Assembly (NCBI RefSeq): GCF_014643735.1
Contig: NZ_BMKA01000002.1
Span: forward strand, 930,001-994,000
Reading direction: 5' to 3'
From: Neptunicoccus cionae
Lineage (GTDB): Bacteria; Pseudomonadota; Alphaproteobacteria; Rhodobacterales; Rhodobacteraceae
DNA: 64,000 nucleotides
Shown: piece after piece, positions 1 to 64,000 of the stretch
How positions within the stretch are numbered: position 1 is the first letter of the stretch
Layout: the number at the start of each line of letters is the position of its first letter
The notes under the pieces: generated by a model
Database searches by the model: none
Seen by the model: only the letters and a program-made list of their open reading frames with translations
What the model was told of the DNA's origin: nothing
Translations under genes and position numbers: made by a program

Positions 1-327
1 CAACATCACGCAGCAAAGCACGGCGAGCTGCGTGATGTATGCCCACAGCGGTACATCCAAAAAGTAAGTCAGGATTGGACTTGCAGCGATGCAAACCGTC
101 GCTGCGATTTTAGCTGGTTTCCGGATTGCACCTTTTTCGTTCCAGTCTTTGATCGGTGGCCCAAGTCGGGGGTGTTGGGTCAGCCAATCGTGGGCCCGCT
201 GGGACGATCGGGCGAAGCAGAAAGCCGCAAGTAAAAGAAATGGTACAGTTGGAAGAAGCGGTAGAACCGCGCCGATGAGCGCGGCGAGCAGGCTTAAACC
301 ACCAAAAATAAACCAAATTCCACGCAT
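1..327 (-). CDS. DUF454 (YbaN-type) inner-membrane protein, partial
   Basis: The reading frame is open from an ATG at 327 leftward to the window edge (109 codons seen, no stop), so the C-terminus is missing. The product starts [14 protein letters not shown] and carries the hydrophobic run GAVLPLLPTVPFLLLAAFCF followed by ARSSQRAHDWL and HPRLGPPIKDW. This pattern is typical of the small DUF454 membrane proteins (E. coli YbaN). A second hydrophobic stretch follows at about residues 75-109. Its ATG overlaps the hemW stop codon by one base (TGATG), so it is translationally coupled as the last visible gene of rph-rdgB-hemW. The family has no firmly established function. Confidence 0.85.
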   Translation of the reverse strand, partial: MRGIWFIFGGLSLLAALIGAVLPLLPTVPFLLLAAFCFARSSQRAHDWLTQHPRLGPPIKDWNEKGAIRKPAKIAATVCIAASPILTYFLDVPLWAYITQLAVLCCVML

Positions 328-1499
328 CAGTTTTGCTCGCCAGCTAAGAGTTTACCAAGAATTGCATTTAGCACCATTTTTCCTTGACCGGTGGTGCGAA
401 GATGTGAGTTGCTTTGGCTTAGAAACCCGTCTTGGATCAGCTCTCGTGCAGCGTCCAAATCAAGTCTCCGCGGTGAAATTGCCTCCACTCGCTCCAGATC
501 ACAGCCTTCGGATAGGCGTAAAGACATCATCGCGTATTCAGCTGCCTGATCATCTCGTGAGATTTCTTCTGCTACGCGGTTTGCAGTGCCGTCCCTTTCG
601 ACCGTTTCAAGCCAGTTTTCCGGTAACAATGGCGCGTCCGTCGCAACCCTGCCTGCGTTAAGGGATAGGCGTCCATGGGCACCAGGCCCAATACCGGCGT
701 AGTCCCCGTAGCGCCAGTAAATCAGGTTGTGTTTGCACTCAGCCCCGACACGCGCATGGTTTGAGACTTCATAAGCGACCAATCCGTTTTCCGCGCAAAC
801 GTCTTGGGTCAGATCATAGAGATCGGCTGACAGTTCGTCCGTGGGGAGGCCGCGAAGACGTTTGCGCGCGAAAAGGTCACCGAACCGCGTGCCCTGTTCG
901 ATGGTCAATTGATACAAAGACAGGTGATCGACCGCCATATCAATGGCTTGCGTCAGTTCTTGTCGCCAATCGGACAGTGTTTGGTTTTGACGGGCGTAGA
1001 TCAGATCAAAGCTGACGTTGTCGAAGTATTTCTTAGCAACGTCAAAGGCTTGTCGGGCTTCTGCAACGCTGTGCATGCGGCCGAGCGCGCGCAGGTCCGT
1101 ATCGTTCAGCGCCTGTATGCCCATAGAGATCCGGTTAACCCCTGCATCCGAGAAGCCCTTAAACCGGCCTGCTTCAACCGAGGTTGGATTGGCTTCCAAG
1201 GTGATCTCTACGTTGGGAGAAAGAGTCCAATACTGGCCGATTTCTTGGATAATAGTGTCTACAGTTTCGGGTAGCATGAGACTGGGCGTACCGCCGCCGA
1301 AGAAAATAGTGTCTACAGTGCGGTTGGGGGTTAGGGCCGCCGTTGCTTTGATCTCTGCAACAAAGGCCCTGACCCATGCGGTCTGGTCTACGGATTGGCG
1401 AACATGTGAATTAAAATCACAATAGGGGCATTTGGCGGCGCAGAAGGGCCAGTGCACATAGACGCCGAAACCGGCGTTTTGCCAATCTTCAGTCGTCAA
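327..1499 (-). CDS. hemW: HemW-type radical SAM protein
   Basis: This 390-residue radical SAM protein has the cluster-binding motif C20-x3-C24-x2-C27 ([11 protein letters not shown]), followed by [10 protein letters not shown] and the SAM-binding region. The residue two after C27 is Phe rather than the fourth Cys of true HemN (oxygen-independent coproporphyrinogen III oxidase). This and the length identify HemW, thought to insert or traffic heme. The start [20 protein letters not shown] overlaps the rdgB 3' end by 11 bp. The pairing rph-rdgB-hemW is common in alphaproteobacteria and argues for cotranscription. Many databases label this family wrongly as a coproporphyrinogen oxidase. Confidence 0.93.
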
Positions 1500-2100
1500 G
1501 ACATCCCGCTTTCAGTTTGGCAAAGGCGACGGTGCGGTGGCTCATCGCGGCTTTTTGTGCGGGATCCATTTCGCCGAAAGTTTCGTCATATCCGTCGGGA
1601 ATGAAGATCGGGTCAAAGCCGAACCCTTGATCGCCGCGCATCGGCCATGAGATACGGCCTTCGACGGTGCCTTCAAACACTTCATCGTGCCCGTCCGGCC
1701 ATGCAATGCAAAGTGTCGCGCAGAAGCGGGCAGTCCGTGGTTCTGCGGCCTGCTTTTCTTCCAGGAGGGACCATACTTTGGTCATGGCCATCGGAAAGTC
1801 GCGACCATTGGGGGTTTCCGCCCAATCCGCCGTGTAGACGCCAGGTTGCTTGTCAAGCGCATCAACCTCAATTCCGCTGTCATCGGACAGGGCTGGAAGG
1901 TTGGCCGCCTTCGCAGCGAAATGTGCCTTGATCCGTGCATTACCAGCAAAGGTGCTTTCGGTTTCTTCCGGCTCTTCCAGACCCAGATCGCCAGCGGAAA
2001 CGACGTCGATCCCGTAGGGTTTTACCAGCTCTGCGATCTCACGCAATTTCCCCGCGTTATGAGACGCGAGGACAATTTTCTTTTCAGTCAGCTTGCGCAT
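1489..2100 (-). CDS. rdgB: XTP/dITP diphosphatase (Ham1/RdgB)
   Basis: This 203-residue cytosolic house-cleaning pyrophosphatase hydrolyses non-canonical purine triphosphates (ITP, dITP, XTP) to monophosphates, keeping them out of DNA and RNA. Family signatures are the N-terminal substrate loop [14 protein letters not shown], the catalytic [13 protein letters not shown] with its paired Asp residues, GVYTADWAE, and the C-terminal [12 protein letters not shown] and MSHR motifs. Length is normal for the family. It starts 3 bp after the rph stop codon and overlaps hemW by 11 bp, so it sits in the middle of a tight operon. Confidence 0.96.
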
Positions 2101-2103
2101 GGA

Positions 2104-2817
2104 TTAGGCCACAGCTGCTTTTTGCGCGGCAACCAGATCGTCCACGCCTTTTTCAGCCAGATCCAGCAGTGCGTTGAATTCATCACGGCTGAAGGTAGCG
2201 CCTTCTGCAGAGCTTTGGATTTCGATCAACCCACGGGACCCAGTCATTACGAAGTTCGCATCTGTTCCGGCTTCGCTGTCTTCGGCATAGTCGAGATCCA
2301 GAACAGGCTGGCCTGCATAGATGCCACAGGACACAGCAGCCACGTGATCTGTCAGCGGATCTTCTTTAATATCACCGGCTTTCAACAGCTTGTTCACGGC
2401 CAAACGCAGGGCAACCCAGCCACCAGTGATAGACGCGCAGCGGGTGCCGCCGTCTGCTTGGATGACGTCACAGTCGATGGTGATCTGGCGTTCGCCCAAG
2501 GCAACGCGGTCCACGCCAGCGCGCAGGGAGCGACCGATCAGGCGTTGGATTTCCTGTGTGCGGCCGGACTGCTTGCCAGCCGCAGCTTCGCGGCGGTTGC
2601 GGGTTGTGGTGGCACGCGGCAGCATGCCGTATTCCGCAGTGACCCAGCCCAGACCAGAGCCCTTGATCCAAGGCGGCACGCGGCCTTCAAGGGATGCCGT
2701 GCACAAAACATGGGTGTCGCCGCATTTGATCAGGCAAGAGCCCTCGGCGTGTTTTGTAACGTTGGTTTCGATAGAGATTTCGCGCAGTGTATCTGTTGTT
2801 CTGCCGGAAGGGCGCAT
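2104..2817 (-). CDS. rph: Ribonuclease PH
   Basis: This 237-residue phosphorolytic 3'-5' exoribonuclease trims the 3' ends of tRNA precursors. Visible family features are the N-terminal [18 protein letters not shown], the catalytic-core stretch [14 protein letters not shown] with the following [18 protein letters not shown], and [19 protein letters not shown]. The start ATG is preceded by AAGGA about 8 bp upstream. It is the first gene of a leftward operon (rph, rdgB, hemW, DUF454) and diverges from hrcA across about 120 bp, which must hold both promoters. Confidence 0.97.
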
Positions 2818-2880
2818 GGGTATATTCCTTTTGTAATTGGCGCGGTAATATCTGTTTCAAAGATAGGGCGCAAACCCCGA

Positions 2881-2909
2881 TTGACCAAGCGGGGCAGAGT
2901 TCCTACCTA
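2881..2909 (+). promoter_or_regulatory. Candidate sigma-70 promoter of hrcA
   Basis: TTGACC at 2881-2886 is followed after 17 bp by TACCTA at 2904-2909. If this is right, transcription starts at about 2916, only a few bases before the ATG at 2922. That favours the in-frame GTG at 2940 as the hrcA start. The -10 match is weak and no mapped start supports it. Confidence 0.35.
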
Positions 2910-2939
2910 TAGTCCGTTCCGATGAAATGGATAACACGC

Positions 2940-4010
2940 GTGACAGACCAAGTATCACATCCTTTGGATAATTTGAACGCCCGCAGTCGCGAGGTGTTTC
3001 GTCTGCTTGTGGAGTCCTATCTGGAGAGCGGAGAGCCTGTCGGTTCGCGCACGCTAACGCGCAGTCTTTCCGAAAAAGTGTCGGCTGCGACCATCCGAAA
3101 CGTGATGCAGGATCTCGAATTTCTCGGGCTGTTGGACAGTCCCCATGTCTCTGCCGGACGTATCCCGACCCATATGGGGCTGCGGCTGTTTGTGGATGGT
3201 TTGCTGGAAGTGGGCAATCTGTCCACGGATGAGCGACGCTCCATTGATGCCTCCATGCACAGCAACTCCGAAGACCTGACCGGCGCGCTGGACAGGGCAG
3301 GGTCTCTGCTCTCGGGCTTGACCCACAGTGCCTCTGTTGTGTTGGCGCCCAAGACTGAAGCGCCGATAAAACACATCGAATTCGTGTCTCTCTCCCCTGA
3401 TAAGGCTCTTGTTGTGCTGGTTATGGCCGATGGTCAGGTGGAAAACCGCATCTTTACCCCGCCAATTGGTCAGACCCCTTCGGCGATGCGGGAGGCAGCA
3501 AATTTCCTGAACGCAGTGCTAGCAGGGCACACTGTAAGTGACTTGAAATCGGTGGTGGAAACCGAAGTTACCCGCCGCCGTCAGGAGTTGGATACGCTAG
3601 CGCAAAAACTGATCGAGGCAGGTGTCGCGGTCTGGGCGGAAGAGAAAAATGGCACGCCGGATCGTCTGATCGTACGGGGGCGCTCCAACCTGCTGGAAGA
3701 AACCGCAACCGAAGCTGATCTCGACAGGATCAGAACCCTGTTTGATGATCTTGAACGCAAGCAGGATATCGCTCAGTTTCTGGACCTGACCGAACAGGGC
3801 GAAGGTGTGCGCATTTTTATCGGTTCAGAGAACAAACTTTTTTCACTTTCGGGGTCGAGTCTTGTTGTCTCTCCCTATATGAACGCTGATCGAAAGGTCA
3901 TAGGTGCTGTTGGGGTGATCGGACCAACCCGGCTGAACTATGGCAGAATTGTCCCTATCGTTGACTATACGGCGCAACTGGTAAGCCGCATGATGTCGAA
4001 CAGAAACTGA
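2940..4010 (+). CDS. hrcA: Heat-inducible transcription repressor HrcA
   Basis: HrcA represses chaperone genes by binding CIRCE operators, with GroEL needed for its active fold. The N-terminal winged helix covers roughly residues 10-75: LNARSREVFRLLVESYL, GEPVGSRTL and SAATIRNVMQDLEFLGLL. A GAF-like domain follows and the end matches the family (GAVGVIGPTRLNYGRI). I prefer GTG at 2940 (MTDQVSHPLDNLN), which fits the family's usual N-terminus. An in-frame ATG at 2922 would add six residues but lies almost on the predicted transcription start. grpE begins directly after its stop. I see no CIRCE in the window, so its main target (probably groESL) lies elsewhere. Confidence 0.94.
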   Translation: MTDQVSHPLDNLNARSREVFRLLVESYLESGEPVGSRTLTRSLSEKVSAATIRNVMQDLEFLGLLDSPHVSAGRIPTHMGLRLFVDGLLEVGNLSTDERRSIDASMHSNSEDLTGALDRAGSLLSGLTHSASVVLAPKTEAPIKHIEFVSLSPDKALVVLVMADGQVENRIFTPPIGQTPSAMREAANFLNAVLAGHTVSDLKSVVETEVTRRRQELDTLAQKLIEAGVAVWAEEKNGTPDRLIVRGRSNLLEETATEADLDRIRTLFDDLERKQDIAQFLDLTEQGEGVRIFIGSENKLFSLSGSSLVVSPYMNADRKVIGAVGVIGPTRLNYGRIVPIVDYTAQLVSRMMSNRN

Positions 4011-4631
4011 ATGGCGAAGAGCATGGGTAAAAAACACGAAGATTTGGATGTATCGTTGGATCGCTTCCTGGATGAGGACGAGTTTCCGCTGGATAAAATC
4101 GACGAAGAAGAATCCGAAGAAGAGTTTGAAGACGTTGATCTGACCGCAGAGCCGGAAGAGGTTGATCCCGTGGAACAGCTTCAGGCGGAAGTGGCCCAAT
4201 TGAAGGACCGTCTGATCCGCACGCTGGCAGACACGGAAAACCTGCGCAAACGGGCGGAACGGGATCGCCGCGATGCAGAACAGTACGGTGGTCAGAAACT
4301 GGCGCGGGATTTGCTGTCTGTGAATGACAACATGAAACGTGCGCTGGAAACTGTGACAGACGAACAGCGTGAAGCCAACAAAGGTCTGATTGAGGGCATC
4401 GAGCTGACCCAAAGGGAATTGCTGTCCGCCTTTGCAAGCCACAAAATCGTTCCGGTGACCCCTGCTGTGGGTGACAAGTTCGACCCGAATATTCACCAAG
4501 CCATGTTCGAGGCCCCGTTCCCAGACGTGAAAGCAGGCCACATTCTGCAAGTCATGAACGAAGGTTTCATGATCGGTGATAGACTGCTGCGCCCTGCGCA
4601 GGTGGGTGTATCTTCCGGCGGTGGGAGCTAA
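4011..4631 (+). CDS. grpE: Nucleotide exchange factor GrpE
   Basis: GrpE releases ADP from DnaK and so resets the chaperone cycle. This 206-residue protein has a long acidic N-terminal section rich in Glu and Asp (about residues 15-50). A coiled-coil follows, ending in the conserved LADTENLRKRAERDR, and then the C-terminal beta domain with VGDKFDPNIHQAMFEAP and GFMIGDRLLRPAQVGVS. The ATG directly abuts the hrcA TGA, so translation is probably coupled. The partner dnaK lies about 9 kb away on the other strand. Confidence 0.97.
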   Translation: MAKSMGKKHEDLDVSLDRFLDEDEFPLDKIDEEESEEEFEDVDLTAEPEEVDPVEQLQAEVAQLKDRLIRTLADTENLRKRAERDRRDAEQYGGQKLARDLLSVNDNMKRALETVTDEQREANKGLIEGIELTQRELLSAFASHKIVPVTPAVGDKFDPNIHQAMFEAPFPDVKAGHILQVMNEGFMIGDRLLRPAQVGVSSGGGS

Positions 4632-4634
4632 ACC

Positions 4635-5027
4635 ATGAAACAAGGTGTGCGATCCATGCCCGTCCTGCCTGCTGGTGATCTGGCCGCAGGCGTGGCGTTT
4701 TACACAGGTAAGCTGGGGTTTGATCTGGCCGGACAGTGGACAAACGAAGATGGCACACCGAATTTCGCAATTGTTCAGCTTGGGGGAATTACGCTTGGGC
4801 TGACAGCATCGGACCGCCCTGCCTCTGACGGGGACTGGGCGGCCTATTTCTATCTTGAAGACATTGATGCCTTTACGGATCAGGTTCTGGGGCGCGGCGT
4901 GAAACTGCTGCGCGGGCCGGAGGAAAGCTTTTACCACTGCAAAGAGGTAGAACTGGCTGATCCCCACGGCAATCGCATGTGCTTTGCGCAGGACATGAAG
5001 CCCGGCGCGGATGGTCCGGGGCTGTGA
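4635..5027 (+). CDS. VOC-family (glyoxalase/bleomycin-resistance-like) protein
   Basis: This 130-residue single-domain protein has the vicinal-oxygen-chelate layout: PVLPAGDLAAGVAFYTGKLGF at the N-terminus, FAIVQLGGITLGL, and the closing ELADPHGNRMCFAQ. The last motif has the position and spacing of the 'DPdGN' end of bleomycin-resistance and glyoxalase-like proteins, and the fold normally works as a dimer. The substrate cannot be told from sequence. It begins 3 bp after grpE and may be read through from hrcA-grpE; its 3' end meets mutS head-on 7 bp away. Confidence 0.85.
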   Translation: MKQGVRSMPVLPAGDLAAGVAFYTGKLGFDLAGQWTNEDGTPNFAIVQLGGITLGLTASDRPASDGDWAAYFYLEDIDAFTDQVLGRGVKLLRGPEESFYHCKEVELADPHGNRMCFAQDMKPGADGPGL

Positions 5028-5034
5028 TCCGCGC

Positions 5035-7686
5035 TTAGCTGCCCAGCGTTTCTTTCAACTGATAGACCAGAGAAAGCGCCTCTTTTGGCGACAGGTCATC
5101 GGGCAACACTTCTCCCAATATCTCTTCCACCTTGGACTGTTTCACAGGCTGCGGCGGCGCTTGTGGTTTCACGGCAAACAGCGGCAGGTCCTCAAACAGT
5201 GTCTTGGCCTTATTCCCGTCTTCTCTGTCACCTTTTTCCAGCGCCTCTAGCACCACACGGGCCCGTTCCACCACGCTTGCAGGAAGCCCCGCAAGTTGTG
5301 CCACCTGCACACCATAGCTGCGATCTGCGGCGCCCTGACGGACTTCGTGGAGGAAAATGATATCACCCTCCCATTCCCGCACCGCAATCGTTGCGTTCAT
5401 CAGATGGTCCAGCTTGGAAGAAAGCTGCGTCAGTTCGTGATAATGGGTGGCAAACAGCGCGCGGCATTTGTTGCCTTCGTGCAGATGCTCCAACGTGGCC
5501 CAAGCGATCGACAGACCGTCATAGGTCGCCGTTCCGCGCCCGATTTCATCCAGAATAACCAGTGCATTCTGGTCTGCTTGGTTGAGAATTGCAGCCGTTT
5601 CAACCATTTCAACCATAAAGGTAGACCGCCCCCGCGCCAGATCGTCCGATGCGCCGACACGGGAAAATAACTGCGACACAAGCCCGATTTCCGCCTGATC
5701 CGCCGGCACATAAGATCCCATCTGCGCCAGCACTGCAATCAGCGCGTTCTGCCGCAGGAAGGTGGATTTACCGGCCATGTTCGGACCCGTCAGCAACCAC
5801 AGCCGCTTGCTGTCTTGCGCATCTGACAAGTCACAATCATTGGCCACAAAACTGCCGCTGGCCTGTTTGCGCAGGGCTGCATCGACAACCGGATGGCGTC
5901 CTGCGGTGATCTTGAAGCGGCGGTCATCGGAAACCGCAGGGCGGGTCCAATCCTCGGACAGGGCCAGTTCGGCCAACGCCGCTTGCAAATCCAGTTCCGC
6001 GATGGACTTTGCCGCCTGACCAATTTCTGCGCCCTGCGACACGATTTGTTCAGACAGTTCGCTATAAACTTCCCGCTCGATTTCCAGCGCACGGCCGCCC
6101 GCGTTCAGGATTTTGGTTTCCAGTTCAGACAATTCCAACGTGGTGAATCGCACCGCATTCGCTGTGGTCTGGCGGTGAATAAACGTATCGGACAGGGGCG
6201 CGGCCAGCATTTTGGGCGCGTGGGTTGCAGGCGTTTCAATGAAATACCCCAACACATTGTTATGCTTAATCTTTAGCGCGGTCACACCCGCCAGTTCCGC
6301 ATAGTCCTTTTGCAGCCCGAGGATCACCTTACGACCCTCATCCCGCAGTGTGCGGGCCTCATCTAGATCAGCGCGATAGCCGCTGGCCGTGAAACCGCCG
6401 TCCCGCGCCAGCAGGGGTGGTTCCTCAACTAGACGTTCGTTCAGAAAGCCGATCAGATTGCCGTGCCCCGCCAGCGCTTGCCGTGCATCGGCCACCAGAT
6501 CCGGCAGATCATGCGCCCCGATCAGATCGAAAATTGCCTGCGCAGATGTCAGACCGTCCCGAATTGCGGCTATGTCCCTTGGTCCGGCGCGCTCCAACGA
6601 CAGGCGCGTCAGGGCGCGGTCCATGTCCGGGGTCTTGCGCAATGTTTCACGCAAATCGTTCTTAACCTGCTGGTTATCAACAAAGAAACTGACAGCATCC
6701 AACCGCCCGCGCACGGTTCCCAGATGCCGCGAGGGATTGTTTAGCCGCGTTTCCAGCAGCCGCGCACCTGATCCGGTAATGGTCTTGTCGATCACCGAAA
6801 GCAACGCGCCGGTGCGGTCTCCACTGATGGTGCGGGTCAGTTCCAGATTGCGCCGTGTCGCTGCATCAATCCGCATAGAGGTGTCTGTCGCCTCGGCCAC
6901 GGGCGGTTTCAGCAGCGGTAATTTTCCCTTCTGGGTGATATGCAGATAATCCACGATCGCGCCCATGGCCGCCAGTTCTACACGGGCAAAATTGCCAAAA
7001 GCATCAAGCGATTTCACGCCAAACAATCCGGTCAGCCGATCCCCTGCCGCCGTACTGTCAAAGCTTGCACGGGCCAGTTCGGTTACAGCGGCGCCGGTTT
7101 CTTCAATCGTGTCCCGTAGCCAGTTGTCAGGGCTGTCCCCCACCAGAACCTCGCGCGGGGCAAGACGGGCGAGCAGCGGCGAAAGCCCGACAGTCGGGCA
7201 GCTTTGGACGTGAAAGTCACCGGTGGACACATCCACCCAAGCCAGCGCCGCGCTGTCGCGGATGCTTGCAAAGGCGCAGAGAAAGTTATGCTGACGGGCA
7301 TCAAGCAGACTGTCCTCGGTCAAGGTACCGGGTGTCACCAACCGGACCACACCCCGTTTCACAACAGATTTAGAGCCGCGCTTCTTCGCCTCGGCAGGGT
7401 CTTCAAGTTGTTCGCAAACCCCCACACGAAACCCTTTGCGGATGAGCGTCAGCAGATAGTTTTCCGCCGCATGAACCGGAACGCCGCACATGGGAATGTC
7501 CTGCCCTTGATGCTTGCCCCGTTTGGTTAGCGCAATGTCCAGCGCTTGTGCGGCCATGACTGCATCGTCAAAGAACATCTCGTAGAAATCACCCATGCGA
7601 TAGAACAGCAGGGCGTTGGGGTATTCGGCTTTTATTTCCAGAAATTGCGCCATCATGGGCGTCACTGCGCCTGTTTCTGTTGCCAC
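5035..7686 (-). CDS. mutS: DNA mismatch repair protein MutS
   Basis: This 883-residue mismatch sensor recruits MutL after binding base-base mismatches and small loops. The mismatch-reading Phe-x-Glu is intact (GDFYEMF, F34 and E36). The C-terminal ATPase has Walker [10 protein letters not shown], Walker [19 protein letters not shown] and the LFATHYHEL signature. The start is GTG ([10 protein letters not shown]) with GGGGAG about 10 bp upstream. Length is normal for full MutS I. It is transcribed alone, convergent with the VOC gene and divergent from maeB. Confidence 0.98.
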
Positions 7687-7826
7687 GGCCTGATACTCCC
7701 CGTTGAAATTTCGGGGAAGATACCGAAGGGGGCGAGGCGTGAAAAGGACAAACGCGCAGGAGTGTTGTGTGAGTGTGGCGAACTCGGTAACACTGGCGTC
7801 TCACAGCGCAAGGACCGACCCGAGAC

Positions 7827-10088
7827 ATGACCAAGAACAACAAGATTACCGACGCAGAGGCGCTGGCCTATCATCTGGAACCAACCCCCGGCAAGCTGGA
7901 GGTCGTTCCGACCACCGCCATGACCACACAGCGCGATCTGTCGCTGGCCTATTCTCCGGGCGTTGCGGTGCCGGTTCAGGCCATCGCGGACAATCCCGAG
8001 TTGGCTTACGACTACACCAGCAAGGGAAATATGGTGGCGGTGATCACCAACGGCACGGCCATATTGGGGATGGGGAATCTTGGGGCGCTTGCCTCTAAAC
8101 CGGTGATGGAAGGGAAATCCGTCCTGTTCAAACGCTTTGCCGACGTGAACTCCATTGATCTGGAACTGGACACCGTAGACCCTGACGCCTTTATCAATGC
8201 TGTGAAACTGATGGGGCCGTCCTTTGGCGGGATCAACCTTGAAGACATCAAAGCGCCGGAATGTTTCATTATCGAACAACAGCTTAAAGAGCTGATGGAC
8301 ATCCCCGTGTTTCACGATGACCAGCATGGCACAGCGGTGATCTGTGCGGCGGGTCTGCTGAATGCGCTGCATATCAGCAAGAAAAAGATTGAGGACGTGA
8401 AGATCGTCCTGAACGGTGCAGGTGCCGCTGGTATCGCCTGTGTCGAACTGATCAAGGCGATGGGCGCGCGGTCGGAAAACTGCATTACCTGTGACACGAA
8501 AGGCGTGATCTATCAGGGCCGCACCGAAGGCATGAACCAGTGGAAATCGGCCCATGCGGTAAAAACCGACCTGCGCACGCTGGAAGAGGCGATGGTCGAT
8601 GCGGATGTGTTCCTTGGCGTGTCGGCCAAAGGTGCCGTGACCGAAAAGATGGTGGCCAGCATGGCGCCCAATCCGGTTATTTTCGCCATGGCCAACCCTG
8701 ACCCCGAGATCACCCCCGAAGAGGCCCGCGCCGTGCGTCCTGATGCGATCGTGGCGACAGGGCGCTCGGATTATCCCAACCAGATTAATAACGTGCTGTG
8801 CTTTCCTTACCTGTTCCGCGGGGCACTGGATATTAACGCACGTGCGATCAACGATGAAATGAAAATTGCCTGTGCGCAGGCTTTGTCCGATCTCGCCCGC
8901 CAAGAGGTGCCGGACGAAGTGGCGATGGCCTATGGCAAGAAGCTGGTGTTCGGACAGGATTACATTATCCCGACACCTTTCGATCCGCGCCTGATTCACG
9001 TGATCCCGCCAGCCGTCGCCAAGGCAGGGATGGATACGGGGGCCGCGCGGCGGCCGATTGTGGATATTGAAGCTTATGAACTGGCGTTGAAGTCCCGTCT
9101 GGACCCTGCTGCATCCATCCTGCAATCGCTTTATGTGCGGGCCAAGAACGCGCAGGCAACGATGATCTTTGCTGAAGGCGATGATGAACGGGTTCTACGG
9201 GCAGCCGTGGCCTATACCCGTAACGGTATGGGCAAAGCGGTCGTTGTGGGCCGTGTGGATGAGGTCCGCGAAAAGCTGACAGCAGCGGGTATGCCGGACG
9301 CTTTTGACGAAATCGAAGTGACCAACGCTGCCCTGACGGATGAATTGGAAACCTACAAAGCGTTTCTTTACAAACGGTTGCAGCGCAAAGGCTATACTGA
9401 AAAGGACGTGCATCGTCTGGCATCCCGTGACCGTCATGTGTTTTCTGCGCTGATGCTGGCCCACGGGCATGGTGACGCGATGATCACGGGCGCTACCCGT
9501 AAATCCGCCCAGATCATGGAGCTGCTGAACCATGTGATTGACGCGAAACCTTCTGACGGGGCGGTCGGTGTTACGGCGGTGTTGCTGCGCGGGCAGATGG
9601 TATTTGTGTCTGATACGCTGTCCCACGAATGGCCCGAGGCGAGCGACCTTGCGGACATCGCCGAACGCTCTGCCAGTGTTGCGCGAAACATGGGGCTGGA
9701 GCCGCGCGTGGCTTTTGCCAGCTTCTCCAACTTTGGGTATCCGGTCTCGGAACGGGCGACCAAAATGGAAGACGCCGTTGCGGTGCTGGATGGTCGGGGT
9801 GTTGATTTTGAATACGACGGAGAGATGACAGCGGATGTGGCTTTGAATGCAGAGTTGATGAAACAATATCCGTTCTGCCGCCTTTCCGGTCCTGCGAATG
9901 TTCTTGTTGTGCCTGCGCGACACTCTGCTTCGATCTCGGTTAAGATGCTACAACAGATGGGCGGTGCGACCGTCATCGGGCCGATCCTTGCGGGCATCGA
10001 CCAGCCGGTTAAGATTTGTTCTGTCACCTCTACCGTGAATGACATTCTGAACATGGCCGTAATGGCCGCCTGTCGTGTCGGTGGCTAG
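7827..10088 (+). CDS. maeB: NADP-dependent malic enzyme with C-terminal phosphotransacetylase-like domain
   Basis: This 753-residue fusion converts malate to pyruvate and CO2 with NADP+ reduction. The N-terminal half (about 1-425) is malic enzyme: LAYSPGVAVP, KGNMVAVITNGTAILGMGN, the metal-binding PVFHDDQHGTAV and the nucleotide fold IVLNGAGAAGIACVEL. The C-terminal third (about 430-753) resembles phosphate acetyltransferase (TMIFAEGDDERVLRAA, ANVLVVPARHSASIS). In this family that domain is usually regulatory, responding to acetyl-CoA, rather than catalytic. The fusion is the normal proteobacterial MaeB form. It stands alone, followed by a strong terminator shared with dnaJ. Confidence 0.97.
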   Translation: MTKNNKITDAEALAYHLEPTPGKLEVVPTTAMTTQRDLSLAYSPGVAVPVQAIADNPELAYDYTSKGNMVAVITNGTAILGMGNLGALASKPVMEGKSVLFKRFADVNSIDLELDTVDPDAFINAVKLMGPSFGGINLEDIKAPECFIIEQQLKELMDIPVFHDDQHGTAVICAAGLLNALHISKKKIEDVKIVLNGAGAAGIACVELIKAMGARSENCITCDTKGVIYQGRTEGMNQWKSAHAVKTDLRTLEEAMVDADVFLGVSAKGAVTEKMVASMAPNPVIFAMANPDPEITPEEARAVRPDAIVATGRSDYPNQINNVLCFPYLFRGALDINARAINDEMKIACAQALSDLARQEVPDEVAMAYGKKLVFGQDYIIPTPFDPRLIHVIPPAVAKAGMDTGAARRPIVDIEAYELALKSRLDPAASILQSLYVRAKNAQATMIFAEGDDERVLRAAVAYTRNGMGKAVVVGRVDEVREKLTAAGMPDAFDEIEVTNAALTDELETYKAFLYKRLQRKGYTEKDVHRLASRDRHVFSALMLAHGHGDAMITGATRKSAQIMELLNHVIDAKPSDGAVGVTAVLLRGQMVFVSDTLSHEWPEASDLADIAERSASVARNMGLEPRVAFASFSNFGYPVSERATKMEDAVAVLDGRGVDFEYDGEMTADVALNAELMKQYPFCRLSGPANVLVVPARHSASISVKMLQQMGGATVIGPILAGIDQPVKICSVTSTVNDILNMAVMAACRVGG

Positions 10089-10132
10089 GGCGTTACACGT
10101 CTGATACTGCCCAGCACGACGAGAGAGCATAA

Positions 10133-10167
10133 AAAAACGGCCCTGAAATCGCTTCAGGGCCGTTTTT
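10133..10167. terminator. Bidirectional intrinsic terminator between maeB and dnaJ
   Basis: A perfect 15-bp inverted repeat (AAAAACGGCCCTGAA, 5-base loop, TTCAGGGCCGTTTTT) has A and T runs on its flanks. It gives a GC-rich hairpin with a U-tract on both strands, so it can stop maeB rightward and dnaJ leftward. Confidence 0.93.
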
Positions 10168-10197
10168 ATTTAGTTTTTACCGATTAAGAACAGAGGG

Positions 10198-11355
10198 TTA
10201 GCCCTTCATTCCTTCCCAGAATGTCTTGACCTTCCCGAAGAAATTAGTGCTCTCCGGACTGTTGTCTTCGGACAGTTCTTCAAACTCTCGCAGCAGTTCT
10301 TTCTGCTTTGAGGTCAGATTCACTGGTGTTTCCACTGCCAGTTCCAAGAACAGGTCGCCGGATTGGTTAGACCGCAGCGCAGGCATACCTTTGCCGCGCA
10401 GACGCATCTGTTTGCCGGATTGGCTGCCTGCTGGAACCTTCACGCGGGATTTGCCGCCGTCGATGGTTGGGACTTCGATCTCTCCGCCAAGGGCCGCTGT
10501 GGTCATGCTGACTGGCACGCGACAGAACAGGTTCGAACCTTCCCGTTCAAAGATTGGGTGATCCTCCACTTCGATAAAGATGTAGAAATCGCCAGTCGGT
10601 CCACCACGCAATCCGGCCTCTCCCTCACCGGCGAGCCGGATGCGGGTGCCGGTTTCGACACCGGCGGGAATGTTCACACCCAAAGAGCGTTCGCGCTGCT
10701 GCAAGCCGGAGCCGGAGCAGGCGTTACAAGGGTTGGTGATGATCTGCCCGCGTCCTGCACATGTCGGGCAGGAGCGTTCCACAGTGAAGAACCCTTGCTG
10801 TGCGCGGACCTTCCCCATGCCTGAACAGGTTGGACAGGTTGCAGGTTCAGCACCGCCTTCAGCACCGGAGCCTTCGCAGGTGTCACAGGCCACCGAACTG
10901 GTGACAGAGACATTCTGTTGCTTGCCGGTAAAAGCTTCTTCGAGGGAAATCGACAGGTTGTAGCGCAGGTCGGACCCGCGGGTTGCCCGCTGTCCACCGC
11001 CACGCCGTCCACTGCCGCCGCCCATGAAATCGCCGAACAGATCGTCGAAAACATCGGAAAATGCCGAGCCGAAGTCAGCGCCACCACCGGGATGGAAGCC
11101 ACCCCCGCGTCCGCCGCCACCCATACCGTTTTCAAATGCGGCATGGCCATAACGATCATAAGCGGCTTTCTTGTCGCCGTCTTTCAGAACGTCATAGGCT
11201 TCGTTAACTTCTTTGAATTGTGCTTCTGCGTCGGGGTTGTCTTTATTGCGGTCCGGATGAAGCTCCATCGCTTTCTTGCGATAGGCCTTCTTCAGTTCCT
11301 GTTCAGACGCGCCTTTGGAAACACCCAGCAGGTCGTAGTAATCACGCTTTGCCAT
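10198..11355 (-). CDS. dnaJ: Chaperone protein DnaJ
   Basis: DnaJ is the Hsp40 co-chaperone that delivers substrates to DnaK and stimulates its ATPase. This 385-residue class I protein has the J domain at 1-70 with HPD at 33-35. A Gly-rich linker spans about 80-130. Four zinc-binding CxxCxGxG-type repeats follow ([32 protein letters not shown]). The substrate-binding C-terminal domains end the protein. It lies 68 bp downstream of dnaK on the same strand, with a hairpin in the gap that may reduce its expression relative to dnaK. Confidence 0.98.
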
Positions 11356-11375
11356 GTCGCCTCCGCGTTAACGCA

Positions 11376-11399
11376 GGCAGGGGGCGCAAACCCCCTGCC
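11376..11399 (-). promoter_or_regulatory. Hairpin between dnaK and dnaJ (attenuator or processing site)
   Basis: A perfect 9-bp inverted repeat (GGCAGGGGG and CCCCCTGCC, 6-base loop) fills the dnaK-dnaJ gap. No T-run follows in the leftward direction, so partial attenuation or 3'-end protection of a dnaK mRNA is more likely than full termination. Confidence 0.6.
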
Positions 11400-11423
11400 G
11401 CACGTTTGGCTGTCGGTTCACGA

Positions 11424-13355
11424 TTAACGGTCGTTTTTACCCAGATCTTCGAAATCTGCGTCCACGATGTCATCATCAACCGGCTTTGGTTCGTCTTCAC
11501 CACCGAAACCGCCTTCGGCAGCTTCACCGGAATTGCCAGCTTCCTCGGCTTGCGCCTTGTAGATGGCTTCACCCAGCTTCATGGCTGCTTCGGTCAGATC
11601 CTGTGAACGCGCCTGAATGGAAGAAGCGTTGTCGGTTTCCAGCGTTTCTTTCAGCGCTTTGATCGACAGTTCGATCACTTCAACAGTGGATGGATCCACC
11701 TTGTCGGAGTGCTCTTCCAGAGACTTCTCGGTGCCGTGGATCAGACTTTCAGCCTGGTTCTTGGCTTCGACAAGTTCCTTACGCTCTTTATCCGCTTCGG
11801 CGTTCTCTTCCGCGTCGCGCACCATTTGTTCGATATCGTCGTCGGACAAACCGCCAGACGCTTGGATCGTGATCTTGTGCTCTTTGTTTGTGCCCTTGTC
11901 CTTGGCGGACACGGACACGATACCGTTGGCATCAATATCAAAGGTCACTTCGATCTGTGGAAGGCCACGGGGTGCAGGCGGGATGTCTTCCAGATTGAAC
12001 TGGCCCAGAATTTTGTTGTCTGCGGCCATTTCGCGTTCCCCTTGGAACACGCGGATGGTTACAGCGTTCTGGTTATCCTCAGCTGTTGAGAAGATCTGCG
12101 ATTTCTTCGTCGGGATCGTTGTGTTGCGATCGATCAGGCGTGTGAACACACCGCCCAATGTTTCGATACCCAAAGACAGAGGTGTCACGTCCAGCAGAAC
12201 AACGTCTTTCACGTCACCTTGCAGAACACCTGCCTGAATGGCAGCGCCCATGGCCACAACTTCATCAGGGTTAACGCCTTTGTGCGGCTCTTTCCCGAAG
12301 AACTTGGTCACTTCCTCGATCACTTTTGGCATACGGGTCATACCACCAACCAGAACGATCTCGTCGATGTCGCCTTTGGACAGGCCAGCATCTTTCAATG
12401 CGTCCTGACAAGGTTTCATGGTGCGTTTGATCAGGTCAGCCACCAGCGATTCCAGCTTCGCACGGGTCAGTTTCATAACCATGTGCAGCGGCTGGCCGGT
12501 TTTGCTGTCCATAGAGATAAACGGCTGGTTGATCTCTGTTTGCGAAGAAGAAGACAGTTCGATCTTGGCTTTCTCAGCGGCTTCTTTCAACCGTTGCAGA
12601 GCCATCTTGTCCTTGGACAGATCAACGCCGTTCTCTTTTTTGAACTCGGCAGCAAGGTATTCAACAATGCGCATGTCAAAGTCTTCCCCACCCAGCGCAG
12701 TGTCGCCGTTTGTGGATTTTACTTCGAACAGGCCTTCGTCGATTTCCAGAACGGAAACGTCGAATGTACCACCACCAAGGTCATAAACAGCGATGGTTTT
12801 GCCACCTTCTTTGTCTAAACCATAGGCAAGTGCCGCAGCTGTTGGTTCGTTGATGATGCGCAGAACATCCAGACCGGCGATTTTACCGGCGTCTTTGGTG
12901 GCCTGACGTTGGGCATCGTTAAAGTAAGCCGGAACAGTGATAACCGCTTCGGTTACGGATTCACCAAGATAGCTCTCGGCGGTTTCTTTCATTTTACCAA
13001 GGATAAAAGCGGATACTTGGGACGGGGAGTATTTCTCACCCTTCACTTCAACCCATGCGTCACCGTTACCGCCGTCTACAATGCTGTAGGGCAGGTGTTT
13101 CGCGTCTTTTTTGATCGCAGGGTCATTCACCGAACGACCGATCAGACGTTTGATCGCGAAGAGTGTGTTTTCAGGGTTCGTTACGGCCTGCCGTTTGGCA
13201 GCCTGACCGACAAGACGTTCGTCGTCGGTGAAACCAACAATAGAGGGTGTTGTGCGTGCGCCTTCGGCGTTTTCCACGACTTTCGGTTGCGAACCGTCCA
13301 TGATTGCAACGCAGGAGTTCGTGGTCCCCAGATCAATACCAATTACTTTAGCCAT
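11424..13355 (-). CDS. dnaK: Chaperone protein DnaK (Hsp70)
   Basis: DnaK is the ATP-driven Hsp70 chaperone working with DnaJ and GrpE. The 643-residue product starts [17 protein letters not shown] and shows the three Hsp70 signatures: [24 protein letters not shown] and [13 protein letters not shown]. The substrate-binding domain follows, and the end is acidic ([10 protein letters not shown]). The start at 13355 has AGGAAG 7 bp upstream. An upstream in-frame ATG at 13415 would add 20 Arg-rich residues and has no family support. Its 5' leader of about 100 nt carries a sigma-32-type promoter. Confidence 0.98.
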
Positions 13356-13460
13356 CAGACTTCCTTTCTTGCGGCGATTATGGAACATGGCCCGCATTCG
13401 GCGCCGTCGTTCCATCCCATGTGTCAGCCCCTCCCATTAGGGGCGGCTTAGCATTGACGG

Positions 13461-13490
13461 TATATAGGAGGGTGATTGTCTGTCTGCAAG
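13461..13490 (-). promoter_or_regulatory. Sigma-32 (RpoH)-type promoter of dnaK
   Basis: Read leftward, CTTGCA (13485-13490) is followed after 16 bp by CCTATATA (13461-13468). This matches the heat-shock sigma factor pattern of a CTTG -35 box and a C-rich, TAT-containing -10 box. It would start transcription near 13454, about 100 nt before the dnaK ATG. Confidence 0.65.
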
Positions 13491-13565
13491 CATGTCGGTA
13501 CGGAAAATTGCCTCAGTTTCTTTTGTTTTCTTGGCTGTGGCGGGACTGCATTATAGAAAACGGGC

Positions 13566-14177
13566 ATGAAACTTGTGAAACCGCTCAATCTGCGGGGCTT
13601 TGAGATTTACAAATCCCTGCTGCCGCCGCCCGACCAACAGGCCATTCTGGATGACATCCGCGCAGTCACAGCGCAGGCGCCGATGTTTTCGCCGCTGACA
13701 GCTTGGGGGAAGCCAATGTCTGTGCGCATGTCCTCTGCGGGGAAATACGGCTGGTATTCGGACCGCAAGGGCTATCGCTATGAGCCTGCTCATCCCAATG
13801 GCACGCCTTGGCCTGCTATCCCGCAATCGGTGCTGGATGTCTGGCACGCGGTATCGGGAACGACGCGACAGCCGGACTGTTGCCTGATTAACCATTACAC
13901 CGAAAAGGCGCGGATGGGGTTGCATCAAGACAAGGATGAACAGGATTTCGACTTTCCGGTGGTGTCGATTTCCTTAGGCGATGAGGGCCTGTTTCGCATC
14001 GGTGGGCTGGAGCGTAAGGGTAAAACCGAAAGCATCTGGCTGTCCTCGGGGGATGTTTGTGTCATGGGCGGCGCGGCGCGTCTGGCCTATCACGGAATTG
14101 ACCGCATCCGCTTTGGCAGCTCCGGCCTGTTGAAAAACAACGGGCGCATCAATCTGACTTTGCGGGTGGTGGACTGA
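13566..14177 (+). CDS. alkB: AlkB-type 2-oxoglutarate/Fe(II)-dependent DNA repair dioxygenase
   Basis: This 203-residue enzyme reverses N-alkyl damage such as 1-methyladenine and 3-methylcytosine by oxidative demethylation. The iron ligands are H120 and D122 (LHQDKDE) and H176 (AYHGIDRI). The 2-oxoglutarate-binding arginines lie in INLTLRVV at the C-terminus. Also visible are the substrate-lid region SAGKYGWYSDRKGYRY and the stretch CCLINHYTEKARMGLH. No ada gene or other alkylation-response gene adjoins it. It is divergent from dnaK and its stop sits 1 bp from the convergent permease gene. Confidence 0.94.
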   Translation: MKLVKPLNLRGFEIYKSLLPPPDQQAILDDIRAVTAQAPMFSPLTAWGKPMSVRMSSAGKYGWYSDRKGYRYEPAHPNGTPWPAIPQSVLDVWHAVSGTTRQPDCCLINHYTEKARMGLHQDKDEQDFDFPVVSISLGDEGLFRIGGLERKGKTESIWLSSGDVCVMGGAARLAYHGIDRIRFGSSGLLKNNGRINLTLRVVD

Positions 14178-14178
14178 C

Positions 14179-15003
14179 TTATTGCCGCTTGCCCCAGCTT
14201 TCTGACACGGTTTTACGACTGAAATGTTCCAGCATCATACCGATGCAGATCAGCACCAGTGACAAGTAAACCGCATAATCGAGCGTGGTTTTATGGGGCG
14301 TATAATTCACAAAAGCCGCGCCGCGGGCCTGATCAATGGTGTGAAACAGCGGGTTCCATGTGAAGAAAGCAAGCGTGCTGGCAGGCAGGGCATTGGCCAA
14401 AAACATCTTGCCGCTGAAAATCATATTCGCCCGCTTGTAAATTTGTTCGACAATTTTAACCGTTGAAGGCGCAAAAGGGCGCAGCGACAGAAAGATAATC
14501 CCGATCGCTACGCCGGAAAACCAAGCGATGAAGAAACACAGCGCGACCCGCTTCAGGTTATAAACGGTGAAGGGTTCGACAAGGACATTTGCCACGAATG
14601 TAATCACCATAACCGCCAGTACCTGCACATAAAGCGATGACAGCGCGCCCGATACGATCATCATAAAGGTGGTCACAGGCGCATGTTGCAACATGGGATT
14701 AACCGGCCCGCCGCCACTGACTGCGCTGATCGCTTTGTTATGGGTCAGGTACAGAAAAACGCCCGTCAGCACGTAAAGGATAAAGCTGCCCCGCACCGCA
14801 ACGCCGCGCAGACCAAGGAAGGTGATCATCACATAAAAGAAGATCACAATCATCGCGGATTGCAGGATTTCCATCAAAAGGGCCTGCACCGCATTGCCCT
14901 TGGATTTGCGCACCTCGCGCACGGTGGTGTGGTAGACGAGTGTCAGAAACTCGAACCCGCCCATCGCGAGGCGTGAAAAAGAGGAATTCGGAACGGCGCT
15001 CAT
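14179..15003 (-). CDS. ABC-2 type polysaccharide export permease
   Basis: This 274-residue integral membrane protein has about six hydrophobic segments, for example MIVIFFYVMITFLGL, FILYVLTGVFLYL, FMMIVSGALSSLYVQVLAVM and YAVYLSLVLICIGMML. The N-terminal amphipathic start and the central region resemble the KpsM/Wzm family, which moves capsule or O-antigen chains across the inner membrane. The matching ATPase (KpsT/Wzt) and a KpsE-type adaptor are not in the window, so it must pair with a subunit coded elsewhere. It is divergent from cysQ and next to kdsB and glycosyltransferases, which supports a polysaccharide role. The exact cargo is unknown. Confidence 0.82.
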   Translation of the reverse strand: MSAVPNSSFSRLAMGGFEFLTLVYHTTVREVRKSKGNAVQALLMEILQSAMIVIFFYVMITFLGLRGVAVRGSFILYVLTGVFLYLTHNKAISAVSGGGPVNPMLQHAPVTTFMMIVSGALSSLYVQVLAVMVITFVANVLVEPFTVYNLKRVALCFFIAWFSGVAIGIIFLSLRPFAPSTVKIVEQIYKRANMIFSGKMFLANALPASTLAFFTWNPLFHTIDQARGAAFVNYTPHKTTLDYAVYLSLVLICIGMMLEHFSRKTVSESWGKRQ

Positions 15004-15126
15004 CTACTATGCCCAAAGGTTGCGAGTTTTAATCACTGCTTGCTGTTTTTCGTTCTAAGGACCATAAGGCTTCGGAATTTAAATCGCAAGAAATCGCTGT
15101 ATTGGCGGCATCATAAGGGCATGAAA

Positions 15127-15924
15127 ATGAATAAATCGGAAATTTCTTCAGTCATCCGCAAGCTGGCGATCGAAGCTGGTGAAAAGATCATGGAAATCTA
15201 CGGCACTGATGACTTTGAAGTTAAATCAAAGTCGGACGAAAGCCCTGTGACGCTGGCAGATGAAACCGCAGACGCCCACATCTTTGCTGGTTTGCGTGCG
15301 GCTTTCCCCGATGCTGCGATTGTGACCGAAGAACAGTCGGACACACATTCCGAAGCCTCCGACACGTTTTTCATTGTCGACCCACTGGATGGCACCAAGG
15401 AATTTATCAAACGTCGCGGGGATTTCACGGTGAACATCGCCTACGTTGAAGCCGGTGTCCCAACCATGGGTGTGGTCTATGCCCCCGCCAAAAAACGCCT
15501 GTTCCTAACGGATGCCAACGGCAAATCTTTTGAAGAACAGGGCGACCACAAGGCAGATACCGCTGGTGAGATGAAACCGATTTCTGTGTCTACCCCGGAT
15601 GAATCCGCACTGATCGTTGTGGCGTCAAAATCCCACCTGACAGATGAAACCAAAGACTACATCGGCAAATACAACGTTGCCGACAGCCGCAGCGCTGGTT
15701 CTTCGTTGAAGTTCTGTCTTGTAGCCACCGGCGAGGCGGATCTCTACCCGCGCGTTGGTCGCACGATGGAGTGGGACACAGCCGCAGGGCAGGCTGTATT
15801 GCTGGGCGCAGGCGGCAAGGTTGTCCGCTTTGACAACCACGAACCGCTGACCTACGGCAAACCGATCTTTGAAAACCCGTATTTCATCGCCTATGCTCCT
15901 GGAATAACGCTGCAAAAGGCCTGA
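15127..15924 (+). CDS. cysQ: 3'(2'),5'-bisphosphate nucleotidase CysQ
   Basis: This 265-residue member of the inositol-phosphatase fold hydrolyses PAP to AMP, removing the by-product of PAPS-using sulfotransferases and PAPS reductase. Metal-binding motifs are intact: E68-E69 (IVTEEQ), DPLDGT at 85-90 and the later GRTMEWDTAAGQAVL. I chose ATG 15127 because AAGGG lies 7 bp upstream. ATG 15121 is only 1 bp from that site, and a longer frame from 15040 adds an unconserved tail. It is followed 3 bp later by kdsB. The sulfotransferase gene at 23.0 kb gives it a plausible local role. Confidence 0.92.
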   Translation: MNKSEISSVIRKLAIEAGEKIMEIYGTDDFEVKSKSDESPVTLADETADAHIFAGLRAAFPDAAIVTEEQSDTHSEASDTFFIVDPLDGTKEFIKRRGDFTVNIAYVEAGVPTMGVVYAPAKKRLFLTDANGKSFEEQGDHKADTAGEMKPISVSTPDESALIVVASKSHLTDETKDYIGKYNVADSRSAGSSLKFCLVATGEADLYPRVGRTMEWDTAAGQAVLLGAGGKVVRFDNHEPLTYGKPIFENPYFIAYAPGITLQKA

Positions 15925-15927
15925 TCC

Positions 15928-16713
15928 ATGTCCACTCTGGTTGTCATCCCCGCCCGCTATGCCTCTACCCGTTATCCGGGCAAGCCGCTGGTGGAATTGC
16001 GCGGGGCAACCGGCGTGGCCAAAAGCCTAATCCGGCGCAGCTGGGATGCTGCGATGAAAGTGCAAGGGGTGGACCGCGTTGTGGTGGCCACGGATGACGA
16101 CCGGATCAAAGACGCCGCCGAAGCCTTCGGCGCGGAGGTGGTGATGACATCATCCGATGCGCGCAACGGCACAGAACGCTGCGCCGAGGTCATCGCCCAG
16201 CTTGGCGAAAGCTATGACATAGTGGCGAACCTACAAGGCGACGCGCCTTTGACGCCGCCGTGGTTTGTGGAAAAGCTGGTTGAAGGTCTGCAAAATGCGC
16301 CGGACGCCCATGTGGCCACACCAATTCTGCTCTGCTCGAAAGAGGCGCTGGCCTCCTTCAAGGAGGACCGCAAGAATGATCGTGTCGGCGGCACCACGGT
16401 CGTTTTTGATAAGGACAAGCGGGCGCTGTATTTCTCAAAGGAAGTCATCCCCTTTGCGCCTACGCTGGACGTTCTTGTTTATCATCATGTCGGCGTTTAC
16501 GCCTACCGCCCTGCATCGTTGCGCGACTATGCTGCCTTGCCCGAAGGTCCGCTGGAAAAGCTGGAAGGGCTGGAACAGTTGCGCTTCATGGAAAACGGGT
16601 TGCATGTGCAATGCGTCGAGGTGGAAAATCCGGGTCAGGAATTCTGGGAGCTGAACAATCCCGAAGACGTCCCCCGCGTTGAAAAGTTTTTGGTGCAACT
16701 GGGGCTGGAATGA
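15928..16713 (+). CDS. kdsB: 3-deoxy-manno-octulosonate cytidylyltransferase (CMP-KDO synthetase)
   Basis: This enzyme activates KDO with CTP to give CMP-KDO for lipid A-core or capsule assembly. The 261-residue protein has the nucleotide-binding start VVIPARYASTRYPGKPL, VDRVVVATDDDRI, VNM-equivalent NLQGDAPL, and the C-terminal HVGVYAYRPASLRDYA and LEQLRFMENG. Its stop overlaps the next gene's ATG (ATGA), so cysQ-kdsB-GT2 form one translationally coupled unit. Its place beside a KpsM-like permease suggests a KDO-linked surface glycan, though it may serve only the LPS core. Confidence 0.95.
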   Translation: MSTLVVIPARYASTRYPGKPLVELRGATGVAKSLIRRSWDAAMKVQGVDRVVVATDDDRIKDAAEAFGAEVVMTSSDARNGTERCAEVIAQLGESYDIVANLQGDAPLTPPWFVEKLVEGLQNAPDAHVATPILLCSKEALASFKEDRKNDRVGGTTVVFDKDKRALYFSKEVIPFAPTLDVLVYHHVGVYAYRPASLRDYAALPEGPLEKLEGLEQLRFMENGLHVQCVEVENPGQEFWELNNPEDVPRVEKFLVQLGLE

Positions 16714-17954
16714 GCTTCGCCCCCCGTGTCAGCCTGATTATCGTCAGCCGGCACAGACCGGAGGCACTGAAACGGGTCGCGGCGTCTTTGCGGTTCCAGA
16801 GCTACACTAATTTCGAAGTTATCCTTGTTTCCGATGCACCGGACCGCAGCTTTCTTGCGGGTATCCCTGCATCGGAAAACATGCTGCATATTCCGTTTGA
16901 TCAAGCCAATATTTCTGCCGCGCGCAATCTGGGGTTGGCCCATGCGCAGGGTGAAATCGTTGCCTTTTGTGATGACGATGCGGTGCCGGATCCGAACTGG
17001 CTGACGGCTCTGGTTCAACCCTTCAGCAACCCGACCATCGCGAGCGCTGGCGGCTTTGTACGCGGTCGCAATGGATTTTCGTATCAGTGGAAGGCGCTGC
17101 TATCGGACCTGCGGGGCGAAGATACGCCGCTTAACATCGACCAGACCTTGCCCTATGTCGAAGTGCCCTTTGACGGGGATAGATTTGCAAAGCTGCAAGG
17201 TACCAACTGCGCCTTCCGGCGGGATGCGCTTCTGGGGATTGGTGGATTTGACGAAGGGTTCCGATTCTATCTGGACGAAACCGATGTGTGCTTGCGACTG
17301 GCACAGGCCGGTCACAGCGCGGCATTCGTCAACGGCGCCGAGGTTCATCACGGGTTCGAAGAAAGCGCCTTGCGCTCTGCCGCGCGGGTGCCCCGTTCCC
17401 TGTTCGAAATCGGTGCAAGCAAGCGCCGGTATCTGGATAAATATTGTGCAGAAGAGCACGTTTTAGAGGCAGAGCAGCGATTTTTTTCCGACCAGAAAAA
17501 ACGGTTGCTGCGTTTTATGGTGGAAGGGCGTTTGGAACCTCGCGATGTGCCGGCCTTGATGGGAACTCTGCGGGACGGGTTCAACACGATTCCAGAAATG
17601 GTGAAATCCTCTCATTTGGTGGCAGAGAGAGCCTTTGGCCCTTTAAATGCGGGTAAAAACCCCAAAGCGGTCGCGCTCGCAGGGGGGGTGTTGGCATCCC
17701 GTGCCTTGACCGAACGGGCGCAAGAACTTGCCAAGTGCGGCACGCCCGTGGTTGTCTTCCGGTTCGCGCGGAACAGCCTGTTTCACAGACGCTATTTCGA
17801 TGAGCGGGGATTTTGGGTGCAGACTGGTGGGGTATTTGGTAGATCGTCGCGAACGGACCCGTTGTTCAGTTGGTGGACTCTCCGGCACCGAACACGTAGA
17901 GAACTGGAAAAATGTTACGTCGACTTCGGAGTCACCGAAACCCAGATATTTTAG
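16710..17954 (+). CDS. Family 2 glycosyltransferase with a C-terminal extension
   Basis: The first 250 residues of this 414-residue protein form a GT2 (GT-A) domain: VSLIIVSRHRPEAL, EVILVSDA, ISAARNLGLAHAQGEIVAFCDDDAVPDPNWL with the DDD metal motif, TNCAFRRDALLGIGGFDE and DVCLRLAQAG. GT2 enzymes transfer sugars from nucleotide-sugar donors; donor and acceptor cannot be told here. Residues 255-414 form an extra domain that I do not recognise, with a possible second nucleotide-fold-like stretch (KAVALAGGVLASRALTERAQ). The start overlaps the kdsB stop by 4 bp. No transmembrane segment is evident. Confidence 0.85.
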   Translation: MSFAPRVSLIIVSRHRPEALKRVAASLRFQSYTNFEVILVSDAPDRSFLAGIPASENMLHIPFDQANISAARNLGLAHAQGEIVAFCDDDAVPDPNWLTALVQPFSNPTIASAGGFVRGRNGFSYQWKALLSDLRGEDTPLNIDQTLPYVEVPFDGDRFAKLQGTNCAFRRDALLGIGGFDEGFRFYLDETDVCLRLAQAGHSAAFVNGAEVHHGFEESALRSAARVPRSLFEIGASKRRYLDKYCAEEHVLEAEQRFFSDQKKRLLRFMVEGRLEPRDVPALMGTLRDGFNTIPEMVKSSHLVAERAFGPLNAGKNPKAVALAGGVLASRALTERAQELAKCGTPVVVFRFARNSLFHRRYFDERGFWVQTGGVFGRSSRTDPLFSWWTLRHRTRRELEKCYVDFGVTETQIF

Positions 17955-18069
17955 AGATTTTCGTAATTTGGCCATACTGATGACTTAGAGGCCATTCTAA
18001 AATAGAATTAATAATGAACGAATAACAGCCGACGCGCGTTAATATGTGGTAAAGTCAAAGGGGCTTAAA

Positions 18070-18963
18070 GTGAAGAAAACAGTAACCAAGGCCATTTTCC
18101 CGGTAGCCGGACTCGGGACACGCTTCCTGCCAGCTACGAAGAGTATTCCAAAAGAAATCCTCTGCTTGGTGGACAAGCCGCTGATTCAATATGCGATCGA
18201 CGAGGCGCGGGACGCCGGAATTGAGGAATTCATCTTCGTGACCTCGCGGGGCAAAGGCGCGCTTGAGGATTACTTTGACGGGGCGCCGCAGTTGGAACAA
18301 GCTCTGCGGGCAAAAAACAAATCCAAACTGCTAGACACATTGATGAAGTCCACAATGGACAGCGGTGAGATCGCTTATGTACGCCAGCGTGAAGCGCTTG
18401 GCCTTGGGCACGCGGTGTGGTGCGCTCGTCGGTTGATCGGGGATGAACCGTTCGCCGTGATCCTGACCGACGACGTCATCGCATCCGAACGGCCTGTATT
18501 GCAACAAATGGTCGAGGCCCACGAAAAAACCGGCGGTAACATCGTCGCTGCAATGGAAGTCGCGCCAAGCAAGGCTTCGGCCTATGGGTTGCTCGACATC
18601 AATGAAGATATGGGATCGCTCGTATCTGTCAAAGGCATGGTCGAGAAGCCGGAGCCCGAAGATGCGCCGTCCAATCTGGCTGTGATCGGGCGCTATATCC
18701 TGACACCTGAAATTATGCAGAACCTGGACACGCAAGAGCGTGGCGCGGGCGGTGAGATTCAGCTTACAGATGCGATTGCGAAGGAAATTTCCAATTCCGA
18801 CAATGTTTTTGGCTTCCGCTTTGAAGGCACCCGCTATGACTGCGGCTCCAAGGCAGGGTTTCTGCAAGCAACAGTTGCTTTCGGTCTGGCCCGTGGCGAT
18901 CTTAGCCAAGAATTCCTTGATTATCTGATCGAAACGGTTGAATGCCGCCGCGCGGCGCAATAA
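18070..18963 (+). CDS. galU: UTP-glucose-1-phosphate uridylyltransferase
   Basis: GalU makes UDP-glucose, the precursor for many surface glycans. The 297-residue product begins MKKTVTKAIFPVAGLGTRFLP and has the signature KSIPKEILCLVDKPLIQYA, FAVILTDDVI, GMVEKP and the C-terminal GTRYDCGSKAGFLQA. I place the start at GTG 18070, which has AAAGGGG 6 bp upstream. An upstream GTG at 18046 lacks support. A hairpin terminator follows its stop. The gene has its own AT-rich upstream region of about 115 bp, so it is probably expressed independently of the preceding GT2. Confidence 0.96.
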   Translation: MKKTVTKAIFPVAGLGTRFLPATKSIPKEILCLVDKPLIQYAIDEARDAGIEEFIFVTSRGKGALEDYFDGAPQLEQALRAKNKSKLLDTLMKSTMDSGEIAYVRQREALGLGHAVWCARRLIGDEPFAVILTDDVIASERPVLQQMVEAHEKTGGNIVAAMEVAPSKASAYGLLDINEDMGSLVSVKGMVEKPEPEDAPSNLAVIGRYILTPEIMQNLDTQERGAGGEIQLTDAIAKEISNSDNVFGFRFEGTRYDCGSKAGFLQATVAFGLARGDLSQEFLDYLIETVECRRAAQ

Positions 18964-18982
18964 TCGACGTGACGCAGTTGTT

Positions 18983-19015
18983 GCAAAGCCGGGGCATAAA
19001 CCGCTCCGGCTTTGT
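18983..19015 (+). terminator. Intrinsic terminator after galU
   Basis: CAAAGCCGG (18984-18992) pairs with CCGGCTTTG (19006-19014), and inner bases extend the stem to about 12 bp. The following stretch (TTGTTGTGT) is only moderately T-rich, so leakage into the glycosyltransferase gene starting at 19034 is possible. Confidence 0.65.
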
Positions 19016-19033
19016 TGTGTCAGGCACGTAAAG

Positions 19034-20269
19034 ATGGCGCGATTTCTTCTTGATATTACGCGATTTATATCCCGGATCGGGCGGGGGCAGCCAACGGGTA
19101 TAGATCGGGTTGAAATCGAATATATCCGTGAAATTGCGCGTCGGGATCGCAACGGCCTCGCGTTGGCACGGTTGGGAAAGACCTTTGTGCTGGTCCCGAT
19201 TGATGCGGCAGTGTCGGCGTTGGGCCGGCTGGAACAGGGTAGGCCTGTCGGGCGATGGGGTGTCAAGGATGCCTTCCGTTTTAAGTTGCCGCAGGCAGAA
19301 CGAAAGGCCCGCCAGTTCTTTCGCGCATCTGCTGTTCACTCGGGACGCGATCTAAAGACCTTGCTGCAGGGCGTCAGCCTAAGCGGTGTGGAATACGTTA
19401 ATGTCGGCCACAGCAACCTTGCCCCGCTAGTTTTTGATGCTTTACGGAAATCCGGCGTTGCACGGATCACTGTGATGATCCACGACATGATCCCGCTCGA
19501 TTTTCCACAATTCACCCGCAGGGCAATCCCTAAGCAGTTTGCTGAAAGAATGCAGGCTGCGGCGTGTTATGCGGATCGGATCATATGTAATTCCGCAGAC
19601 ACCGAAGCCCGCGTGACGCATTATTTTAGCGACTGGGGGTCGGGTGCAACAACGCTTGTCGCTCATCTTGGGGTCGAACCTCTGATCCCGCAGACACCGC
19701 CACAGGTGGACCCGCTGTCTTTTGTTGTGCTTGGCACAATCGAACCGCGCAAGAACCACAAAATTCTGTTTCAGGCGTGGGAGGAACTGGCGCGGGACCA
19801 GCCGACAGAGCGGATGCCGCGCCTTCATGTTGTCGGCAAACGTGGTTGGAACAATGCGCCGGTATTTGATTATCTGGACAAGGCAGCTTTGGCCAACGGC
19901 CCGATCGTAGAGCATACCAATCTGCGGGACGAACAGCTTTCCCAGCTGATTGCCAGCAGCGCGGCGTTGTTGTTTCCAAGCCATGCAGAAGGCTATGGCC
20001 TGCCTGCATTGGAAGCTGCACAATTGGGGGTGCCGGTGATCTGTTCGGATATTCCGGTGTTCCATGAAATACTCGGGAAGACAGCAAGCTACCTGCCGGT
20101 CGATGACGCAGTGCGCTGGGCGGAAACTGTGCGAAGTGTTGCAAATAGGACCACTGATTCACCCGCCAGAGCCGAAATCACTGATTTGCCACATGGAATT
20201 CCCACATGGCACTCACACTTTCGCCACGTTTTCGGGCATACTGATCCGGGCGATTTTATGGACGAGTAG
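19034..20269 (+). CDS. GT4-type (GT-B fold) glycosyltransferase
   Basis: This 411-residue protein ends in a clear glycosyltransferase group 1 domain: VVLGTIEPRKNHKILFQAWEEL, PRLHVVGKRGWNN and ALLFPSHAEGYGLPALEAAQ followed by GVPVICSDIPVFHEIL. The glutamates of the last motif bind the nucleotide-sugar phosphate in this family. The N-terminal half is family-specific (FLLDITRFISRIGRGQPTGI). I chose ATG 19034 (MARFLLDIT) because upstream in-frame residues lie inside the galU end and its terminator. It opens a rightward train of four closely spaced genes to 24442. The sugar is unknown. Confidence 0.88.
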   Translation: MARFLLDITRFISRIGRGQPTGIDRVEIEYIREIARRDRNGLALARLGKTFVLVPIDAAVSALGRLEQGRPVGRWGVKDAFRFKLPQAERKARQFFRASAVHSGRDLKTLLQGVSLSGVEYVNVGHSNLAPLVFDALRKSGVARITVMIHDMIPLDFPQFTRRAIPKQFAERMQAAACYADRIICNSADTEARVTHYFSDWGSGATTLVAHLGVEPLIPQTPPQVDPLSFVVLGTIEPRKNHKILFQAWEELARDQPTERMPRLHVVGKRGWNNAPVFDYLDKAALANGPIVEHTNLRDEQLSQLIASSAALLFPSHAEGYGLPALEAAQLGVPVICSDIPVFHEILGKTASYLPVDDAVRWAETVRSVANRTTDSPARAEITDLPHGIPTWHSHFRHVFGHTDPGDFMDE

Positions 20270-20276
20270 TGCAGTC

Positions 20277-21287
20277 ATGGGCTTGTGGAGCCGGTACAAA
20301 TTACGGGTGGAGCGTCGTCGCAGACGTATCCGCGCGATGCGCAAGCGTCGTGAGCTGACCTGTGTTTTCGACCGCACAGGCCAGATCAACCCCCGTGACA
20401 TTCTGGTATTTTCGACCCTGCGCAACGAAAAACCACGGCTTGCGTATTTCCTGAAATACTACCGCGATCTTGGCGTGGACCATTTCTTTTTTGTCGACAA
20501 TGACAGCACTGATGGGGGCCGTGAATACCTCGCCGATCAGCCGGATGTCTCGCTATGGACGACGACGGCTTCTTACAAGCGCTCCAAATTCGGGGTGGAC
20601 TGGCTGAACGGGCTAAAGAACAAATACGCGCACGGGCATTGGGTCCTTGTGGCCGATGTGGACGAACTTCTGGTTTATCCGTTTTGTGATACGCGGTCGC
20701 TTAAGGCGCTGACAGACTGGCTGGACGCGAGTTCGATAAAATCCTTTGGAACGATGCTGCTGGATATGTATCCCAAGGGTAAAATCCAGCATGCCCGCAT
20801 CCGGGAAGGACGCAATCCGGTGAAAACCGCGCCCTATTTCGATGCCTCGAACTATTTCATCGAGCGAAACAACAAATACGGCAACCTGTGGATACAGGGT
20901 GGCCCAAGGATGCGCAGCTTTTTTAAAGACCGCCCCGCATTTTCCCCCGCGCTGAACAAGACGCCGCTGGTGAAATGGGCGCGGGGCTATGTTTATGTCA
21001 GCTCCACCCACACGCTGCTGCCTCGGGGGTTGAATCTCGTTTACGACGAATGGGGCGGGCAGAAACCTTGCGGGGTTTTGCTACACACCAAATTCATGAA
21101 CACCTTTTCGGAGAAAGCCGAAGAGGAAATGAAACGCAAACAGCATTACGCAGCAAGTCGGGAATATCGCACCTATTTGAACCGGATGGATGGGGATCTA
21201 AACCTGTGGACCGAACAATCCAGCACCTATGAGAACTGGCAGCAGCTGGAAGATCTCGGGCTGATGTCGCGCGGGAACTGGATCTGA
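20277..21287 (+). CDS. GT92-like / Glyco_tranf_2_4 family glycosyltransferase
   Basis: This 336-residue protein has the N-terminal signature of the family: LVFSTLRNEKPRLAYFLKYY, HFFFVDNDSTDGG, and a DxD-type metal motif in WVLVADVDELLVYP. The central part (IKSFGTMLLDMYPKG) and the His/Gly-rich segment later in the protein also fit. The start at ATG 20277 follows the previous stop by 7 bp. A longer in-frame extension would overlap the GT4 gene for over 200 bp and is unlikely. The first 35 residues are strongly basic (ERRRRRIRAMRKRREL). Donor and acceptor are unknown. Confidence 0.85.
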   Translation: MGLWSRYKLRVERRRRRIRAMRKRRELTCVFDRTGQINPRDILVFSTLRNEKPRLAYFLKYYRDLGVDHFFFVDNDSTDGGREYLADQPDVSLWTTTASYKRSKFGVDWLNGLKNKYAHGHWVLVADVDELLVYPFCDTRSLKALTDWLDASSIKSFGTMLLDMYPKGKIQHARIREGRNPVKTAPYFDASNYFIERNNKYGNLWIQGGPRMRSFFKDRPAFSPALNKTPLVKWARGYVYVSSTHTLLPRGLNLVYDEWGGQKPCGVLLHTKFMNTFSEKAEEEMKRKQHYAASREYRTYLNRMDGDLNLWTEQSSTYENWQQLEDLGLMSRGNWI

Positions 21288-21289
21288 TC

Positions 21290-22984
21290 ATGCGCCTTGG
21301 ATTTGTCGTTCTCGCCCACACGGATCTCTACCGCACCGCGCAGATGGTGCGACACCTTTGCGAACAGGATTGTGCCGTAGCGGTTCATATTGATAAAAAG
21401 GTGGAACCGGCAGAGTTTGATGCCTTTCAAAACGACCTCGAAGGGCTTGATAATATAGTCTTTCCTAAACGCACAGCCTGTGAATGGGGGGAGTTTTCCC
21501 TTGTTCAGGCCACGCTCGACAGCGCCGAGGCTTTGCTTAAGCTGTTTGAGGATGTCACCAACGTTCTGTTGATCAGCGGTTCCTGTTTGCCGATCCGCCC
21601 TGTCAAGCAGCTCAAGCGGTTTCTGACGCGTAATGTGAAGACGGATTTTATTGAATCCGTATCTGTGAAAAACAATTTCTGGGTCAAGGATGGACTGAAC
21701 GAAGAACGGTTTACCATGTATTTCCCGTTTTCGTGGCGCACACAGCGGCGGCGGTTTGACAAGTTGGTTGCGTTGCAACGGCGCCTTGGGGTGAAGCGCA
21801 AGATACCCGAACCGCTAGTGCCCCATATCGGGTCGCAGTGGTGGTGTCTGACCGCCAAGACCCTGCGCGCGATTATTGATGATCCGAAACGGCCCTATTA
21901 TGATGCCTATTTCAACTGGTCATGGATACCGGACGAAAGCTATTTCCAGACACTGGCGCGGCTTCATTCCGAAAAGGTATCTTCCCGTTCTCTGACTTTT
22001 TCCAAGTTCGATTACCTTGGTAAGCCCTTCGTGTTCTATGATGATCACCTCAAGGAACTGACCCAATCCGATTGTTTCTGGGCGCGGAAAATGTGGGTCG
22101 GGGCGGATCGGCTTTATGATAGTTTGCTTGATCCCAAACGGGCCAATCAATCCATGTCGCAGGCTGATCCCAAGGCCTTTGATGCCAAATTTGAAGAGGC
22201 TGACAAACGCCGGTGTGAAGGCGGCACGGGGCGGTTTCATCAAGGGCGCTTCCCCTATGACCGAGCGGAGCGCACTGGTGTTTCCGCTACACCCTACACG
22301 GTGTTTGTCGGCTTCAAAGGGCTCTATCAGGATTTCCCCGCATGGATCGGAAACTCCACCGATGCGCTGTCCCACGGCAGTGTGTTTGCCCGCAGCCATG
22401 TGGGCGGGCATGCAGTGGATGAAATTTTTGCTGGTAATCTTCCGGCAAATCCGGCCATTCGCAACCGGAACCCCAAGGGCTATCTCGCCAATCTTCTTTG
22501 GCCTGCGCGGGATCAACATCAATGTCTGCTGTATGATTTCCGCGACACCCCCCATATCTTGCAGACGCTGGCCCATGATCCGATGGCCCATATCGTGATG
22601 ATCCGCCATTCGTGGTTGCTTAGCTTGCTGAACCGTCCCGCGAGTTTTGAAAATCAGGTGTCGAACGCGCGGCGCTTTCACCGGATTGAGCAGCGTTTCC
22701 TGCGAGAGTTCGCCAAACCCAAAGCTGTCGCCCATCTTCATACCATAGCGCTTGAAAATGCGGTGCATGATCCCTCCGGCGCGCTAGAGCAGGCAATCGC
22801 CCATATTCCGCGCAAAGCAAAACACCCGTTGAAACTTATGCCAGAGCGCGAAAATGTAGAGGGACTGGAGAACCTGACCCGCAAGCTGCGTGACCGTGGT
22901 CTGATGATCGAGTATGAGTTTCCGACGCGGTCCAAGACCAAAAAACAGGACGCGGCTTTTGAAAGGCCGTATGTGGTGAAGTAG
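21290..22984 (+). CDS. GT14 (core-2/I-branching-like) glycosyltransferase with DUF5927-type C-terminus
   Basis: Residues 1-260 of this 564-residue protein resemble beta-1,6-N-acetylglucosaminyltransferase-type enzymes: GFVVLAHTDLYRTAQMVRHL, AVAVHIDKKV, the ISGSCLPIRPVKQLKRFL stretch, VPHIGSQWWCLTAKTL and the acidic WIPDESYFQTL. Residues about 280-560 match in layout the extra domain (DUF5927) seen in such proteins of Rhodobacterales. It contains YTVFVGFKGLYQDFPAWIG and VMIRHSWLLSLLNRP, and its role is unknown. It starts 2 bp after the previous gene and stops directly before the sulfotransferase, so the two are almost surely co-expressed. Confidence 0.85.
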   Translation: MRLGFVVLAHTDLYRTAQMVRHLCEQDCAVAVHIDKKVEPAEFDAFQNDLEGLDNIVFPKRTACEWGEFSLVQATLDSAEALLKLFEDVTNVLLISGSCLPIRPVKQLKRFLTRNVKTDFIESVSVKNNFWVKDGLNEERFTMYFPFSWRTQRRRFDKLVALQRRLGVKRKIPEPLVPHIGSQWWCLTAKTLRAIIDDPKRPYYDAYFNWSWIPDESYFQTLARLHSEKVSSRSLTFSKFDYLGKPFVFYDDHLKELTQSDCFWARKMWVGADRLYDSLLDPKRANQSMSQADPKAFDAKFEEADKRRCEGGTGRFHQGRFPYDRAERTGVSATPYTVFVGFKGLYQDFPAWIGNSTDALSHGSVFARSHVGGHAVDEIFAGNLPANPAIRNRNPKGYLANLLWPARDQHQCLLYDFRDTPHILQTLAHDPMAHIVMIRHSWLLSLLNRPASFENQVSNARRFHRIEQRFLREFAKPKAVAHLHTIALENAVHDPSGALEQAIAHIPRKAKHPLKLMPERENVEGLENLTRKLRDRGLMIEYEFPTRSKTKKQDAAFERPYVVK

Positions 22985-24442
22985 ATGGCAGGTCCATTCA
23001 AGTATTTTGTGTTGCTGGCGAACATGCGGACGGGGTCCAACCTGTTTGAGCAGAACATCCAGTTGTTCGACGGGTTTTCCTGCCACGGCGAACTGTTCAA
23101 TCCCCATTTTATCGGTTTCCCGAACACGACAACGGCGTTCGGCGTGACAATGACAGAGCGAGAGGTGAAGCCCCAGAAGCTGATCAACCGGATGGTGGCT
23201 AAAGAAACCGACACTCTACCGGGCTTCCGTCTGTTTTCGGATCATGACCCGCGTGTTCTTGAACACTGTCTGAACGATCCGCAATGCGCCAAGATTGTCC
23301 TAACGCGCAATCCGCTCGATAGTTTTGTATCCCATGCCATCGCCAAAGCTACCGATCAGTGGAAGCTGACGGATGTCAGTAAACGCAAACTGGCGAAAGT
23401 GCATTTCGACTTTCTGGAGTTCAAATCCTATCTCACGCGATTGCAAAGCTATCTGACCCAGATCAAGCACAGCCTTCAGAAAAGCGGGCAGACGGCGTTT
23501 TATCTGGGGTACGACGATTTGAACAACGTGGAAATCTTCAACGGTCTGGCCCGATTTCTGGGGGAAGAAGCGCAGCTTAAACAGCTTGGCGATAAGATTG
23601 TTCGCCAGAATCCCGAAGGCCTGGAAGAAAAGGTCGAGAATTACGGCGAAATGGTGGACCAGCTGCGCCAGTTGGATCTTCTCAACACCGATGCTGTGCC
23701 AGTGCTTGAACCGGTGCGCAATCCGGGGTCGAAAAATTTTGTGGCGGGCCGTGAAGTGCCTTTGCTGTTTATGCCGATGGCGCGGGACGAACTGCCGGAA
23801 GTGGCGGATTGGCTAACTGCCCATCAATCCGGCGCAGGGGCTGTGCTGCGGGAAATGAACCAAAAGCAGCTTAACACTTGGCTGGCAGACACACCGGTCC
23901 GGCGGTCTTTCACGGTGATCCGACATCCGCTGGAACGGTCCTATGACGCATTTTACCATCACATCTTTTGTTCTGGCGACAAGATGTTCCCGTGGATACG
24001 TACGGCACTTGAAAACCACTATGGGGTCGATCTGCCGGACAAGCGTTCAACGGCAGAGCCGAACCGCACGGTACTGGAGAACTCCGGCTACTCAGCACAA
24101 ACCCACGGGCGGGCGTTTCTGGGGTTTCTCGACTTTCTGAAGGGCAATCTTCAGGGGCAGACAAGGGCGCGGGTGGATCAATCCTGGGCCTCGCAGAATT
24201 CTATCCTACAGGGGTATGGTCGGCTGACCTTTCCTGATGTTCTGATCCGCTTTGAAAACCTGCCCGAAGAATTGCAACGCATCGAGGCGGACATGGGGCT
24301 TGACCCCAAACCGCTGCCCAAACCGGCAGCTACGGGCTATTGTTATGATCTCGGTGAGATTTACACAGAAGATATGGAAAAGCGCGCCAGAGATGTCTAT
24401 GCGCGCGATTACCAGATGTTCGGTTTTTCCGACTGGGGCTAA
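22985..24442 (+). CDS. Double-domain sulfotransferase
   Basis: This 485-residue protein appears to hold two sulfotransferase-like units. Unit 1 (about 1-240) has the PAPS 5'-phosphosulfate loop LANMRTGSN (11-19) and a 3'-phosphate site IVLTRNPLDSFVSHAI (RNPLDS at 108-113), as in Stf0/NodH-like enzymes. Unit 2 (about 250-485) has a second 3'-phosphate-type site IRHPLERSYDAF (312-323) and VLIRFENLPEEL, but no clear 5' loop, so it may be degenerate or structural. It begins on the base after the GT14 stop codon. I infer that it sulfates the glycan built by its neighbours. cysQ at 15.1 kb would remove the PAP product. Confidence 0.82.
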   Translation: MAGPFKYFVLLANMRTGSNLFEQNIQLFDGFSCHGELFNPHFIGFPNTTTAFGVTMTEREVKPQKLINRMVAKETDTLPGFRLFSDHDPRVLEHCLNDPQCAKIVLTRNPLDSFVSHAIAKATDQWKLTDVSKRKLAKVHFDFLEFKSYLTRLQSYLTQIKHSLQKSGQTAFYLGYDDLNNVEIFNGLARFLGEEAQLKQLGDKIVRQNPEGLEEKVENYGEMVDQLRQLDLLNTDAVPVLEPVRNPGSKNFVAGREVPLLFMPMARDELPEVADWLTAHQSGAGAVLREMNQKQLNTWLADTPVRRSFTVIRHPLERSYDAFYHHIFCSGDKMFPWIRTALENHYGVDLPDKRSTAEPNRTVLENSGYSAQTHGRAFLGFLDFLKGNLQGQTRARVDQSWASQNSILQGYGRLTFPDVLIRFENLPEELQRIEADMGLDPKPLPKPAATGYCYDLGEIYTEDMEKRARDVYARDYQMFGFSDWG

Positions 24443-24443
24443 A

Positions 24444-24908
24444 TCAGGCCGCCTTGGATGTCGTCAGTTCTGTAAGAATGGAATAGAGCGTTTGCGGGTC
24501 GCTGTTGGCCCGCAACTTGCTGCAATTGTCTTCGCTACGCAGGGTTCGTGATACCATCGCCAGTGCCTTGAGATGCTCAGGGCTGTCATTGGCCGGGGCC
24601 AGCAGAGTGAAGATCAGGTCCACTGGTTGACGGTCCAGACTGTCGTAGTTCACAGGTTTTTCCAACCGGTAAAACAGGCCGACAATTCGGTCCAGAGTTT
24701 CAAAGCGGGCGTGCGGAATGGCAACGCCACGCCCCACGCCGGTTGTGCCCAGATTTTCGCGCGCTTGCAGAGCAGAAAACACCTCGTCGGCTTTTATGTC
24801 GTATACAGTTTCAGCCTGTTCCGAGAGGTTTTGAAGAAGTCGTTTCTTGCTGGAGGCACCTGCTGCGTAACGCACAGCCTTTGCATCCAATATTTCGGCC
24901 ATTTTCAT
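24444..24908 (-). CDS. ptsN: PTS IIA-like nitrogen regulatory protein PtsN (EIIA-Ntr)
   Basis: This 154-residue phosphocarrier belongs to the nitrogen PTS branch (PtsP, NPr, EIIA-Ntr), which regulates rather than imports sugar. The phosphorylatable His lies in GVAIPHARF, followed by VDLIFTLLAPANDSPEHLKALA as in the family. It sits 27 bp downstream of hpf, the usual arrangement of this cluster. Its 3' end meets the sulfotransferase gene with one base between them. Confidence 0.95.
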   Translation of the reverse strand: MKMAEILDAKAVRYAAGASSKKRLLQNLSEQAETVYDIKADEVFSALQARENLGTTGVGRGVAIPHARFETLDRIVGLFYRLEKPVNYDSLDRQPVDLIFTLLAPANDSPEHLKALAMVSRTLRSEDNCSKLRANSDPQTLYSILTELTTSKAA

Positions 24909-24935
24909 AACATGCCTCTGCTCTGCAATCCGGTT

Positions 24936-25505
24936 TTATTCCGGATCAATCCACCCGATGTTCCCGTCGGAACGCTTGTAGACCACATTCACCCTTTTTT
25001 GCCCTTCGTTCTGGAACACCAGAACATTTTCACCGGCAAGCTCCATCTGCATGACAGCCTCTCCGACGGACAGGGATTTGATCTTGGTCTGTGTTTCGGC
25101 AACAATAATTGGCTGAAGCGTATCAGGCTCAGCTGCATCATCCCCAACGTCTTCTTGAGCGAGGATATACGATGGAGCGCCGAATGTTTCAACTGGTGTC
25201 GCACGGTGGGAATGGTGATCTTTCAACCGGCGCTTGTACCGACGCAGTTGTTTCTCCATTTTTTCGCCACAGGCATCGAAGGAATCATAGATTTCATTGG
25301 CATGAGCCTTGGCATTAACCGTAAGTCCGGTTGACAGATGCACAGATGATTCGCAGACGAATTCATGTCTGTCTTTGGAAAACGTGATACTGGCCTCGGT
25401 AGGTCGCTCCGCGTATTTCTGAACAATAGCACCAAGCTCTTGTTTGACGTGGACCTGCAGTGAATCACCAATATCGATTTGTTTTCCGCTGATTTGATAC
25501 CGCAT
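24936..25505 (-). CDS. hpf: Ribosome hibernation promoting factor, long form
   Basis: The N-terminal domain (about 1-100) is HPF/RaiA-like: MRYQISGKQIDIGDSLQVHV, IVQKYAERPTEASITFSKD and MEKQLRRYKRRLKDHH. After a linker, the C-terminal dimerisation domain (about 130-189) has PIIVAETQTKIKSLSVGEAV, MQMELAGENVLVFQN and VNVVYKRSDGNIGWIDPE. Long HPF joins 70S ribosomes into inactive 100S dimers in stationary phase or starvation. The start at 25505 has AGGAG 7 bp upstream. An upstream in-frame extension to 25586 has no family support. In many proteobacteria rpoN precedes this gene; here it does not. Confidence 0.95.
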   Translation of the reverse strand: MRYQISGKQIDIGDSLQVHVKQELGAIVQKYAERPTEASITFSKDRHEFVCESSVHLSTGLTVNAKAHANEIYDSFDACGEKMEKQLRRYKRRLKDHHSHRATPVETFGAPSYILAQEDVGDDAAEPDTLQPIIVAETQTKIKSLSVGEAVMQMELAGENVLVFQNEGQKRVNVVYKRSDGNIGWIDPE

Positions 25506-25747
25506 GAAAGCTCCTTTCAAGAGATTACAGAGCAAAGCTCTGGCCGGGTGACGGTCACCCGTTTGATCGACCTGTGCAATGCGCACAGCACAAACGGGTC
25601 AGACTGCGGCAAAGCTGCGGTACTGAGGTATATGCGCCAGAATTGAAGGGACGATCATAATAATAATGTTAGTGCCAAGTTCTGAGTCTGGCAACTTTTA
25701 TACGTCACAAATTTGCGATAGTCGGATTTGCTGGCAAAATGTAGCCG

Positions 25748-26500
25748 TCAGATACGGAACTCTTCGCCCAGATAAACGCGGCGCACATCGTCATTCCGGA
25801 CCACTTCATCGGGCGTACCGGACATCAAAACGGAGCCGTTATAAAGGATGTAGGCGCGGTCGATGATCTCTAGTGTTTCGCGCACGTTGTGATCGGTGAT
25901 CAAAACGCCAATGTCGCGGTTCTTCAGCTGGGCGACAAGGGTGCGGATATCGCCCACGGCAATCGGGTCCACGCCAGCAAAGGGTTCGTCGAGCAGCACA
26001 TAATTCGGATTGCCTGCAAGACAGCGGGCGATTTCAACACGGCGACGTTCCCCGCCGGACAGGGCGACCGCAGGGCTGTCTCGCAGACGTGTGACGGAAA
26101 ACTCTTCCATCAACTGCTCGGTCCGTTCGCGCCGTTTGGATTTCTCCGGCTCCCACAGCTCCACAACCGATCCGATATTCTGTTCCACGTTCATACCGCG
26201 AAAAATGCTGGCTTCTTGTGGCAGATAGCCAAGCCCGATCCGCGCGCGGCGGTACATTGGCAGGTTGGTAACATCGCGCCCGTCGATTGTGACAGTGCCA
26301 GTGTCCGCAGCGATCAAACCGGCGATGGAATAAAAACTGGTGGTCTTGCCTGCCCCGTTTGGCCCAAGCAGGGCTACGACCTCGCCACGGTTCAGACGCA
26401 TGGAAACGTCCTTAAGAACCTTACGCTTCTTGAAAGCTTTGCTTAGCCCGACAACCGAAAGACCGGTGGACTGCGGATCAGGTTTTCTGGTTTGGGTCAT
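25748..26500 (-). CDS. lptB: LPS export ABC transporter ATP-binding protein LptB
   Basis: LptB powers extraction of LPS from the inner membrane together with LptF and LptG. The 250-residue ATPase has Walker A GPNGAGKTT, the Q-loop region LGYLPQEASIFRGMNVE, signature LSGGERRRVEIARCL, Walker B YVLLDEPFAGVDP and the switch His in LITDHNVRETL. Its ATG overlaps the lptA stop (ATGA). It ends the leftward operon rnd-lptC-lptA-lptB. LptF and LptG are not in the window. Confidence 0.97.
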   Translation of the reverse strand: MTQTRKPDPQSTGLSVVGLSKAFKKRKVLKDVSMRLNRGEVVALLGPNGAGKTTSFYSIAGLIAADTGTVTIDGRDVTNLPMYRRARIGLGYLPQEASIFRGMNVEQNIGSVVELWEPEKSKRRERTEQLMEEFSVTRLRDSPAVALSGGERRRVEIARCLAGNPNYVLLDEPFAGVDPIAVGDIRTLVAQLKNRDIGVLITDHNVRETLEIIDRAYILYNGSVLMSGTPDEVVRNDDVRRVYLGEEFRI

Positions 26501-26991
26501 TGATCAGTCTTGGGTACAAACACTGTTTTGACGTTGCCGTTCATGGTGCCCCGATTGCTATTGAGATCAAGCGAGAGCGCATCACCGGAAATCGCATTCA
26601 CGCCTTGTACCAGTACCACGTCACCGGCGAGATTCACCGTGCCGCTGCCAACAATATATGTCCCGCTTTGGGCTTCGGCGATTTCAGAGCCATTGGTGAA
26701 CATCACGTTTGTGGTGGCCTCGATCCGTTCTATCGCGCTTTGGGCGGCATTGTAATGCACGCGGATTCTGTTGGCGGAAAAGATGAGCTCCCCTTGTACC
26801 ACACGGGCATTACCCTCAAACGTTGCAGAGTTGGAGTCCTGTTCCACGGTCAGGCTATCAGAGGTCACTTCCACCGGTTGACTGCCGTCTACCTCAATCG
26901 GGCTAAGCGCGATACCGGTGCCCTGTGCCTGTGTCAGGCTGGCTGAACCGATCAGGATCACTGTCAAAAGACATCTGGTTATATGGCGCAT
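26497..26991 (-). CDS. lptA: LPS transport periplasmic protein LptA
   Basis: LptA forms the periplasmic beta-jellyroll bridge that carries LPS from LptC to LptD. The 164-residue protein has a signal peptide (MRHITRCLLTVILIGSASLTQAQ) followed by the OstA-type repeat pattern: VTSDSLTVEQDSNSATFEGN, VVQGELIFSANRIRVHY and LNSNRGTMNGNVKTVF. It overlaps lptB by 4 bp and lies 14 bp after lptC. Confidence 0.93.
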   Translation of the reverse strand: MRHITRCLLTVILIGSASLTQAQGTGIALSPIEVDGSQPVEVTSDSLTVEQDSNSATFEGNARVVQGELIFSANRIRVHYNAAQSAIERIEATTNVMFTNGSEIAEAQSGTYIVGSGTVNLAGDVVLVQGVNAISGDALSLDLNSNRGTMNGNVKTVFVPKTDQ

Positions 26992-27005
26992 AATTCCCCC
27001 CGATC

Positions 27006-27647
27006 CTATTTTTTCTTGGGTTTGTATATCAGTTTAACACCATTGTTAAACATAAGAACCGCCCGACCGGCGGGATTAACGTCCAGATCCTGCCGCAGCT
27101 CCATTGCGCCAGAGTCAATAGAACCGATTGGCCCCTCGGCATGGACTGGCCCGTTGCTGGTAATATTGCCAGTTTCAAAGTTGACTTCCAGATTGCTGCT
27201 GGTCGCCGTATAACCGTTTGTGGTGTGCAGATCGACGTTTTCTGTCAGGGCAGCCGTGGATGACACAAGGTCCAACGCACCAGCGCCTGCATTGGTGCGC
27301 ATGGTGTTGCCGTTCTGAAAACTGATGGTGGCGCGGGGCTTGTTCAACTCCACGTGTTGCGGCTTCACGCCGTCCGGCAAAGCCCATTCCGCCGAAATGG
27401 AAAAGGCATCACCGGATTTCGTCACGCCGGAAAAATGCGGATTGGTAATCTTCTGCCCCACCGCCAGTTCTGCCAGCGTGGCATCCGCAATAATCAGGCC
27501 TTCCCGCAGCTTGCTGGTGTTGGAGAGCACAAAAATGCTCGCCATTAGGAGGAGTGCCAGAATGGGAAACACCCATTTCAGCACTCTTACAAGGCGCGAA
27601 TATCCGTCACGCTCTGCTACTCCGACAGTGGGTTCCTGACTTTCCAA
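27006..27647 (-). CDS. lptC: LPS export system protein LptC
   Basis: This bitopic membrane protein accepts LPS from LptB2FG and passes it to LptA. The 213-residue product has one N-terminal membrane anchor (VLKWVFPILALLLMASIFVL, about residues 23-42) and a periplasmic domain with DLVSSTAALTENVDLHT and FETGNITSNGPVHAEGPIG. The start is TTG, two bases after the rnd stop; no in-frame ATG or GTG lies before the membrane anchor. Sequence conservation in this family is low, so the call rests partly on its place between rnd and lptA. Confidence 0.88.
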   Translation of the reverse strand: MESQEPTVGVAERDGYSRLVRVLKWVFPILALLLMASIFVLSNTSKLREGLIIADATLAELAVGQKITNPHFSGVTKSGDAFSISAEWALPDGVKPQHVELNKPRATISFQNGNTMRTNAGAGALDLVSSTAALTENVDLHTTNGYTATSSNLEVNFETGNITSNGPVHAEGPIGSIDSGAMELRQDLDVNPAGRAVLMFNNGVKLIYKPKKK

Positions 27648-27649
27648 GG

Positions 27650-28261
27650 TTAATGCGCGAAAATATCGGTTTCAGGCCAGCCCATCAGGTCCAGCGCACC
27701 ACGGTGGGGCAGGAAGTCAAAACAGGCTTTGGCAATTTCGGTGCGTCCTTCACGGGCGAGCCGTTTGTCCAGTTCCTCTTTCAGGCGGTGCAGGTAAAGC
27801 ACATCCGAAGCCGCATAATCCAGTTGCGCCTTGGTCAGTTCCGCCGCACCCCAGTCAGAGCTTTGTTGCTGTTTGGAAATATCCACACCCAGTAATTCCT
27901 GCGTCAGGTTCTTTAGCCCGTGACGGTCGGTGTAGGTGCGCACCAGTTTCGACGCGATTTTGGTGCAATACACAGGCGAGGTCCGCACCCCAAAGCGGTT
28001 TTCCATCACGGCAATATCAAAGCGGCCAAAGTGGAACAGTTTCAACTGTTCGGGATTGGCGAGCATCCGGCACAGGTTGGGCGCTTCGGTCTGATCCTGC
28101 GCGATCTGGACCATATGAGCGTTGCCGTCCCCTGCGGAAAGCTGCACCAGACACAGACGGTCACGGTTCGGGATCAGCCCCATAGTTTCGCTGTCGATTG
28201 CCACAACCGGACCCAGATCCAGATCGTCGGGCAAGTCCCCGTGGTGCAGATGGTTTGTCAT
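27650..28261 (-). CDS. rnd: Ribonuclease D-type 3'-5' exonuclease, short form
   Basis: The DEDD exonuclease motifs are present: Exo I VVAIDSETMGL, Exo II region LKLFHFGRFDIAVM, and Exo III LDYAASDVLYLHRL (Y-x3-D). At 203 residues it lacks the C-terminal HRDC domain of E. coli RNase D, which is normal for the short alphaproteobacterial form. It probably trims tRNA and other structured RNA 3' ends. It heads the operon that continues into lptC two bases later, an arrangement linking RNA processing with LPS export by position only. Confidence 0.92.
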   Translation of the reverse strand: MTNHLHHGDLPDDLDLGPVVAIDSETMGLIPNRDRLCLVQLSAGDGNAHMVQIAQDQTEAPNLCRMLANPEQLKLFHFGRFDIAVMENRFGVRTSPVYCTKIASKLVRTYTDRHGLKNLTQELLGVDISKQQQSSDWGAAELTKAQLDYAASDVLYLHRLKEELDKRLAREGRTEIAKACFDFLPHRGALDLMGWPETDIFAH

Positions 28262-28423
28262 AGGTTTCCCTTATCAGATTTGCAGAGCATGACGCCCAAT
28301 ACAGAAAATAGTCGTGATCCACAAAGGTTAAAGTCGTGCGGCGGGATCATGCCAATTGCCGCGACGGCGTGGCATAAGGCGATTGGTCTTGCCGTGGGGG
28401 GCAGGGTGCGGGATGATCCGGCC

Positions 28424-28819
28424 ATGACCAAACCTGCACTGACCCGATCGAATACTGTCACAGCTGACGCCCGACTACGCCTTAGGGTGGTGTTTGATGA
28501 TGGCGTACGGCTTGGCCCCGGCAAGGCAGATTTGTTGGGCTTGATTGACGAACACGGGTCCATTGCGGCCGCAGGCCGCGCCATGAAAATGAGCTATAAG
28601 CGCGCTTGGATGCTGGTCGAAGAAATGAATGCAGCGTTCCAAAATCCCCTGGTGGAAAGTTCCCGTGGGGGCAGTCACGGCGGCGGTGCCCGTCTGACGG
28701 CAACAGGGCAAGAGGTGCTGAAAGCCTATCGCGGGATGGAAGAACGTCTGAGCGCCGAGGCCACGCAAGAGCTGGCGTTTCTGACAGGCTTGCGCGTCGA
28801 TGTGTCTGGCGGGAAATAA
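28424..28819 (+). CDS. ModE-like N-terminal winged-helix regulator without molybdate-binding domains
   Basis: This 131-residue protein matches the DNA-binding half of ModE: RLRVVFDDGVRLGPGKADLL, the helix-turn-helix IDEHGSIAAAGRAMKMSYKRAWMLV (about 41-65), and GARLTATGQEVLKAYRGME. The TOBE/Mop domains that bind molybdate in full-length ModE are absent. It lies upstream of modA on the same strand, so local control of modABC is likely, perhaps with molybdate sensed another way. I chose ATG 28424 (MTKPALTR); the ribosome-binding site is weak and longer starts are possible. Confidence 0.85.
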   Translation: MTKPALTRSNTVTADARLRLRVVFDDGVRLGPGKADLLGLIDEHGSIAAAGRAMKMSYKRAWMLVEEMNAAFQNPLVESSRGGSHGGGARLTATGQEVLKAYRGMEERLSAEATQELAFLTGLRVDVSGGK

Positions 28820-28844
28820 CGATTGTCAAAGCCGACCGCCTCGT

Positions 28845-28870
28845 GCGATATTTCCCGCTGTACCTATCGC
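28845..28870 (+). promoter_or_regulatory. Possible ModE operator before modA
   Basis: GCGATA (28845-28850) and TATCGC (28865-28870) form an inverted repeat with a 14-bp spacer, 17 bp before the modA ATG. Mo-boxes are AT-rich dyads of this general kind. The arms are short, so this is a suggestion only. Confidence 0.35.
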
Positions 28871-28887
28871 TGTCCAAGGACGTTAAG

Positions 28888-29661
28888 ATGCCTCGCGGCC
28901 TGATCCCCTATCGCTTTCTTGCACGGCTCATCCTGATTGCACTTACGCTCTCCCCGCTGCGCGTCGCGGCGGACAACCTGACCGTGTTTGCAGCCGCAAG
29001 CCTGAAAAACGCGATGGATGAAATGACCGAAGCGTGGAAGGAAGAAACCGGCCACACCGCAGCCGTTGCCTTGGCCGGCAGCTCTACACTGGCGCGACAG
29101 ATCGAACAGGGCGCACCTGCGGATGTGTTTATTTCTGCCAATGCTGACTGGATGGACCGGCTGGACACACGCGAACTTGTGGTCAAAGGGACACGGGTTG
29201 ATCTTCTGGGAAACACGCTGGTTCTGGTGGCGCACCCTGCGGATGCGCCGGAAATTTCTCTCAACGCCTTACGGGCGGAACTGGGCGGTAATTATCTGGC
29301 AATGGCGCTGGTCAATTCCGTGCCAGCTGGCATTTATGGCAAGGCCGCGCTGGAGCATCTGGAGCTGTGGTCAACTGTGCAAGGACAAGTGGTTCAGGCC
29401 GATAACGTCCGCGCCGCCTTGGCTTTTGTCGCAACAGGCGAAGCACCGTTTGGCATAGTCTATGGGTCCGATGCTGTTGCACAAAGCGGGGTCTCTGTCG
29501 TGGCCCGTTTCCCGCGCGATAGTCACCCGCCAATCCTTTATCCTGCTGCTGCAATCAACGGCGGCAAAGAGGAACTGGCGGCAGAGTTTCTGACCTTTTT
29601 GCAAAGCGACCGCGCGCGCCAGATTTTTGAACAACAGGGGTTTCAGACCCTTGGAAAGTAG
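28888..29661 (+). CDS. modA: Molybdate ABC transporter substrate-binding protein ModA
   Basis: This periplasmic molybdate/tungstate-binding protein has 257 residues including a signal peptide (about 1-27, ending SPLRVAA). The mature start LTVFAAASLKNAMDEM holds the anion-contacting serine. GSSTLARQIEQGAPADVFISA, ALVNSVPAGIYGKAAL and GIVYGSDA follow as in the family. The ATG has AAGGA 7 bp upstream. modB follows after 9 bp. The operon order is modE-like, modA, modB, modC, ending in a strong terminator. Confidence 0.96.
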   Translation: MPRGLIPYRFLARLILIALTLSPLRVAADNLTVFAAASLKNAMDEMTEAWKEETGHTAAVALAGSSTLARQIEQGAPADVFISANADWMDRLDTRELVVKGTRVDLLGNTLVLVAHPADAPEISLNALRAELGGNYLAMALVNSVPAGIYGKAALEHLELWSTVQGQVVQADNVRAALAFVATGEAPFGIVYGSDAVAQSGVSVVARFPRDSHPPILYPAAAINGGKEELAAEFLTFLQSDRARQIFEQQGFQTLGK

Positions 29662-29670
29662 GATGACCCG

Positions 29671-30363
29671 ATGGACTGGTTAAGCCCGCAAGAATGGGAG
29701 GCGGTCGCCCTGTCGCTGCGTGTGTCTTTCTGGGCGACCCTGTGCAGCCTGCCTGTAGGTGTATTCATTGCCTACGCGCTCGCCCGCTGGCAGTTTCCGG
29801 GTAAGCAAATCGTGAACGGTCTGGTGCATCTGCCGCTGATCCTGCCCCCTGTGGTGACGGGCTATCTGTTGTTGCTGACCCTTGGCACACAAGCGCCGCT
29901 TGGCGGATTTCTCAAAGATCTCGGGATCGTTTTTGCCTTTCGCTGGACCGGTGCCGCGCTGGCGGCTGCGGTGATGGGGTTTCCCCTGATGGTGCGCGCA
30001 ATCCGCCTGTCGCTTGAAGCGGTTGACCCGAAGCTGGAACAGGCGGCGGCGACGCTAGGGGCTTCGCCGCTGTGGATATTTGTGACTGTGACCCTGCCAC
30101 TGATCCTGCCCGGTGTGATCGTCGGCACCATCCTTGGCTTTGCCAAAGCGATGGGCGAGTTCGGGGCGACCATCACTTTCGTGTCCAACATCCCTGGCCA
30201 GACCCAAACCCTGCCGTCCGCAATTTATGCGTTTTTGCAGGTGCCGGGCGGCGAAAGCTCTGCCCTGCGATTGGTGGTTGTCTCCCTGATCGTCGCCATG
30301 TCCGCGCTTGTGCTGTCTGAACTGCTGGCAGCGCGGGTCGCGAAAAGGGTGCGGGGCGTATGA
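29671..30363 (+). CDS. modB: Molybdate ABC transporter permease ModB
   Basis: This 230-residue inner-membrane permease has about five hydrophobic segments and the cytoplasmic EAA-type loop that contacts ModC (AAATLGASPLWIFVTVTLPLILPGVI). Other family features are LHLPLILPPVVTGYLLLL and GFAKAMGEFGATITFVSNIPGQTQTLP. Length is typical. It overlaps modC by 4 bp (ATGA), showing translational coupling. Confidence 0.96.
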   Translation: MDWLSPQEWEAVALSLRVSFWATLCSLPVGVFIAYALARWQFPGKQIVNGLVHLPLILPPVVTGYLLLLTLGTQAPLGGFLKDLGIVFAFRWTGAALAAAVMGFPLMVRAIRLSLEAVDPKLEQAAATLGASPLWIFVTVTLPLILPGVIVGTILGFAKAMGEFGATITFVSNIPGQTQTLPSAIYAFLQVPGGESSALRLVVVSLIVAMSALVLSELLAARVAKRVRGV

Positions 30364-31454
30364 CGGTTTCTGTGAGTGTAAAACACCGGTTCTCCGGTTT
30401 CGATCTGGATGTGGCGTTCGAAGCGCCTGCCGGTGTTACGGCGCTCTTCGGGCGCTCGGGATCAGGAAAGACGACGGTGGTGCAAACGATCGCAGGCTTG
30501 CTGCGCCCTGAGGCGGGGCAAGTCGCGGTGAACGGCAAGACCCTATTTGATAGCAAGACCGGTGTCTGGGTGCCGCCTGCCAAACGGCGCATCGGTTACG
30601 TGTTTCAGGAAGGGCGTCTGTTCCCCCACCTTAGCGTGCGCCAGAACCTGCGATACGGCGCGTGGTTTGCCAAGCGCGGGTCGGGAACCGCGTCCTTTGA
30701 TCATGTGGTTGAAATGCTCGGCATCGCGCCTTTGCTGGAACGCCGCCCTGCTGCCCTGTCTGGGGGCGAGAAACAGCGGGTGGCGATCGGTCGTGCGCTG
30801 CTCTCCTCGCCGGATCTGCTGTTGATGGATGAACCCCTTGCCGCGCTGGATGAGGCGCGGAAGCTGGAAATCCTGCCCTATCTGGAACGACTGCGGGACG
30901 AGACTGCGACCCCGATGATCTATGTCAGTCACACGGTCGCGGAAATCGCGCGGCTGGCGACGACGATTGTGGTTCTGAATGACGGTAAGATGCTGCGCAA
31001 CGGTCCCGCGTCACAGGTCCTTGGCGATCCGGCTGTGCCCTTTCCCCTTGGGGTGCGCGGTGCAGGCGCTTTGCTGACAACGCAGGTGGTTGCGCATCAT
31101 GCTGACGGGCTGACCGAACTGTCAATCGGGGCGGGACGGCTTTATCTGCCGCGGATCAACGCCGCTGCCGGTGCGCGGATCAGGGTGCGGATTGCCGCGC
31201 AGGATGTGGTGCTGGCGACCCGAAAACCCCAAGAGATTTCCGCGCTGAATATTCTGGAAGGTCGGGTTGCGGATGTGCGGGAAGGGGATGGTCCGGGGGT
31301 CATGGTCTCGGTCGAAGTGGACGGACAGACCGTGTTGTCCCGCATCACCCGCCGCTCTCGTGATGCGCTGGGCCTGCGGATCGGAATGAAGTGCTACGCG
31401 ATCACAAAATCGGTGGCCGTCGCGCGGGATGATATCGGGACTTCAGTAGAATAG
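30360..31454 (+). CDS. modC: Molybdate ABC transporter ATP-binding protein ModC
   Basis: This 364-residue ATPase drives molybdate import. The nucleotide-binding domain has Walker A GRSGSGKTT, the Q-loop GYVFQEGRLFPHLSV, signature LSGGEKQRVAIGRALL, Walker B LLLMDEPLAALD and the switch His in YVSHTVAEI. The C-terminal TOBE/Mop domain (about 295-360; SALNILEGRVADV, VSVEVDGQTVLSRITRRS) can bind molybdate and may inhibit transport when molybdate is plentiful. It ends 24 bp before the terminator shared with the aspartokinase gene. Confidence 0.97.
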   Translation: MTVSVSVKHRFSGFDLDVAFEAPAGVTALFGRSGSGKTTVVQTIAGLLRPEAGQVAVNGKTLFDSKTGVWVPPAKRRIGYVFQEGRLFPHLSVRQNLRYGAWFAKRGSGTASFDHVVEMLGIAPLLERRPAALSGGEKQRVAIGRALLSSPDLLLMDEPLAALDEARKLEILPYLERLRDETATPMIYVSHTVAEIARLATTIVVLNDGKMLRNGPASQVLGDPAVPFPLGVRGAGALLTTQVVAHHADGLTELSIGAGRLYLPRINAAAGARIRVRIAAQDVVLATRKPQEISALNILEGRVADVREGDGPGVMVSVEVDGQTVLSRITRRSRDALGLRIGMKCYAITKSVAVARDDIGTSVE

Positions 31455-31478
31455 GGCCAATCAGACCCATAAAAATGC

Positions 31479-31509
31479 AAAAGGCGCAGCGGATGATGCT
31501 GCGCCTTTT
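31479..31509. terminator. Bidirectional terminator between modC and ask
   Basis: A perfect 12-bp inverted repeat (AAAAGGCGCAGC, 7-base loop, GCTGCGCCTTTT) lies between the convergent 3' ends, with an A run on the left and a T run on the right. It should stop both modABC and the ectoine operon. Confidence 0.92.
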
Positions 31510-31514
31510 CTTAT

Positions 31515-32972
31515 TCAAGCAACCAGTCGCGGTTCGCTTTTTTCTTTTGTTTGCATCGGCTTCGCGATGGCTTCGCCTTCGATCAAACACTTGTGCAAGA
31601 CACTTACAGCGGCGTCTGCATCTTCGCGGGTGGTGACGATCTGGATGTCCACATTACGCGGGCTTTGCTGTACCGCAATCGGGATTATTCCGGCCTCATC
31701 CAGTGCAGAGAGCCCTTTGACCAGTGCGCCAAGACCGCCAAGATCGCGGCCGATGGCGGCAACGACAGACAGGCTTCGGGCGGTCACAGAAGCTGTGGGA
31801 TAGTCCGCCACCAGATCACTTTCGACCCGTTTGACGTGTTTCAGCGAGGAGTCCACATAATGGGTGATCGCATTGGCGTTAGAGGATTTCGCCACGATGC
31901 TGACCTTATGGCGAGTCAGTGCTTGAAGGATCGTCGCGTCATAGCCTTTGACCCCGACCATATCCTGTTCGAACACTTCCAGCGCAAACACATCCAGCGC
32001 GGTGACGATTTCCACCTGTGGTGCTTTTGCGTCTGAATCATCAATCAATGTGCCCGGATCGCCCGGATCAAACGCATTGGTGACACGCAGCGGAATGGAC
32101 GACTGGCGCAGGGTTTTTGCAGCCGATGGGTGGATCGCCTCCATCCCCATATTCGAAAGCTGATCCGCCACGTCGTAATTTGTGTGACCCAGCTTGCGCA
32201 CGTTTTCCAGCCCGACCAGTTTGGGATCGGCGGAGGACAGGTGGAATTCCTTGTGGATGATCGCCTCCTGCGCGCCGGTTTGGGCGGCGATGCGGCTGAA
32301 GGTGACTTCGGAATAGCCACGGTCATAAAGCGACATCAAACCTTCGGAACATTGCGCATATCCGGTGACGATGGGCAGTTCGGTGCTGACATCAACGTCG
32401 TCCATGCCCTCCGCGATGCGTTCTTCCAGCGTGACTTCCCGTTCATCCCGCCAACCGCCGAGATCCACAAAGCGGGCGTTCACACCGGCACGGCGCAACA
32501 GCAGGGTGGTGACGAATGCCGAATGGCTCTCACCCAGACCGGACAGCAATTCGCGGGTGATGCCCATGTGACGGGACAGCCTGAAATGCCCGTAGGACGA
32601 CAGGCGTTGCAGGTCGATCAGACAGGAGCGCGCCCCCTCTATCCGTTCGCGCACGAAGTCATCCGCCTCGCGGATGTCGCCCGGCGCATCAAGAACCTTG
32701 CGGTGGGCTTCGTTCATGGCGTCCATGACGCGGTTCAGCGTATCGGACCAGCCAAGATCATTGCTGGCATTAGAGAACCGCGCATACACCCCAGGTTCGC
32801 CGGTTTTCTTATGCTCCAGCAGCAGGTTGGTAATCCCGCCATAGGCCGAAACAACGAAAATCCGGTTGTAGGGATTGTCGCCGCCCTTCAGGAACAAAGT
32901 GTCGAGCAATTCAGCCGAGCGGGACATAGATGTGCCGCCGATTTTCTCTACGGTATGTGCGTGTTTAATCAT
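31515..32972 (-). CDS. ask: Ectoine-type aspartate kinase (Ask_Ect)
   Basis: This enzyme phosphorylates aspartate, the first step toward L-aspartate-semialdehyde, which EctB uses. The 485-residue protein has the N-terminal VEKIGGTSMSRSAELL (the K-x-GGTS pocket), the ITRELLSGLGESHSAF region and two C-terminal ACT regulatory segments (GVKGYDATILQAL and SVVAAIGRDLGGLGALV). Its position downstream of ectABC marks it as the specialised ectoine aspartokinase, a paralogue less sensitive to lysine/threonine feedback than biosynthetic LysC. It is separated from ectC by 125 bp holding a hairpin. Confidence 0.93.
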   Translation of the reverse strand: MIKHAHTVEKIGGTSMSRSAELLDTLFLKGGDNPYNRIFVVSAYGGITNLLLEHKKTGEPGVYARFSNASNDLGWSDTLNRVMDAMNEAHRKVLDAPGDIREADDFVRERIEGARSCLIDLQRLSSYGHFRLSRHMGITRELLSGLGESHSAFVTTLLLRRAGVNARFVDLGGWRDEREVTLEERIAEGMDDVDVSTELPIVTGYAQCSEGLMSLYDRGYSEVTFSRIAAQTGAQEAIIHKEFHLSSADPKLVGLENVRKLGHTNYDVADQLSNMGMEAIHPSAAKTLRQSSIPLRVTNAFDPGDPGTLIDDSDAKAPQVEIVTALDVFALEVFEQDMVGVKGYDATILQALTRHKVSIVAKSSNANAITHYVDSSLKHVKRVESDLVADYPTASVTARSLSVVAAIGRDLGGLGALVKGLSALDEAGIIPIAVQQSPRNVDIQIVTTREDADAAVSVLHKCLIEGEAIAKPMQTKEKSEPRLVA

Positions 32973-33036
32973 AATATTCGCCCCCGTTTTGGCGGGAACG
33001 CCTTTAATTCAGAGTGAGGTTAACGCCGCCGGTTAA

Positions 33037-33062
33037 GACAGCCGCACCACTGCGCGGCTGTC
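33037..33062 (-). promoter_or_regulatory. Hairpin between ectC and ask
   Basis: GACAGCCGC (33037-33045) and GCGGCTGTC (33054-33062) form a perfect 9-bp stem with an 8-base loop in the 125-bp ectC-ask gap. Only a short T stretch follows leftward, so attenuation or mRNA protection is more likely than full termination. Confidence 0.5.
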
Positions 33063-33097
33063 GTTTGGCGCGTTCAGGGGCCGGTTGTGGCCCGATA

Positions 33098-33481
33098 TTA
33101 ATCCGCAGGGGCGTAAGAGCCGTCTTCGCGGTGAACTTCCGTACCGGTCACGGGCGGGTTAAAGCAGCAGGCCATTACCAACTCCTCTTCCGCGCGCAGG
33201 GTGTGTTTGTCATGCAGGTTCAGCGCATACATCACACCGGGGCGGATTTCATGGGTCTCGCCTGTGGCCAGATCCGTGATCGAACCCTTGCCGGACATGC
33301 AATAGACGCTTTCAAAGTGGTTCTTATAGTGGAACGTATGTTCCGAACCGGCGTCCAGATTGGTGATATGGAAAGAAAATCCCATACCGTCGTCCGCCAG
33401 CAGCAGACGGGTCGAAGTCCACTGTGCGTCTTTGACTTCTTTGTCGGTGTTTTTTAGGTCGTTCAGGTCACGTACGATCAT
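33098..33481 (-). CDS. ectC: L-ectoine synthase
   Basis: This 127-residue cupin closes the ring of N-gamma-acetyl-2,4-diaminobutyrate to give ectoine. Family features are MIVRDLNDL, the cupin strands [20 protein letters not shown] and the metal-site stretch [14 protein letters not shown], then [16 protein letters not shown]. The start lies 5 bp after the ectB stop. No ectoine hydroxylase (ectD) follows, so 5-hydroxyectoine is not made from this locus. Confidence 0.98.
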
Positions 33482-33486
33482 TTTGC

Positions 33487-34785
33487 TTACTCCGCAGCGA
33501 TTTTTGTTTGTGTTGTCGCGTTAAGGCAGGTGCGTGCCGCTTCAACAAGGGTTTCAAGCCCTTGGGTGAATTGATCTACTGGCGTTGTCAGCGGGGCAAG
33601 CACTTTGACCACCTCGTCCTGTGCGCCGGAGGTTTCAATCACCAACCCTTGCTTGAACGCTTCGGCGCAGATTGCTGCCGCCAGATCGCCATTGGTCACG
33701 TCGACACCTTGCATCATGCCGCGACCCTTAAGGCGTGCGCCCGGAACCATTTCAGCGATGATTTGCAGGTGGCCTTCCAGGATTTCAGCTTTCGCCGCAA
33801 CATCCTTTTTGAACGTGTCATCGGCCCAGAATTTTTCCAGCGCGACCTTGGCCGTGACAAAAGCGTGGGTGTTCCCACGGAAAGTGCCGTTGTGTTCTGC
33901 TGGCTTCCAGATATCCAACTCCGGCTTGATCAGGGTCAGCGCGAACGGCAGGCCGAAACCGGAAAGCGATTTGGCCAGTGTGACCATATCCGGCTCGATA
34001 TCCATTTCATCAAAGCTGAAGAAATCACCCGTGCGGCCAATACCGGCCTGAATGTCATCCACGATCAGCTTGGCACCGACAGTTTTAGCCAGACGTGCGA
34101 TGCCTTCAACCCAAGTGCGCGATGCGGCGTTCAAACCGCCTTCGCCCTGAACCAGCTCAAGTATAATCGCTGCTGGCGCGTCAATACCGCTGCTGTCGTT
34201 GGTCAGCATGTTTTCAACAACGGCCAGCGTGTCTACGTCATCGCCAAGGGAACCTTCAAACGGCAGGTGGGTCACGCCAGTCAGCGGTACGCCCGCGCCG
34301 CCCCGTTTGCCGGAATTGCCGGTCAGGGACAAAGCGCCAAGGGTCATGCCATGAAAACCGTTGGTGAACGAAATCACGTTTGTGCGGCCCGTGACCTTGC
34401 GGGCCAGCTTGATCGCAGCTTCGACAGCATTGGCACCGGTCGGTCCCGTCATCATCACCTTGTGGTCCATGCCACGGGGCGTCAGGATCACGCGTTCGAA
34501 TGTTTCCAAAAACGCTGCTTTCGGGCCGGTGTACATATCAAGCGCATGGGCAATCCCGTCGCTGGTGATGTGATCCACAAGCGCTGCCTTCATGTCCGCA
34601 TCGTTGTGGCCGTAGTTCAAGGAAGAACAGCCCGACAGGAAGTCGGTGTAGATGTTACCCTTGGCATCGGTCAGTGTAGAGCCGGAGGCCGTCGTGAACA
34701 CAGTATCAAAGGCGCGGCAATAGCTGCGCACTTGGGATTCGCGGCGTTCAAAGATAGTTGTGTCGGCTGAAGTTTCAGTCGTCAT
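33487..34785 (-). CDS. ectB: Diaminobutyrate-2-oxoglutarate transaminase
   Basis: This 432-residue PLP enzyme turns L-aspartate-semialdehyde into L-2,4-diaminobutyrate using glutamate as amino donor. The class III aminotransferase core is plain: [67 protein letters not shown] and the PLP lysine in [13 protein letters not shown]. The ATG has AGGAAA about 7 bp upstream. It is the second gene of ectA-ectB-ectC-ask. Confidence 0.98.
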
Positions 34786-34832
34786 AGCAATTTCCTTTTA
34801 TGTTGAAGTAAATCCGGATCAGGGGCGGCTGA

Positions 34833-35372
34833 TTAAGCCGCAGCACCCATCTCGCCGGATTCGGGCAGTTTGATTGTCACCATGTGTTCGGTGTCATGTT
34901 CGCCCTGAAAGTGTGTCTCTTTTTCGAAATGGGCCTCATGGTCCAATTCGGCGTCTTGCGCATCAGCAAAGCTGCGGAACAGCGCCCAGCTTGCGTCATT
35001 GTCTTTGGTGATGGTGGTCTGCATCCGGATAACATCCTTGCATTCCTCCCGCGCGAGCAGGCGTTTAAGCATCCGCTTTGCAAGCCCGAGACCACGGGCT
35101 TTTTCGGATACAGCAACCTGCCAGACAAAGAAGGATTCAGGATCATTGGGCAAGACATAGCCGGATATCCAGCCCACCGGAGCGCCGTCCAGTTCGGCCA
35201 GAATGCACGTATCGCGGAAATGATCGCACTGGATCAGGTTGCAATACATAGAGTTTTCGTCCAGCGGCTTGCATGCCCCGATCAGGTTCCAGATCGCCGC
35301 GCCGTCTTCGGCTTCTGGCTTGCGGAACTTAACGTCATTGCGACGCGATTTGAACGGATGAATGTCTACCAC
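34833..35372 (-). CDS. ectA: L-2,4-diaminobutyric acid acetyltransferase
   Basis: EctA acetylates the gamma-amino group of diaminobutyrate with acetyl-CoA. The GNAT domain shows FRKPEAEDGAAIWNLI, CNLIQCDHFRDTCILAE, the acetyl-CoA loop QVAVSEKARGLGLAKRML and MQTTITKDNDASWALFRSFA. I prefer GTG 35372 (AGAGG 6 bp upstream). The in-frame ATG at 35396 has no ribosome-binding site and lies next to the predicted transcription start. That longer form would be 187 residues. It is the first gene of the ectoine operon and diverges from ectR. Confidence 0.94.
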   Translation of the reverse strand: MVDIHPFKSRRNDVKFRKPEAEDGAAIWNLIGACKPLDENSMYCNLIQCDHFRDTCILAELDGAPVGWISGYVLPNDPESFFVWQVAVSEKARGLGLAKRMLKRLLAREECKDVIRMQTTITKDNDASWALFRSFADAQDAELDHEAHFEKETHFQGEHDTEHMVTIKLPESGEMGAAA

Positions 35373-35407
35373 GGTATACCTCTGCAACTGCTTCATTTTG
35401 ATCGTTA

Positions 35408-35435
35408 GTTATACGAAGCTTATTTTTAAAATCAA
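35408..35435 (-). promoter_or_regulatory. Candidate ectA promoter
   Basis: Read leftward, TTGATT (35430-35435) and TATAAC (35408-35413) are separated by 16 bp, close to the sigma-70 consensus. Transcription would start near 35401, giving a short leader to the GTG at 35372. The -10 box overlaps one of two TAGTTATA repeats (35406-35413, 35472-35479), a suitable place for repression. Confidence 0.45.
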
Positions 35436-35485
35436 TTAGGAAAGGTAATTAACTTTGACTCTGTTTATTTCTAGTTATAACAATA

Positions 35486-35513
35486 GATTATCGCACTTTC
35501 TTGTGATTATTGC
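35486..35513. repeat. Direct repeat in the ectA-ectR intergenic region
   Basis: GATTATCGC (35486-35494) and GATTATTGC (35505-35513) repeat with a 19-bp period, close to two helical turns. They sit in the AT-rich 254-bp gap between the divergent ectA and ectR starts and could be regulator-binding half-sites. Confidence 0.4.
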
Positions 35514-35626
35514 CTAAAATTTGCACAGTTTTTGAACTTTTTGTTTTGTTAACCTAACTACCTAGCGCGCTTGCAGAAGCGACTCGGACCAGATATTCTG
35601 TCGCGACCATTTTGATAGGAATCTTC

Positions 35627-36127
35627 GTGGACAGAACCGATACCTCCCTGATTGCCCTGCGCCGGATTTTGCGCGCAACGGAGCTTTATGGCCGTGCACT
35701 GGCGCAGACCGCAGGACTGACGCCGGTGCAAATCCGCGTGCTTCAGATTGTTCTAGGGGCTGGGAGTATTACGCCAAAACAGATTTCGGTTCAGATGGGG
35801 GTCAGTCCGGCGACGATCTCTACACTGCTGGATCGTCTGGTGGCGAAATCCATGATTGAACGGCAACGATCCGATGTGGACCGGCGGCAGACCAATGTGG
35901 TGCTGACCGAACAGGGCCGGCAAGCTGTGGAAGGCGCGCCCGATCCGTTGCAGCAGAAATATGTGACAGAGTTCGAGGCGCTGGAAGATTGGGAACAGGC
36001 GATGATCGTTGCATCGCTGGAACGTGTGGCCGCGATGTTGAATGCATCGGCCATGGATGCGGCGCCGGTGTTGGACGTGGGGGAAATCCAGCGGTCCCAT
36101 CCGCCGGTGAAACCCGGCGGAAAGTGA
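35627..36127 (+). CDS. ectR: MarR-family regulator of the ectoine operon
   Basis: This 166-residue winged-helix protein shows the MarR layout: GLTPVQIRVLQIVLGAG, the recognition segment ITPKQISVQMGVSPATISTL, then the wing LVAKSMIERQRSDVDRRQTNVVLTEQG with its DxRR motif. It diverges from ectA, and MarR-type EctR proteins repress ect genes in other halotolerant bacteria, so I infer the same here. GTG 35627 is preferred, with AGGA 6 bp upstream; a TTG at 35612 is a weaker alternative. It probably binds as a dimer in the shared intergenic region. Confidence 0.9.
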   Translation: MDRTDTSLIALRRILRATELYGRALAQTAGLTPVQIRVLQIVLGAGSITPKQISVQMGVSPATISTLLDRLVAKSMIERQRSDVDRRQTNVVLTEQGRQAVEGAPDPLQQKYVTEFEALEDWEQAMIVASLERVAAMLNASAMDAAPVLDVGEIQRSHPPVKPGGK

Positions 36128-36147
36128 CTGTAAGATGATTGGCAGGC

Positions 36148-36573
36148 TTATTTCTTTTGCGTGCTCGAAAGTTCCTCAACACTTTGCATGACACGCTCTT
36201 TCAGCAGATCCATCGCCTCTTCGTTGCCTTGTCGCATAATATCGGCCATCTCCGTCGTTGTGGTGACTGTGGCATCAAATGTGCGCTTGGCCAGATCCAT
36301 CTGTGTTGACATCATAGCTGATGGATCAGCGTCCTTAGCAGAGTTCTTATAGGTCTGGGAAATATCGGCGAGGGTTTGTTCCAGTGCCTCCCGCTGTTTC
36401 AGCGCGGCAGTCTGGGCGCTGCTGGTGCTTTTCTGGGCTGCGGATTGGAGCGCCTGAAAATTCCGGCGGTGGTAATCCATCATCTGGTTCACATCCGGTC
36501 CGGGAATCTGCATGGACTTGCCGAAATCCTGAAACATGTCGATGAACGGGTTCTTGTTGTCCTTCTTTGGCAT
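36148..36573 (-). CDS. Phasin family protein
   Basis: This 141-residue, mostly helical protein has MFQDFGKSMQIPG, VNQMMDYHRRNFQALQSAAQ and a long amphipathic helix rich in Ala, Thr and Gln, ending in MADIMRQGNEEAMDLLKERV. This is the Phasin_2 pattern of proteins that coat polyhydroxyalkanoate granules. No PHA synthase gene is in the window, so a granule role is inferred from family. It is convergent with ectR, 20 bp away. Confidence 0.85.
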   Translation of the reverse strand: MPKKDNKNPFIDMFQDFGKSMQIPGPDVNQMMDYHRRNFQALQSAAQKSTSSAQTAALKQREALEQTLADISQTYKNSAKDADPSAMMSTQMDLAKRTFDATVTTTTEMADIMRQGNEEAMDLLKERVMQSVEELSSTQKK

Positions 36574-36651
36574 AATATACCTCCTGTTGACGGGGGCCGG
36601 AGTGCCAGCCCTCCAATATTTACTCTAGCGCCGGAAGCGCATTTCAAACAA

Positions 36652-36671
36652 GCAGAGTCTTTTAACTCTGC
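36652..36671 (-). terminator. Weak terminator candidate after tesA
   Basis: GCAGAGT (36652-36658) and ACTCTGC (36665-36671) form a 7-bp stem just past the tesA stop. Leftward of it the transcript reads TTGTTTG, a moderately U-rich tail. Confidence 0.4.
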
Positions 36672-36679
36672 CGGATTGT

Positions 36680-37363
36680 TCAGTTTTCGGGCCGCACCAG
36701 TCTATAAACCTCCGGTCCGATGGCGGGAATGATCTCTGCGACGCCTTGCCGGTTTGGATGAATGCCATCCGGTTGCATATACTGCGCCATGCCGCTTTGG
36801 GTTTTTGCAGCAGCTTTAAGGCCCGTATAGAAATCGGGTATCAGCGGGATTTTGTATTTCGCTGCAAGTTCTTCGTACATATCGTTGAACTCCCGCTTGT
36901 ATTCTGCCCCGAAGTTGCCCCCGGCAATAATACCAACGAGCAGCATTTGAACGCCCGCCTCTTGGCCTTTGGCAAGAATGCGATCAAGGTTCTCGCGGCT
37001 GGACTTGGGATCAATCCCGCGCAGATAATCGTTGCCGCCAAGTGCTACGATCATACCATCCACATCGTCGGATAACGACCAGCCAACGCGGGACAAGCCG
37101 CCTGCGGTAGTGCTCCCGGAGACACCGGCGTTGATCAATTTCACGTCAACACCCTGCTGCCCCAGCCAATTGGCCAGTTGCGGCACGAACCCCTGTTCCC
37201 GTGGCAATCCATAGCCCGCTGTCAGGCTGTCACCCAGCGCTAGGATGGTCGATTGCTGCGCATGAAGTGCGCCTGTGGAGAGCATCACCGCCAAAGCGGT
37301 ATTGCGTAGCACCCGTGGAACACCATATCCATAACGAGACCTTTTGCGAAAGACCCGTGCCAT
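36680..37363 (-). CDS. tesA: Periplasmic SGNH esterase (TesA/arylesterase type)
   Basis: The GDSL/SGNH motifs are clear: block I ILALGDSLTAGYGL with the nucleophile Ser, block II INAGVSGSTTAGG, block III IVALGGNDYLRG, and block V DGIHPNRQG with Asp and His. Such enzymes hydrolyse acyl esters and thioesters in the periplasm. A signal-like hydrophobic run (LRNTALAVMLSTGALHA) lies near residues 19-35. Starting at ATG 37363, the product has a long basic N-region and its start codon overlaps the ybbA start. GTG 37312 would give a more usual short signal peptide. E. coli tesA is likewise divergent from ybbA. Confidence 0.92.
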   Translation of the reverse strand: MARVFRKRSRYGYGVPRVLRNTALAVMLSTGALHAQQSTILALGDSLTAGYGLPREQGFVPQLANWLGQQGVDVKLINAGVSGSTTAGGLSRVGWSLSDDVDGMIVALGGNDYLRGIDPKSSRENLDRILAKGQEAGVQMLLVGIIAGGNFGAEYKREFNDMYEELAAKYKIPLIPDFYTGLKAAAKTQSGMAQYMQPDGIHPNRQGVAEIIPAIGPEVYRLVRPEN

Positions 37364-38060
37364 GAATGATACTGTCCTCTCCCTTAGCCGTGCCAATCTG
37401 TCTCTGGAGGGCAATGCGGGGCCGGTCGACATCCTGCATGACATCTCTCTGGATGTGAGGGCCGGGGAAACATTGGGCCTTATCGGGCCAAGTGGGTCAG
37501 GCAAATCATCGCTCCTTATGCTGATGGGCGGGCTGGAACAGGCTACCTCCGGCACGATCACGGCCCTTGGGCAGGATCTGACGGCGATGAACGAAGACCA
37601 GCTCGCGCGCTTTCGCAGGGATAATATGGGGGTGGTTTTCCAATCTTTCCACCTGATACCGACAATGACCGCGCTGGAAAATGTCGCAACGCCGCTGGAA
37701 CTCTCTGGTACAGTGGACGCATTTGAACGTGCAGAGGCCGAATTGAAGGCGGTCGGGCTGGCCGCGCGGGTTGATCATTACCCAAGCCAGATGTCCGGCG
37801 GCGAACAGCAGCGCGTGGCGCTCGCGCGGGCCAGTGCAACGCGGCCGCGTATTCTGCTGGCGGATGAGCCGACGGGTAATCTGGATGAAACCAACGGCGC
37901 GGCGATTATGGACCTGTTGTTCGGCTTGCGGGACCGGCATGGCGCGACGCTGATTATGGTGACACACGCCAATGAATTGGTCACACGCTGTGATCGGGTC
38001 GTGCGTTTGCGCGATGGCCGGATCGACACAACCCGACAAAGTGCCGAGGCCGCACAATGA
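37362..38060 (+). CDS. ybbA: YbbA/LolD-like ABC transporter ATP-binding protein
   Basis: This 232-residue ATPase is of the MacB/LolD type: Walker A GPSGSGKSS, the Q-loop VFQSFHLIPTMTALENV, signature MSGGEQQRVALARA, Walker B ILLADEPTGNLD and the switch His in MVTHANELV. It partners the FtsX-like permease that overlaps it by 4 bp. This E. coli-type pair (ybbA-ybbP) beside tesA suggests a shared but unproved role in handling lipids or envelope molecules. Its ATG (37362) lies inside the CATG that also starts tesA on the other strand. Confidence 0.92.
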   Translation: MNDTVLSLSRANLSLEGNAGPVDILHDISLDVRAGETLGLIGPSGSGKSSLLMLMGGLEQATSGTITALGQDLTAMNEDQLARFRRDNMGVVFQSFHLIPTMTALENVATPLELSGTVDAFERAEAELKAVGLAARVDHYPSQMSGGEQQRVALARASATRPRILLADEPTGNLDETNGAAIMDLLFGLRDRHGATLIMVTHANELVTRCDRVVRLRDGRIDTTRQSAEAAQ

Positions 38061-40573
38061 GTCTGCGGATCGCGTCCCGCTTTGCACGGCGGGAGTTGCG
38101 CGGTGGCTTGCGGGGCTTTCGGGTGTTTCTGGCCTGTCTTGCGCTGGGCGTTGCCGCCATCGCCGCCGTGGGCACGGTGCGATCAGGGATCGAGGCTGGA
38201 TTAAAACGGGACGGCGCAGCCCTTCTGGGTGGTGATGCCGAGGTCCAAGTCACCTACCGTTATGCCAGCGCCGAAGAACGGGCATGGATGGAACGCATAT
38301 CTGATCGGATGTCCGAAACCCTAGACTTCCGGTCTATGGTCGTGGTGGACGGCCCGAACGGGGCGGAACGCGGCCTGACCCAGATCCGCGCGGTCGACGG
38401 GGCTTATCCCCTGATTGGTGACGTGCAACTTTCCCCCGATATACCCTTGGAGCAGGCTTTGGCCGGACAAGGTGCGGTGATGGAGCGGGTGCTCGCGGAT
38501 CGGCTGGGGCTGTCGGCAGGGGATGATTTCCGGCTTGGGGAAAGGGCGTTCACCCTAAGTGCCCTGCTGCTGCGGTATCCCGACAATGCCTCGGGCGGCT
38601 TTGGACTGGGACCCCGCACGATTGTGCGCACAGCTGCGCTTGACGGGTCCGGTTTGCTGGCGGAAGGGTCTTTGTATTCTACGGAATACCGGCTTGATCT
38701 GCCGGACGGTGCGGCGCTACAACCTTTGAAAGAAGAGGCAGAAGCGCTGTTTCGGGACAACGGATTGCGCTGGCGGGACAGTCGGCAGGGCGCTGGTGGT
38801 GTACAGCGGTTTGTCGAACGGATCGGTGCGTTTTTGGTGCTGGTTGGCCTGTCCGGTCTGGCTGTTGGTGGCGTTGGTATATCTTCGGCTGTGCGGGCGT
38901 ATCTGGCAGGGAAAACCGGCGTAATCGCCACGCTGAAAACGCTAGGCGCCACACGACGCACTATTTTTCTGACCTATTTTATACAAATTGGCGTGCTCAC
39001 CCTGTTTGGTGTAGCACTGGGTCTGTTGATCGGAGGCAGCCTGCCGGTATTGCTCGCCCCGCTGATCGAAGCGCAACTGCCGATCCCTGCCGAATTCGCG
39101 ATTTACCCTGCGCCCCTAATCGAAGCGGCAGTCTACGGGGTTTTGACCGCGCTGATCTTCACGCTTTGGCCATTGGCAAAATCCGGAGAAATCCGTGCAG
39201 CCACCCTGTTCCGCGATGCTTTTACCGGCACCAACACCCTGCCTGCGCCCGGTTATTTGGGGATGATGGCGGTGCTGGTTGCACTGCTCCTCGTTCTCGC
39301 GGTTTGGTTCTCTGGCACAGTGTTCCTGACGCTTTGGACGGCGGGGGGGATTGCTGCAGCGCTGGTGATGCTTGTGATCGCCGCATGGGGCATCCGCGCG
39401 CTGGCCCGCCGGTCCCGTCGTGCTGCGCGGGGTCGCATCGGCTTGCGGCTGGCGCTCGGCGCGATTGGTGCGAAAGGCGGTGAATCCACATCCGTCGTGC
39501 TTTCACTCGGGCTCGGCCTTAGCGTTCTAGCGGCTGTCGGGCAGATCGACGGCAACCTGCGCAATGCCTTTTCAAGCGAACTGCCAGAGATCGCCCCGAG
39601 CTATTTCTTCGTTGATATCCAACCCGACCAGATTGACGGCTTTCGCACTCGGTTGGCTGACGATGCTAAGGTTAGCAATGTAGAAAGCGCGCCCATGATG
39701 CGCGGTGTGATCACCCGTATCAATGGCCAACCCGCCGAAGAGGTCGCAGGCGGTCATTGGGTCATTCGCGGGGATCGCGGGCTGACCTATGCAGATGCGC
39801 AGCCAGACGGCACCACCCTGACCGAAGGCGAATGGTGGCCTGCGGGCTATACCGGTCCCCCACAGATGAGCTTTGCCGCAGAGGAAGCGGCTGAAATCGG
39901 CCTTGTTCTGGGCGATAAGATTACGGTTAATATATTAGGTCGCGACATCACCGCCGAAATCACCAGCCTGCGCGATGTCAGCTGGGATGATGCGGGCATT
40001 GGATTTGTGATGACACTGGACGCCAATACGCTGGCCGGTGCGCCCCACAGCTGGATCTCAACGGTCTATGCAGAAGAAGAAGCCGAAGCCGCGATTTTGC
40101 GGGATCTGGCCACCGCCTATCCCAATATCACCGCAATTCGCATTCGTGACGCGGTGGCGCAGGTGGTCGAACTGGTTGGCGGTATTGCCGCCGCCACACG
40201 GTATGGTGCGGTAATGACGCTGGTGACAGGGTTTCTGGTGCTGATTGGCGCAGCTGCTGCCGGTGAAAAGGCGCGGGCCTATGAGGCGGCAGTTCTGAAA
40301 ACGCTGGGGGCGTCCCGCGCGCAGATCATGGGCAGCTTTGCGCTGCGTGCTGCGCTGCTGGGATTGGGGGCGGGGGCGATTGCGCTCATTGCCGGTTTGC
40401 TTGGTGGTTGGGCGGTGATGACATTTGTGATGGAGAGTGACTTTAAGGTGATCTGGAGCAATGCGTTCTTAATCATCACCTCTGGCGTAATTGCGTCGCT
40501 GCTGGCCGGTCTTGCCTTCGCATTGCGCCCACTTTCGGCGACCCCTTCGCGAATCTTACGCGCACGAGAATAA
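38057..40573 (+). CDS. ybbP: YbbP-like FtsX-family ABC permease
   Basis: This 838-residue permease has an N-terminal membrane segment (FRVFLACLALGVAAIAAVGTV), a large periplasmic domain, then FtsX-type membrane clusters around residues 255-370 (including VGGVGISSAVRAYLAGKTGV and ATLKTLGATRRTIF). A second set appears near the C-terminus (VMTLVTGFLVLIGAAAAGEKA, VLKTLGASRAQIMGSFALR, ending FALRPLSATPSRILRARE). Two FtsX units in one chain match YbbP. Such transporters usually move lipids or peptides or act mechanically, not as importers. The substrate is unknown. Confidence 0.92.
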   Translation: MSLRIASRFARRELRGGLRGFRVFLACLALGVAAIAAVGTVRSGIEAGLKRDGAALLGGDAEVQVTYRYASAEERAWMERISDRMSETLDFRSMVVVDGPNGAERGLTQIRAVDGAYPLIGDVQLSPDIPLEQALAGQGAVMERVLADRLGLSAGDDFRLGERAFTLSALLLRYPDNASGGFGLGPRTIVRTAALDGSGLLAEGSLYSTEYRLDLPDGAALQPLKEEAEALFRDNGLRWRDSRQGAGGVQRFVERIGAFLVLVGLSGLAVGGVGISSAVRAYLAGKTGVIATLKTLGATRRTIFLTYFIQIGVLTLFGVALGLLIGGSLPVLLAPLIEAQLPIPAEFAIYPAPLIEAAVYGVLTALIFTLWPLAKSGEIRAATLFRDAFTGTNTLPAPGYLGMMAVLVALLLVLAVWFSGTVFLTLWTAGGIAAALVMLVIAAWGIRALARRSRRAARGRIGLRLALGAIGAKGGESTSVVLSLGLGLSVLAAVGQIDGNLRNAFSSELPEIAPSYFFVDIQPDQIDGFRTRLADDAKVSNVESAPMMRGVITRINGQPAEEVAGGHWVIRGDRGLTYADAQPDGTTLTEGEWWPAGYTGPPQMSFAAEEAAEIGLVLGDKITVNILGRDITAEITSLRDVSWDDAGIGFVMTLDANTLAGAPHSWISTVYAEEEAEAAILRDLATAYPNITAIRIRDAVAQVVELVGGIAAATRYGAVMTLVTGFLVLIGAAAAGEKARAYEAAVLKTLGASRAQIMGSFALRAALLGLGAGAIALIAGLLGGWAVMTFVMESDFKVIWSNAFLIITSGVIASLLAGLAFALRPLSATPSRILRARE

Positions 40574-40676
40574 GGTTAACGGGCTGGTTACGGCTCACTC
40601 TGCTGTGTCTATCAGTGCGGTCGCGCAATTACCCTGTTTGTTCGTCTAGAATGGCGATACTTTTGGATAGTTTGCC

Positions 40677-41264
40677 TTGAAACAAATACAAAAACTTGGA
40701 ATTTGCCTTGCCCTGATGATGCCAGCACCCGCGATTGCGCAGGATACCTTCGGGCTAAGTAAGACACGATATGCGCTTTATCAAAGCCAGATTAACGTGT
40801 TGGAGCGGCGTGGTATCCTCAAACCCGCAGCAGAAGCAAAGAAAGCGCCAGTCGTTCAAGAAGTCATAGTATCTACAAAAGGCAAACTCAGAGGACGCCA
40901 TATGGCCGTCTATTTGTCCTCTGCGAAAGAGGCTGCCCGTCGGCACAACGTGCCTGAAAGCCTGTTTTTGCGCTTGATCCAACAGGAATCCGCCTGGAAT
41001 AAAAATGCCAGATCTCCGGTCGGGGCGATCGGGTTGGCACAGCTCATGCCCGGAACTGCGCGTGAATTGGGCGTAAATCCGAACGATCCCCACGCCAATC
41101 TTGAAGGCGGTGCCCGCTACCTCAGTGAACAATACAAACGCTTCGGAAGCTGGCGGCTGGCTTTGGCTGCCTATAACGCCGGACCCGGTGCCGTGAAGAA
41201 ATACAACGGCATTCCACCTTACAAGGAAACTCAGAACTACGTTCGCAAAATCCTTGGTGGATGA
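40677..41264 (+). CDS. Lytic transglycosylase (SLT domain family 1)
   Basis: This secreted murein-cleaving enzyme of 195 residues has a signal peptide (about 1-22, LGICLALMMPAPAIA) and a C-terminal SLT domain: VPESLFLRLIQQESAWNKNA with the catalytic Glu in QQESAW, then SPVGAIGLAQLMPGTAREL, NLEGGARYLSEQY and LALAAYNAGPGAVKKY. It cuts glycan strands to 1,6-anhydro-muropeptides. The start is TTG at 40677; the only nearby ATG is out of frame. It stands alone. Confidence 0.92.
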   Translation: MKQIQKLGICLALMMPAPAIAQDTFGLSKTRYALYQSQINVLERRGILKPAAEAKKAPVVQEVIVSTKGKLRGRHMAVYLSSAKEAARRHNVPESLFLRLIQQESAWNKNARSPVGAIGLAQLMPGTARELGVNPNDPHANLEGGARYLSEQYKRFGSWRLALAAYNAGPGAVKKYNGIPPYKETQNYVRKILGG

Positions 41265-41295
41265 ACAGTGGATGTGACTGCCGAAGGTAACTTGA

Positions 41296-41892
41296 TCAAC
41301 GAAAGTAGGGCAATGCCCTCATCGCGACTTTTGTGTGCATCCACCTGCCTTGGGTATGAATTTCGCGCTGAACCAATTTGGCGGTGTCATACCGTGTGCA
41401 GGCCAATTCCAATTGACTAAGGGACGCGCGTAAATCCTTTGCGCCAAACAATGCGCAAGAGCCTCCGAATTTATGGGCTGCGGATTGAAGTCTCGGGTAT
41501 TCGCGCATTGAAATTAAATGAGCGATATTTCCGGTCATCCTGTCGCCCTCCGCCAGAAAACACTCCAGCTTAATCGACAGTTCTTCTGCGCCGAAAACGT
41601 GTTTAAGCTCCCCAAGCTGGTTTTGACATAACAAAGGAAGATCCTTCTGTTTCGTCCGCATTGTAGGAGCATCGCGTCCACAAGGGTGCAGTCCGGCTTT
41701 CCTTGATACACTGTGCGAGAGACGGTTCACCGCAAGCGCATTTTTATGCCGAAATTCCAAATGCCCGTGGACGAGCATATCATGAGGAACCGGCCCTTGA
41801 GTGTTGATTTTCTTGCTCATCAGTTCACTTAAAATCTGCTGAATGAGCCGTTTCCTTCCCGAAACCTGCATAACCTTCCTGTAATTTTCCAT
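41296..41892 (-). CDS. Hpt-domain phosphotransfer protein
   Basis: The C-terminal half of this 198-residue protein carries a histidine phosphotransfer motif: LISMREYPRLQSAAHKFGGSC followed by ALFGAKDLRASLSQLELAC, with H140 as the likely phosphate carrier. The common pattern is H-x-L-K-G-S; here it reads H-K-F-G-G-S, with Phe and Gly at the Leu and Lys positions. Residues 1-100 match nothing I know. It diverges from a NarL-type response regulator. A hybrid kinase lies 11 kb away beyond the DUF11 genes, and kinases ending in a receiver need an Hpt to pass phosphate on. I therefore infer that this is the relay's middle step. Confidence 0.72.
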   Translation of the reverse strand: MENYRKVMQVSGRKRLIQQILSELMSKKINTQGPVPHDMLVHGHLEFRHKNALAVNRLSHSVSRKAGLHPCGRDAPTMRTKQKDLPLLCQNQLGELKHVFGAEELSIKLECFLAEGDRMTGNIAHLISMREYPRLQSAAHKFGGSCALFGAKDLRASLSQLELACTRYDTAKLVQREIHTQGRWMHTKVAMRALPYFR

Positions 41893-42123
41893 TCATACAT
41901 CCCCATATCTTGTAGGCGCCGCTCAAGAGTATCTCTGCCACAAGGTTATTGCGTCTTGGTTGTGGTATTATCCCCGCGCGAAATACTGGCCTGATGAGCT
42001 ATACCTTTGGAGTGTTATTCCGCAGAATAATTAAGAAAGTCGTAATTTTTGAAAGGGTGCGGCGGTACAAAAATATGCTTCGGGTCAGTCTGTTTCGCAA
42101 AAAAACCGGGTAGATCAAATTAG
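41893..42123. other. Non-coding gap between the hpt-like gene and the response regulator unit
   Basis: I see no protein or RNA gene in this AT-rich stretch. It must hold the promoters of the divergent hpt-like and regulator genes. A perfect dyad TTATTC-CGCA-GAATAA at 42015-42030 is a possible operator. Confidence 0.5.
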
Positions 42124-42345
42124 TTGGGCAATTTGAAAGAAATATTAACCTTTTCACGGGTACAACTTTCTAAGCGAGAAACCGGAAACGCATCGCGGTT
42201 GGTTTCCGACATTATACGTACGAGACGCCGTGATACCGGGGAGCCATACGGGACAGGTCTATGGAAAATTGTCACGCCTCTAAAGACAAGGTTACAGGCG
42301 GCATATGCAAGGTTGGATGGGATGAATGAAGATATTGATAGCTGA
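42124..42345 (+). CDS. Small hypothetical protein before the response regulator
   Basis: A 73-codon frame from a TTG start overlaps the regulator start by 20 bp. The basic product contains a stretch (EPYGTGLWKIVTPLKTRLQ) faintly like the G-box of a kinase ATPase domain, which could mean a decayed kinase fragment. There is no good ribosome-binding site and no family I recognise. It may not be translated. Confidence 0.25.
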   Translation: MGNLKEILTFSRVQLSKRETGNASRLVSDIIRTRRRDTGEPYGTGLWKIVTPLKTRLQAAYARLDGMNEDIDS

Positions 42346-42937
42346 TGACCACGATTTGGTTCGTGATACGATTGCTTCGTACATTCAGGCCGAAGCCAAC
42401 ATAGAAGTATCGCGTTCTGCTAATCTTCATGAAGCCCTGAGCGAAATTAGTTCAGAGGGTCCTTTTGATTTGGTGCTTCTGGATTTCGACATGCCGGGCA
42501 TGAATGGATTGTCCGGCCTGACCAAAGCGTTAGAGGCGAATTGTCAGAAACCGGTGGGAATCATTTCTGGCACGGCTACCGCATCCATCGCGGAAGCGGC
42601 TTTGGAAGCGGGTTCTGCTGGATTTCTGCCAAAAACAATGTCGGCGAGATCACTGTTGAATGCTGTGCGATTTATGGCTGAAGGCGAAACCTTTGCGCCG
42701 GTCAGCTTTATGGCGAACCGCAATGAATGTGACCACGAATTTGACACCCTTCTTTCGACTCGGGAAAAAGAAGTCCTAACCGGATTGTCCAAAGGACTGG
42801 CCAATAAGGAGATCGCCCGCGAGCTTGAATTGCAAGAGGTCACTGTAAAGCTGCACTTGAAAACTCTCAGCATTAAATTGAACGCTCGTAACCGCACGCA
42901 TGCTGCTATGATTGCAAGGGATGCAGGATTTATCTGA
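42326..42937 (+). CDS. NarL/FixJ-family response regulator (REC + LuxR-type HTH)
   Basis: The receiver domain (1-118) starts MKILIADDHDLVRD and has the acceptor D53 in LVLLDFDMPGMNG and the conserved Lys in GFLPKTM. The DNA-binding domain (about 140-200) has LSTREKEVLTGLSKGLANKEIA and ELQEVTVKLHLKTLSIKLNARNR, the LuxR/GerE helix-turn-helix. It should bind DNA when phosphorylated. ATG 42326 has GGATGGG about 6 bp upstream. It is divergent from the Hpt gene, and a terminator separates it from the large DUF11 barrel gene that runs toward it. Control of that gene set is an inference from position. Confidence 0.93.
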   Translation: MKILIADDHDLVRDTIASYIQAEANIEVSRSANLHEALSEISSEGPFDLVLLDFDMPGMNGLSGLTKALEANCQKPVGIISGTATASIAEAALEAGSAGFLPKTMSARSLLNAVRFMAEGETFAPVSFMANRNECDHEFDTLLSTREKEVLTGLSKGLANKEIARELELQEVTVKLHLKTLSIKLNARNRTHAAMIARDAGFI

Positions 42938-42968
42938 AGAGTTGATGACCTAGGATGCTGTATAAAGA

Positions 42969-42996
42969 AAAGGCGGCACCGAAGGGTGCCGCCTTT
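42969..42996. terminator. Bidirectional terminator between the response regulator and the DUF11 barrel gene
   Basis: A perfect 12-bp stem (AAAGGCGGCACC, 4-base loop, GGTGCCGCCTTT), with A-rich sequence on its left flank, lies between the convergent 3' ends. Confidence 0.88.
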
Positions 42997-43049
42997 AGAG
43001 TGCAGGCCGGAAACTGCGTCATGCTCCCGCATTTCCAGACTGCGCTCGT

Positions 43050-46000
43050 TCATTGGGACAGGAAATTATCCAACTGATCCCATAGGTTCTCCGTCAGTTT
43101 TAAACGCAGTCGCAAATATAAACCTTTCTGAAAATGACGGCTTTGAAACGGAAGTTGTTCAGTCGCGTGGTTGTATCCAATCGAAACCATCGCACCTTCC
43201 GCAAAAACATACCCTGCCTCTATTCCGTAAGCCTGTGCCGCAAACCCGTCGTCGTCCCACATGTGGTATACGTTTCCTGACAGCTCCAGCTTTTCGGGCA
43301 ATGCATCCCAGGTGACACCTGCCTGCAGAAGTTGGGTAAGGCTCGCCGTTTCGATTCCACCGAGCGGGGAGCTGAGGCTGGAATACTGGCCGGCGTATTT
43401 GCCGTTAACGCGCAGGTCGGGTTGCAGATCCCACGTTCCGGCAAGGGACCACAGATGTTGCGTTTCTTCGTTTATGTCCCGATCCCGCTGGTATTCATAC
43501 CATCCCAAAGCATTGAAACGCGCGTCATCCAGCGGGCGGTAAGCTGCGCCAACGCGCAGACGTTCCCGGATACGCGCATTCTGGCCGGATCGTCCATCAC
43601 GCGCATGGCGTCCCCGTGCAAGCACCGTCACGCCCGGGCTAATTTCACCTGCCATGCCGATATCGGCGTAGAATGTGTTTCCTGTCTTCTCAAACGTTTG
43701 GTCCAGATTGGCCTCTGCAACCCAATTGCCATCCCGGGATTCCCACGCACCGCCAAGGGCAATGCTGGTCAGACCGGAGTCAGGTCGTGACAGGTTCAAA
43801 GAATGCTCCAGCGTCATATCGAGCGAGGTGCGTTCATTCAGCTCCAGCCGCGTGGAGAAACCCTGCACCAGAAGATCATCTCCCAAATCACCGGGGTTTG
43901 TTGTCACTTCGGTGCGCCCGTCGAGCCAGTGATTTACCCGATATTCAACACCGATATGGGCGCGGGTCAGCTTGTCACCAAGATCACCAAAGGACAGTTC
44001 GAATTCACCAAAGACACGCAGGTCTTCACGGACATGGTAATCTGCTGCGACGATAAACTTACCCTGACCTTCACCTGAAAGCGGCAGTTCTTTTACGAAT
44101 TTCATGACCATGCCGGGAGTGGAAACCGGCCGCCAGACTGCCTCGTCCTTGAAGTAGGTGGTGGTTTGTTTGTCCAGTGGCGACTTTTCGACAACCATGC
44201 GGAAGCCGGAGGCCCGCGTCAGCGTTTCATTCACCACGCCGCGTACCAGTATTTCAGCGCCGAGTGTTTCCTGTTTCGTTGCGAAATCGGACTGGTAGTC
44301 AGCGGATGCAACCAGCGTTCTGCTGTCGCTTAGGCGTCTTTCATAGTCCAGAGAAACCTGTGCCATACCTGCACGAACGCTTGATCCGACAGGGGCGAAC
44401 TTCAATCCTGTTCGGGCCGCTTCAAACCGGAAACGGGTGTCTTCGGAAACATAATCATAGGCAATGCGCCCCGCATATCCGCGTTGCCCAAACCCGTCTT
44501 CGGCTTGCGCGACTTCGGCTTCAAGGGTGGCGTTGTCGTTGATCTTATTTTGTAAAAAAGCGGAGTAAATTTTGTACCGCTCTTCAGTTCCAGCAGCACC
44601 ATCAGAATGAATTGCACGCGCGCCGATTGTTACCCTATCGTTCAGTTCTGAAATTGCCTCAACACCGTAGAGCCAGTATTTCTCGCCGCTGCTTCCTTCA
44701 ATATTATAGGTGATCCGGAACGAGACCGGATTGCCCAGAGGATCGGCCTGACGCAGAGGGGTGTCAAAAACGATGGTGTTGAGAAAGAAATCCAACAGAT
44801 AATCGGACATGCGGCGCAAGCGTGTTTCCGAAAGGATCACACCAGTGTCGCGATCTCGCACAATTACATCGACCTGATCTGAACCTTCCTGATAACCCGC
44901 CAGATCGACCTCATAGGGACCGGACACACCGCGACCTGCGATCTCAAGGGTACGAATTTCCTGCGATGTGCGGGCGGCAAAGGCTGTTACCCTTGTACGC
45001 TCTCCCTGCCAGTTGGCTTTCACGCCCGTTGTTACAGTGCGCAAGCCACCCAGTTCGAACGCAGAGGAGCCAGGTTCAATGGCAATATCGCCATAAACCA
45101 GTGAGGATGCACCACGTTCGAAACTGACATAGAGATCGCTGGACGATTGACCGTCGTAACCGCGTTCGGACTCATCCCCGTAAACTGGGTAGCTTTCATC
45201 GGTGTTGATGTCTCGGAACAGGCGATCCTCTTCATCGCTGTCGCTGCTATAGCGTAGCGTCATCAGGGTTTCCCGACCAACACGGCCTTTCATAAAAATT
45301 TCGCCACGCAGGCCGGTATTAGTGTCTTCGAAGGCGCTGAATTCACCTTCGTTGAGAAGCTGTCCACCGGACTGTCGTGCAACAGTGCCTTCTAGCACAC
45401 CAACGAGTATCCGCTCTTCCAGATTGGGAGAAAACAGGATTGAGGCTTCGGCGCGTCCAAGGGTACCGCTTTGCGCGCTCAGCAGGTCTGGCCCGGCCAT
45501 TTGGGGCGGGATCAACGAAACTTCTGCGATTCCGCTATCCACATAAATCTGCACACCGGGTTGGTTCGCGCGAATATCTTTTACGTCCCAGATACCACGA
45601 CGCGCGTTCAGCGTTACCACGGTCGCGGCTTTCACAAGCTCACCTTTGGTGTCGAGGATTTGCACCGTAAATTTTACGCGCTCTGTCGGAGAGGCAGAAG
45701 CAGCTTTTGGGCCGACCAGTTTGATCTTTTGGGCATCGCCCGGCGCGAAGACACGGATTTCCTGAGATTTGCGGATATTCCCGAAAGGGTCTTTGCCCAC
45801 CAGTTGCAGCAGGTTTTCACCAGCGACCAGTTTAACGGCAACATATTCGATGGCTTGTACATTGCCACCGGCCCACGTGCTCCGCTCGCCTATGCGACTG
45901 CCACCGATTTTCTGACCGTTGACGATCAGGTTGAGACCGAGATCGGCCGGACCTTTCACGCGCAGGGATAGGGTGCGACGTGTCAACCGATCCTGATCTG

Positions 46001-48791
46001 AAAGACTAATGAAACCGATTTCTGGTGAAAAGGTTTTGATCACCTGTTCCAGCGTTTTCTTTGTTTCGCCGGAGGCTCCATCCGCGCCTTCAGATTGCAG
46101 GCTGCCGTTTTCAATCCTGGAACCGCCAACGATTTGTGTGGAGGTTGCAAGACCAGCCTCACTGCGCACGGATTGCGGGGTGTTGCTGCTGATATCGACG
46201 GGCAATTCGGTAAAACTGCGTAGGCCTTCGGGGTCAGTGTTGCGCAGTGTATCGCGGCGTGTGCTGACTTCGGCCATTACTGCCGGTGTGCAGCTTTCGA
46301 GCGGGAAATCTTCGGCCCGCACTTCGCCCCGCTTTAATGCGACCAGACGAGAACCTGCCTGCTGCATGTCCGACACGCGGGAGACGACAGCTTTGCTATC
46401 TTCCGGCAAGGTGCTGTTTTGCAACGCGAGCACGTGAGAGACCGGGCGCAGGCCGAAGAGGCTGTATTTGCCATCGGCGTCCGTCACAACCATCAGGCCT
46501 TCCTGTGTGATGATCCGGACGCCTGCTACACCGAGTTCCTCAGCGGAATCGCGCACCCCGTTGCCGTTACAATCCATAAAGACCGATCCGATGATAGCGC
46601 CCTTACGAGAGAACACACCGTTGGAAGTATCAAGCGCCACAGTTGCCTGCGCTGTGTTGGACAAGCGGGTTTCACCTGAACCGGCTTGCTGGCCGGTCAG
46701 ATAGGCGCTGTTCACGCGATCGCCCGAGCGGGCAGATGGGGTGAAACGTAACACGTACGTCAGTTCTACAGTTTCAAGTGGGGGGATAATGCCCAACGCA
46801 AAGCGATGCGCGCCCATGGGGTCGACGGACGGTTGGTCAATCGCCACCCCATCAAGCAGAGCTGTGCCCTCGACATAGATTGCGCCACGCGGCAGCGTAT
46901 CGACAAGAATAGCCTGTGTAAGAGCCTGGTTCATACCGTTTTGCGCTTGCACTGTGTAGGTAACGAAATCGCCGGTTTGGGCTTGTCTTTTATTCGCGGT
47001 CTTTTCGATGGACAGTGGAACGCCGTAAAACGGATCGAGGGGAATATCCATTGGATAGACCGGTCCGCCTTCGTGTTTGAAACGATCGCCGTAGGACGCT
47101 TCTGCATCTACGTTGCGGGTGAAGCCGCGAAAATCGGTTCTTTCCGAGGCGAAGGTGTAGTCGGCAGGAGGCAGAACATGTGTGGTGTAGCGGCCCTCAG
47201 AGATGTCGCCGAGCGCGAAAAACCCAGTGGAGTCGCTGATGACTTCGGCGACGACCACGCCAGCGCGGTTCAGCAGTTGAACCGTCGCATTTGAGACCGT
47301 TTCATTGGTCAAGCTGTTGAATACGTAGGATCCAGGACGCACCAGCAGCGTATCGAATACCGTCTGTTCACGGCATTCTGCACGGGCTTGCAGGTTATCA
47401 CCCGGGGCGGAAGCGATCACGCCATCGCCCGATTTGGGCAAGGACATTTGTGCGATTGGCAACAGGGCGGTTGTGAAAATGCCGGTATTTGCACCAGTCT
47501 CGGTGGCGGTGACGGTTTCGGTGTCATTGGTAATGGTGCTTGTGACCTCAATTGTCACAACATCCACGCCTGCAGACGTGTTGCAAGCGCCAGAGGTCAA
47601 AACAAGGCGTGTATCACGGTCCAGATCCGAAGTTTCAGCTGCGGTGTCAGTGTCTGGATCAATGAAATCCAAGGAAGAGGTTACATCAGCTATGCGATCG
47701 AATGAGACAGTATTTGATGGAATTTCTGACAGCGCACCATCGGCAACCATATAAGTCATGGCAGTGTTTTCAACAGTTACCGGACCCAGGTGATCGGAGA
47801 CCAGAACGGCGAAGCTTACATCTGTAGATCGACCAATGGCAAAATCACCTTCATGAAGGAAAGCCACGGCATCCACTGTGGACAAATCTTCTGGCATAGT
47901 GCTTTGGTAGCTGTGTTTTCTTTGCCCGCGCTGATGATATCCGGCGATCATTTTGCCAGCTGGAGATGTGGATAGAAGAGTTGTGTTCAGGGGGATGGCG
48001 TCCCGCAGGACGATGCCGCGAAAGGACACGCCATCTAGAAAAATATTTTGCCCGTCCAGCACAGAGTAAGCAGAAACGATGGTTTCGGCATTGTTTCGCA
48101 GGGCCAGCGTGAATGTAGCAATTTCGCCATCCGGTGCATCACGGCGTTCAAGCTTTTTGCGCAGTTGCAGGGCTTGATCCACGATGACAACCATACCGCG
48201 GCCTTCACCTTCGGCTTTTACCGATTCACCCGAATTGGCGGAGAAGGCTGTGATCCGCAGATTTGATTCTTCGCTGTCGTCAAGCAAGGCAGTGGCTGAA
48301 ACGCGGAAACGATAGATCAGTTTTACGGATTCTGACGTGGCGATTGGCAAAGTGTCGCCCTTGAAAATCTCGCGTTCGTCGGCGTCAATGACACCGTTTC
48401 CGTTCGCATCGATGAACAGAGCGGTGTCTGTCAGCATCAGTGATTTTTCGGCGTTTTTGATCCAAGCACTGTAGATCAGATCGACGTTGCCGGTGTTTGT
48501 AATTTCGTAGGCGTGTTCGGCAAAAGCGCCGCGCGACAACCTGAGATCGGTCCGGCCGGTGATTTCCAGTGCGGGCACTTCGCGGACGAGAGCCTCAACA
48601 GGGTTGGACCGGACTGTTTCGCTGATGCCCAGACCACGGTGGAAATAAGTGGCAGAGGCGATATTCCTGATAATGCTTCCGCCAGGTGCAATCTCGGAGA
48701 CTGCGGGGCTGGAGACGCTTAGACCAAGAGCGGTGCCCAGGATCAATGCGTGACAGGATTTCTTGATTTGATTGAATGCCGAGCAGAGCAT
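43050..48791 (-). CDS. Giant secreted DUF11/SdrD-like protein with C-terminal outer-membrane beta-barrel domain
   Basis: This 1913-residue protein has a signal peptide (about 1-32). An N-terminal Ig-like domain follows, with a calcium-type loop DANGNGVIDADE at 128-139. A regulatory beta-sandwich lies at about 485-560, a DUF11 domain at about 590-705 (SIEKTANKRQAQTGDFVTYT), and an SdrD B-like domain with DCNGNGVRD at 740-748. From about 1125 to the end the sequence alternates polar and hydrophobic residues with aromatic girdle residues (LYVSFERGASSLVYGD, KGLYLRLRLKL). This is the look of a long outer-membrane beta-barrel of some 790 residues. I infer a surface-anchored adhesin or scaffold. It is the last of three leftward DUF11 genes. 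Its function is unknown. Confidence 0.82.
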   Translation of the reverse strand: MLCSAFNQIKKSCHALILGTALGLSVSSPAVSEIAPGGSIIRNIASATYFHRGLGISETVRSNPVEALVREVPALEITGRTDLRLSRGAFAEHAYEITNTGNVDLIYSAWIKNAEKSLMLTDTALFIDANGNGVIDADEREIFKGDTLPIATSESVKLIYRFRVSATALLDDSEESNLRITAFSANSGESVKAEGEGRGMVVIVDQALQLRKKLERRDAPDGEIATFTLALRNNAETIVSAYSVLDGQNIFLDGVSFRGIVLRDAIPLNTTLLSTSPAGKMIAGYHQRGQRKHSYQSTMPEDLSTVDAVAFLHEGDFAIGRSTDVSFAVLVSDHLGPVTVENTAMTYMVADGALSEIPSNTVSFDRIADVTSSLDFIDPDTDTAAETSDLDRDTRLVLTSGACNTSAGVDVVTIEVTSTITNDTETVTATETGANTGIFTTALLPIAQMSLPKSGDGVIASAPGDNLQARAECREQTVFDTLLVRPGSYVFNSLTNETVSNATVQLLNRAGVVVAEVISDSTGFFALGDISEGRYTTHVLPPADYTFASERTDFRGFTRNVDAEASYGDRFKHEGGPVYPMDIPLDPFYGVPLSIEKTANKRQAQTGDFVTYTVQAQNGMNQALTQAILVDTLPRGAIYVEGTALLDGVAIDQPSVDPMGAHRFALGIIPPLETVELTYVLRFTPSARSGDRVNSAYLTGQQAGSGETRLSNTAQATVALDTSNGVFSRKGAIIGSVFMDCNGNGVRDSAEELGVAGVRIITQEGLMVVTDADGKYSLFGLRPVSHVLALQNSTLPEDSKAVVSRVSDMQQAGSRLVALKRGEVRAEDFPLESCTPAVMAEVSTRRDTLRNTDPEGLRSFTELPVDISSNTPQSVRSEAGLATSTQIVGGSRIENGSLQSEGADGASGETKKTLEQVIKTFSPEIGFISLSDQDRLTRRTLSLRVKGPADLGLNLIVNGQKIGGSRIGERSTWAGGNVQAIEYVAVKLVAGENLLQLVGKDPFGNIRKSQEIRVFAPGDAQKIKLVGPKAASASPTERVKFTVQILDTKGELVKAATVVTLNARRGIWDVKDIRANQPGVQIYVDSGIAEVSLIPPQMAGPDLLSAQSGTLGRAEASILFSPNLEERILVGVLEGTVARQSGGQLLNEGEFSAFEDTNTGLRGEIFMKGRVGRETLMTLRYSSDSDEEDRLFRDINTDESYPVYGDESERGYDGQSSSDLYVSFERGASSLVYGDIAIEPGSSAFELGGLRTVTTGVKANWQGERTRVTAFAARTSQEIRTLEIAGRGVSGPYEVDLAGYQEGSDQVDVIVRDRDTGVILSETRLRRMSDYLLDFFLNTIVFDTPLRQADPLGNPVSFRITYNIEGSSGEKYWLYGVEAISELNDRVTIGARAIHSDGAAGTEERYKIYSAFLQNKINDNATLEAEVAQAEDGFGQRGYAGRIAYDYVSEDTRFRFEAARTGLKFAPVGSSVRAGMAQVSLDYERRLSDSRTLVASADYQSDFATKQETLGAEILVRGVVNETLTRASGFRMVVEKSPLDKQTTTYFKDEAVWRPVSTPGMVMKFVKELPLSGEGQGKFIVAADYHVREDLRVFGEFELSFGDLGDKLTRAHIGVEYRVNHWLDGRTEVTTNPGDLGDDLLVQGFSTRLELNERTSLDMTLEHSLNLSRPDSGLTSIALGGAWESRDGNWVAEANLDQTFEKTGNTFYADIGMAGEISPGVTVLARGRHARDGRSGQNARIRERLRVGAAYRPLDDARFNALGWYEYQRDRDINEETQHLWSLAGTWDLQPDLRVNGKYAGQYSSLSSPLGGIETASLTQLLQAGVTWDALPEKLELSGNVYHMWDDDGFAAQAYGIEAGYVFAEGAMVSIGYNHATEQLPFQSRHFQKGLYLRLRLKLTENLWDQLDNFLSQ

Positions 48792-48844
48792 TTTATAAAC
48801 CAGTTCTGACTTGAGGGAATGGATGAGAAGAATGGGGCAGGGAT

Positions 48845-48875
48845 GCTCTCCCCGGGTTAGGGGCCCGGAGAGAGC
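48845..48875 (-). promoter_or_regulatory. Hairpin between the 885-residue and giant DUF11 genes
   Basis: GCTCTCCCCGGG (48845-48856) pairs with CCCGGAGAGAGC (48864-48875) with one mismatch, giving a stable stem 9 bp past the stop of the 885-residue gene. No U-run follows leftward, so partial termination or mRNA stabilisation is more likely than full stop. It may make the upstream protein more abundant than the giant one. Confidence 0.6.
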
Positions 48876-48883
48876 GGTTTTGC

Positions 48884-51541
48884 CTATTCAGCGACCTTCA
48901 CTGTGAATTCCAGTCGGGCGTAATCACCCGGGAGGACAGTGTTGTGGAAGCTTTCAGCGGTCGTGCCGGTGATGGTCACAGAGCTGGAAGGTTCCGCAGG
49001 GTAGACACTGTAGGCACAGGCGCCGCCGCAAGATTCGATGGATGTGTATGCTGGAGCTACATCCTGAATTTTTACGTTGCCTGCATTCGTGGTGCCTGTG
49101 TTTGCCGCCTCGATTTGGTAGCGGATACACTGACCGGGTTCGACATCCTGACGTTCGGTGGTGAATGTGCCCACTGTGCCATCGCAGCTTGCGTCAATGT
49201 ACTGCATCTTGGTCAATGTGATGTCGCCAGAGACGATGATTACACGATCTTCAACAGCGTTGTTGGACGTGTCGATGTCCGCGTCTGCATCTGCGTTCAG
49301 AAGGTTCTCGATAGAGATTGTTCCGATTTCGGACAGACCAGGAGTTGCCGTGGACGGTGTTTGGACACGATAGATCAGGGAGATGGTTTCACCAGCGGCG
49401 ATACCGTTAGACCCTACGCCGAGGTTGTCTACCAGATCATCAAAGTTGTCGATGACGATCTCAGTCGGGTCCAGAGCACCGTTGCCATTGGCATCCCAGA
49501 AGATCGCACCTGAGAAGTCTGTCAGACCGGTTTGGGTCAGCGCACCTTCGGTGATATCGATGTTCGAGTTGTTGGTGATCTTGTGGATCATATCAACCAC
49601 ACCACCCGGAGATGCCTGTGCTTCTTGATCCGCTTCGATCTGCACGTCGACCACTTTATTCACGGTCACTTGGTTGATGATGCGATCGGACTGGCCGGTT
49701 ACGGCAGACGCAACTTTGATATCAATCAGCGTATTGCTTGGCGGGTATCCTTCGGTCGGTGTGATGACGACGATAAAGTCTTTATTGCCACCTGCCGGGA
49801 TTGTACCGGTGTTCGATACCACGGTTCCGTCAGTCAGTTGGAATTCAACGGTCCAACCGGTCGGGATTGGCTGATCCAGCGTGATGTTGAAGCTGTCGGA
49901 GGTTGGTCCGCCGTTTTCAACATTCATCGGGAAAGAAACAGGTACACCGGGGTCAGTTGCGGAAGTTACCCAAGGGTTTGCCCCGTTTGTGGGGTTTGCG
50001 CCATCGCCTTCAGAACCGGCAACGTCATTTTCAAGATCGATTGCTGCTGCCAAAACCGCGCCTGTGAATTCCGCTGTGGAGCTGTCAAAGCTGCCGCTGT
50101 TTTCCGAAGTTGCCACAACATTGGCTGTAAATTCGGACGTTGGGACTGGGGAAACATCAGTTGGCAGGGTGGCCAGCAAGGTTACTTTGCGGGTTTCACC
50201 GGAAGCCAATGGTCCGACTGTGCCTACGATTGGTGTTGCACCGTCTTCGGCAACCATGCGGAACGTCGTACCGCTGGGGAAGTCGATGTTGGTGACATCC
50301 AGAGTGTAGCTGTCAGTGACGTTAGATGTGTTGGAGATCACAAACTCGAAAGGAATTGTGGCGCCTTGCGATACATCTGCGCTGTCTTCAACAATGTCGT
50401 TGGCAGTGGCGTCTGTATCAGTTGCTGATGCAACTGTGCCGTCCCGTGTGCCGTCCAGATTGATTTTCGTGTCATCAATCTCAAGGCTGAACTGCTCGTC
50501 CGCTGTGATCTGTGCAGTGTTGGAGTCGGGGAAGGCGGTTCCGTCAACCGATTGTGTCGCAGTGTTGGGGATGATGCCGGCTGGCACATCGTCTGCCACG
50601 GTGGCTTTAAAGGTAACTGTGCCGGATCGACCGGAAGGTACGCTGCTCAGGACGAACTGGAGTGTTTGTGCAGAGTCATAGGACCATGCGATAGTTTGTC
50701 CGCCGCCGTTGGTTTTGTCAGTTGCAGCTGCGCCATTGCTTTCATCCATAGTGCCGGTGGCATCCGACCATGTTGCCGAGTTTGCAACGTAGTCCAGACG
50801 ACTATCCAGAATATCCTGCACAATATAGTTGCTGGCATCTGTCAGACCGGTGCTGGAGTAGGTCAGCTTGATGGTCACCTCATCGCCGGAGTCGACAATC
50901 GCGTTGTTACCGGTGCCGGAGGCTGGGTCGACTGTCATCGACTTGACCACTTCGACGATTGCGCCGGTTGAGATGGTCAGTGTGTCTGTATTTGTGTCGG
51001 TAATCGTGTTGTCCAACACGGATACAGCTTCGACAGTGATGTCATCTGTACCTGTTTCGGCAGCATCGGCAGTTGCTTCGATGACGAAACCGAACTGTTC
51101 ACCCGGAGCAAGAACCGGAGTTTCTGTGATGGGCGTCGCGCTGTCTGCTACACCGTCCATATCCGCATCAGGATAGAAGACCAGTGTTGTATCCAATGCG
51201 CCTGTGTTTTGTTCGGTTGCAGACAACGTGAAGTAATCAGGCCCGTTACCGTCATTGGTGATAACGTGCGGCAGAAACGCTTTACCACCTGGTGCGATTG
51301 CTTCGGAGTTGTCCGAAATCATTGTCAAACCGGCCACTTGTTGAACAACTGTTTCAACTTTGTTCGATGTGACGGTGATAGAGTCACCGGAACTGTTTGT
51401 ATAAGTCGCGACTGCTTGGTTGCCGATCACGGATCCGGCTTCCGGCGGTGCCGCCATTGCTGCGGCCCCTACGACCGACAGAAGTGCGGCTGTAGAACAG
51501 CCACGGAGGAAGATTGAACTAGAATTCACTTTACTCACCAT
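48884..51541 (-). CDS. Secreted DUF11-repeat protein
   Basis: This 885-residue protein has a signal peptide (cleavage near residue 30, AAAMA). It contains several Ig-like DUF11 domains with phrases such as EVTIKLTYSSTGLTDASNY, GRSGTVTFKATVADDVPAG and CIRYQIEAANTGTTNAGNVK. Calcium-type loops occur at 125-133 (DADMDGVAD) and 683-691 (DANGNGALD). Its N-terminal module (GSVIGNQAVATYTNSS, SNKVETVVQQV) matches that of the giant protein (GSIIRNIASATYFHRG, SNPVEALVREV), so the two are related. It is very low in Lys and lacks a membrane anchor or barrel, so it is probably released or held by the giant protein. The ATG has no evident ribosome-binding site. Confidence 0.85.
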   Translation of the reverse strand: MVSKVNSSSIFLRGCSTAALLSVVGAAAMAAPPEAGSVIGNQAVATYTNSSGDSITVTSNKVETVVQQVAGLTMISDNSEAIAPGGKAFLPHVITNDGNGPDYFTLSATEQNTGALDTTLVFYPDADMDGVADSATPITETPVLAPGEQFGFVIEATADAAETGTDDITVEAVSVLDNTITDTNTDTLTISTGAIVEVVKSMTVDPASGTGNNAIVDSGDEVTIKLTYSSTGLTDASNYIVQDILDSRLDYVANSATWSDATGTMDESNGAAATDKTNGGGQTIAWSYDSAQTLQFVLSSVPSGRSGTVTFKATVADDVPAGIIPNTATQSVDGTAFPDSNTAQITADEQFSLEIDDTKINLDGTRDGTVASATDTDATANDIVEDSADVSQGATIPFEFVISNTSNVTDSYTLDVTNIDFPSGTTFRMVAEDGATPIVGTVGPLASGETRKVTLLATLPTDVSPVPTSEFTANVVATSENSGSFDSSTAEFTGAVLAAAIDLENDVAGSEGDGANPTNGANPWVTSATDPGVPVSFPMNVENGGPTSDSFNITLDQPIPTGWTVEFQLTDGTVVSNTGTIPAGGNKDFIVVITPTEGYPPSNTLIDIKVASAVTGQSDRIINQVTVNKVVDVQIEADQEAQASPGGVVDMIHKITNNSNIDITEGALTQTGLTDFSGAIFWDANGNGALDPTEIVIDNFDDLVDNLGVGSNGIAAGETISLIYRVQTPSTATPGLSEIGTISIENLLNADADADIDTSNNAVEDRVIIVSGDITLTKMQYIDASCDGTVGTFTTERQDVEPGQCIRYQIEAANTGTTNAGNVKIQDVAPAYTSIESCGGACAYSVYPAEPSSSVTITGTTAESFHNTVLPGDYARLEFTVKVAE

Positions 51542-51570
51542 TTGTTAAGGTTTGGATTGGTTGGGGTTGA

Positions 51571-51579
51571 GGGGGGGGG
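51571..51579 (-). repeat. Homopolymer tract (C9 on the coding strand) in the DUF11 leader
   Basis: Nine consecutive G on the + strand (C9 in the mRNA) lie 30 bp before the ATG of the 885-residue gene, in a C/A-rich leader. Such tracts can change length by slippage and so alter expression. Confidence 0.7.
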
Positions 51580-51588
51580 TAATTTCTT

Positions 51589-51608
51589 CCGAGTGGAGCG
51601 CCACTCGG
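51589..51608 (-). promoter_or_regulatory. Hairpin after the small DUF11 gene
   Basis: CCGAGTGG (51589-51596) and CCACTCGG (51601-51608) form a perfect 8-bp stem with a 4-base loop, 2 bp past the stop of the 170-residue gene. Leftward the transcript is C-rich rather than U-rich, so it is more likely an attenuator or an mRNA 3'-end protector. Confidence 0.55.
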
Positions 51609-51610
51609 GC

Positions 51611-52123
51611 CTAATTTACGATCACGCGGTACGAATTCTCTGAGGCGCCACCACCGGGCAGCGGAGAGTCGAGGACCCAGCGAACAGCTTCGATTGCTTC
51701 AGCTGGAACTGGCTCAAGCCGTTCCGAACCGTCAGCGTCGACGACTTTGCGCATGGCTGGGAGGGTGGACCATTCAAGTCCGGGTTTGTCCTGATCCAGC
51801 TCGGCTTCGATCTCAAAAGTGGCTGGCAACGAGCTTTCGTGCCGGTCCATCACAAAGGTCACGCCTTCGGGGATCGGGCCGGAAACAACCAGACCGGATA
51901 GATTGTCTTCGGTCGTGTTTTTGTGGGTGATAATATACTGGATGGTTTCACCGGGGGCGACGCTGTCACGTTCGCTCAGCACCTCGTTCCCGTCGGCGTC
52001 CTGTTCCACAATTCGGAAATCGAAGGACGACTTCAACGCATCGGCACTGGCGTGGGGCGCCTGAAATAATACCGCGGCGACAACGACGCCGGCAGCAGAT
52101 AAGATATTTTTCTTAAACAACAT
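51611..52123 (-). CDS. Small secreted DUF11-like protein
   Basis: This 170-residue protein has a signal peptide (about 1-27, VVVAAVLFQAPHASA) and one Ig-like/DUF11 domain: SVAPGETIQYIITHKNTTED, LSGLVVSGPIPEGVTFV and a C-terminal AVRWVLDSPLPGGG. The start at 52123 has AGGAG 8 bp upstream. An in-frame ATG at 52195 would add 24 residues before the signal peptide and is unlikely. It leads the three-gene leftward set and diverges from the hybrid kinase. It could be a subunit or cap of a structure formed with the two larger proteins, but that is inference. Confidence 0.8.
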   Translation of the reverse strand: MLFKKNILSAAGVVVAAVLFQAPHASADALKSSFDFRIVEQDADGNEVLSERDSVAPGETIQYIITHKNTTEDNLSGLVVSGPIPEGVTFVMDRHESSLPATFEIEAELDQDKPGLEWSTLPAMRKVVDADGSERLEPVPAEAIEAVRWVLDSPLPGGGASENSYRVIVN

Positions 52124-52572
52124 GTGATAGCTCCTTTTGGCCCCATCCCTAAGAGGCCGGTTTGTTTGAAACGCTTTCGAAACACCGAGAGGCATCCGAG
52201 AACGATTAAGCTTTCACATTGATTGTGCTGTCCGAGCTATCCCCCCGAACGCATACCGAGAGCCGCATTTGATTAGGAAAATGCGCACAAGTCGTAAGGG
52301 ACTGGACCGATGCGTAGCGTCAGTATCCAATCGTTTTATGGTCCTATCCTTATGAGCACAGGTTTCCCCCAAGCGCGTGGCTGATCCGCGCGCTGAAAGA
52401 CTCTCTCGAACAGAGAATCACCTGCCTCGGCCCAATCGATTTGATTAAAAAACGATATAAGTATTAGATACTTACTGGTTCAGGTGCGTTGAAAACCCCA
52501 AGCGAACCTGCCATTCTTCAGGCTTAGAACCTCACACGATTTATATTCACGGCACAACCGGAGGAGCGCTTG
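52124..52572. other. Long non-coding gap between the DUF11 genes and the hybrid kinase
   Basis: This 449-bp region has no convincing gene on either strand. It must hold the promoters of both divergent units. It contains the dyad at 52458-52474 and a TTTCGAAA palindrome near 52175-52182 close to the DUF11 side. Confidence 0.55.
52458..52474. promoter_or_regulatory. Perfect dyad, possible operator
   Basis: TAAGTAT-TAG-ATACTTA is a 17-bp perfect inverted repeat about 100 bp before the kinase start. LuxR-type regulators bind short AT-rich dyads, so the nearby NarL-type regulator is a candidate binder. Confidence 0.45.
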
Positions 52573-54411
52573 ATGCGGACTGTTCAAATGCAATCCAAGG
52601 AAATACCTAAGGCCTCTGAGCAGATTTTTGACCGGTCCGTTTCTTGCAATGGTCCCTTTAATCCGATGATGTGCTACACACTTGATCAGTCGGCGATGGG
52701 GGCTGCAACAGGGCTTAGGGAGTTTGATGTCTCTCTTACGGCGCCTCGGATAGCCGGTCGTATCTTGGTAGGGTTGCCACCGCGCACCCCAAGTATTCAT
52801 CCGCGCGACGGGCTACACCTCCGGCAGGTGCCGGACTCAAAGGAACAAGGTAAAAGCCCGGGGACAGACCGCCCTGCGGATATCCTAAACGATATTCCGG
52901 ACCTCATTCTTCGGTGTAGTGCTGGGGGTCAAATCCTCTACTCTAACGATGCTTTCAGGGCGTTCTGTGAAGGCATGACGGACAACACATCGCAGATTGC
53001 AGTCCAAATGTTTACAGCGGGCCATTCCCGCGAAACTTTTAAGGCCGCTATCGCCGGGCTGACCCGTGACGCACCGCATACGGTATTACAGCAGACTGTT
53101 TTCCCGCCCCAAAGTGCCGCGCGCGTGATTGAATGGTCGATTACCAAAAGGTTTGAGGGCAGCGCATTCATTGAACTTCTTTGTGTCGGGCGAGATGTCT
53201 CGACCCACGCAGTAGAAAAAAAGGAATTGTTGGCGCGCGCTATAAGATCGGAGACCGAAAGCGACGCGAAATCCGCATTTGTCGCGGACATCGGTCACGA
53301 ACTGAAAAATCCGCTGAACGGCATCATGGGCATGGCGCACCTACTCCAATGTTCTGTGCACGCGGGCCGCGAGACTGGCTATATAAAAAATATCCTAGCA
53401 GCGGGAGATGAACTTCAGACGCTGCTGAAGGACATCGTGGATCTTGGGGTCATGGATGCAGACGCGATGGAAGTGGCCAGGGAACCGTTTCACATGTCCG
53501 ACATCTTTGAAAAGGTGGGGTCGCTGTACGGCACGGCTGCAATAGACGCGCATAAACCGTTTCAATTTCATCTTGAACGAAGTTGCAGACGTTTGCTTGT
53601 CGGTTGTCATGGCCGCATCAAGCAGGTTTTGACGAACCTTCTTATCAACACGATCAAATACGCGAGCGCGGGTACGATTCAAATTACCGCTTCAATCGAA
53701 TTCCCAACACGTGGCGAGCCAACTCTGTATGTGTTCGTCGATGATCAGGGGCCGGGCATCGCGGATGAAGATAAATCCCGGATTTTTAAACGCTTTGCCC
53801 GCCTCGATGGTGGGGCGACCATGCCGGAAGGGCACGGCTTGGGGTTGTCGATATCTAAGCAGATATGCCAGATGCACGGAGGGACCTTAATCGTCGAGGA
53901 TTCCAATCGAGGGGGTTCTCGGTTCAGGGCGAGCTTTCGCGTCTCCCCGTCGCAAGACAACGTTTTGCCCCCCGCCACTCCACTGGCGAAATTGCAGGGT
54001 GCGGCACTTGGCCTGAATATTCTGGTCGTGGAAGACAACGAACTGAACGCGACTTTCATGAAGCAGATTCTCGGCCAGTCAGGGGCCAGTGTCTCCGTCG
54101 CGGAAAACGGCGCAGTGGGGCTGGATCGAATACTGAAAGAAGATTTCGACATCGTTTTCACTGACATTCGTATGCCGGTTATGGATGGTATCGAAATGTT
54201 GGAGGCGTTTGAAAAATGCCGCGCTAAAAGTCACAAAATACCACAGTTCATCGCCTGTAGCGGGGGGGCCGAAACGGAGGACGGGCCGAGCCTTCGATCC
54301 ATTGGTTTTAACGCGGCGGTAGAAAAACCCGTTTCCATCGCAAATATCAGCAGGCTTCTTTCAGATTTCGTGGCGGGAGATTCGGCGAATGTAACCAGTG
54401 GCAGCCTCTAA
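52573..54411 (+). CDS. Soluble hybrid histidine kinase (PAS-like, HisKA, HATPase, REC)
   Basis: The order in this 612-residue protein is: an unassigned N-terminal region (1-100), a PAS-like sensor domain (about 105-215), HisKA with the phosphorylated His at about 241 (FVADIGHELKNPLNG), and an ATPase domain. The ATPase has an N box (VLTNLLINTIKYA), G1 (DDQGPGIAD) and G2 (GHGLGLSI). A receiver domain follows with its acceptor Asp at about 531 (DIVFTDIRMPVMDG). No transmembrane segment is visible, so it senses a cytosolic cue. A C-terminal receiver implies transfer through an Hpt protein, such as the one at 41.3-41.9 kb. ATG 52573 has AGGAG upstream. Confidence 0.93.
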   Translation: MRTVQMQSKEIPKASEQIFDRSVSCNGPFNPMMCYTLDQSAMGAATGLREFDVSLTAPRIAGRILVGLPPRTPSIHPRDGLHLRQVPDSKEQGKSPGTDRPADILNDIPDLILRCSAGGQILYSNDAFRAFCEGMTDNTSQIAVQMFTAGHSRETFKAAIAGLTRDAPHTVLQQTVFPPQSAARVIEWSITKRFEGSAFIELLCVGRDVSTHAVEKKELLARAIRSETESDAKSAFVADIGHELKNPLNGIMGMAHLLQCSVHAGRETGYIKNILAAGDELQTLLKDIVDLGVMDADAMEVAREPFHMSDIFEKVGSLYGTAAIDAHKPFQFHLERSCRRLLVGCHGRIKQVLTNLLINTIKYASAGTIQITASIEFPTRGEPTLYVFVDDQGPGIADEDKSRIFKRFARLDGGATMPEGHGLGLSISKQICQMHGGTLIVEDSNRGGSRFRASFRVSPSQDNVLPPATPLAKLQGAALGLNILVVEDNELNATFMKQILGQSGASVSVAENGAVGLDRILKEDFDIVFTDIRMPVMDGIEMLEAFEKCRAKSHKIPQFIACSGGAETEDGPSLRSIGFNAAVEKPVSIANISRLLSDFVAGDSANVTSGSL

Positions 54412-54594
54412 AGAATAGCTTTACCGTCATGTTATCGTTGCACTGGCATGCCCAAAAGACCAATTAGGATCTCAGTAGCAATGCAATTTGCCGTAGAGTA
54501 AGTAACTATACACCCATCAAGCGTGTTTCGATAGTTTAGGATGTGCTGGTAATGCGTTGATCTTATGTAAAAAACCATCCTTTTGAGATAGTTT

Positions 54595-54681
54595 TGGTGC
54601 CCAGAAGAGGACTCGAACCTCCACGTCCATACGGACACTAGCACCTGAAGCTAGCGCGTCTACCAATTCCGCCATCTGGGC
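54595..54681 (-). tRNA. tRNA-Leu (anticodon CAG)
   Basis: The 87-nt gene folds as a class II tRNA: acceptor GCCCAGA/TCTGGGC, D arm, anticodon loop TTCAGGT giving CAG, a long variable arm (TGTCCGTATGGACG), T arm GAGGTTCGAGTCCTC, discriminator A and an encoded CCA. It reads leucine CUG codons. It lies in the gap between the kinase and the NDUFA9-like gene. Confidence 0.97.
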
Positions 54682-54821
54682 AACAGATCACGTAGGGGGC
54701 GATTTACAGATGGTCGGGGGGGGTGTCAACGGGTGATTCACATCTAATTTCAGCAATTGTGCTTGTGAGTGGGGCCACATCGCATTATTTCAGGGCAAAC
54801 CCCAGTTGTCGGAGCGCAATT

Positions 54822-55835
54822 ATGTTACAATCGCCTAAAGTTGTTACCATTTTCGGTGGGTCCGGATTTGTCGGTCGCTACATCGCGCGGCGGATGGCGA
54901 AAGAAGGCTGGCGCGTACAGGTAGCTGTTCGTCGGCCAAATGAAGCCGTATTCGTGCGCCCTTACGGTGTTGTCGGGCAGGTCGAGCCTGTGCTGGCAAA
55001 TATCCGTAATGATGAATCTGTGGCGCAAATCGTTGCAAACTCCGACGCGGTTGTGAATTGCGTTTCCGTACTTCAGGAACACGGTAAGCAAACCTTCGAG
55101 GCGTTGAATGTTGAAGGCGCAGCGCGGATCGCAAAGGCCTGTGCAGCGGCGGGTGTCGCGCGGTTGGTCCATATTTCAGCACTTGGTGCGAACCTTGAGT
55201 CCGATAGTGCCTCTGCCCGCTCAAAGGCAGAGGGAGAGCAGGAGATTCTCAAAGCGTTCCCGACAGCGATGATCCTCCGGCCCTCCGTGATTTTCGGGAA
55301 TGAAGATCAGTTCCTGAACCGGTTTGCGCAGATGTCTTCCTTCACACCGGTTCTGCCGCTGTTTGGTGGTGGGTCAAAATTTCAGCCAGTTTATGTGGAT
55401 GATGTGGCGCAAGCGGCGTGCAAAGGAATTCTGGGTGAGGCCGAGCCAGGCATTTATGAACTTGGCGGACCCGATGTGGAAAGCCTGAGTGAGATCGTGA
55501 AGCGGATGCTGCATATCACGCGCCGCCGTCGCCTTGTGATTAATCAGCCGTTTTTCCTTGGAACGATTTTGGGTAAGACATTGGATATGGTGCAAAAGCT
55601 GAGCCTTGGGTTGTTCACCAACACGATACTGACAGCCGATCAGGTGAAACAACTGCGCAACGACAATGTTGTGTCCAACACGGCTAAATCATTTGCGAAT
55701 TTGGACATTACCCCAACATCTTATGAGACAGTCGCAGAACAATATCTCTACCGTTACCGCCCGTCGGGGCAGTATGCTGAATTGACCGAGAGCGCACGTC
55801 ATATGCGTGGCACGCCGACGACCAGCGACTTTTAA
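54822..55835 (+). CDS. NDUFA9-like NAD(P)-binding complex I accessory protein
   Basis: This 337-residue atypical short-chain dehydrogenase has the nucleotide-binding loop TIFGGSGFVGRYIARRMAKE and then VAVRRPNEA, LVHISALGANLES and MILRPSVIFGNEDQFLNRF, which is the NDUFA9 pattern. In mitochondria and alphaproteobacteria these proteins bind NAD(P)H and help assemble or stabilise respiratory complex I; catalysis is not expected. ATG 54822 has GGAG 7 bp upstream, better than an upstream frame that runs into the tRNA flank. A terminator follows. Confidence 0.9.
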   Translation: MLQSPKVVTIFGGSGFVGRYIARRMAKEGWRVQVAVRRPNEAVFVRPYGVVGQVEPVLANIRNDESVAQIVANSDAVVNCVSVLQEHGKQTFEALNVEGAARIAKACAAAGVARLVHISALGANLESDSASARSKAEGEQEILKAFPTAMILRPSVIFGNEDQFLNRFAQMSSFTPVLPLFGGGSKFQPVYVDDVAQAACKGILGEAEPGIYELGGPDVESLSEIVKRMLHITRRRRLVINQPFFLGTILGKTLDMVQKLSLGLFTNTILTADQVKQLRNDNVVSNTAKSFANLDITPTSYETVAEQYLYRYRPSGQYAELTESARHMRGTPTTSDF

Positions 55836-55868
55836 GGCGCTATTTCAGACGTTAGTGAACTGTGCAAG

Positions 55869-55891
55869 GCCCCGCAATCGCGGGGCTTTTT
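55869..55891 (+). terminator. Intrinsic terminator after the NDUFA9-like gene
   Basis: GCCCCGC and GCGGGGC form a 7-bp GC-rich stem with a 4-base loop, followed by TTTTT. It stops rightward transcription before the convergent uppP. Confidence 0.9.
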
Positions 55892-55901
55892 GCGTCTGGT
55901 A

Positions 55902-56705
55902 TCACCTGTAGGCCACTGCCAGCAGGATCAGCCCGAGGAGTACGCGGTAGATCACGTAGGGCGTGAAACTGACGCTGCGAAGTAGTCGCATCATCAGGGA
56001 AAGCGCCAGAAGTGCGGTTAGAAAACTGAAAACTGCGGCGATTGCGCCATCGCGAAGGCCGGCGGCGTTCGCCTCGCTGATTGCCTCAATGCCCAACAGG
56101 GCTGCGGAGGACAGGATTACGGGAATCGACATTAGCATGGCGATGCGGGTGCCGTCTTCTCTGGTGTAGCCAAGAAATCGCGCGCCGGTGATCGCAATGC
56201 CTGAGCGGGAGGTGCCGGGGATCAAGGCGAGGGCCTGCCACAGGCCAAGCTTAATGGCGTCTGACATGTCCCAGTTTTTTTGGGTTTTGGTCTGCGCGCC
56301 CCGTTGATCGGCGATGTAAAGGAGAATGCCAAATGCGAGCATGGTCCAGCCGATCACTGTGATGTTGCGCATGGCGTCCGACAGTCCGGTTAGTTTCAAG
56401 ATCAGGCCAAATAGAACTGCTGGAATCGTCGCTATGATAAGGAGTAGTGCCAATCGTGCGGAATCTGTACGGGTTTTTCCTGTGGCCAGATGGAAAAGGC
56501 CAGTAAATGCGGATCGGGAGTCTTTCCAGAAGAACAAGATCACGGCGCCAAGGGTGCCAATATGGACCGCAACATCTATCAGTTGTCCCTGATCTGCGAC
56601 ACCCATCACATTGGGGAGCAGGATCAAATGCCCCGAGCTTGAAACCGGTAGAAATTCAGTAATGCCCTGCACAATTGCGAGTATCAGAAGGTGGAGCAGG
56701 GGCAT
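55902..56705 (-). CDS. uppP: Undecaprenyl-diphosphate phosphatase UppP (BacA)
   Basis: This membrane enzyme recycles undecaprenyl pyrophosphate to the monophosphate carrier used for peptidoglycan and surface polysaccharides. The 267-residue protein has both catalytic motifs: ITEFLPVSSSGHLIL (with the conserved Glu and Ser-rich segment) and LIPGTSRSGIAITGARFLG. There are about seven or eight hydrophobic segments. It is transcribed leftward alone. Confidence 0.97.
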   Translation of the reverse strand: MPLLHLLILAIVQGITEFLPVSSSGHLILLPNVMGVADQGQLIDVAVHIGTLGAVILFFWKDSRSAFTGLFHLATGKTRTDSARLALLLIIATIPAVLFGLILKLTGLSDAMRNITVIGWTMLAFGILLYIADQRGAQTKTQKNWDMSDAIKLGLWQALALIPGTSRSGIAITGARFLGYTREDGTRIAMLMSIPVILSSAALLGIEAISEANAAGLRDGAIAAVFSFLTALLALSLMMRLLRSVSFTPYVIYRVLLGLILLAVAYR

Positions 56706-56768
56706 GGGCGGGCCTTTATGATTCGTTTCAAGGGGAGAATATGCTCTCTGGGATGGGAAGGGAATCTT

Positions 56769-56783
56769 AGCTTAAGGTAAGCT
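56769..56783. promoter_or_regulatory. Dyad in the uppP-gltD gap
   Basis: AGCTTA-AGG-TAAGCT is a perfect 6-bp inverted repeat about 165 bp before gltD. It could be an operator for either divergent gene; no known site matches. Confidence 0.3.
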
Positions 56784-56947
56784 TTGCTGACCTATTTAAT
56801 AATGAACGGGCTCAAAAAATGGAAATTCCCGCACCTTATGATTATTTATGTCAGTATGGGTTACCCAATTTGCAGTTTTCCCTTTGACTGCGGGTAAACA
56901 TTGGTTAGAAGGCAGGCTCTGGAAGTAGTTATTGCGGGTGTATCATC

Positions 56948-58384
56948 ATGGCTGAACAAAAAATGCTGAAATTTGTAAACGTGGACCGCGATATGCCGGA
57001 GAAACGTGTGCCAAATCTGCGTACATCTGATTTCGACGAAATTTACCAGCAGTTTGCAGCCGAAAAAGCGGCCGAGCAATCCAGCCGCTGTTCCCAGTGC
57101 GGCGTACCGTTCTGTCAGGATCACTGTCCGCTGCACAATAATATCCCCGATTGGTTGAAACTGACAGCTGAAGGCCGCTTGCAAGAAGCTTACGAGGTCA
57201 GCCAGGCGACCAACCAGTTCCCCGAGATTTGTGGCCGTATCTGCCCGCAGGACCGTTTGTGTGAAGGCAACTGCGTGATCGAACAATCCGGTCACGGCAC
57301 GGTTACCATTGGTGCGGTGGAGAAATACATTACCGATACCGCGTGGGAACAAGGGTGGGTTCAGCCTATCAAACCCTACGCGGAGCGTAGCGAGTCCGTT
57401 GGAATTATCGGTGCCGGCCCTGCGGGTCTGGCGGCGGCAGATGTTCTGCGCCGTGCCGGTGTTCAGGTCACAATCTATGACCGTTACGACCGTGCTGGCG
57501 GCTTGCTGACCTATGGTATTCCAGGTTTCAAACTGGAGAAAGAAGTTGTGGAACGCCGAAATGGTCAGCTGGCTGAGGGCGGTGTGACCTTCAAGCTGGA
57601 TTGCGACGTTGGCAAGGATGTCAGCTTTGAAGAGCTGCGCAAAACCCATGATGCGATCCTGATCGGTACAGGCGTTTACAAATCCCGTGATCTGGGTGGT
57701 CCGGGTGCCGGTCTGAACGGAATTGTTAAGGCAATAGACTATCTTACAGCTTCTAACCGTCACAACTTTGGCGATGCTGTTCCTGAAATCGACAGCGGAG
57801 AGCTGTGGGCCGAGGGCAAGAATGTTGTCGTTATCGGCGGCGGCGATACTGCGATGGATTGTGTGCGTACAGCCATCCGTCAGGGCGCAACCTCGGTGAA
57901 ATGTCTTTACCGTCGCGACCGTCAGAACATGCCGGGATCCCTGCGGGAAACTGCGAACGCGGAAGAAGAAGGCGTGGAATTCGTCTGGTTGTCTGCGCCC
58001 AAAGGGTTTGCGGGTGATGATAAGGTCACAGGCGTTTATGTGCAGCAGATGCGTCTGGGTGCGCCGGATGTAACTGGCCGTCAGGCCCCCGAAGAAATAC
58101 CGGGTGCCGAGTATCTTGAGAAAGCCGATCTGGTGATCAAGGCGCTTGGCTTTGAGCCAGAGGAGCTGCCGACACTTTGGGACACGCCGGAGCTGGAAGT
58201 TACCCGTTGGGGCACGGTTAAAGCCGATTTCGTCAGTAAGCGCACGGCAATGGATGGGGTTTATGCAGCAGGGGACATCGTGCGCGGTGCGTCTCTGGTG
58301 GTTTGGGCGATTGCAGACGGGCGCGATGCCGCTGGTTCAATCCTCGCAGATCTGAACGCAAAATCCGCCATCGCAGCCGAATAA
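56948..58384 (+). CDS. gltD: Glutamate synthase (NADPH) small subunit
   Basis: GltD feeds electrons from NADPH through FAD and iron-sulfur clusters to GltB. The 478-residue protein has two N-terminal cysteine clusters for [4Fe-4S] centres (CSQCGVPFCQDHCPLHNN and CGRICPQDRLCEGNC), an FAD-binding loop GIIGAGPAGLAAADVLRRAG, an NADPH-binding loop VVVIGGGDTAMDCVRTAIR and the C-terminal MDGVYAAGDIVRGASLVVWA. gltB follows after about 95 bp. The small-subunit-first order is the reverse of E. coli gltBD. Confidence 0.97.
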   Translation: MAEQKMLKFVNVDRDMPEKRVPNLRTSDFDEIYQQFAAEKAAEQSSRCSQCGVPFCQDHCPLHNNIPDWLKLTAEGRLQEAYEVSQATNQFPEICGRICPQDRLCEGNCVIEQSGHGTVTIGAVEKYITDTAWEQGWVQPIKPYAERSESVGIIGAGPAGLAAADVLRRAGVQVTIYDRYDRAGGLLTYGIPGFKLEKEVVERRNGQLAEGGVTFKLDCDVGKDVSFEELRKTHDAILIGTGVYKSRDLGGPGAGLNGIVKAIDYLTASNRHNFGDAVPEIDSGELWAEGKNVVVIGGGDTAMDCVRTAIRQGATSVKCLYRRDRQNMPGSLRETANAEEEGVEFVWLSAPKGFAGDDKVTGVYVQQMRLGAPDVTGRQAPEEIPGAEYLEKADLVIKALGFEPEELPTLWDTPELEVTRWGTVKADFVSKRTAMDGVYAAGDIVRGASLVVWAIADGRDAAGSILADLNAKSAIAAE

Positions 58385-58478
58385 GGACCGGACCACGCGC
58401 CAATACGATCCGGCGCGGTCCGTCACAGTATAAGATCCGGCCCTGACAGAGATCGGGGTTTTGAAAGGGAAAGCCACC

Positions 58479-61400
58479 ATGACACAGTATGATGCAAAAT
58501 GGGTAGCCGAAGAAGAAGCCAAACGGGCCATGTTGGCCGAGCAGGGGCTTTACCGCGAAGATGATGAGCATTCGTCTTGTGGTGTTGGCCTTGTTGTTTC
58601 CGTTGATGGTAAACCGAACCGCCGTGTGGTGGACGCTGGTATCACGGCGCTTCAGGCGATCTGGCACCGTGGTGCGGTGGATGCGGACGGGATGACTGGT
58701 GATGGTGCCGGCATCCATTTGCAGATCCCTAAAGAGTTCTTTTACGATCAGATCCGTCGCACAGGGCATGAACCCGACATCGACAAAATGATCGCCGTCG
58801 GGCAGGTCTTTCTGCCGCGGACCGACTTTGGGGCGCAGGAAAACTGCCGGACTATCGTGGAAAGCGAAGTGCTCAAGATGGGTTACTACATCTACGGCTG
58901 GCGCCATGTGCCGGTGGATGTGTCCTGTCTGGGAGAAAAGGCGAACGCGACCCGCCCCGAGATTGAGCAGATCCTGATTTCCAACAGCAAGGGCGTGGAC
59001 GAGGAACAGTTCGAGCGTGAGCTGTATGTGATCCGCCGCCGGATCGAAAAAGCCGTGGCCAAAGCTGCGATCCGTGATTTCTACATCTGTAGCCTGTCCT
59101 GCCGGTCGGTGATCTACAAAGGCATGATGCTGGCCGAACAGGTGGCCGTGTTCTACCCCGATCTGAAAGACGACCGTTTTGAAAGCGCCTTTGCGATCTA
59201 TCACCAGCGCTATTCCACTAACACTTTCCCACAGTGGTGGCTGGCCCAGCCATTCCGGATGTTGGCCCACAACGGCGAGATCAATACCCTCAAGGGTAAC
59301 GTCAATTGGATGAAATCCCACGAAATTCGCATGGCGTCCAAGAACTTTGGCGAACATGCGGAAGACATCAAACCGATCATCGCTGGCGGGTCTTCTGACT
59401 CTGCAGCACTTGATTCCGTGTTTGAAGTGATGGTGCGTGCAGGGCGCTCCGCGCCGATGGCAAAAACCATGCTGGTGCCGGAAAGCTGGTCAAACCTGTC
59501 CCACGAAATGCCTGATGCGTGGAAGGACATGTACGCCTATTGCAACTCTGTGATGGAGCCTTGGGACGGTCCTGCGGCACTGGCCATGACAGATGGTCGC
59601 TGGGTTGTGGCCGGTCTGGACCGTAATGGTCTGCGCCCAATGCGCTATGTCATCACCAACGACGGTCTGGTGATTGCCGGTTCAGAGGCCGGGATGGTGC
59701 CGGTTGATGAATCCAGCATTCTGCGTAAGGGCGCGTTGGGCCCGGGTCAGATGCTGGGCGTTGATATGCTGGAAAACAAGGTTTGGCACGATGCAGAGCT
59801 GAAAGATTCACTGGCAGAGGCGCAGCCTTTCAGCAAGTGGGTTGGCTCGATCACCAACCTTGAGGACAATACCAAGACCATTCAGGAAAAGGCTTTGTAC
59901 AGTGGTGCAGAGCTGCGCAAGCGTCAGATTGCTGCTGGTTTCAGTGTTGAGGATCTGGAGGTCATTCTGCACCCGATGGCGGAGGACGCGAAAGAGTCTA
60001 TTGCCTCTATGGGGGATGACACGCCAAGCGCGGTGCTGTCGGATAAATACCGCCCGCTCAGTCATTTCTTCCGCCAGAATTTTAGTCAGGTGACCAACCC
60101 GCCCATCGATTCCTTGCGCGAATTCCGTGTGATGAGCCTGAAAACCCGTTTCGGGAACTTGGGCAATGTGCTGGATGAAAGCAACGCGCAGACCGAGATC
60201 CTTGTGGTCGAAAGCCCCTTCATGGCCAACGCCAAGTTTGAGGCCATGGTCGAAGCTTTCGGCGCGAAAGTGACCGCGATTGACTGTTCCTTTGATCGTG
60301 AAAACCCCAACGGATTGCGCGATGCTGTTCACCGTATCAGATCCGAGGCGGAAGAGGCCGTGCGCTCCGGTGCGGGGCATTTGGTTCTAACTGACCGGCG
60401 TCAGGATGAGGATAAAATTCCCGTTCCGATGATCCTTGCCACTTCGGCAGTTCATTCATGGCTGACAGCCGCTGGTCTGCGGACCTTCTGTTCGATCAAC
60501 GTACGTTCTGCGGAATGTATGGATCCGCATTATTTTGCGGTGTTGATCGGCTGTGGTGCGACTACTGTGAACGCCTATCTGGCGCAGGATAGTCTGGCGG
60601 ACCGGATTGATCGGGGCTTGTTGGATTGTACGCTTGATGTGGCGATGGAACGCTACCGCGAGGCGATTAATCAGGGCTTGCTGAAAATCATGGCGAAGAT
60701 GGGGATTTCTGTGATCTCCAGTTATCGCGGTGGTCTGAACTTTGAAGCTGTGGGGCTGTCCCGTGCGATGGTCGCCGAATTCTTCCCAGGTATGCACAGC
60801 CGCATTTCAGGTATCGGCCTGTTCGGTATTCAAAAGAAAATACGCGAAGTGCACGCCCGTGGCTGGCTTGGCCAGCAGAACGTTCTGCCCATTGGCGGCT
60901 TTTACAAAGAGCGGCGCACCGGCGAGAAACACGCATGGGAAGCACAATCCATGCATATGCTGCAAGCCGCGTGTGATCGGGCGAGCTTTGATCTGTGGAA
61001 GCAGTATTCCCGCAAGATGCAGTCCAATCCGCCGATTCACCTGCGGGATTTGCTGGACTTCAATTCGACCGCCAAACCTATTTCTGTGGACGAAGTGGAA
61101 AGCATCACCTCTATCCGTAAGCGGTTTGTGACACCGGGTATGTCCCTTGGCGCATTGTCGCCAGAGGCGCATAAGACACTGAACGTCGCTATGAACCGCA
61201 TCGGGGCGAAATCCGACAGTGGTGAGGGCGGCGAAGATCCGGCGCATTTTGTGCCGGAACCTAATGGGGATAATCCGTCTGCCAAAATCAAACAGGTGGC
61301 TTCGGGCCGGTTTGGGGTGACTGCGGAGTACCTCAACCAGTGTGAAGAGCTGGAAATCAAGGTAGCGCAAGGCGCGAAACCGGGTGAAGGTGGCCAACTT

Positions 61401-63011
61401 CCGGGGATCAAGGTCACCGACCTGATTGCACGGCTGCGTCATTCGACCAAAGGTGTGACACTGATTTCACCGCCGCCACACCACGATATCTACTCGATCG
61501 AGGATCTGGCGCAGCTGATTTATGACCTCAAGCAAATCAACCCGCGCGCTAAAGTGACCGTGAAACTGGTTGCCAGCAGCGGCGTAGGTACAATTGCTGC
61601 GGGTGTCGCAAAAGCGAAGGCGGATGTGATCCTGATTTCGGGGCACAACGGCGGGACAGGCGCATCGCCTGCGACCTCGATCAAATATGCGGGTCTGCCG
61701 TGGGAAATGGGGCTGAGCGAGGCGCATCAGGTCCTGTCCATGAACAAGCTGCGGGATCGTGTAACCCTGCGCACTGACGGTGGTTTGCGGACAGGGCGTG
61801 ACATCGTGATTGCCGCAATGCTTGGCGCCGAAGAATACGGCATCGGCACCGCTGCCCTGATCGCGATGGGCTGTATCATGGTGCGCCAGTGCCAGTCCAA
61901 CACCTGCCCAGTCGGGGTTTGTGTGCAGGATGAAGACCTGCGCAAGAAGTTCACCGGCACAGCGGATAAGGTTGTGAACCTGATCACCTTCTACGCACAG
62001 GAAGTGCGCGAGGTTCTAGCCTCCTTGGGGGCGCGTTCGCTTGATGAAGTGATTGGACGCGCGGATATGTTGGCGCAGGTGTCCCGTGGGTCAGCCCATT
62101 TGGACGATCTGGACCTCAACCCGCTTCTCGTCAGCATCGATAACGCCAACACTATCGTCTACAACCGTGACAAGCCTCGTCAGGCCGTGCCTGATACGCT
62201 GGATGCGTCGATTGTGAAGGATGCGGAGCCGTTCTTTAAGGACGGTGAAAAGATGCAATTGTCTTACGCGGTGCAGAACACTCATCGCACGATCGGCACA
62301 CGCGTGTCGTCCCATATCGTAAAGCGGTTTGGAATGAACAACACGCTGCAACCTGATCACCTGACAGTGAAACTTACCGGCAGCGCAGGTCAGTCCCTGG
62401 GCGCATTTGCGGCACCGGGCCTGAAACTGGAAGTGTCGGGCGATGCGAACGACTATGTTGGTAAGGGTCTGTCCGGTGGCACAATTGTTGTTCGCCCACC
62501 GCTGGGGTCCCCGATTACAGCCAGTGAAAATACCATCATCGGCAACACAGTGCTTTACGGTGCGACTGCGGGTCGCCTGTTTGCCAATGGCCGCGCGGGC
62601 GAACGGTTCGCTGTGCGCAATTCCGGTGCAAAAGTGGTGATTGAAGGCTGCGGCACCAACGGGTGTGAATATATGACTGGCGGTGTGGCTGTAATCCTTG
62701 GCTCTGTCGGAGCGAATTTTGGCGCGGGTATGACCGGCGGCATGGCCTATATCTACGATCCGGACGCGCAGCTCGACAAGCTGATCAACCGTGAAACACT
62801 TGTGACTAACGGGGTGACTGTCGATCACTGGAAGGTTGAACTCAAGTCCCTGCTGGAAGACCACCTTGCAGAGACGCGATCGGCCAAAGCAGCGGATATT
62901 CTGCGCCGCTGGGATGAGGAGCTTGCCAATTTCGTGCAAATTTGCCCCAAAGAGATGCTGAACCGCCTGCCAGCCCCGCTGAGCATGGAAACCGGCAAAA
63001 AGACGGCCTGA
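58479..63011 (+). CDS. gltB: Glutamate synthase (NADPH) large subunit
   Basis: This 1510-residue enzyme makes two glutamates from glutamine and 2-oxoglutarate. A propeptide of 33 residues precedes Cys34 (SSCGVGLV), which becomes the N-terminal nucleophile of the class II glutaminase domain. The FMN synthase domain includes SGHNGGTGASPATSIKYAG. The [3Fe-4S] cysteines lie near 1131-1142 (MGCIMVRQCQSNTCPVGVC), and a C-terminal beta-helix carries Gly-rich repeats (GNTVLYGATAGRLF). I start at ATG 58479, with AAAGGGAAAG upstream, rather than the in-frame TTG at 58461. Confidence 0.98.
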   Translation: MTQYDAKWVAEEEAKRAMLAEQGLYREDDEHSSCGVGLVVSVDGKPNRRVVDAGITALQAIWHRGAVDADGMTGDGAGIHLQIPKEFFYDQIRRTGHEPDIDKMIAVGQVFLPRTDFGAQENCRTIVESEVLKMGYYIYGWRHVPVDVSCLGEKANATRPEIEQILISNSKGVDEEQFERELYVIRRRIEKAVAKAAIRDFYICSLSCRSVIYKGMMLAEQVAVFYPDLKDDRFESAFAIYHQRYSTNTFPQWWLAQPFRMLAHNGEINTLKGNVNWMKSHEIRMASKNFGEHAEDIKPIIAGGSSDSAALDSVFEVMVRAGRSAPMAKTMLVPESWSNLSHEMPDAWKDMYAYCNSVMEPWDGPAALAMTDGRWVVAGLDRNGLRPMRYVITNDGLVIAGSEAGMVPVDESSILRKGALGPGQMLGVDMLENKVWHDAELKDSLAEAQPFSKWVGSITNLEDNTKTIQEKALYSGAELRKRQIAAGFSVEDLEVILHPMAEDAKESIASMGDDTPSAVLSDKYRPLSHFFRQNFSQVTNPPIDSLREFRVMSLKTRFGNLGNVLDESNAQTEILVVESPFMANAKFEAMVEAFGAKVTAIDCSFDRENPNGLRDAVHRIRSEAEEAVRSGAGHLVLTDRRQDEDKIPVPMILATSAVHSWLTAAGLRTFCSINVRSAECMDPHYFAVLIGCGATTVNAYLAQDSLADRIDRGLLDCTLDVAMERYREAINQGLLKIMAKMGISVISSYRGGLNFEAVGLSRAMVAEFFPGMHSRISGIGLFGIQKKIREVHARGWLGQQNVLPIGGFYKERRTGEKHAWEAQSMHMLQAACDRASFDLWKQYSRKMQSNPPIHLRDLLDFNSTAKPISVDEVESITSIRKRFVTPGMSLGALSPEAHKTLNVAMNRIGAKSDSGEGGEDPAHFVPEPNGDNPSAKIKQVASGRFGVTAEYLNQCEELEIKVAQGAKPGEGGQLPGIKVTDLIARLRHSTKGVTLISPPPHHDIYSIEDLAQLIYDLKQINPRAKVTVKLVASSGVGTIAAGVAKAKADVILISGHNGGTGASPATSIKYAGLPWEMGLSEAHQVLSMNKLRDRVTLRTDGGLRTGRDIVIAAMLGAEEYGIGTAALIAMGCIMVRQCQSNTCPVGVCVQDEDLRKKFTGTADKVVNLITFYAQEVREVLASLGARSLDEVIGRADMLAQVSRGSAHLDDLDLNPLLVSIDNANTIVYNRDKPRQAVPDTLDASIVKDAEPFFKDGEKMQLSYAVQNTHRTIGTRVSSHIVKRFGMNNTLQPDHLTVKLTGSAGQSLGAFAAPGLKLEVSGDANDYVGKGLSGGTIVVRPPLGSPITASENTIIGNTVLYGATAGRLFANGRAGERFAVRNSGAKVVIEGCGTNGCEYMTGGVAVILGSVGANFGAGMTGGMAYIYDPDAQLDKLINRETLVTNGVTVDHWKVELKSLLEDHLAETRSAKAADILRRWDEELANFVQICPKEMLNRLPAPLSMETGKKTA

Positions 63012-63039
63012 CATTTTTCAGACCCGTATTAAGTAAGAC

Positions 63040-63067
63040 AAGGAGGCCGGAGTTTTCGGCCTTCTTT
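63040..63067 (+). terminator. Intrinsic terminator after gltB
   Basis: AAGGAGGCCG (63040-63049) pairs with CGGCCTTCTT (63057-63066) through ten pairs including one G-U, followed by a short T stretch. Confidence 0.75.
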
Positions 63068-63130
63068 GCTTTTGTAGCTGTTGATTTGAAAGACGCCTTG
63101 GCTGAGACTGCCGCCAGAGGGAAATTTTAG

Positions 63131-63910
63131 ATGGCCGATGACGACGCAACCCGAGTGCGCAAGAAGGTGAAAGCCCCGCGGAGCAAGGGCAAGGTCGGCC
63201 AGGCGGCAGACAGCTTTAGTGGCGCGTGGCGCTACTGGATTCGCTGGGTAATTCGTAAACTGTTTCTGATCCTGTTTGCCGGTGTGGCGGTCAGCTTGTT
63301 GCTGGTTGTGTTACTGCGGTTCGCAAATCCCTACCTGACGTATTATTATGTTGCCGAACGGATGCGTTTGGGGGAGGTCGCGCGGGAGTGGACCCCGATT
63401 GAACATTTTTCACCCGAAGTCGCGCAGGCTTTCGTGGCCGCCGAAGACGCCAATTTTTGCACCCATTTCGGATTCGATATCGAAGGCATCAAAGCCGCGC
63501 TTGCAGACGACGGTCGGCTGCGCGGTGGCAGTACCATCAGCCAACAAGTGGCTAAGAACGTGTTTCTGTGGCATGGGCGGACATGGGTGCGCAAAGGCGT
63601 GGAGGCGTGGTTCACTGTGTTAATCGAATTGTTCTGGCCGAAGAAACGGATCGTCGAAGTTTATCTGAACATTGCTGAAACAGATGAAGGTGTCTTTGGC
63701 GCCGCCGCCGGAGGACGGCATTATTTCGGCGTCACGCCGGACAAGCTGTCCCTGCTTCAGGCCGCCCGCATCGCGGCGGTGCTTCCGTCCCCCAAGAAAC
63801 GGTCTGCCAGCCAACCCACTTCCTTTGTGAAAAAACGAACGCGGCAAATAATGGCCGGTGCCCGAACTATTGCGGCAGACGGGCGTGCTGACTGTTTCAA
63901 CAGCGGTTGA
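63131..63910 (+). CDS. mtgA: Monofunctional biosynthetic peptidoglycan transglycosylase
   Basis: This membrane-anchored GT51 enzyme polymerises lipid II into glycan strands without a transpeptidase domain. The 259-residue protein has a basic cytosolic tail, one membrane segment (about 42-63, LFLILFAGVAVSLLLVVLL) and the GT51 motifs: catalytic Glu in VAAEDANFCTHFGFD, RGGSTISQQVAKNVFLW, RKGVEAWFTVLIE and KKRIVEVYLNIAE. No penicillin-binding domain follows. It may be read alone after the gltB terminator. Confidence 0.97.
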   Translation: MADDDATRVRKKVKAPRSKGKVGQAADSFSGAWRYWIRWVIRKLFLILFAGVAVSLLLVVLLRFANPYLTYYYVAERMRLGEVAREWTPIEHFSPEVAQAFVAAEDANFCTHFGFDIEGIKAALADDGRLRGGSTISQQVAKNVFLWHGRTWVRKGVEAWFTVLIELFWPKKRIVEVYLNIAETDEGVFGAAAGGRHYFGVTPDKLSLLQAARIAAVLPSPKKRSASQPTSFVKKRTRQIMAGARTIAADGRADCFNSG

Positions 63911-63964
63911 AAATTGTTACGCATGAGTGCAAATAGAACCACCCCCAATTAACGTCTGGCTGAA

Positions 63965-64000
63965 ATGTACAAGCTCTATCACTTCCCGCTCTCCCCGTTC
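63965..64000 (+). CDS. Probable glutathione S-transferase family protein, first 12 codons
   Basis: The last 36 bases of the window read ATG followed by an open frame giving MYKLYHFPLSPF. This matches the usual N-terminal strand of the GST thioredoxin-like fold, where a Cys or Ser after the PF pair contacts glutathione. The rest lies beyond the window, so the call is tentative. Confidence 0.55.
   Translation, partial: MYKLYHFPLSPF

What the first reader, a model, noticed from the sequence alone, without database searches (positions are those of the whole stretch)
41296..54411. A complete phosphorelay encloses a three-gene DUF11 surface-protein set
On one side lie a stand-alone Hpt protein and a NarL/LuxR response regulator; on the other lies a hybrid kinase ending in a receiver. 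Between them, on one strand, lie three signal-peptide proteins built from DUF11/Ig-like modules. The kinase's receiver requires an Hpt step, and the locus supplies one, so all parts of His-Asp-His-Asp transfer are present. I know no described system with this make-up. I infer that the relay switches these surface proteins on or off, perhaps for attachment or aggregation.
Basis: partly seen in the sequence, partly recalled or inferred. Interest (0 to 1): 0.85.

Follow-up and report, generated by a model that had tools for sequence, protein, structure and literature searches.

The report
Rewired phosphorelay beside surface-protein operon
In marine bacteria of the roseobacter kind, a conserved three-gene set for probable outer-surface proteins sits beside a switch protein and carries what looks like its DNA landing site, and in this bacterium's lineage the sensor half of that switch has been replaced and is changing fast.

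Summary
The DUF11 trio is a conserved operon (21 of 21 loci examined). In 18 of these 21 genomes a NarL-type regulator of the P0002 family lies within 8 kb. In 13 of them that regulator stands beside a different input: a membrane hybrid kinase with its own receiver and Hpt, 12 times with a PruR-like (pterin-binding-type) exported protein ('PruR-DTB'). A 16-bp palindrome, CTATCC-N4-GGATAG, found de novo before the trio (14 of 17 loci at score 12 or more), also lies before many pruR/regulator genes, so direct control is likely but unproven. In this window's lineage (near Neptunicoccus) regulator and Hpt look like duplicates of a PruR-DTB module kept elsewhere: the stand-alone Hpt groups with that kinase's Hpt domain. 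The local soluble kinase falls outside that family, diverges far faster than its neighbours, and in two of four strains lacks its kinase core. So the 'complete relay' holds here but is not a fixed unit; the regulator-trio link is. A role in attachment remains a guess.

The parts
41296..41892 (-). P0001, stand-alone Hpt protein (H140); its Hpt domain groups with the Hpt domain of the lineage's own DTB kinase
   Evidence: Pfam Hpt; best match outside the locus in a 394-genome survey is the DTB kinase of N. sediminis; tree 99/96
42326..42937 (+). P0002, NarL/LuxR-type response regulator (D53), the conserved partner of the trio
   Evidence: Pfam; within 8 kb of the trio in 18 of 21 trio genomes; sister to a second copy elsewhere
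43050..48791 (-). P0003, 1913 aa: DUF11/SdrD_B modules and a C-terminal predicted large outer-membrane-type beta-barrel
   Evidence: Pfam, low-confidence model, Foldseek
48884..51541 (-). P0004, 885 aa: chain of Ig-like/DUF11 domains, better conserved between genera than P0003
   Evidence: Pfam, model, Foldseek Ig-like chains, 47-70% identity between genera
51611..52123 (-). P0005, 170 aa single DUF11-type exported protein (start moved from 52195)
   Evidence: ribosome site and leader conserved in the lineage
52344..52359 (.). Probable regulator-binding site CTATCCTTATGAGCAC, one full and one degenerate half of CTATCC-N4-GGATAG
   Evidence: motif score 12.6, third best place in the window; aligned copies in three relatives
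52124..52330 (-). Conserved promoter/leader of the trio, with a 6-bp stem before the ribosome site
   Evidence: alignment; single-sequence fold
52573..54411 (+). P0006, soluble hybrid kinase: PAS-like region (by eye; no Pfam match), HisKA (H243), HATPase, receiver (D532)
   Evidence: Pfam, no membrane segment by hydropathy, outside the DTB clade

Best explanation
The locus is a probable outer-surface protein operon (DUF11 trio) with its dedicated LuxR-type response regulator. Phosphorylated P0002 most likely binds a CTATCC-N4-GGATAG-type site roughly 135-240 bp before the trio and switches its transcription. In most relatives the regulator is fed by a PruR-like periplasmic protein plus a membrane hybrid kinase carrying receiver and Hpt (PruR-DTB type). 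In the window's lineage that module was duplicated: the full copy lies elsewhere with its own regulator, and the copy at the trio kept only the regulator and the Hpt domain, now a free-standing protein (P0001). A soluble hybrid kinase, P0006, apparently of other ancestry, feeds it here: His243 to Asp532 to P0001 His140 to P0002 Asp53. Shown: gene content, residues, synteny, phylogeny, motif enrichment, rate differences. Inferred: phosphotransfer, binding, direction of control, surface location and purpose.
For: Trio in the same order in 21 of 21 loci. Regulator within 8 kb of the trio in 18 of 21 genomes; 13 of 14 trio-positive survey genomes have the regulator at 1e-40 against 187 of 380 others. 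Motif: 14 of 17 upstream regions score 12 or more; search score 91.6 against 48.3 +/- 2.8 (maximum 52.9) in 12 shuffles. In 31 regulator loci there are 31 sites at score 15 or more against 0.0 in 5 shuffles (one of the 31, L066:613, repeats a training site). G062, with no regulator match at 1e-40, has no good site in the same place. One PruR-like protein (L004) matches solved pterin-binding proteins at 2.4e-25; W-X7-E or W-X7-D is present in 21 of 23 kinases. Regulator and second regulator are sisters (95/91); P0001 and the lineage's DTB Hpt domains are sisters (99/96). Among window, L001 and L002, P0006 and P0001 keep 44-55% identity where regulator, trio and flanks keep 89-97%.
Against: No binding, phosphotransfer or expression data. 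The window's own site is half-degenerate (12.6), and L032, which has regulator and PruR-DTB beside the trio, has only a half-site there (7.1). L006 has the regulator elsewhere and no site. Only 13 of 31 regulator loci have a site of 12 or more within 600 bp before the regulator, and sites also occur more than 4 kb away (14 in 312 kb). The strict pattern CTATNCNNNNGNATAG occurs 1-3 times per genome, no more often overall than its reversed control. The DTB kinase of N. sediminis (L024) is one of the two of 23 without W-X7-E/D. P0006's kinship is unsure because of long branches. Whether the window's genome holds the second PruR-DTB copy is unknown, since no whole genome is held.
Confidence: 0.62

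Rival explanations
1. One reading: P0006, P0001 and P0002 are one insulated four-step relay dedicated to the trio, stable in evolution.
For: All active-site residues are present; the window and N. sediminis have the same full set in the same order.
Against: In L002 and L003 the gene in the kinase place lacks PAS-like region, HisKA and HATPase and keeps N-terminus and receiver only; between these two strains dN/dS is 0.52 for that gene and 0.30 for the Hpt gene against 0-0.06 for the other six genes; 13 of 21 trio genomes use another kinase.
Confidence: 0.15
2. P0001 is a hub: the PruR-DTB kinase elsewhere in the genome feeds P0001 (its own liberated Hpt) and so P0002, while the P0006 receiver acts as phosphate source or sink; in receiver-only strains it is a sink.
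For: P0001 descends from the DTB Hpt domain; P0002 and the second regulator share nearly identical first helices by eye; the receiver in L002/L003 keeps its residues and its dN/dS is 0.24.
Against: No interaction data; free Hpt proteins can change partners after duplication; the second copy has not been seen in the window's own genome (none is held).
Confidence: 0.35
3. The kinase and Hpt genes are decaying leftovers; P0002 acts without phosphorylation or through small-molecule phosphodonors.
For: Fast divergence of both genes; the N-terminal part in L002/L003 has dN/dS about 1.1; kinase core absent in two of four strains.
Against: Between window and L001 the kinase core has dN/dS about 0.09 (0.28/3.18, dS saturated) and the receiver about 0.14; the Hpt domain is 0.23 in L002-L003: still constrained.
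Confidence: 0.2

Closest known systems
PruR-DTB systems (periplasmic pterin-binding protein plus DcpA-TorS-BaeS-type kinase; PMC13259868, section 8 read whole, other passages seen)
   Same: In 12 of 21 trio genomes the regulator beside the trio is paired with such a pair: an Oxidored_molyb-type protein (L004's matches solved pterin-binding proteins) and a membrane kinase with PAS, HisKA, HATPase, receiver (Pfam run on L004 and L024) and in 21 of 23 collected kinases W-X7-E/D. P0001's Hpt domain descends from one.
   Different: The window's locus has no PruR-like gene and no membrane sensor; its kinase is soluble and outside the DTB clade. The passages read do not describe a regulator, operator or DUF11 targets.
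TorS/ArcB/LuxQ-LuxU hybrid relays (NCBIfam models)
   Same: Domain order HisKA-HATPase-receiver (TorS model 229.5 bits) and a free Hpt (LuxU model 23.8 bits), LuxR-type output.
   Different: All far below the curated cut-offs (676.5; 140), and only the kinase-receiver part matches.
NarL/FixJ-type regulators such as FimZ, NarL, ErdR (NCBIfam)
   Same: Receiver plus GerE domain; FimZ model 80.7 bits, NarL 107.6, ErdR 107.
   Different: Below these models' cut-offs (271, 250, 390); different targets.
DUF11 repeat proteins with P0003-like architecture, e.g. plasmid-borne relative in Pacificitalea manganoxidans and partial relatives in Acinetobacter, Deinococcus, Thermus
   Same: Pacificitalea copy 41.5% identical over 98% of P0003.
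   Different: Among the 33 plasmid records matched only this one covers at least 80% of P0003; the Acinetobacter one covers 74%. P0004 was found in 14 of 394 family genomes and 2 of 376 class genomes.

Membership tests
His-Asp-His-Asp phosphorelay | Hybrid kinase with HisKA, HATPase and receiver, Hpt protein, response regulator, each with its acceptor residue | tested here: met
   Pfam; H243, D532, H140, D53
His-Asp-His-Asp phosphorelay | Phosphotransfer along the chain | not testable with these tools
   needs purified proteins
   kinase core missing in 2 of 4 lineage loci; other kinase in 13 of 21 trio genomes
PruR-DTB system (window locus) | PruR-like gene beside the kinase | tested here: not met
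   no tblastn match (1e-3) of two PruR-like queries in the whole window or L001-L003 stretches
PruR-DTB system (window locus) | Membrane kinase with W-X7-E periplasmic domain | tested here: not met
   no membrane segment, no W-X7-E in P0006; outside DTB clade
PruR-DTB system (relatives' loci) | PruR-like protein related to pterin-binding proteins | tested here: met
   7kos E 2.4e-25; the L004 protein alone was tested, others by similarity to it
PruR-DTB system (relatives' loci) | W-X7-E in kinase N-terminal region | tested here: met
   W-X7-E in 14 and W-X7-D in 7 of 23; 2 of 23 neither, L024 of N. sediminis among them
PruR-DTB system (relatives' loci) | Pterin binding and effect on the kinase | not testable with these tools
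   needs experiment
NarL/FixJ response regulator | Receiver plus GerE/LuxR DNA-binding domain | tested here: met
DUF11 repeat proteins | PF01345 or TIGR01451 above cut-off | tested here: met
   P0003 and P0004 above both; P0005 above TIGR01451 only
Outer-membrane beta-barrel (P0003) | Closed barrel at C-terminus | tested here: inconclusive
   30 long strands at residues 1373-1877 but mean pLDDT of the model 59; Foldseek's first matches are glycosidases, then LptD and SlpA with TM (query) 0.11-0.28

The most novel reading that the evidence does not exclude
The DUF11 surface operon is an output of pterin signalling in roseobacters, through PruR-DTB kinases and this regulator family with the operator CTATCC-N4-GGATAG; and in the Neptunicoccus lineage the kinase's Hpt domain has been set free as a hub (P0001) so that two hybrid kinases, one pterin-linked and elsewhere, one soluble and local, can feed the same surface switch.
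Probability: 0.3. Interest if true: 0.78.

Novelty: new variant of a known kind. Interest (0 to 1): 0.6.

Why it matters
The review passages read describe PruR-DTB kinase pairs from genome comparison and name no regulator, operator or target for them. This locus family offers candidates for all three, and a small set of strains in which the same surface operon is wired through an intact membrane relay, a split relay with another kinase, or a receiver and Hpt alone. That makes two open questions testable: what pterin-linked kinases control in marine bacteria, and how a relay is rewired while its output stays under strong selection.

Tried and rejected
A fixed six-gene unit was rejected. A perfect palindrome TAAGTAT-N3-ATACTTA at 52458-52474, before P0006, looked like an operator, but it is not conserved in L001-L003. 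A motif match before slt (40655-40670, score 14.4) is not present at that place in L001-L003 and is treated as chance. The strict genome-wide pattern gave no clear excess over its reversed control in 8 genomes, so no regulon was drawn from it. P0006 as a diverged DTB kinase was tested by tree and not supported, with long-branch caution. PHROGs gave no match for P0003-P0005. The leader hairpin gave only a weak alignment-wide fold (-0.79 kcal/mol, 12 sequences), so no covariation claim is made. T11SS cargo was considered because of a paper found by DUF11 (PMC12282271; 12 of 17 passages seen); the term mostly matched DUF1194 there and gave no link to this locus. Searches for a paper joining these parts: (listings; abstracts' beginnings only, apart from the two papers named).

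Rows dropped or limits: the motif search used 17 of 20 upstream regions collected (L001, L002, L007 left out as near-duplicates; L003 never entered; L005 stands as L030); starts of L006, L031 and L042 are approximate. The survey searches score only part of a first look's candidates in each genome (at most 2 for P0004, at most 8 for P0002), and match lists are capped, so counts of genomes are what the tallies give. DTB_L008 was left out of the Hpt tree because its Hpt lies in a second open frame, entered apart. DTB_L035 entered the kinase tree uncut. In the shuffle control five shuffles were made.
Full report
What is there. The six open frames lie where the finding says. Pfam and NCBIfam give an Hpt protein (P0001), a NarL-type regulator (P0002), three proteins with DUF11-type modules (P0003, P0004, P0005) and a HisKA-HATPase-receiver kinase (P0006). 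The phosphate-carrying residues are present: H243 and D532 in P0006, H140 in P0001, D53 in P0002. P0006 has no membrane segment by hydropathy. Flanks are a lytic transglycosylase gene (40677-41264), a tRNA-Leu (54595-54681) and an NAD-binding epimerase-type gene (54723-55835). No whole genome is held for the window; its P0002-P0005, P0007 and P0008 are 89-97% identical to Neptunicoccus sediminis.

The trio is a conserved operon. One genome scan with P0003 gave nine loci, eight of them in Rhodobacterales with the full trio. A survey of 394 genomes of the family found P0004 in 14; two of these (G001, G005) were already held as L001 and L005. Together with the window this makes 21 loci, and in 21 of 21 the order is P0005-P0004-P0003 on one strand. 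At class level P0004 was found in 2 of 376 genomes, one of them N. sediminis itself and the other only 32% identical. The trio is thus patchy but not a singleton.

The regulator belongs to the trio; the kinase does not. A P0002-like regulator lies beside the trio in 17 of the 21 fetched neighbourhoods and about 7.5 kb from P0003 in one more (G239). It is elsewhere in two (L006; L031), and G062 has no match at 1e-40. In the survey the regulator family occurs in 200 of 394 genomes: 13 of 14 with the trio and 187 of 380 without a P0004 match. In 12 of 21 trio genomes the regulator stands beside a small exported Oxidored_molyb-type protein and a membrane hybrid kinase with PAS, HisKA, HATPase, receiver and Hpt (Pfam on L004 and L024 examples; L036 shows the kinase only in part; in L008 the Hpt is a separate open frame). 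In one more, G219, the kinase is there but no such small protein was found. In L033 no PruR-like match was found and no DTB kinase was seen in the fetched stretch. The four loci of the window's lineage have neither; they have P0001 and P0006 or its shortened form instead.

What the other input is. The small protein of L004 matches solved pterin-binding proteins (7kos, 2.4e-25; 7kp2, 3.8e-22). A review (PMC13259868; section 8 read whole, other passages seen) describes PruR pterin-binding proteins paired with kinases of the 'DTB' type, with a Ruegeria pomeroyi example and a W-X7-E motif in the periplasmic part. In the 23 kinases tested here that motif is W-X7-E in 14, W-X7-D in 7 and neither in 2, one of these being N. 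sediminis L024. So most relatives' trios stand beside a PruR-DTB pair. The passages read give no regulator, operator or target for DTB kinases. Searches for PruR with Ruegeria and for PruR-DTB terms with LuxR-type regulators listed the review and one unrelated paper; one search listed 15 of 27 papers holding two of PruR, pterin and DcpA, of which only the review was opened. A search for DUF11 with Rhodobacteraceae listed one paper, on another system.

A shared operator. De novo search in 420 bp before P0005, 17 loci, gave CTATCCTTAAGGATAG in palindromic form: score 91.6, against a mean of 48.3, sd 2.8 and maximum of 52.9 in 12 dinucleotide shuffles. Fourteen of 17 have a site of 12 or more, 13 of them 136-178 bp before the approximate start and the window's at 236. 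L032 has a half-site (7.1), L042 9.3 at the far edge and L006 3.7. In 31 regulator loci outside the training set there are 31 sites at 15 or more, none in 5 shuffles; one of these, L066:613, is a training site seen again. Density is 0.16 per kb within 1 kb of the regulator and 0.045 per kb beyond 4 kb; 13 of 31 regulators have a site of 12 or more within 600 bp upstream, 18 do not. Several lie between pruR and the regulator, for instance in L004, L007, L024, L025, L049, L062, L064. In the window the best candidate near the trio is 52344-52359, score 12.6, with one half worn; the surrounding block is conserved in L001-L003. Against the motif as a regulon marker: a strict pattern scan of 8 genomes gave 1-3 sites each per strand, the reversed control 0-5.

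How the lineage differs. The regulator tree puts the window's P0002 and its three close kin as sister to a second regulator copy in the genomes of L001, L002 and L003 (support 95/91), which in N. sediminis and A. cionae stands with PruR-DTB and without trio genes in the 19 kb fetched (L024, L025). The Hpt tree tells the same story: P0001 and kin are sister to the Hpt domains of the same genomes' DTB kinases (99/96), and N. sediminis' DTB is also P0001's best match in the survey outside its own locus. P0006 does not fall in the DTB clade (100/99), though its branch is long. The reading is that a PruR-DTB-regulator module was doubled; the trio kept one regulator and a freed Hpt domain, and a soluble kinase took over.

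How stable the new wiring is. Between the window and N. sediminis P0006 and P0001 are 55% and 53% identical, the other six genes 89-97%. In A. cionae (L002) and a related metagenome bin (L003) the gene in P0006's place lacks about residues 109-458 (PAS-like region, HisKA, HATPase) and keeps N-terminus and receiver in one open frame. That both have it argues against an assembly fault; loss is the simpler polarity but gain in the other branch is not excluded. Between L002 and L003 dN/dS is 0.52 for that gene and 0.30 for the Hpt gene against 0-0.06 for the other six. By part: N-terminus about 1.1, receiver 0.24, Hpt domain 0.23. The remote DTB kinase in the same strain pair is about 0.10. So the input arm is loosely held, the receiver and Hpt are still constrained, and the regulator and trio are tightly held.

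What the trio might be. P0004 is modelled as a chain of beta-sandwiches (mean pLDDT 62; Foldseek matches Ig-like chains such as PrgB). The C-terminal 1014 residues of P0003 give a run of 30 long strands (pLDDT mostly 60-90 there, 59 overall); the first Foldseek matches are glycosidases, followed by LptD and SlpA, all with low TM scores. An outer-membrane anchor with exported Ig-like partners is the natural reading; adhesion is a guess from the class of domains.

Relatives of the switch elsewhere. In trio-free genomes regulators of this family stand next to an RTX-repeat protein and a UDP-glucose/GDP-mannose dehydrogenase (L043, Pfam; frames with similar first residues in L050, L052-L054), and in L053 next to a FIST-domain protein weakly like NosP and a multi-PAS hybrid kinase. 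This suggests a family of output regulators for cell-surface products with exchangeable sensors, of which the window holds one odd version; the suggestion rests on these few loci.

Noticed in passing
L053 9609-13569: A FIST-domain (weakly NosP-like) protein and multi-PAS hybrid kinase beside the same regulator family, with RTX-like and dehydrogenase-like frames on the other side; possible nitric-oxide-linked version of the switch. L055 looks similar by its first residues but was not tested.
   Followed up: partly
window 52124-52175 and L004, L007, L008, L033-L037, L041: A short stem-like sequence directly before the ribosome-binding site of the trio's first gene in several genera; consensus folding was weak.
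   Followed up: partly
window 52458-52474: Perfect inverted repeat TAAGTAT-TAG-ATACTTA before P0006, not conserved in close relatives.
   Followed up: yes
window 14285-14436 (+): Rfam match to the Ruegeria cis2 sRNA, 61.4 bits.
   Followed up: no
L030 10882-16233: In Thalassovita a further 1783-aa GEVED/DUF11 protein lies between regulator and trio.
   Followed up: no
L008 10988-16689: P0003 of Phaeobacter sp. J2-8 is read in two frames, a frameshift or assembly fault.
   Followed up: no
L035 (G157, 55,280-bp contig, the length of NZ_CP021408.1): The regulator-trio set with PruR-DTB lies on a 55-kb contig that by length matches a Pacificitalea manganoxidans plasmid, so the module may travel.
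   Followed up: partly
L081, L082 (G567): A distant P0004-like gene (32%) followed by a second large frame, the only hit besides N. sediminis in 376 genomes of the class.
   Followed up: no
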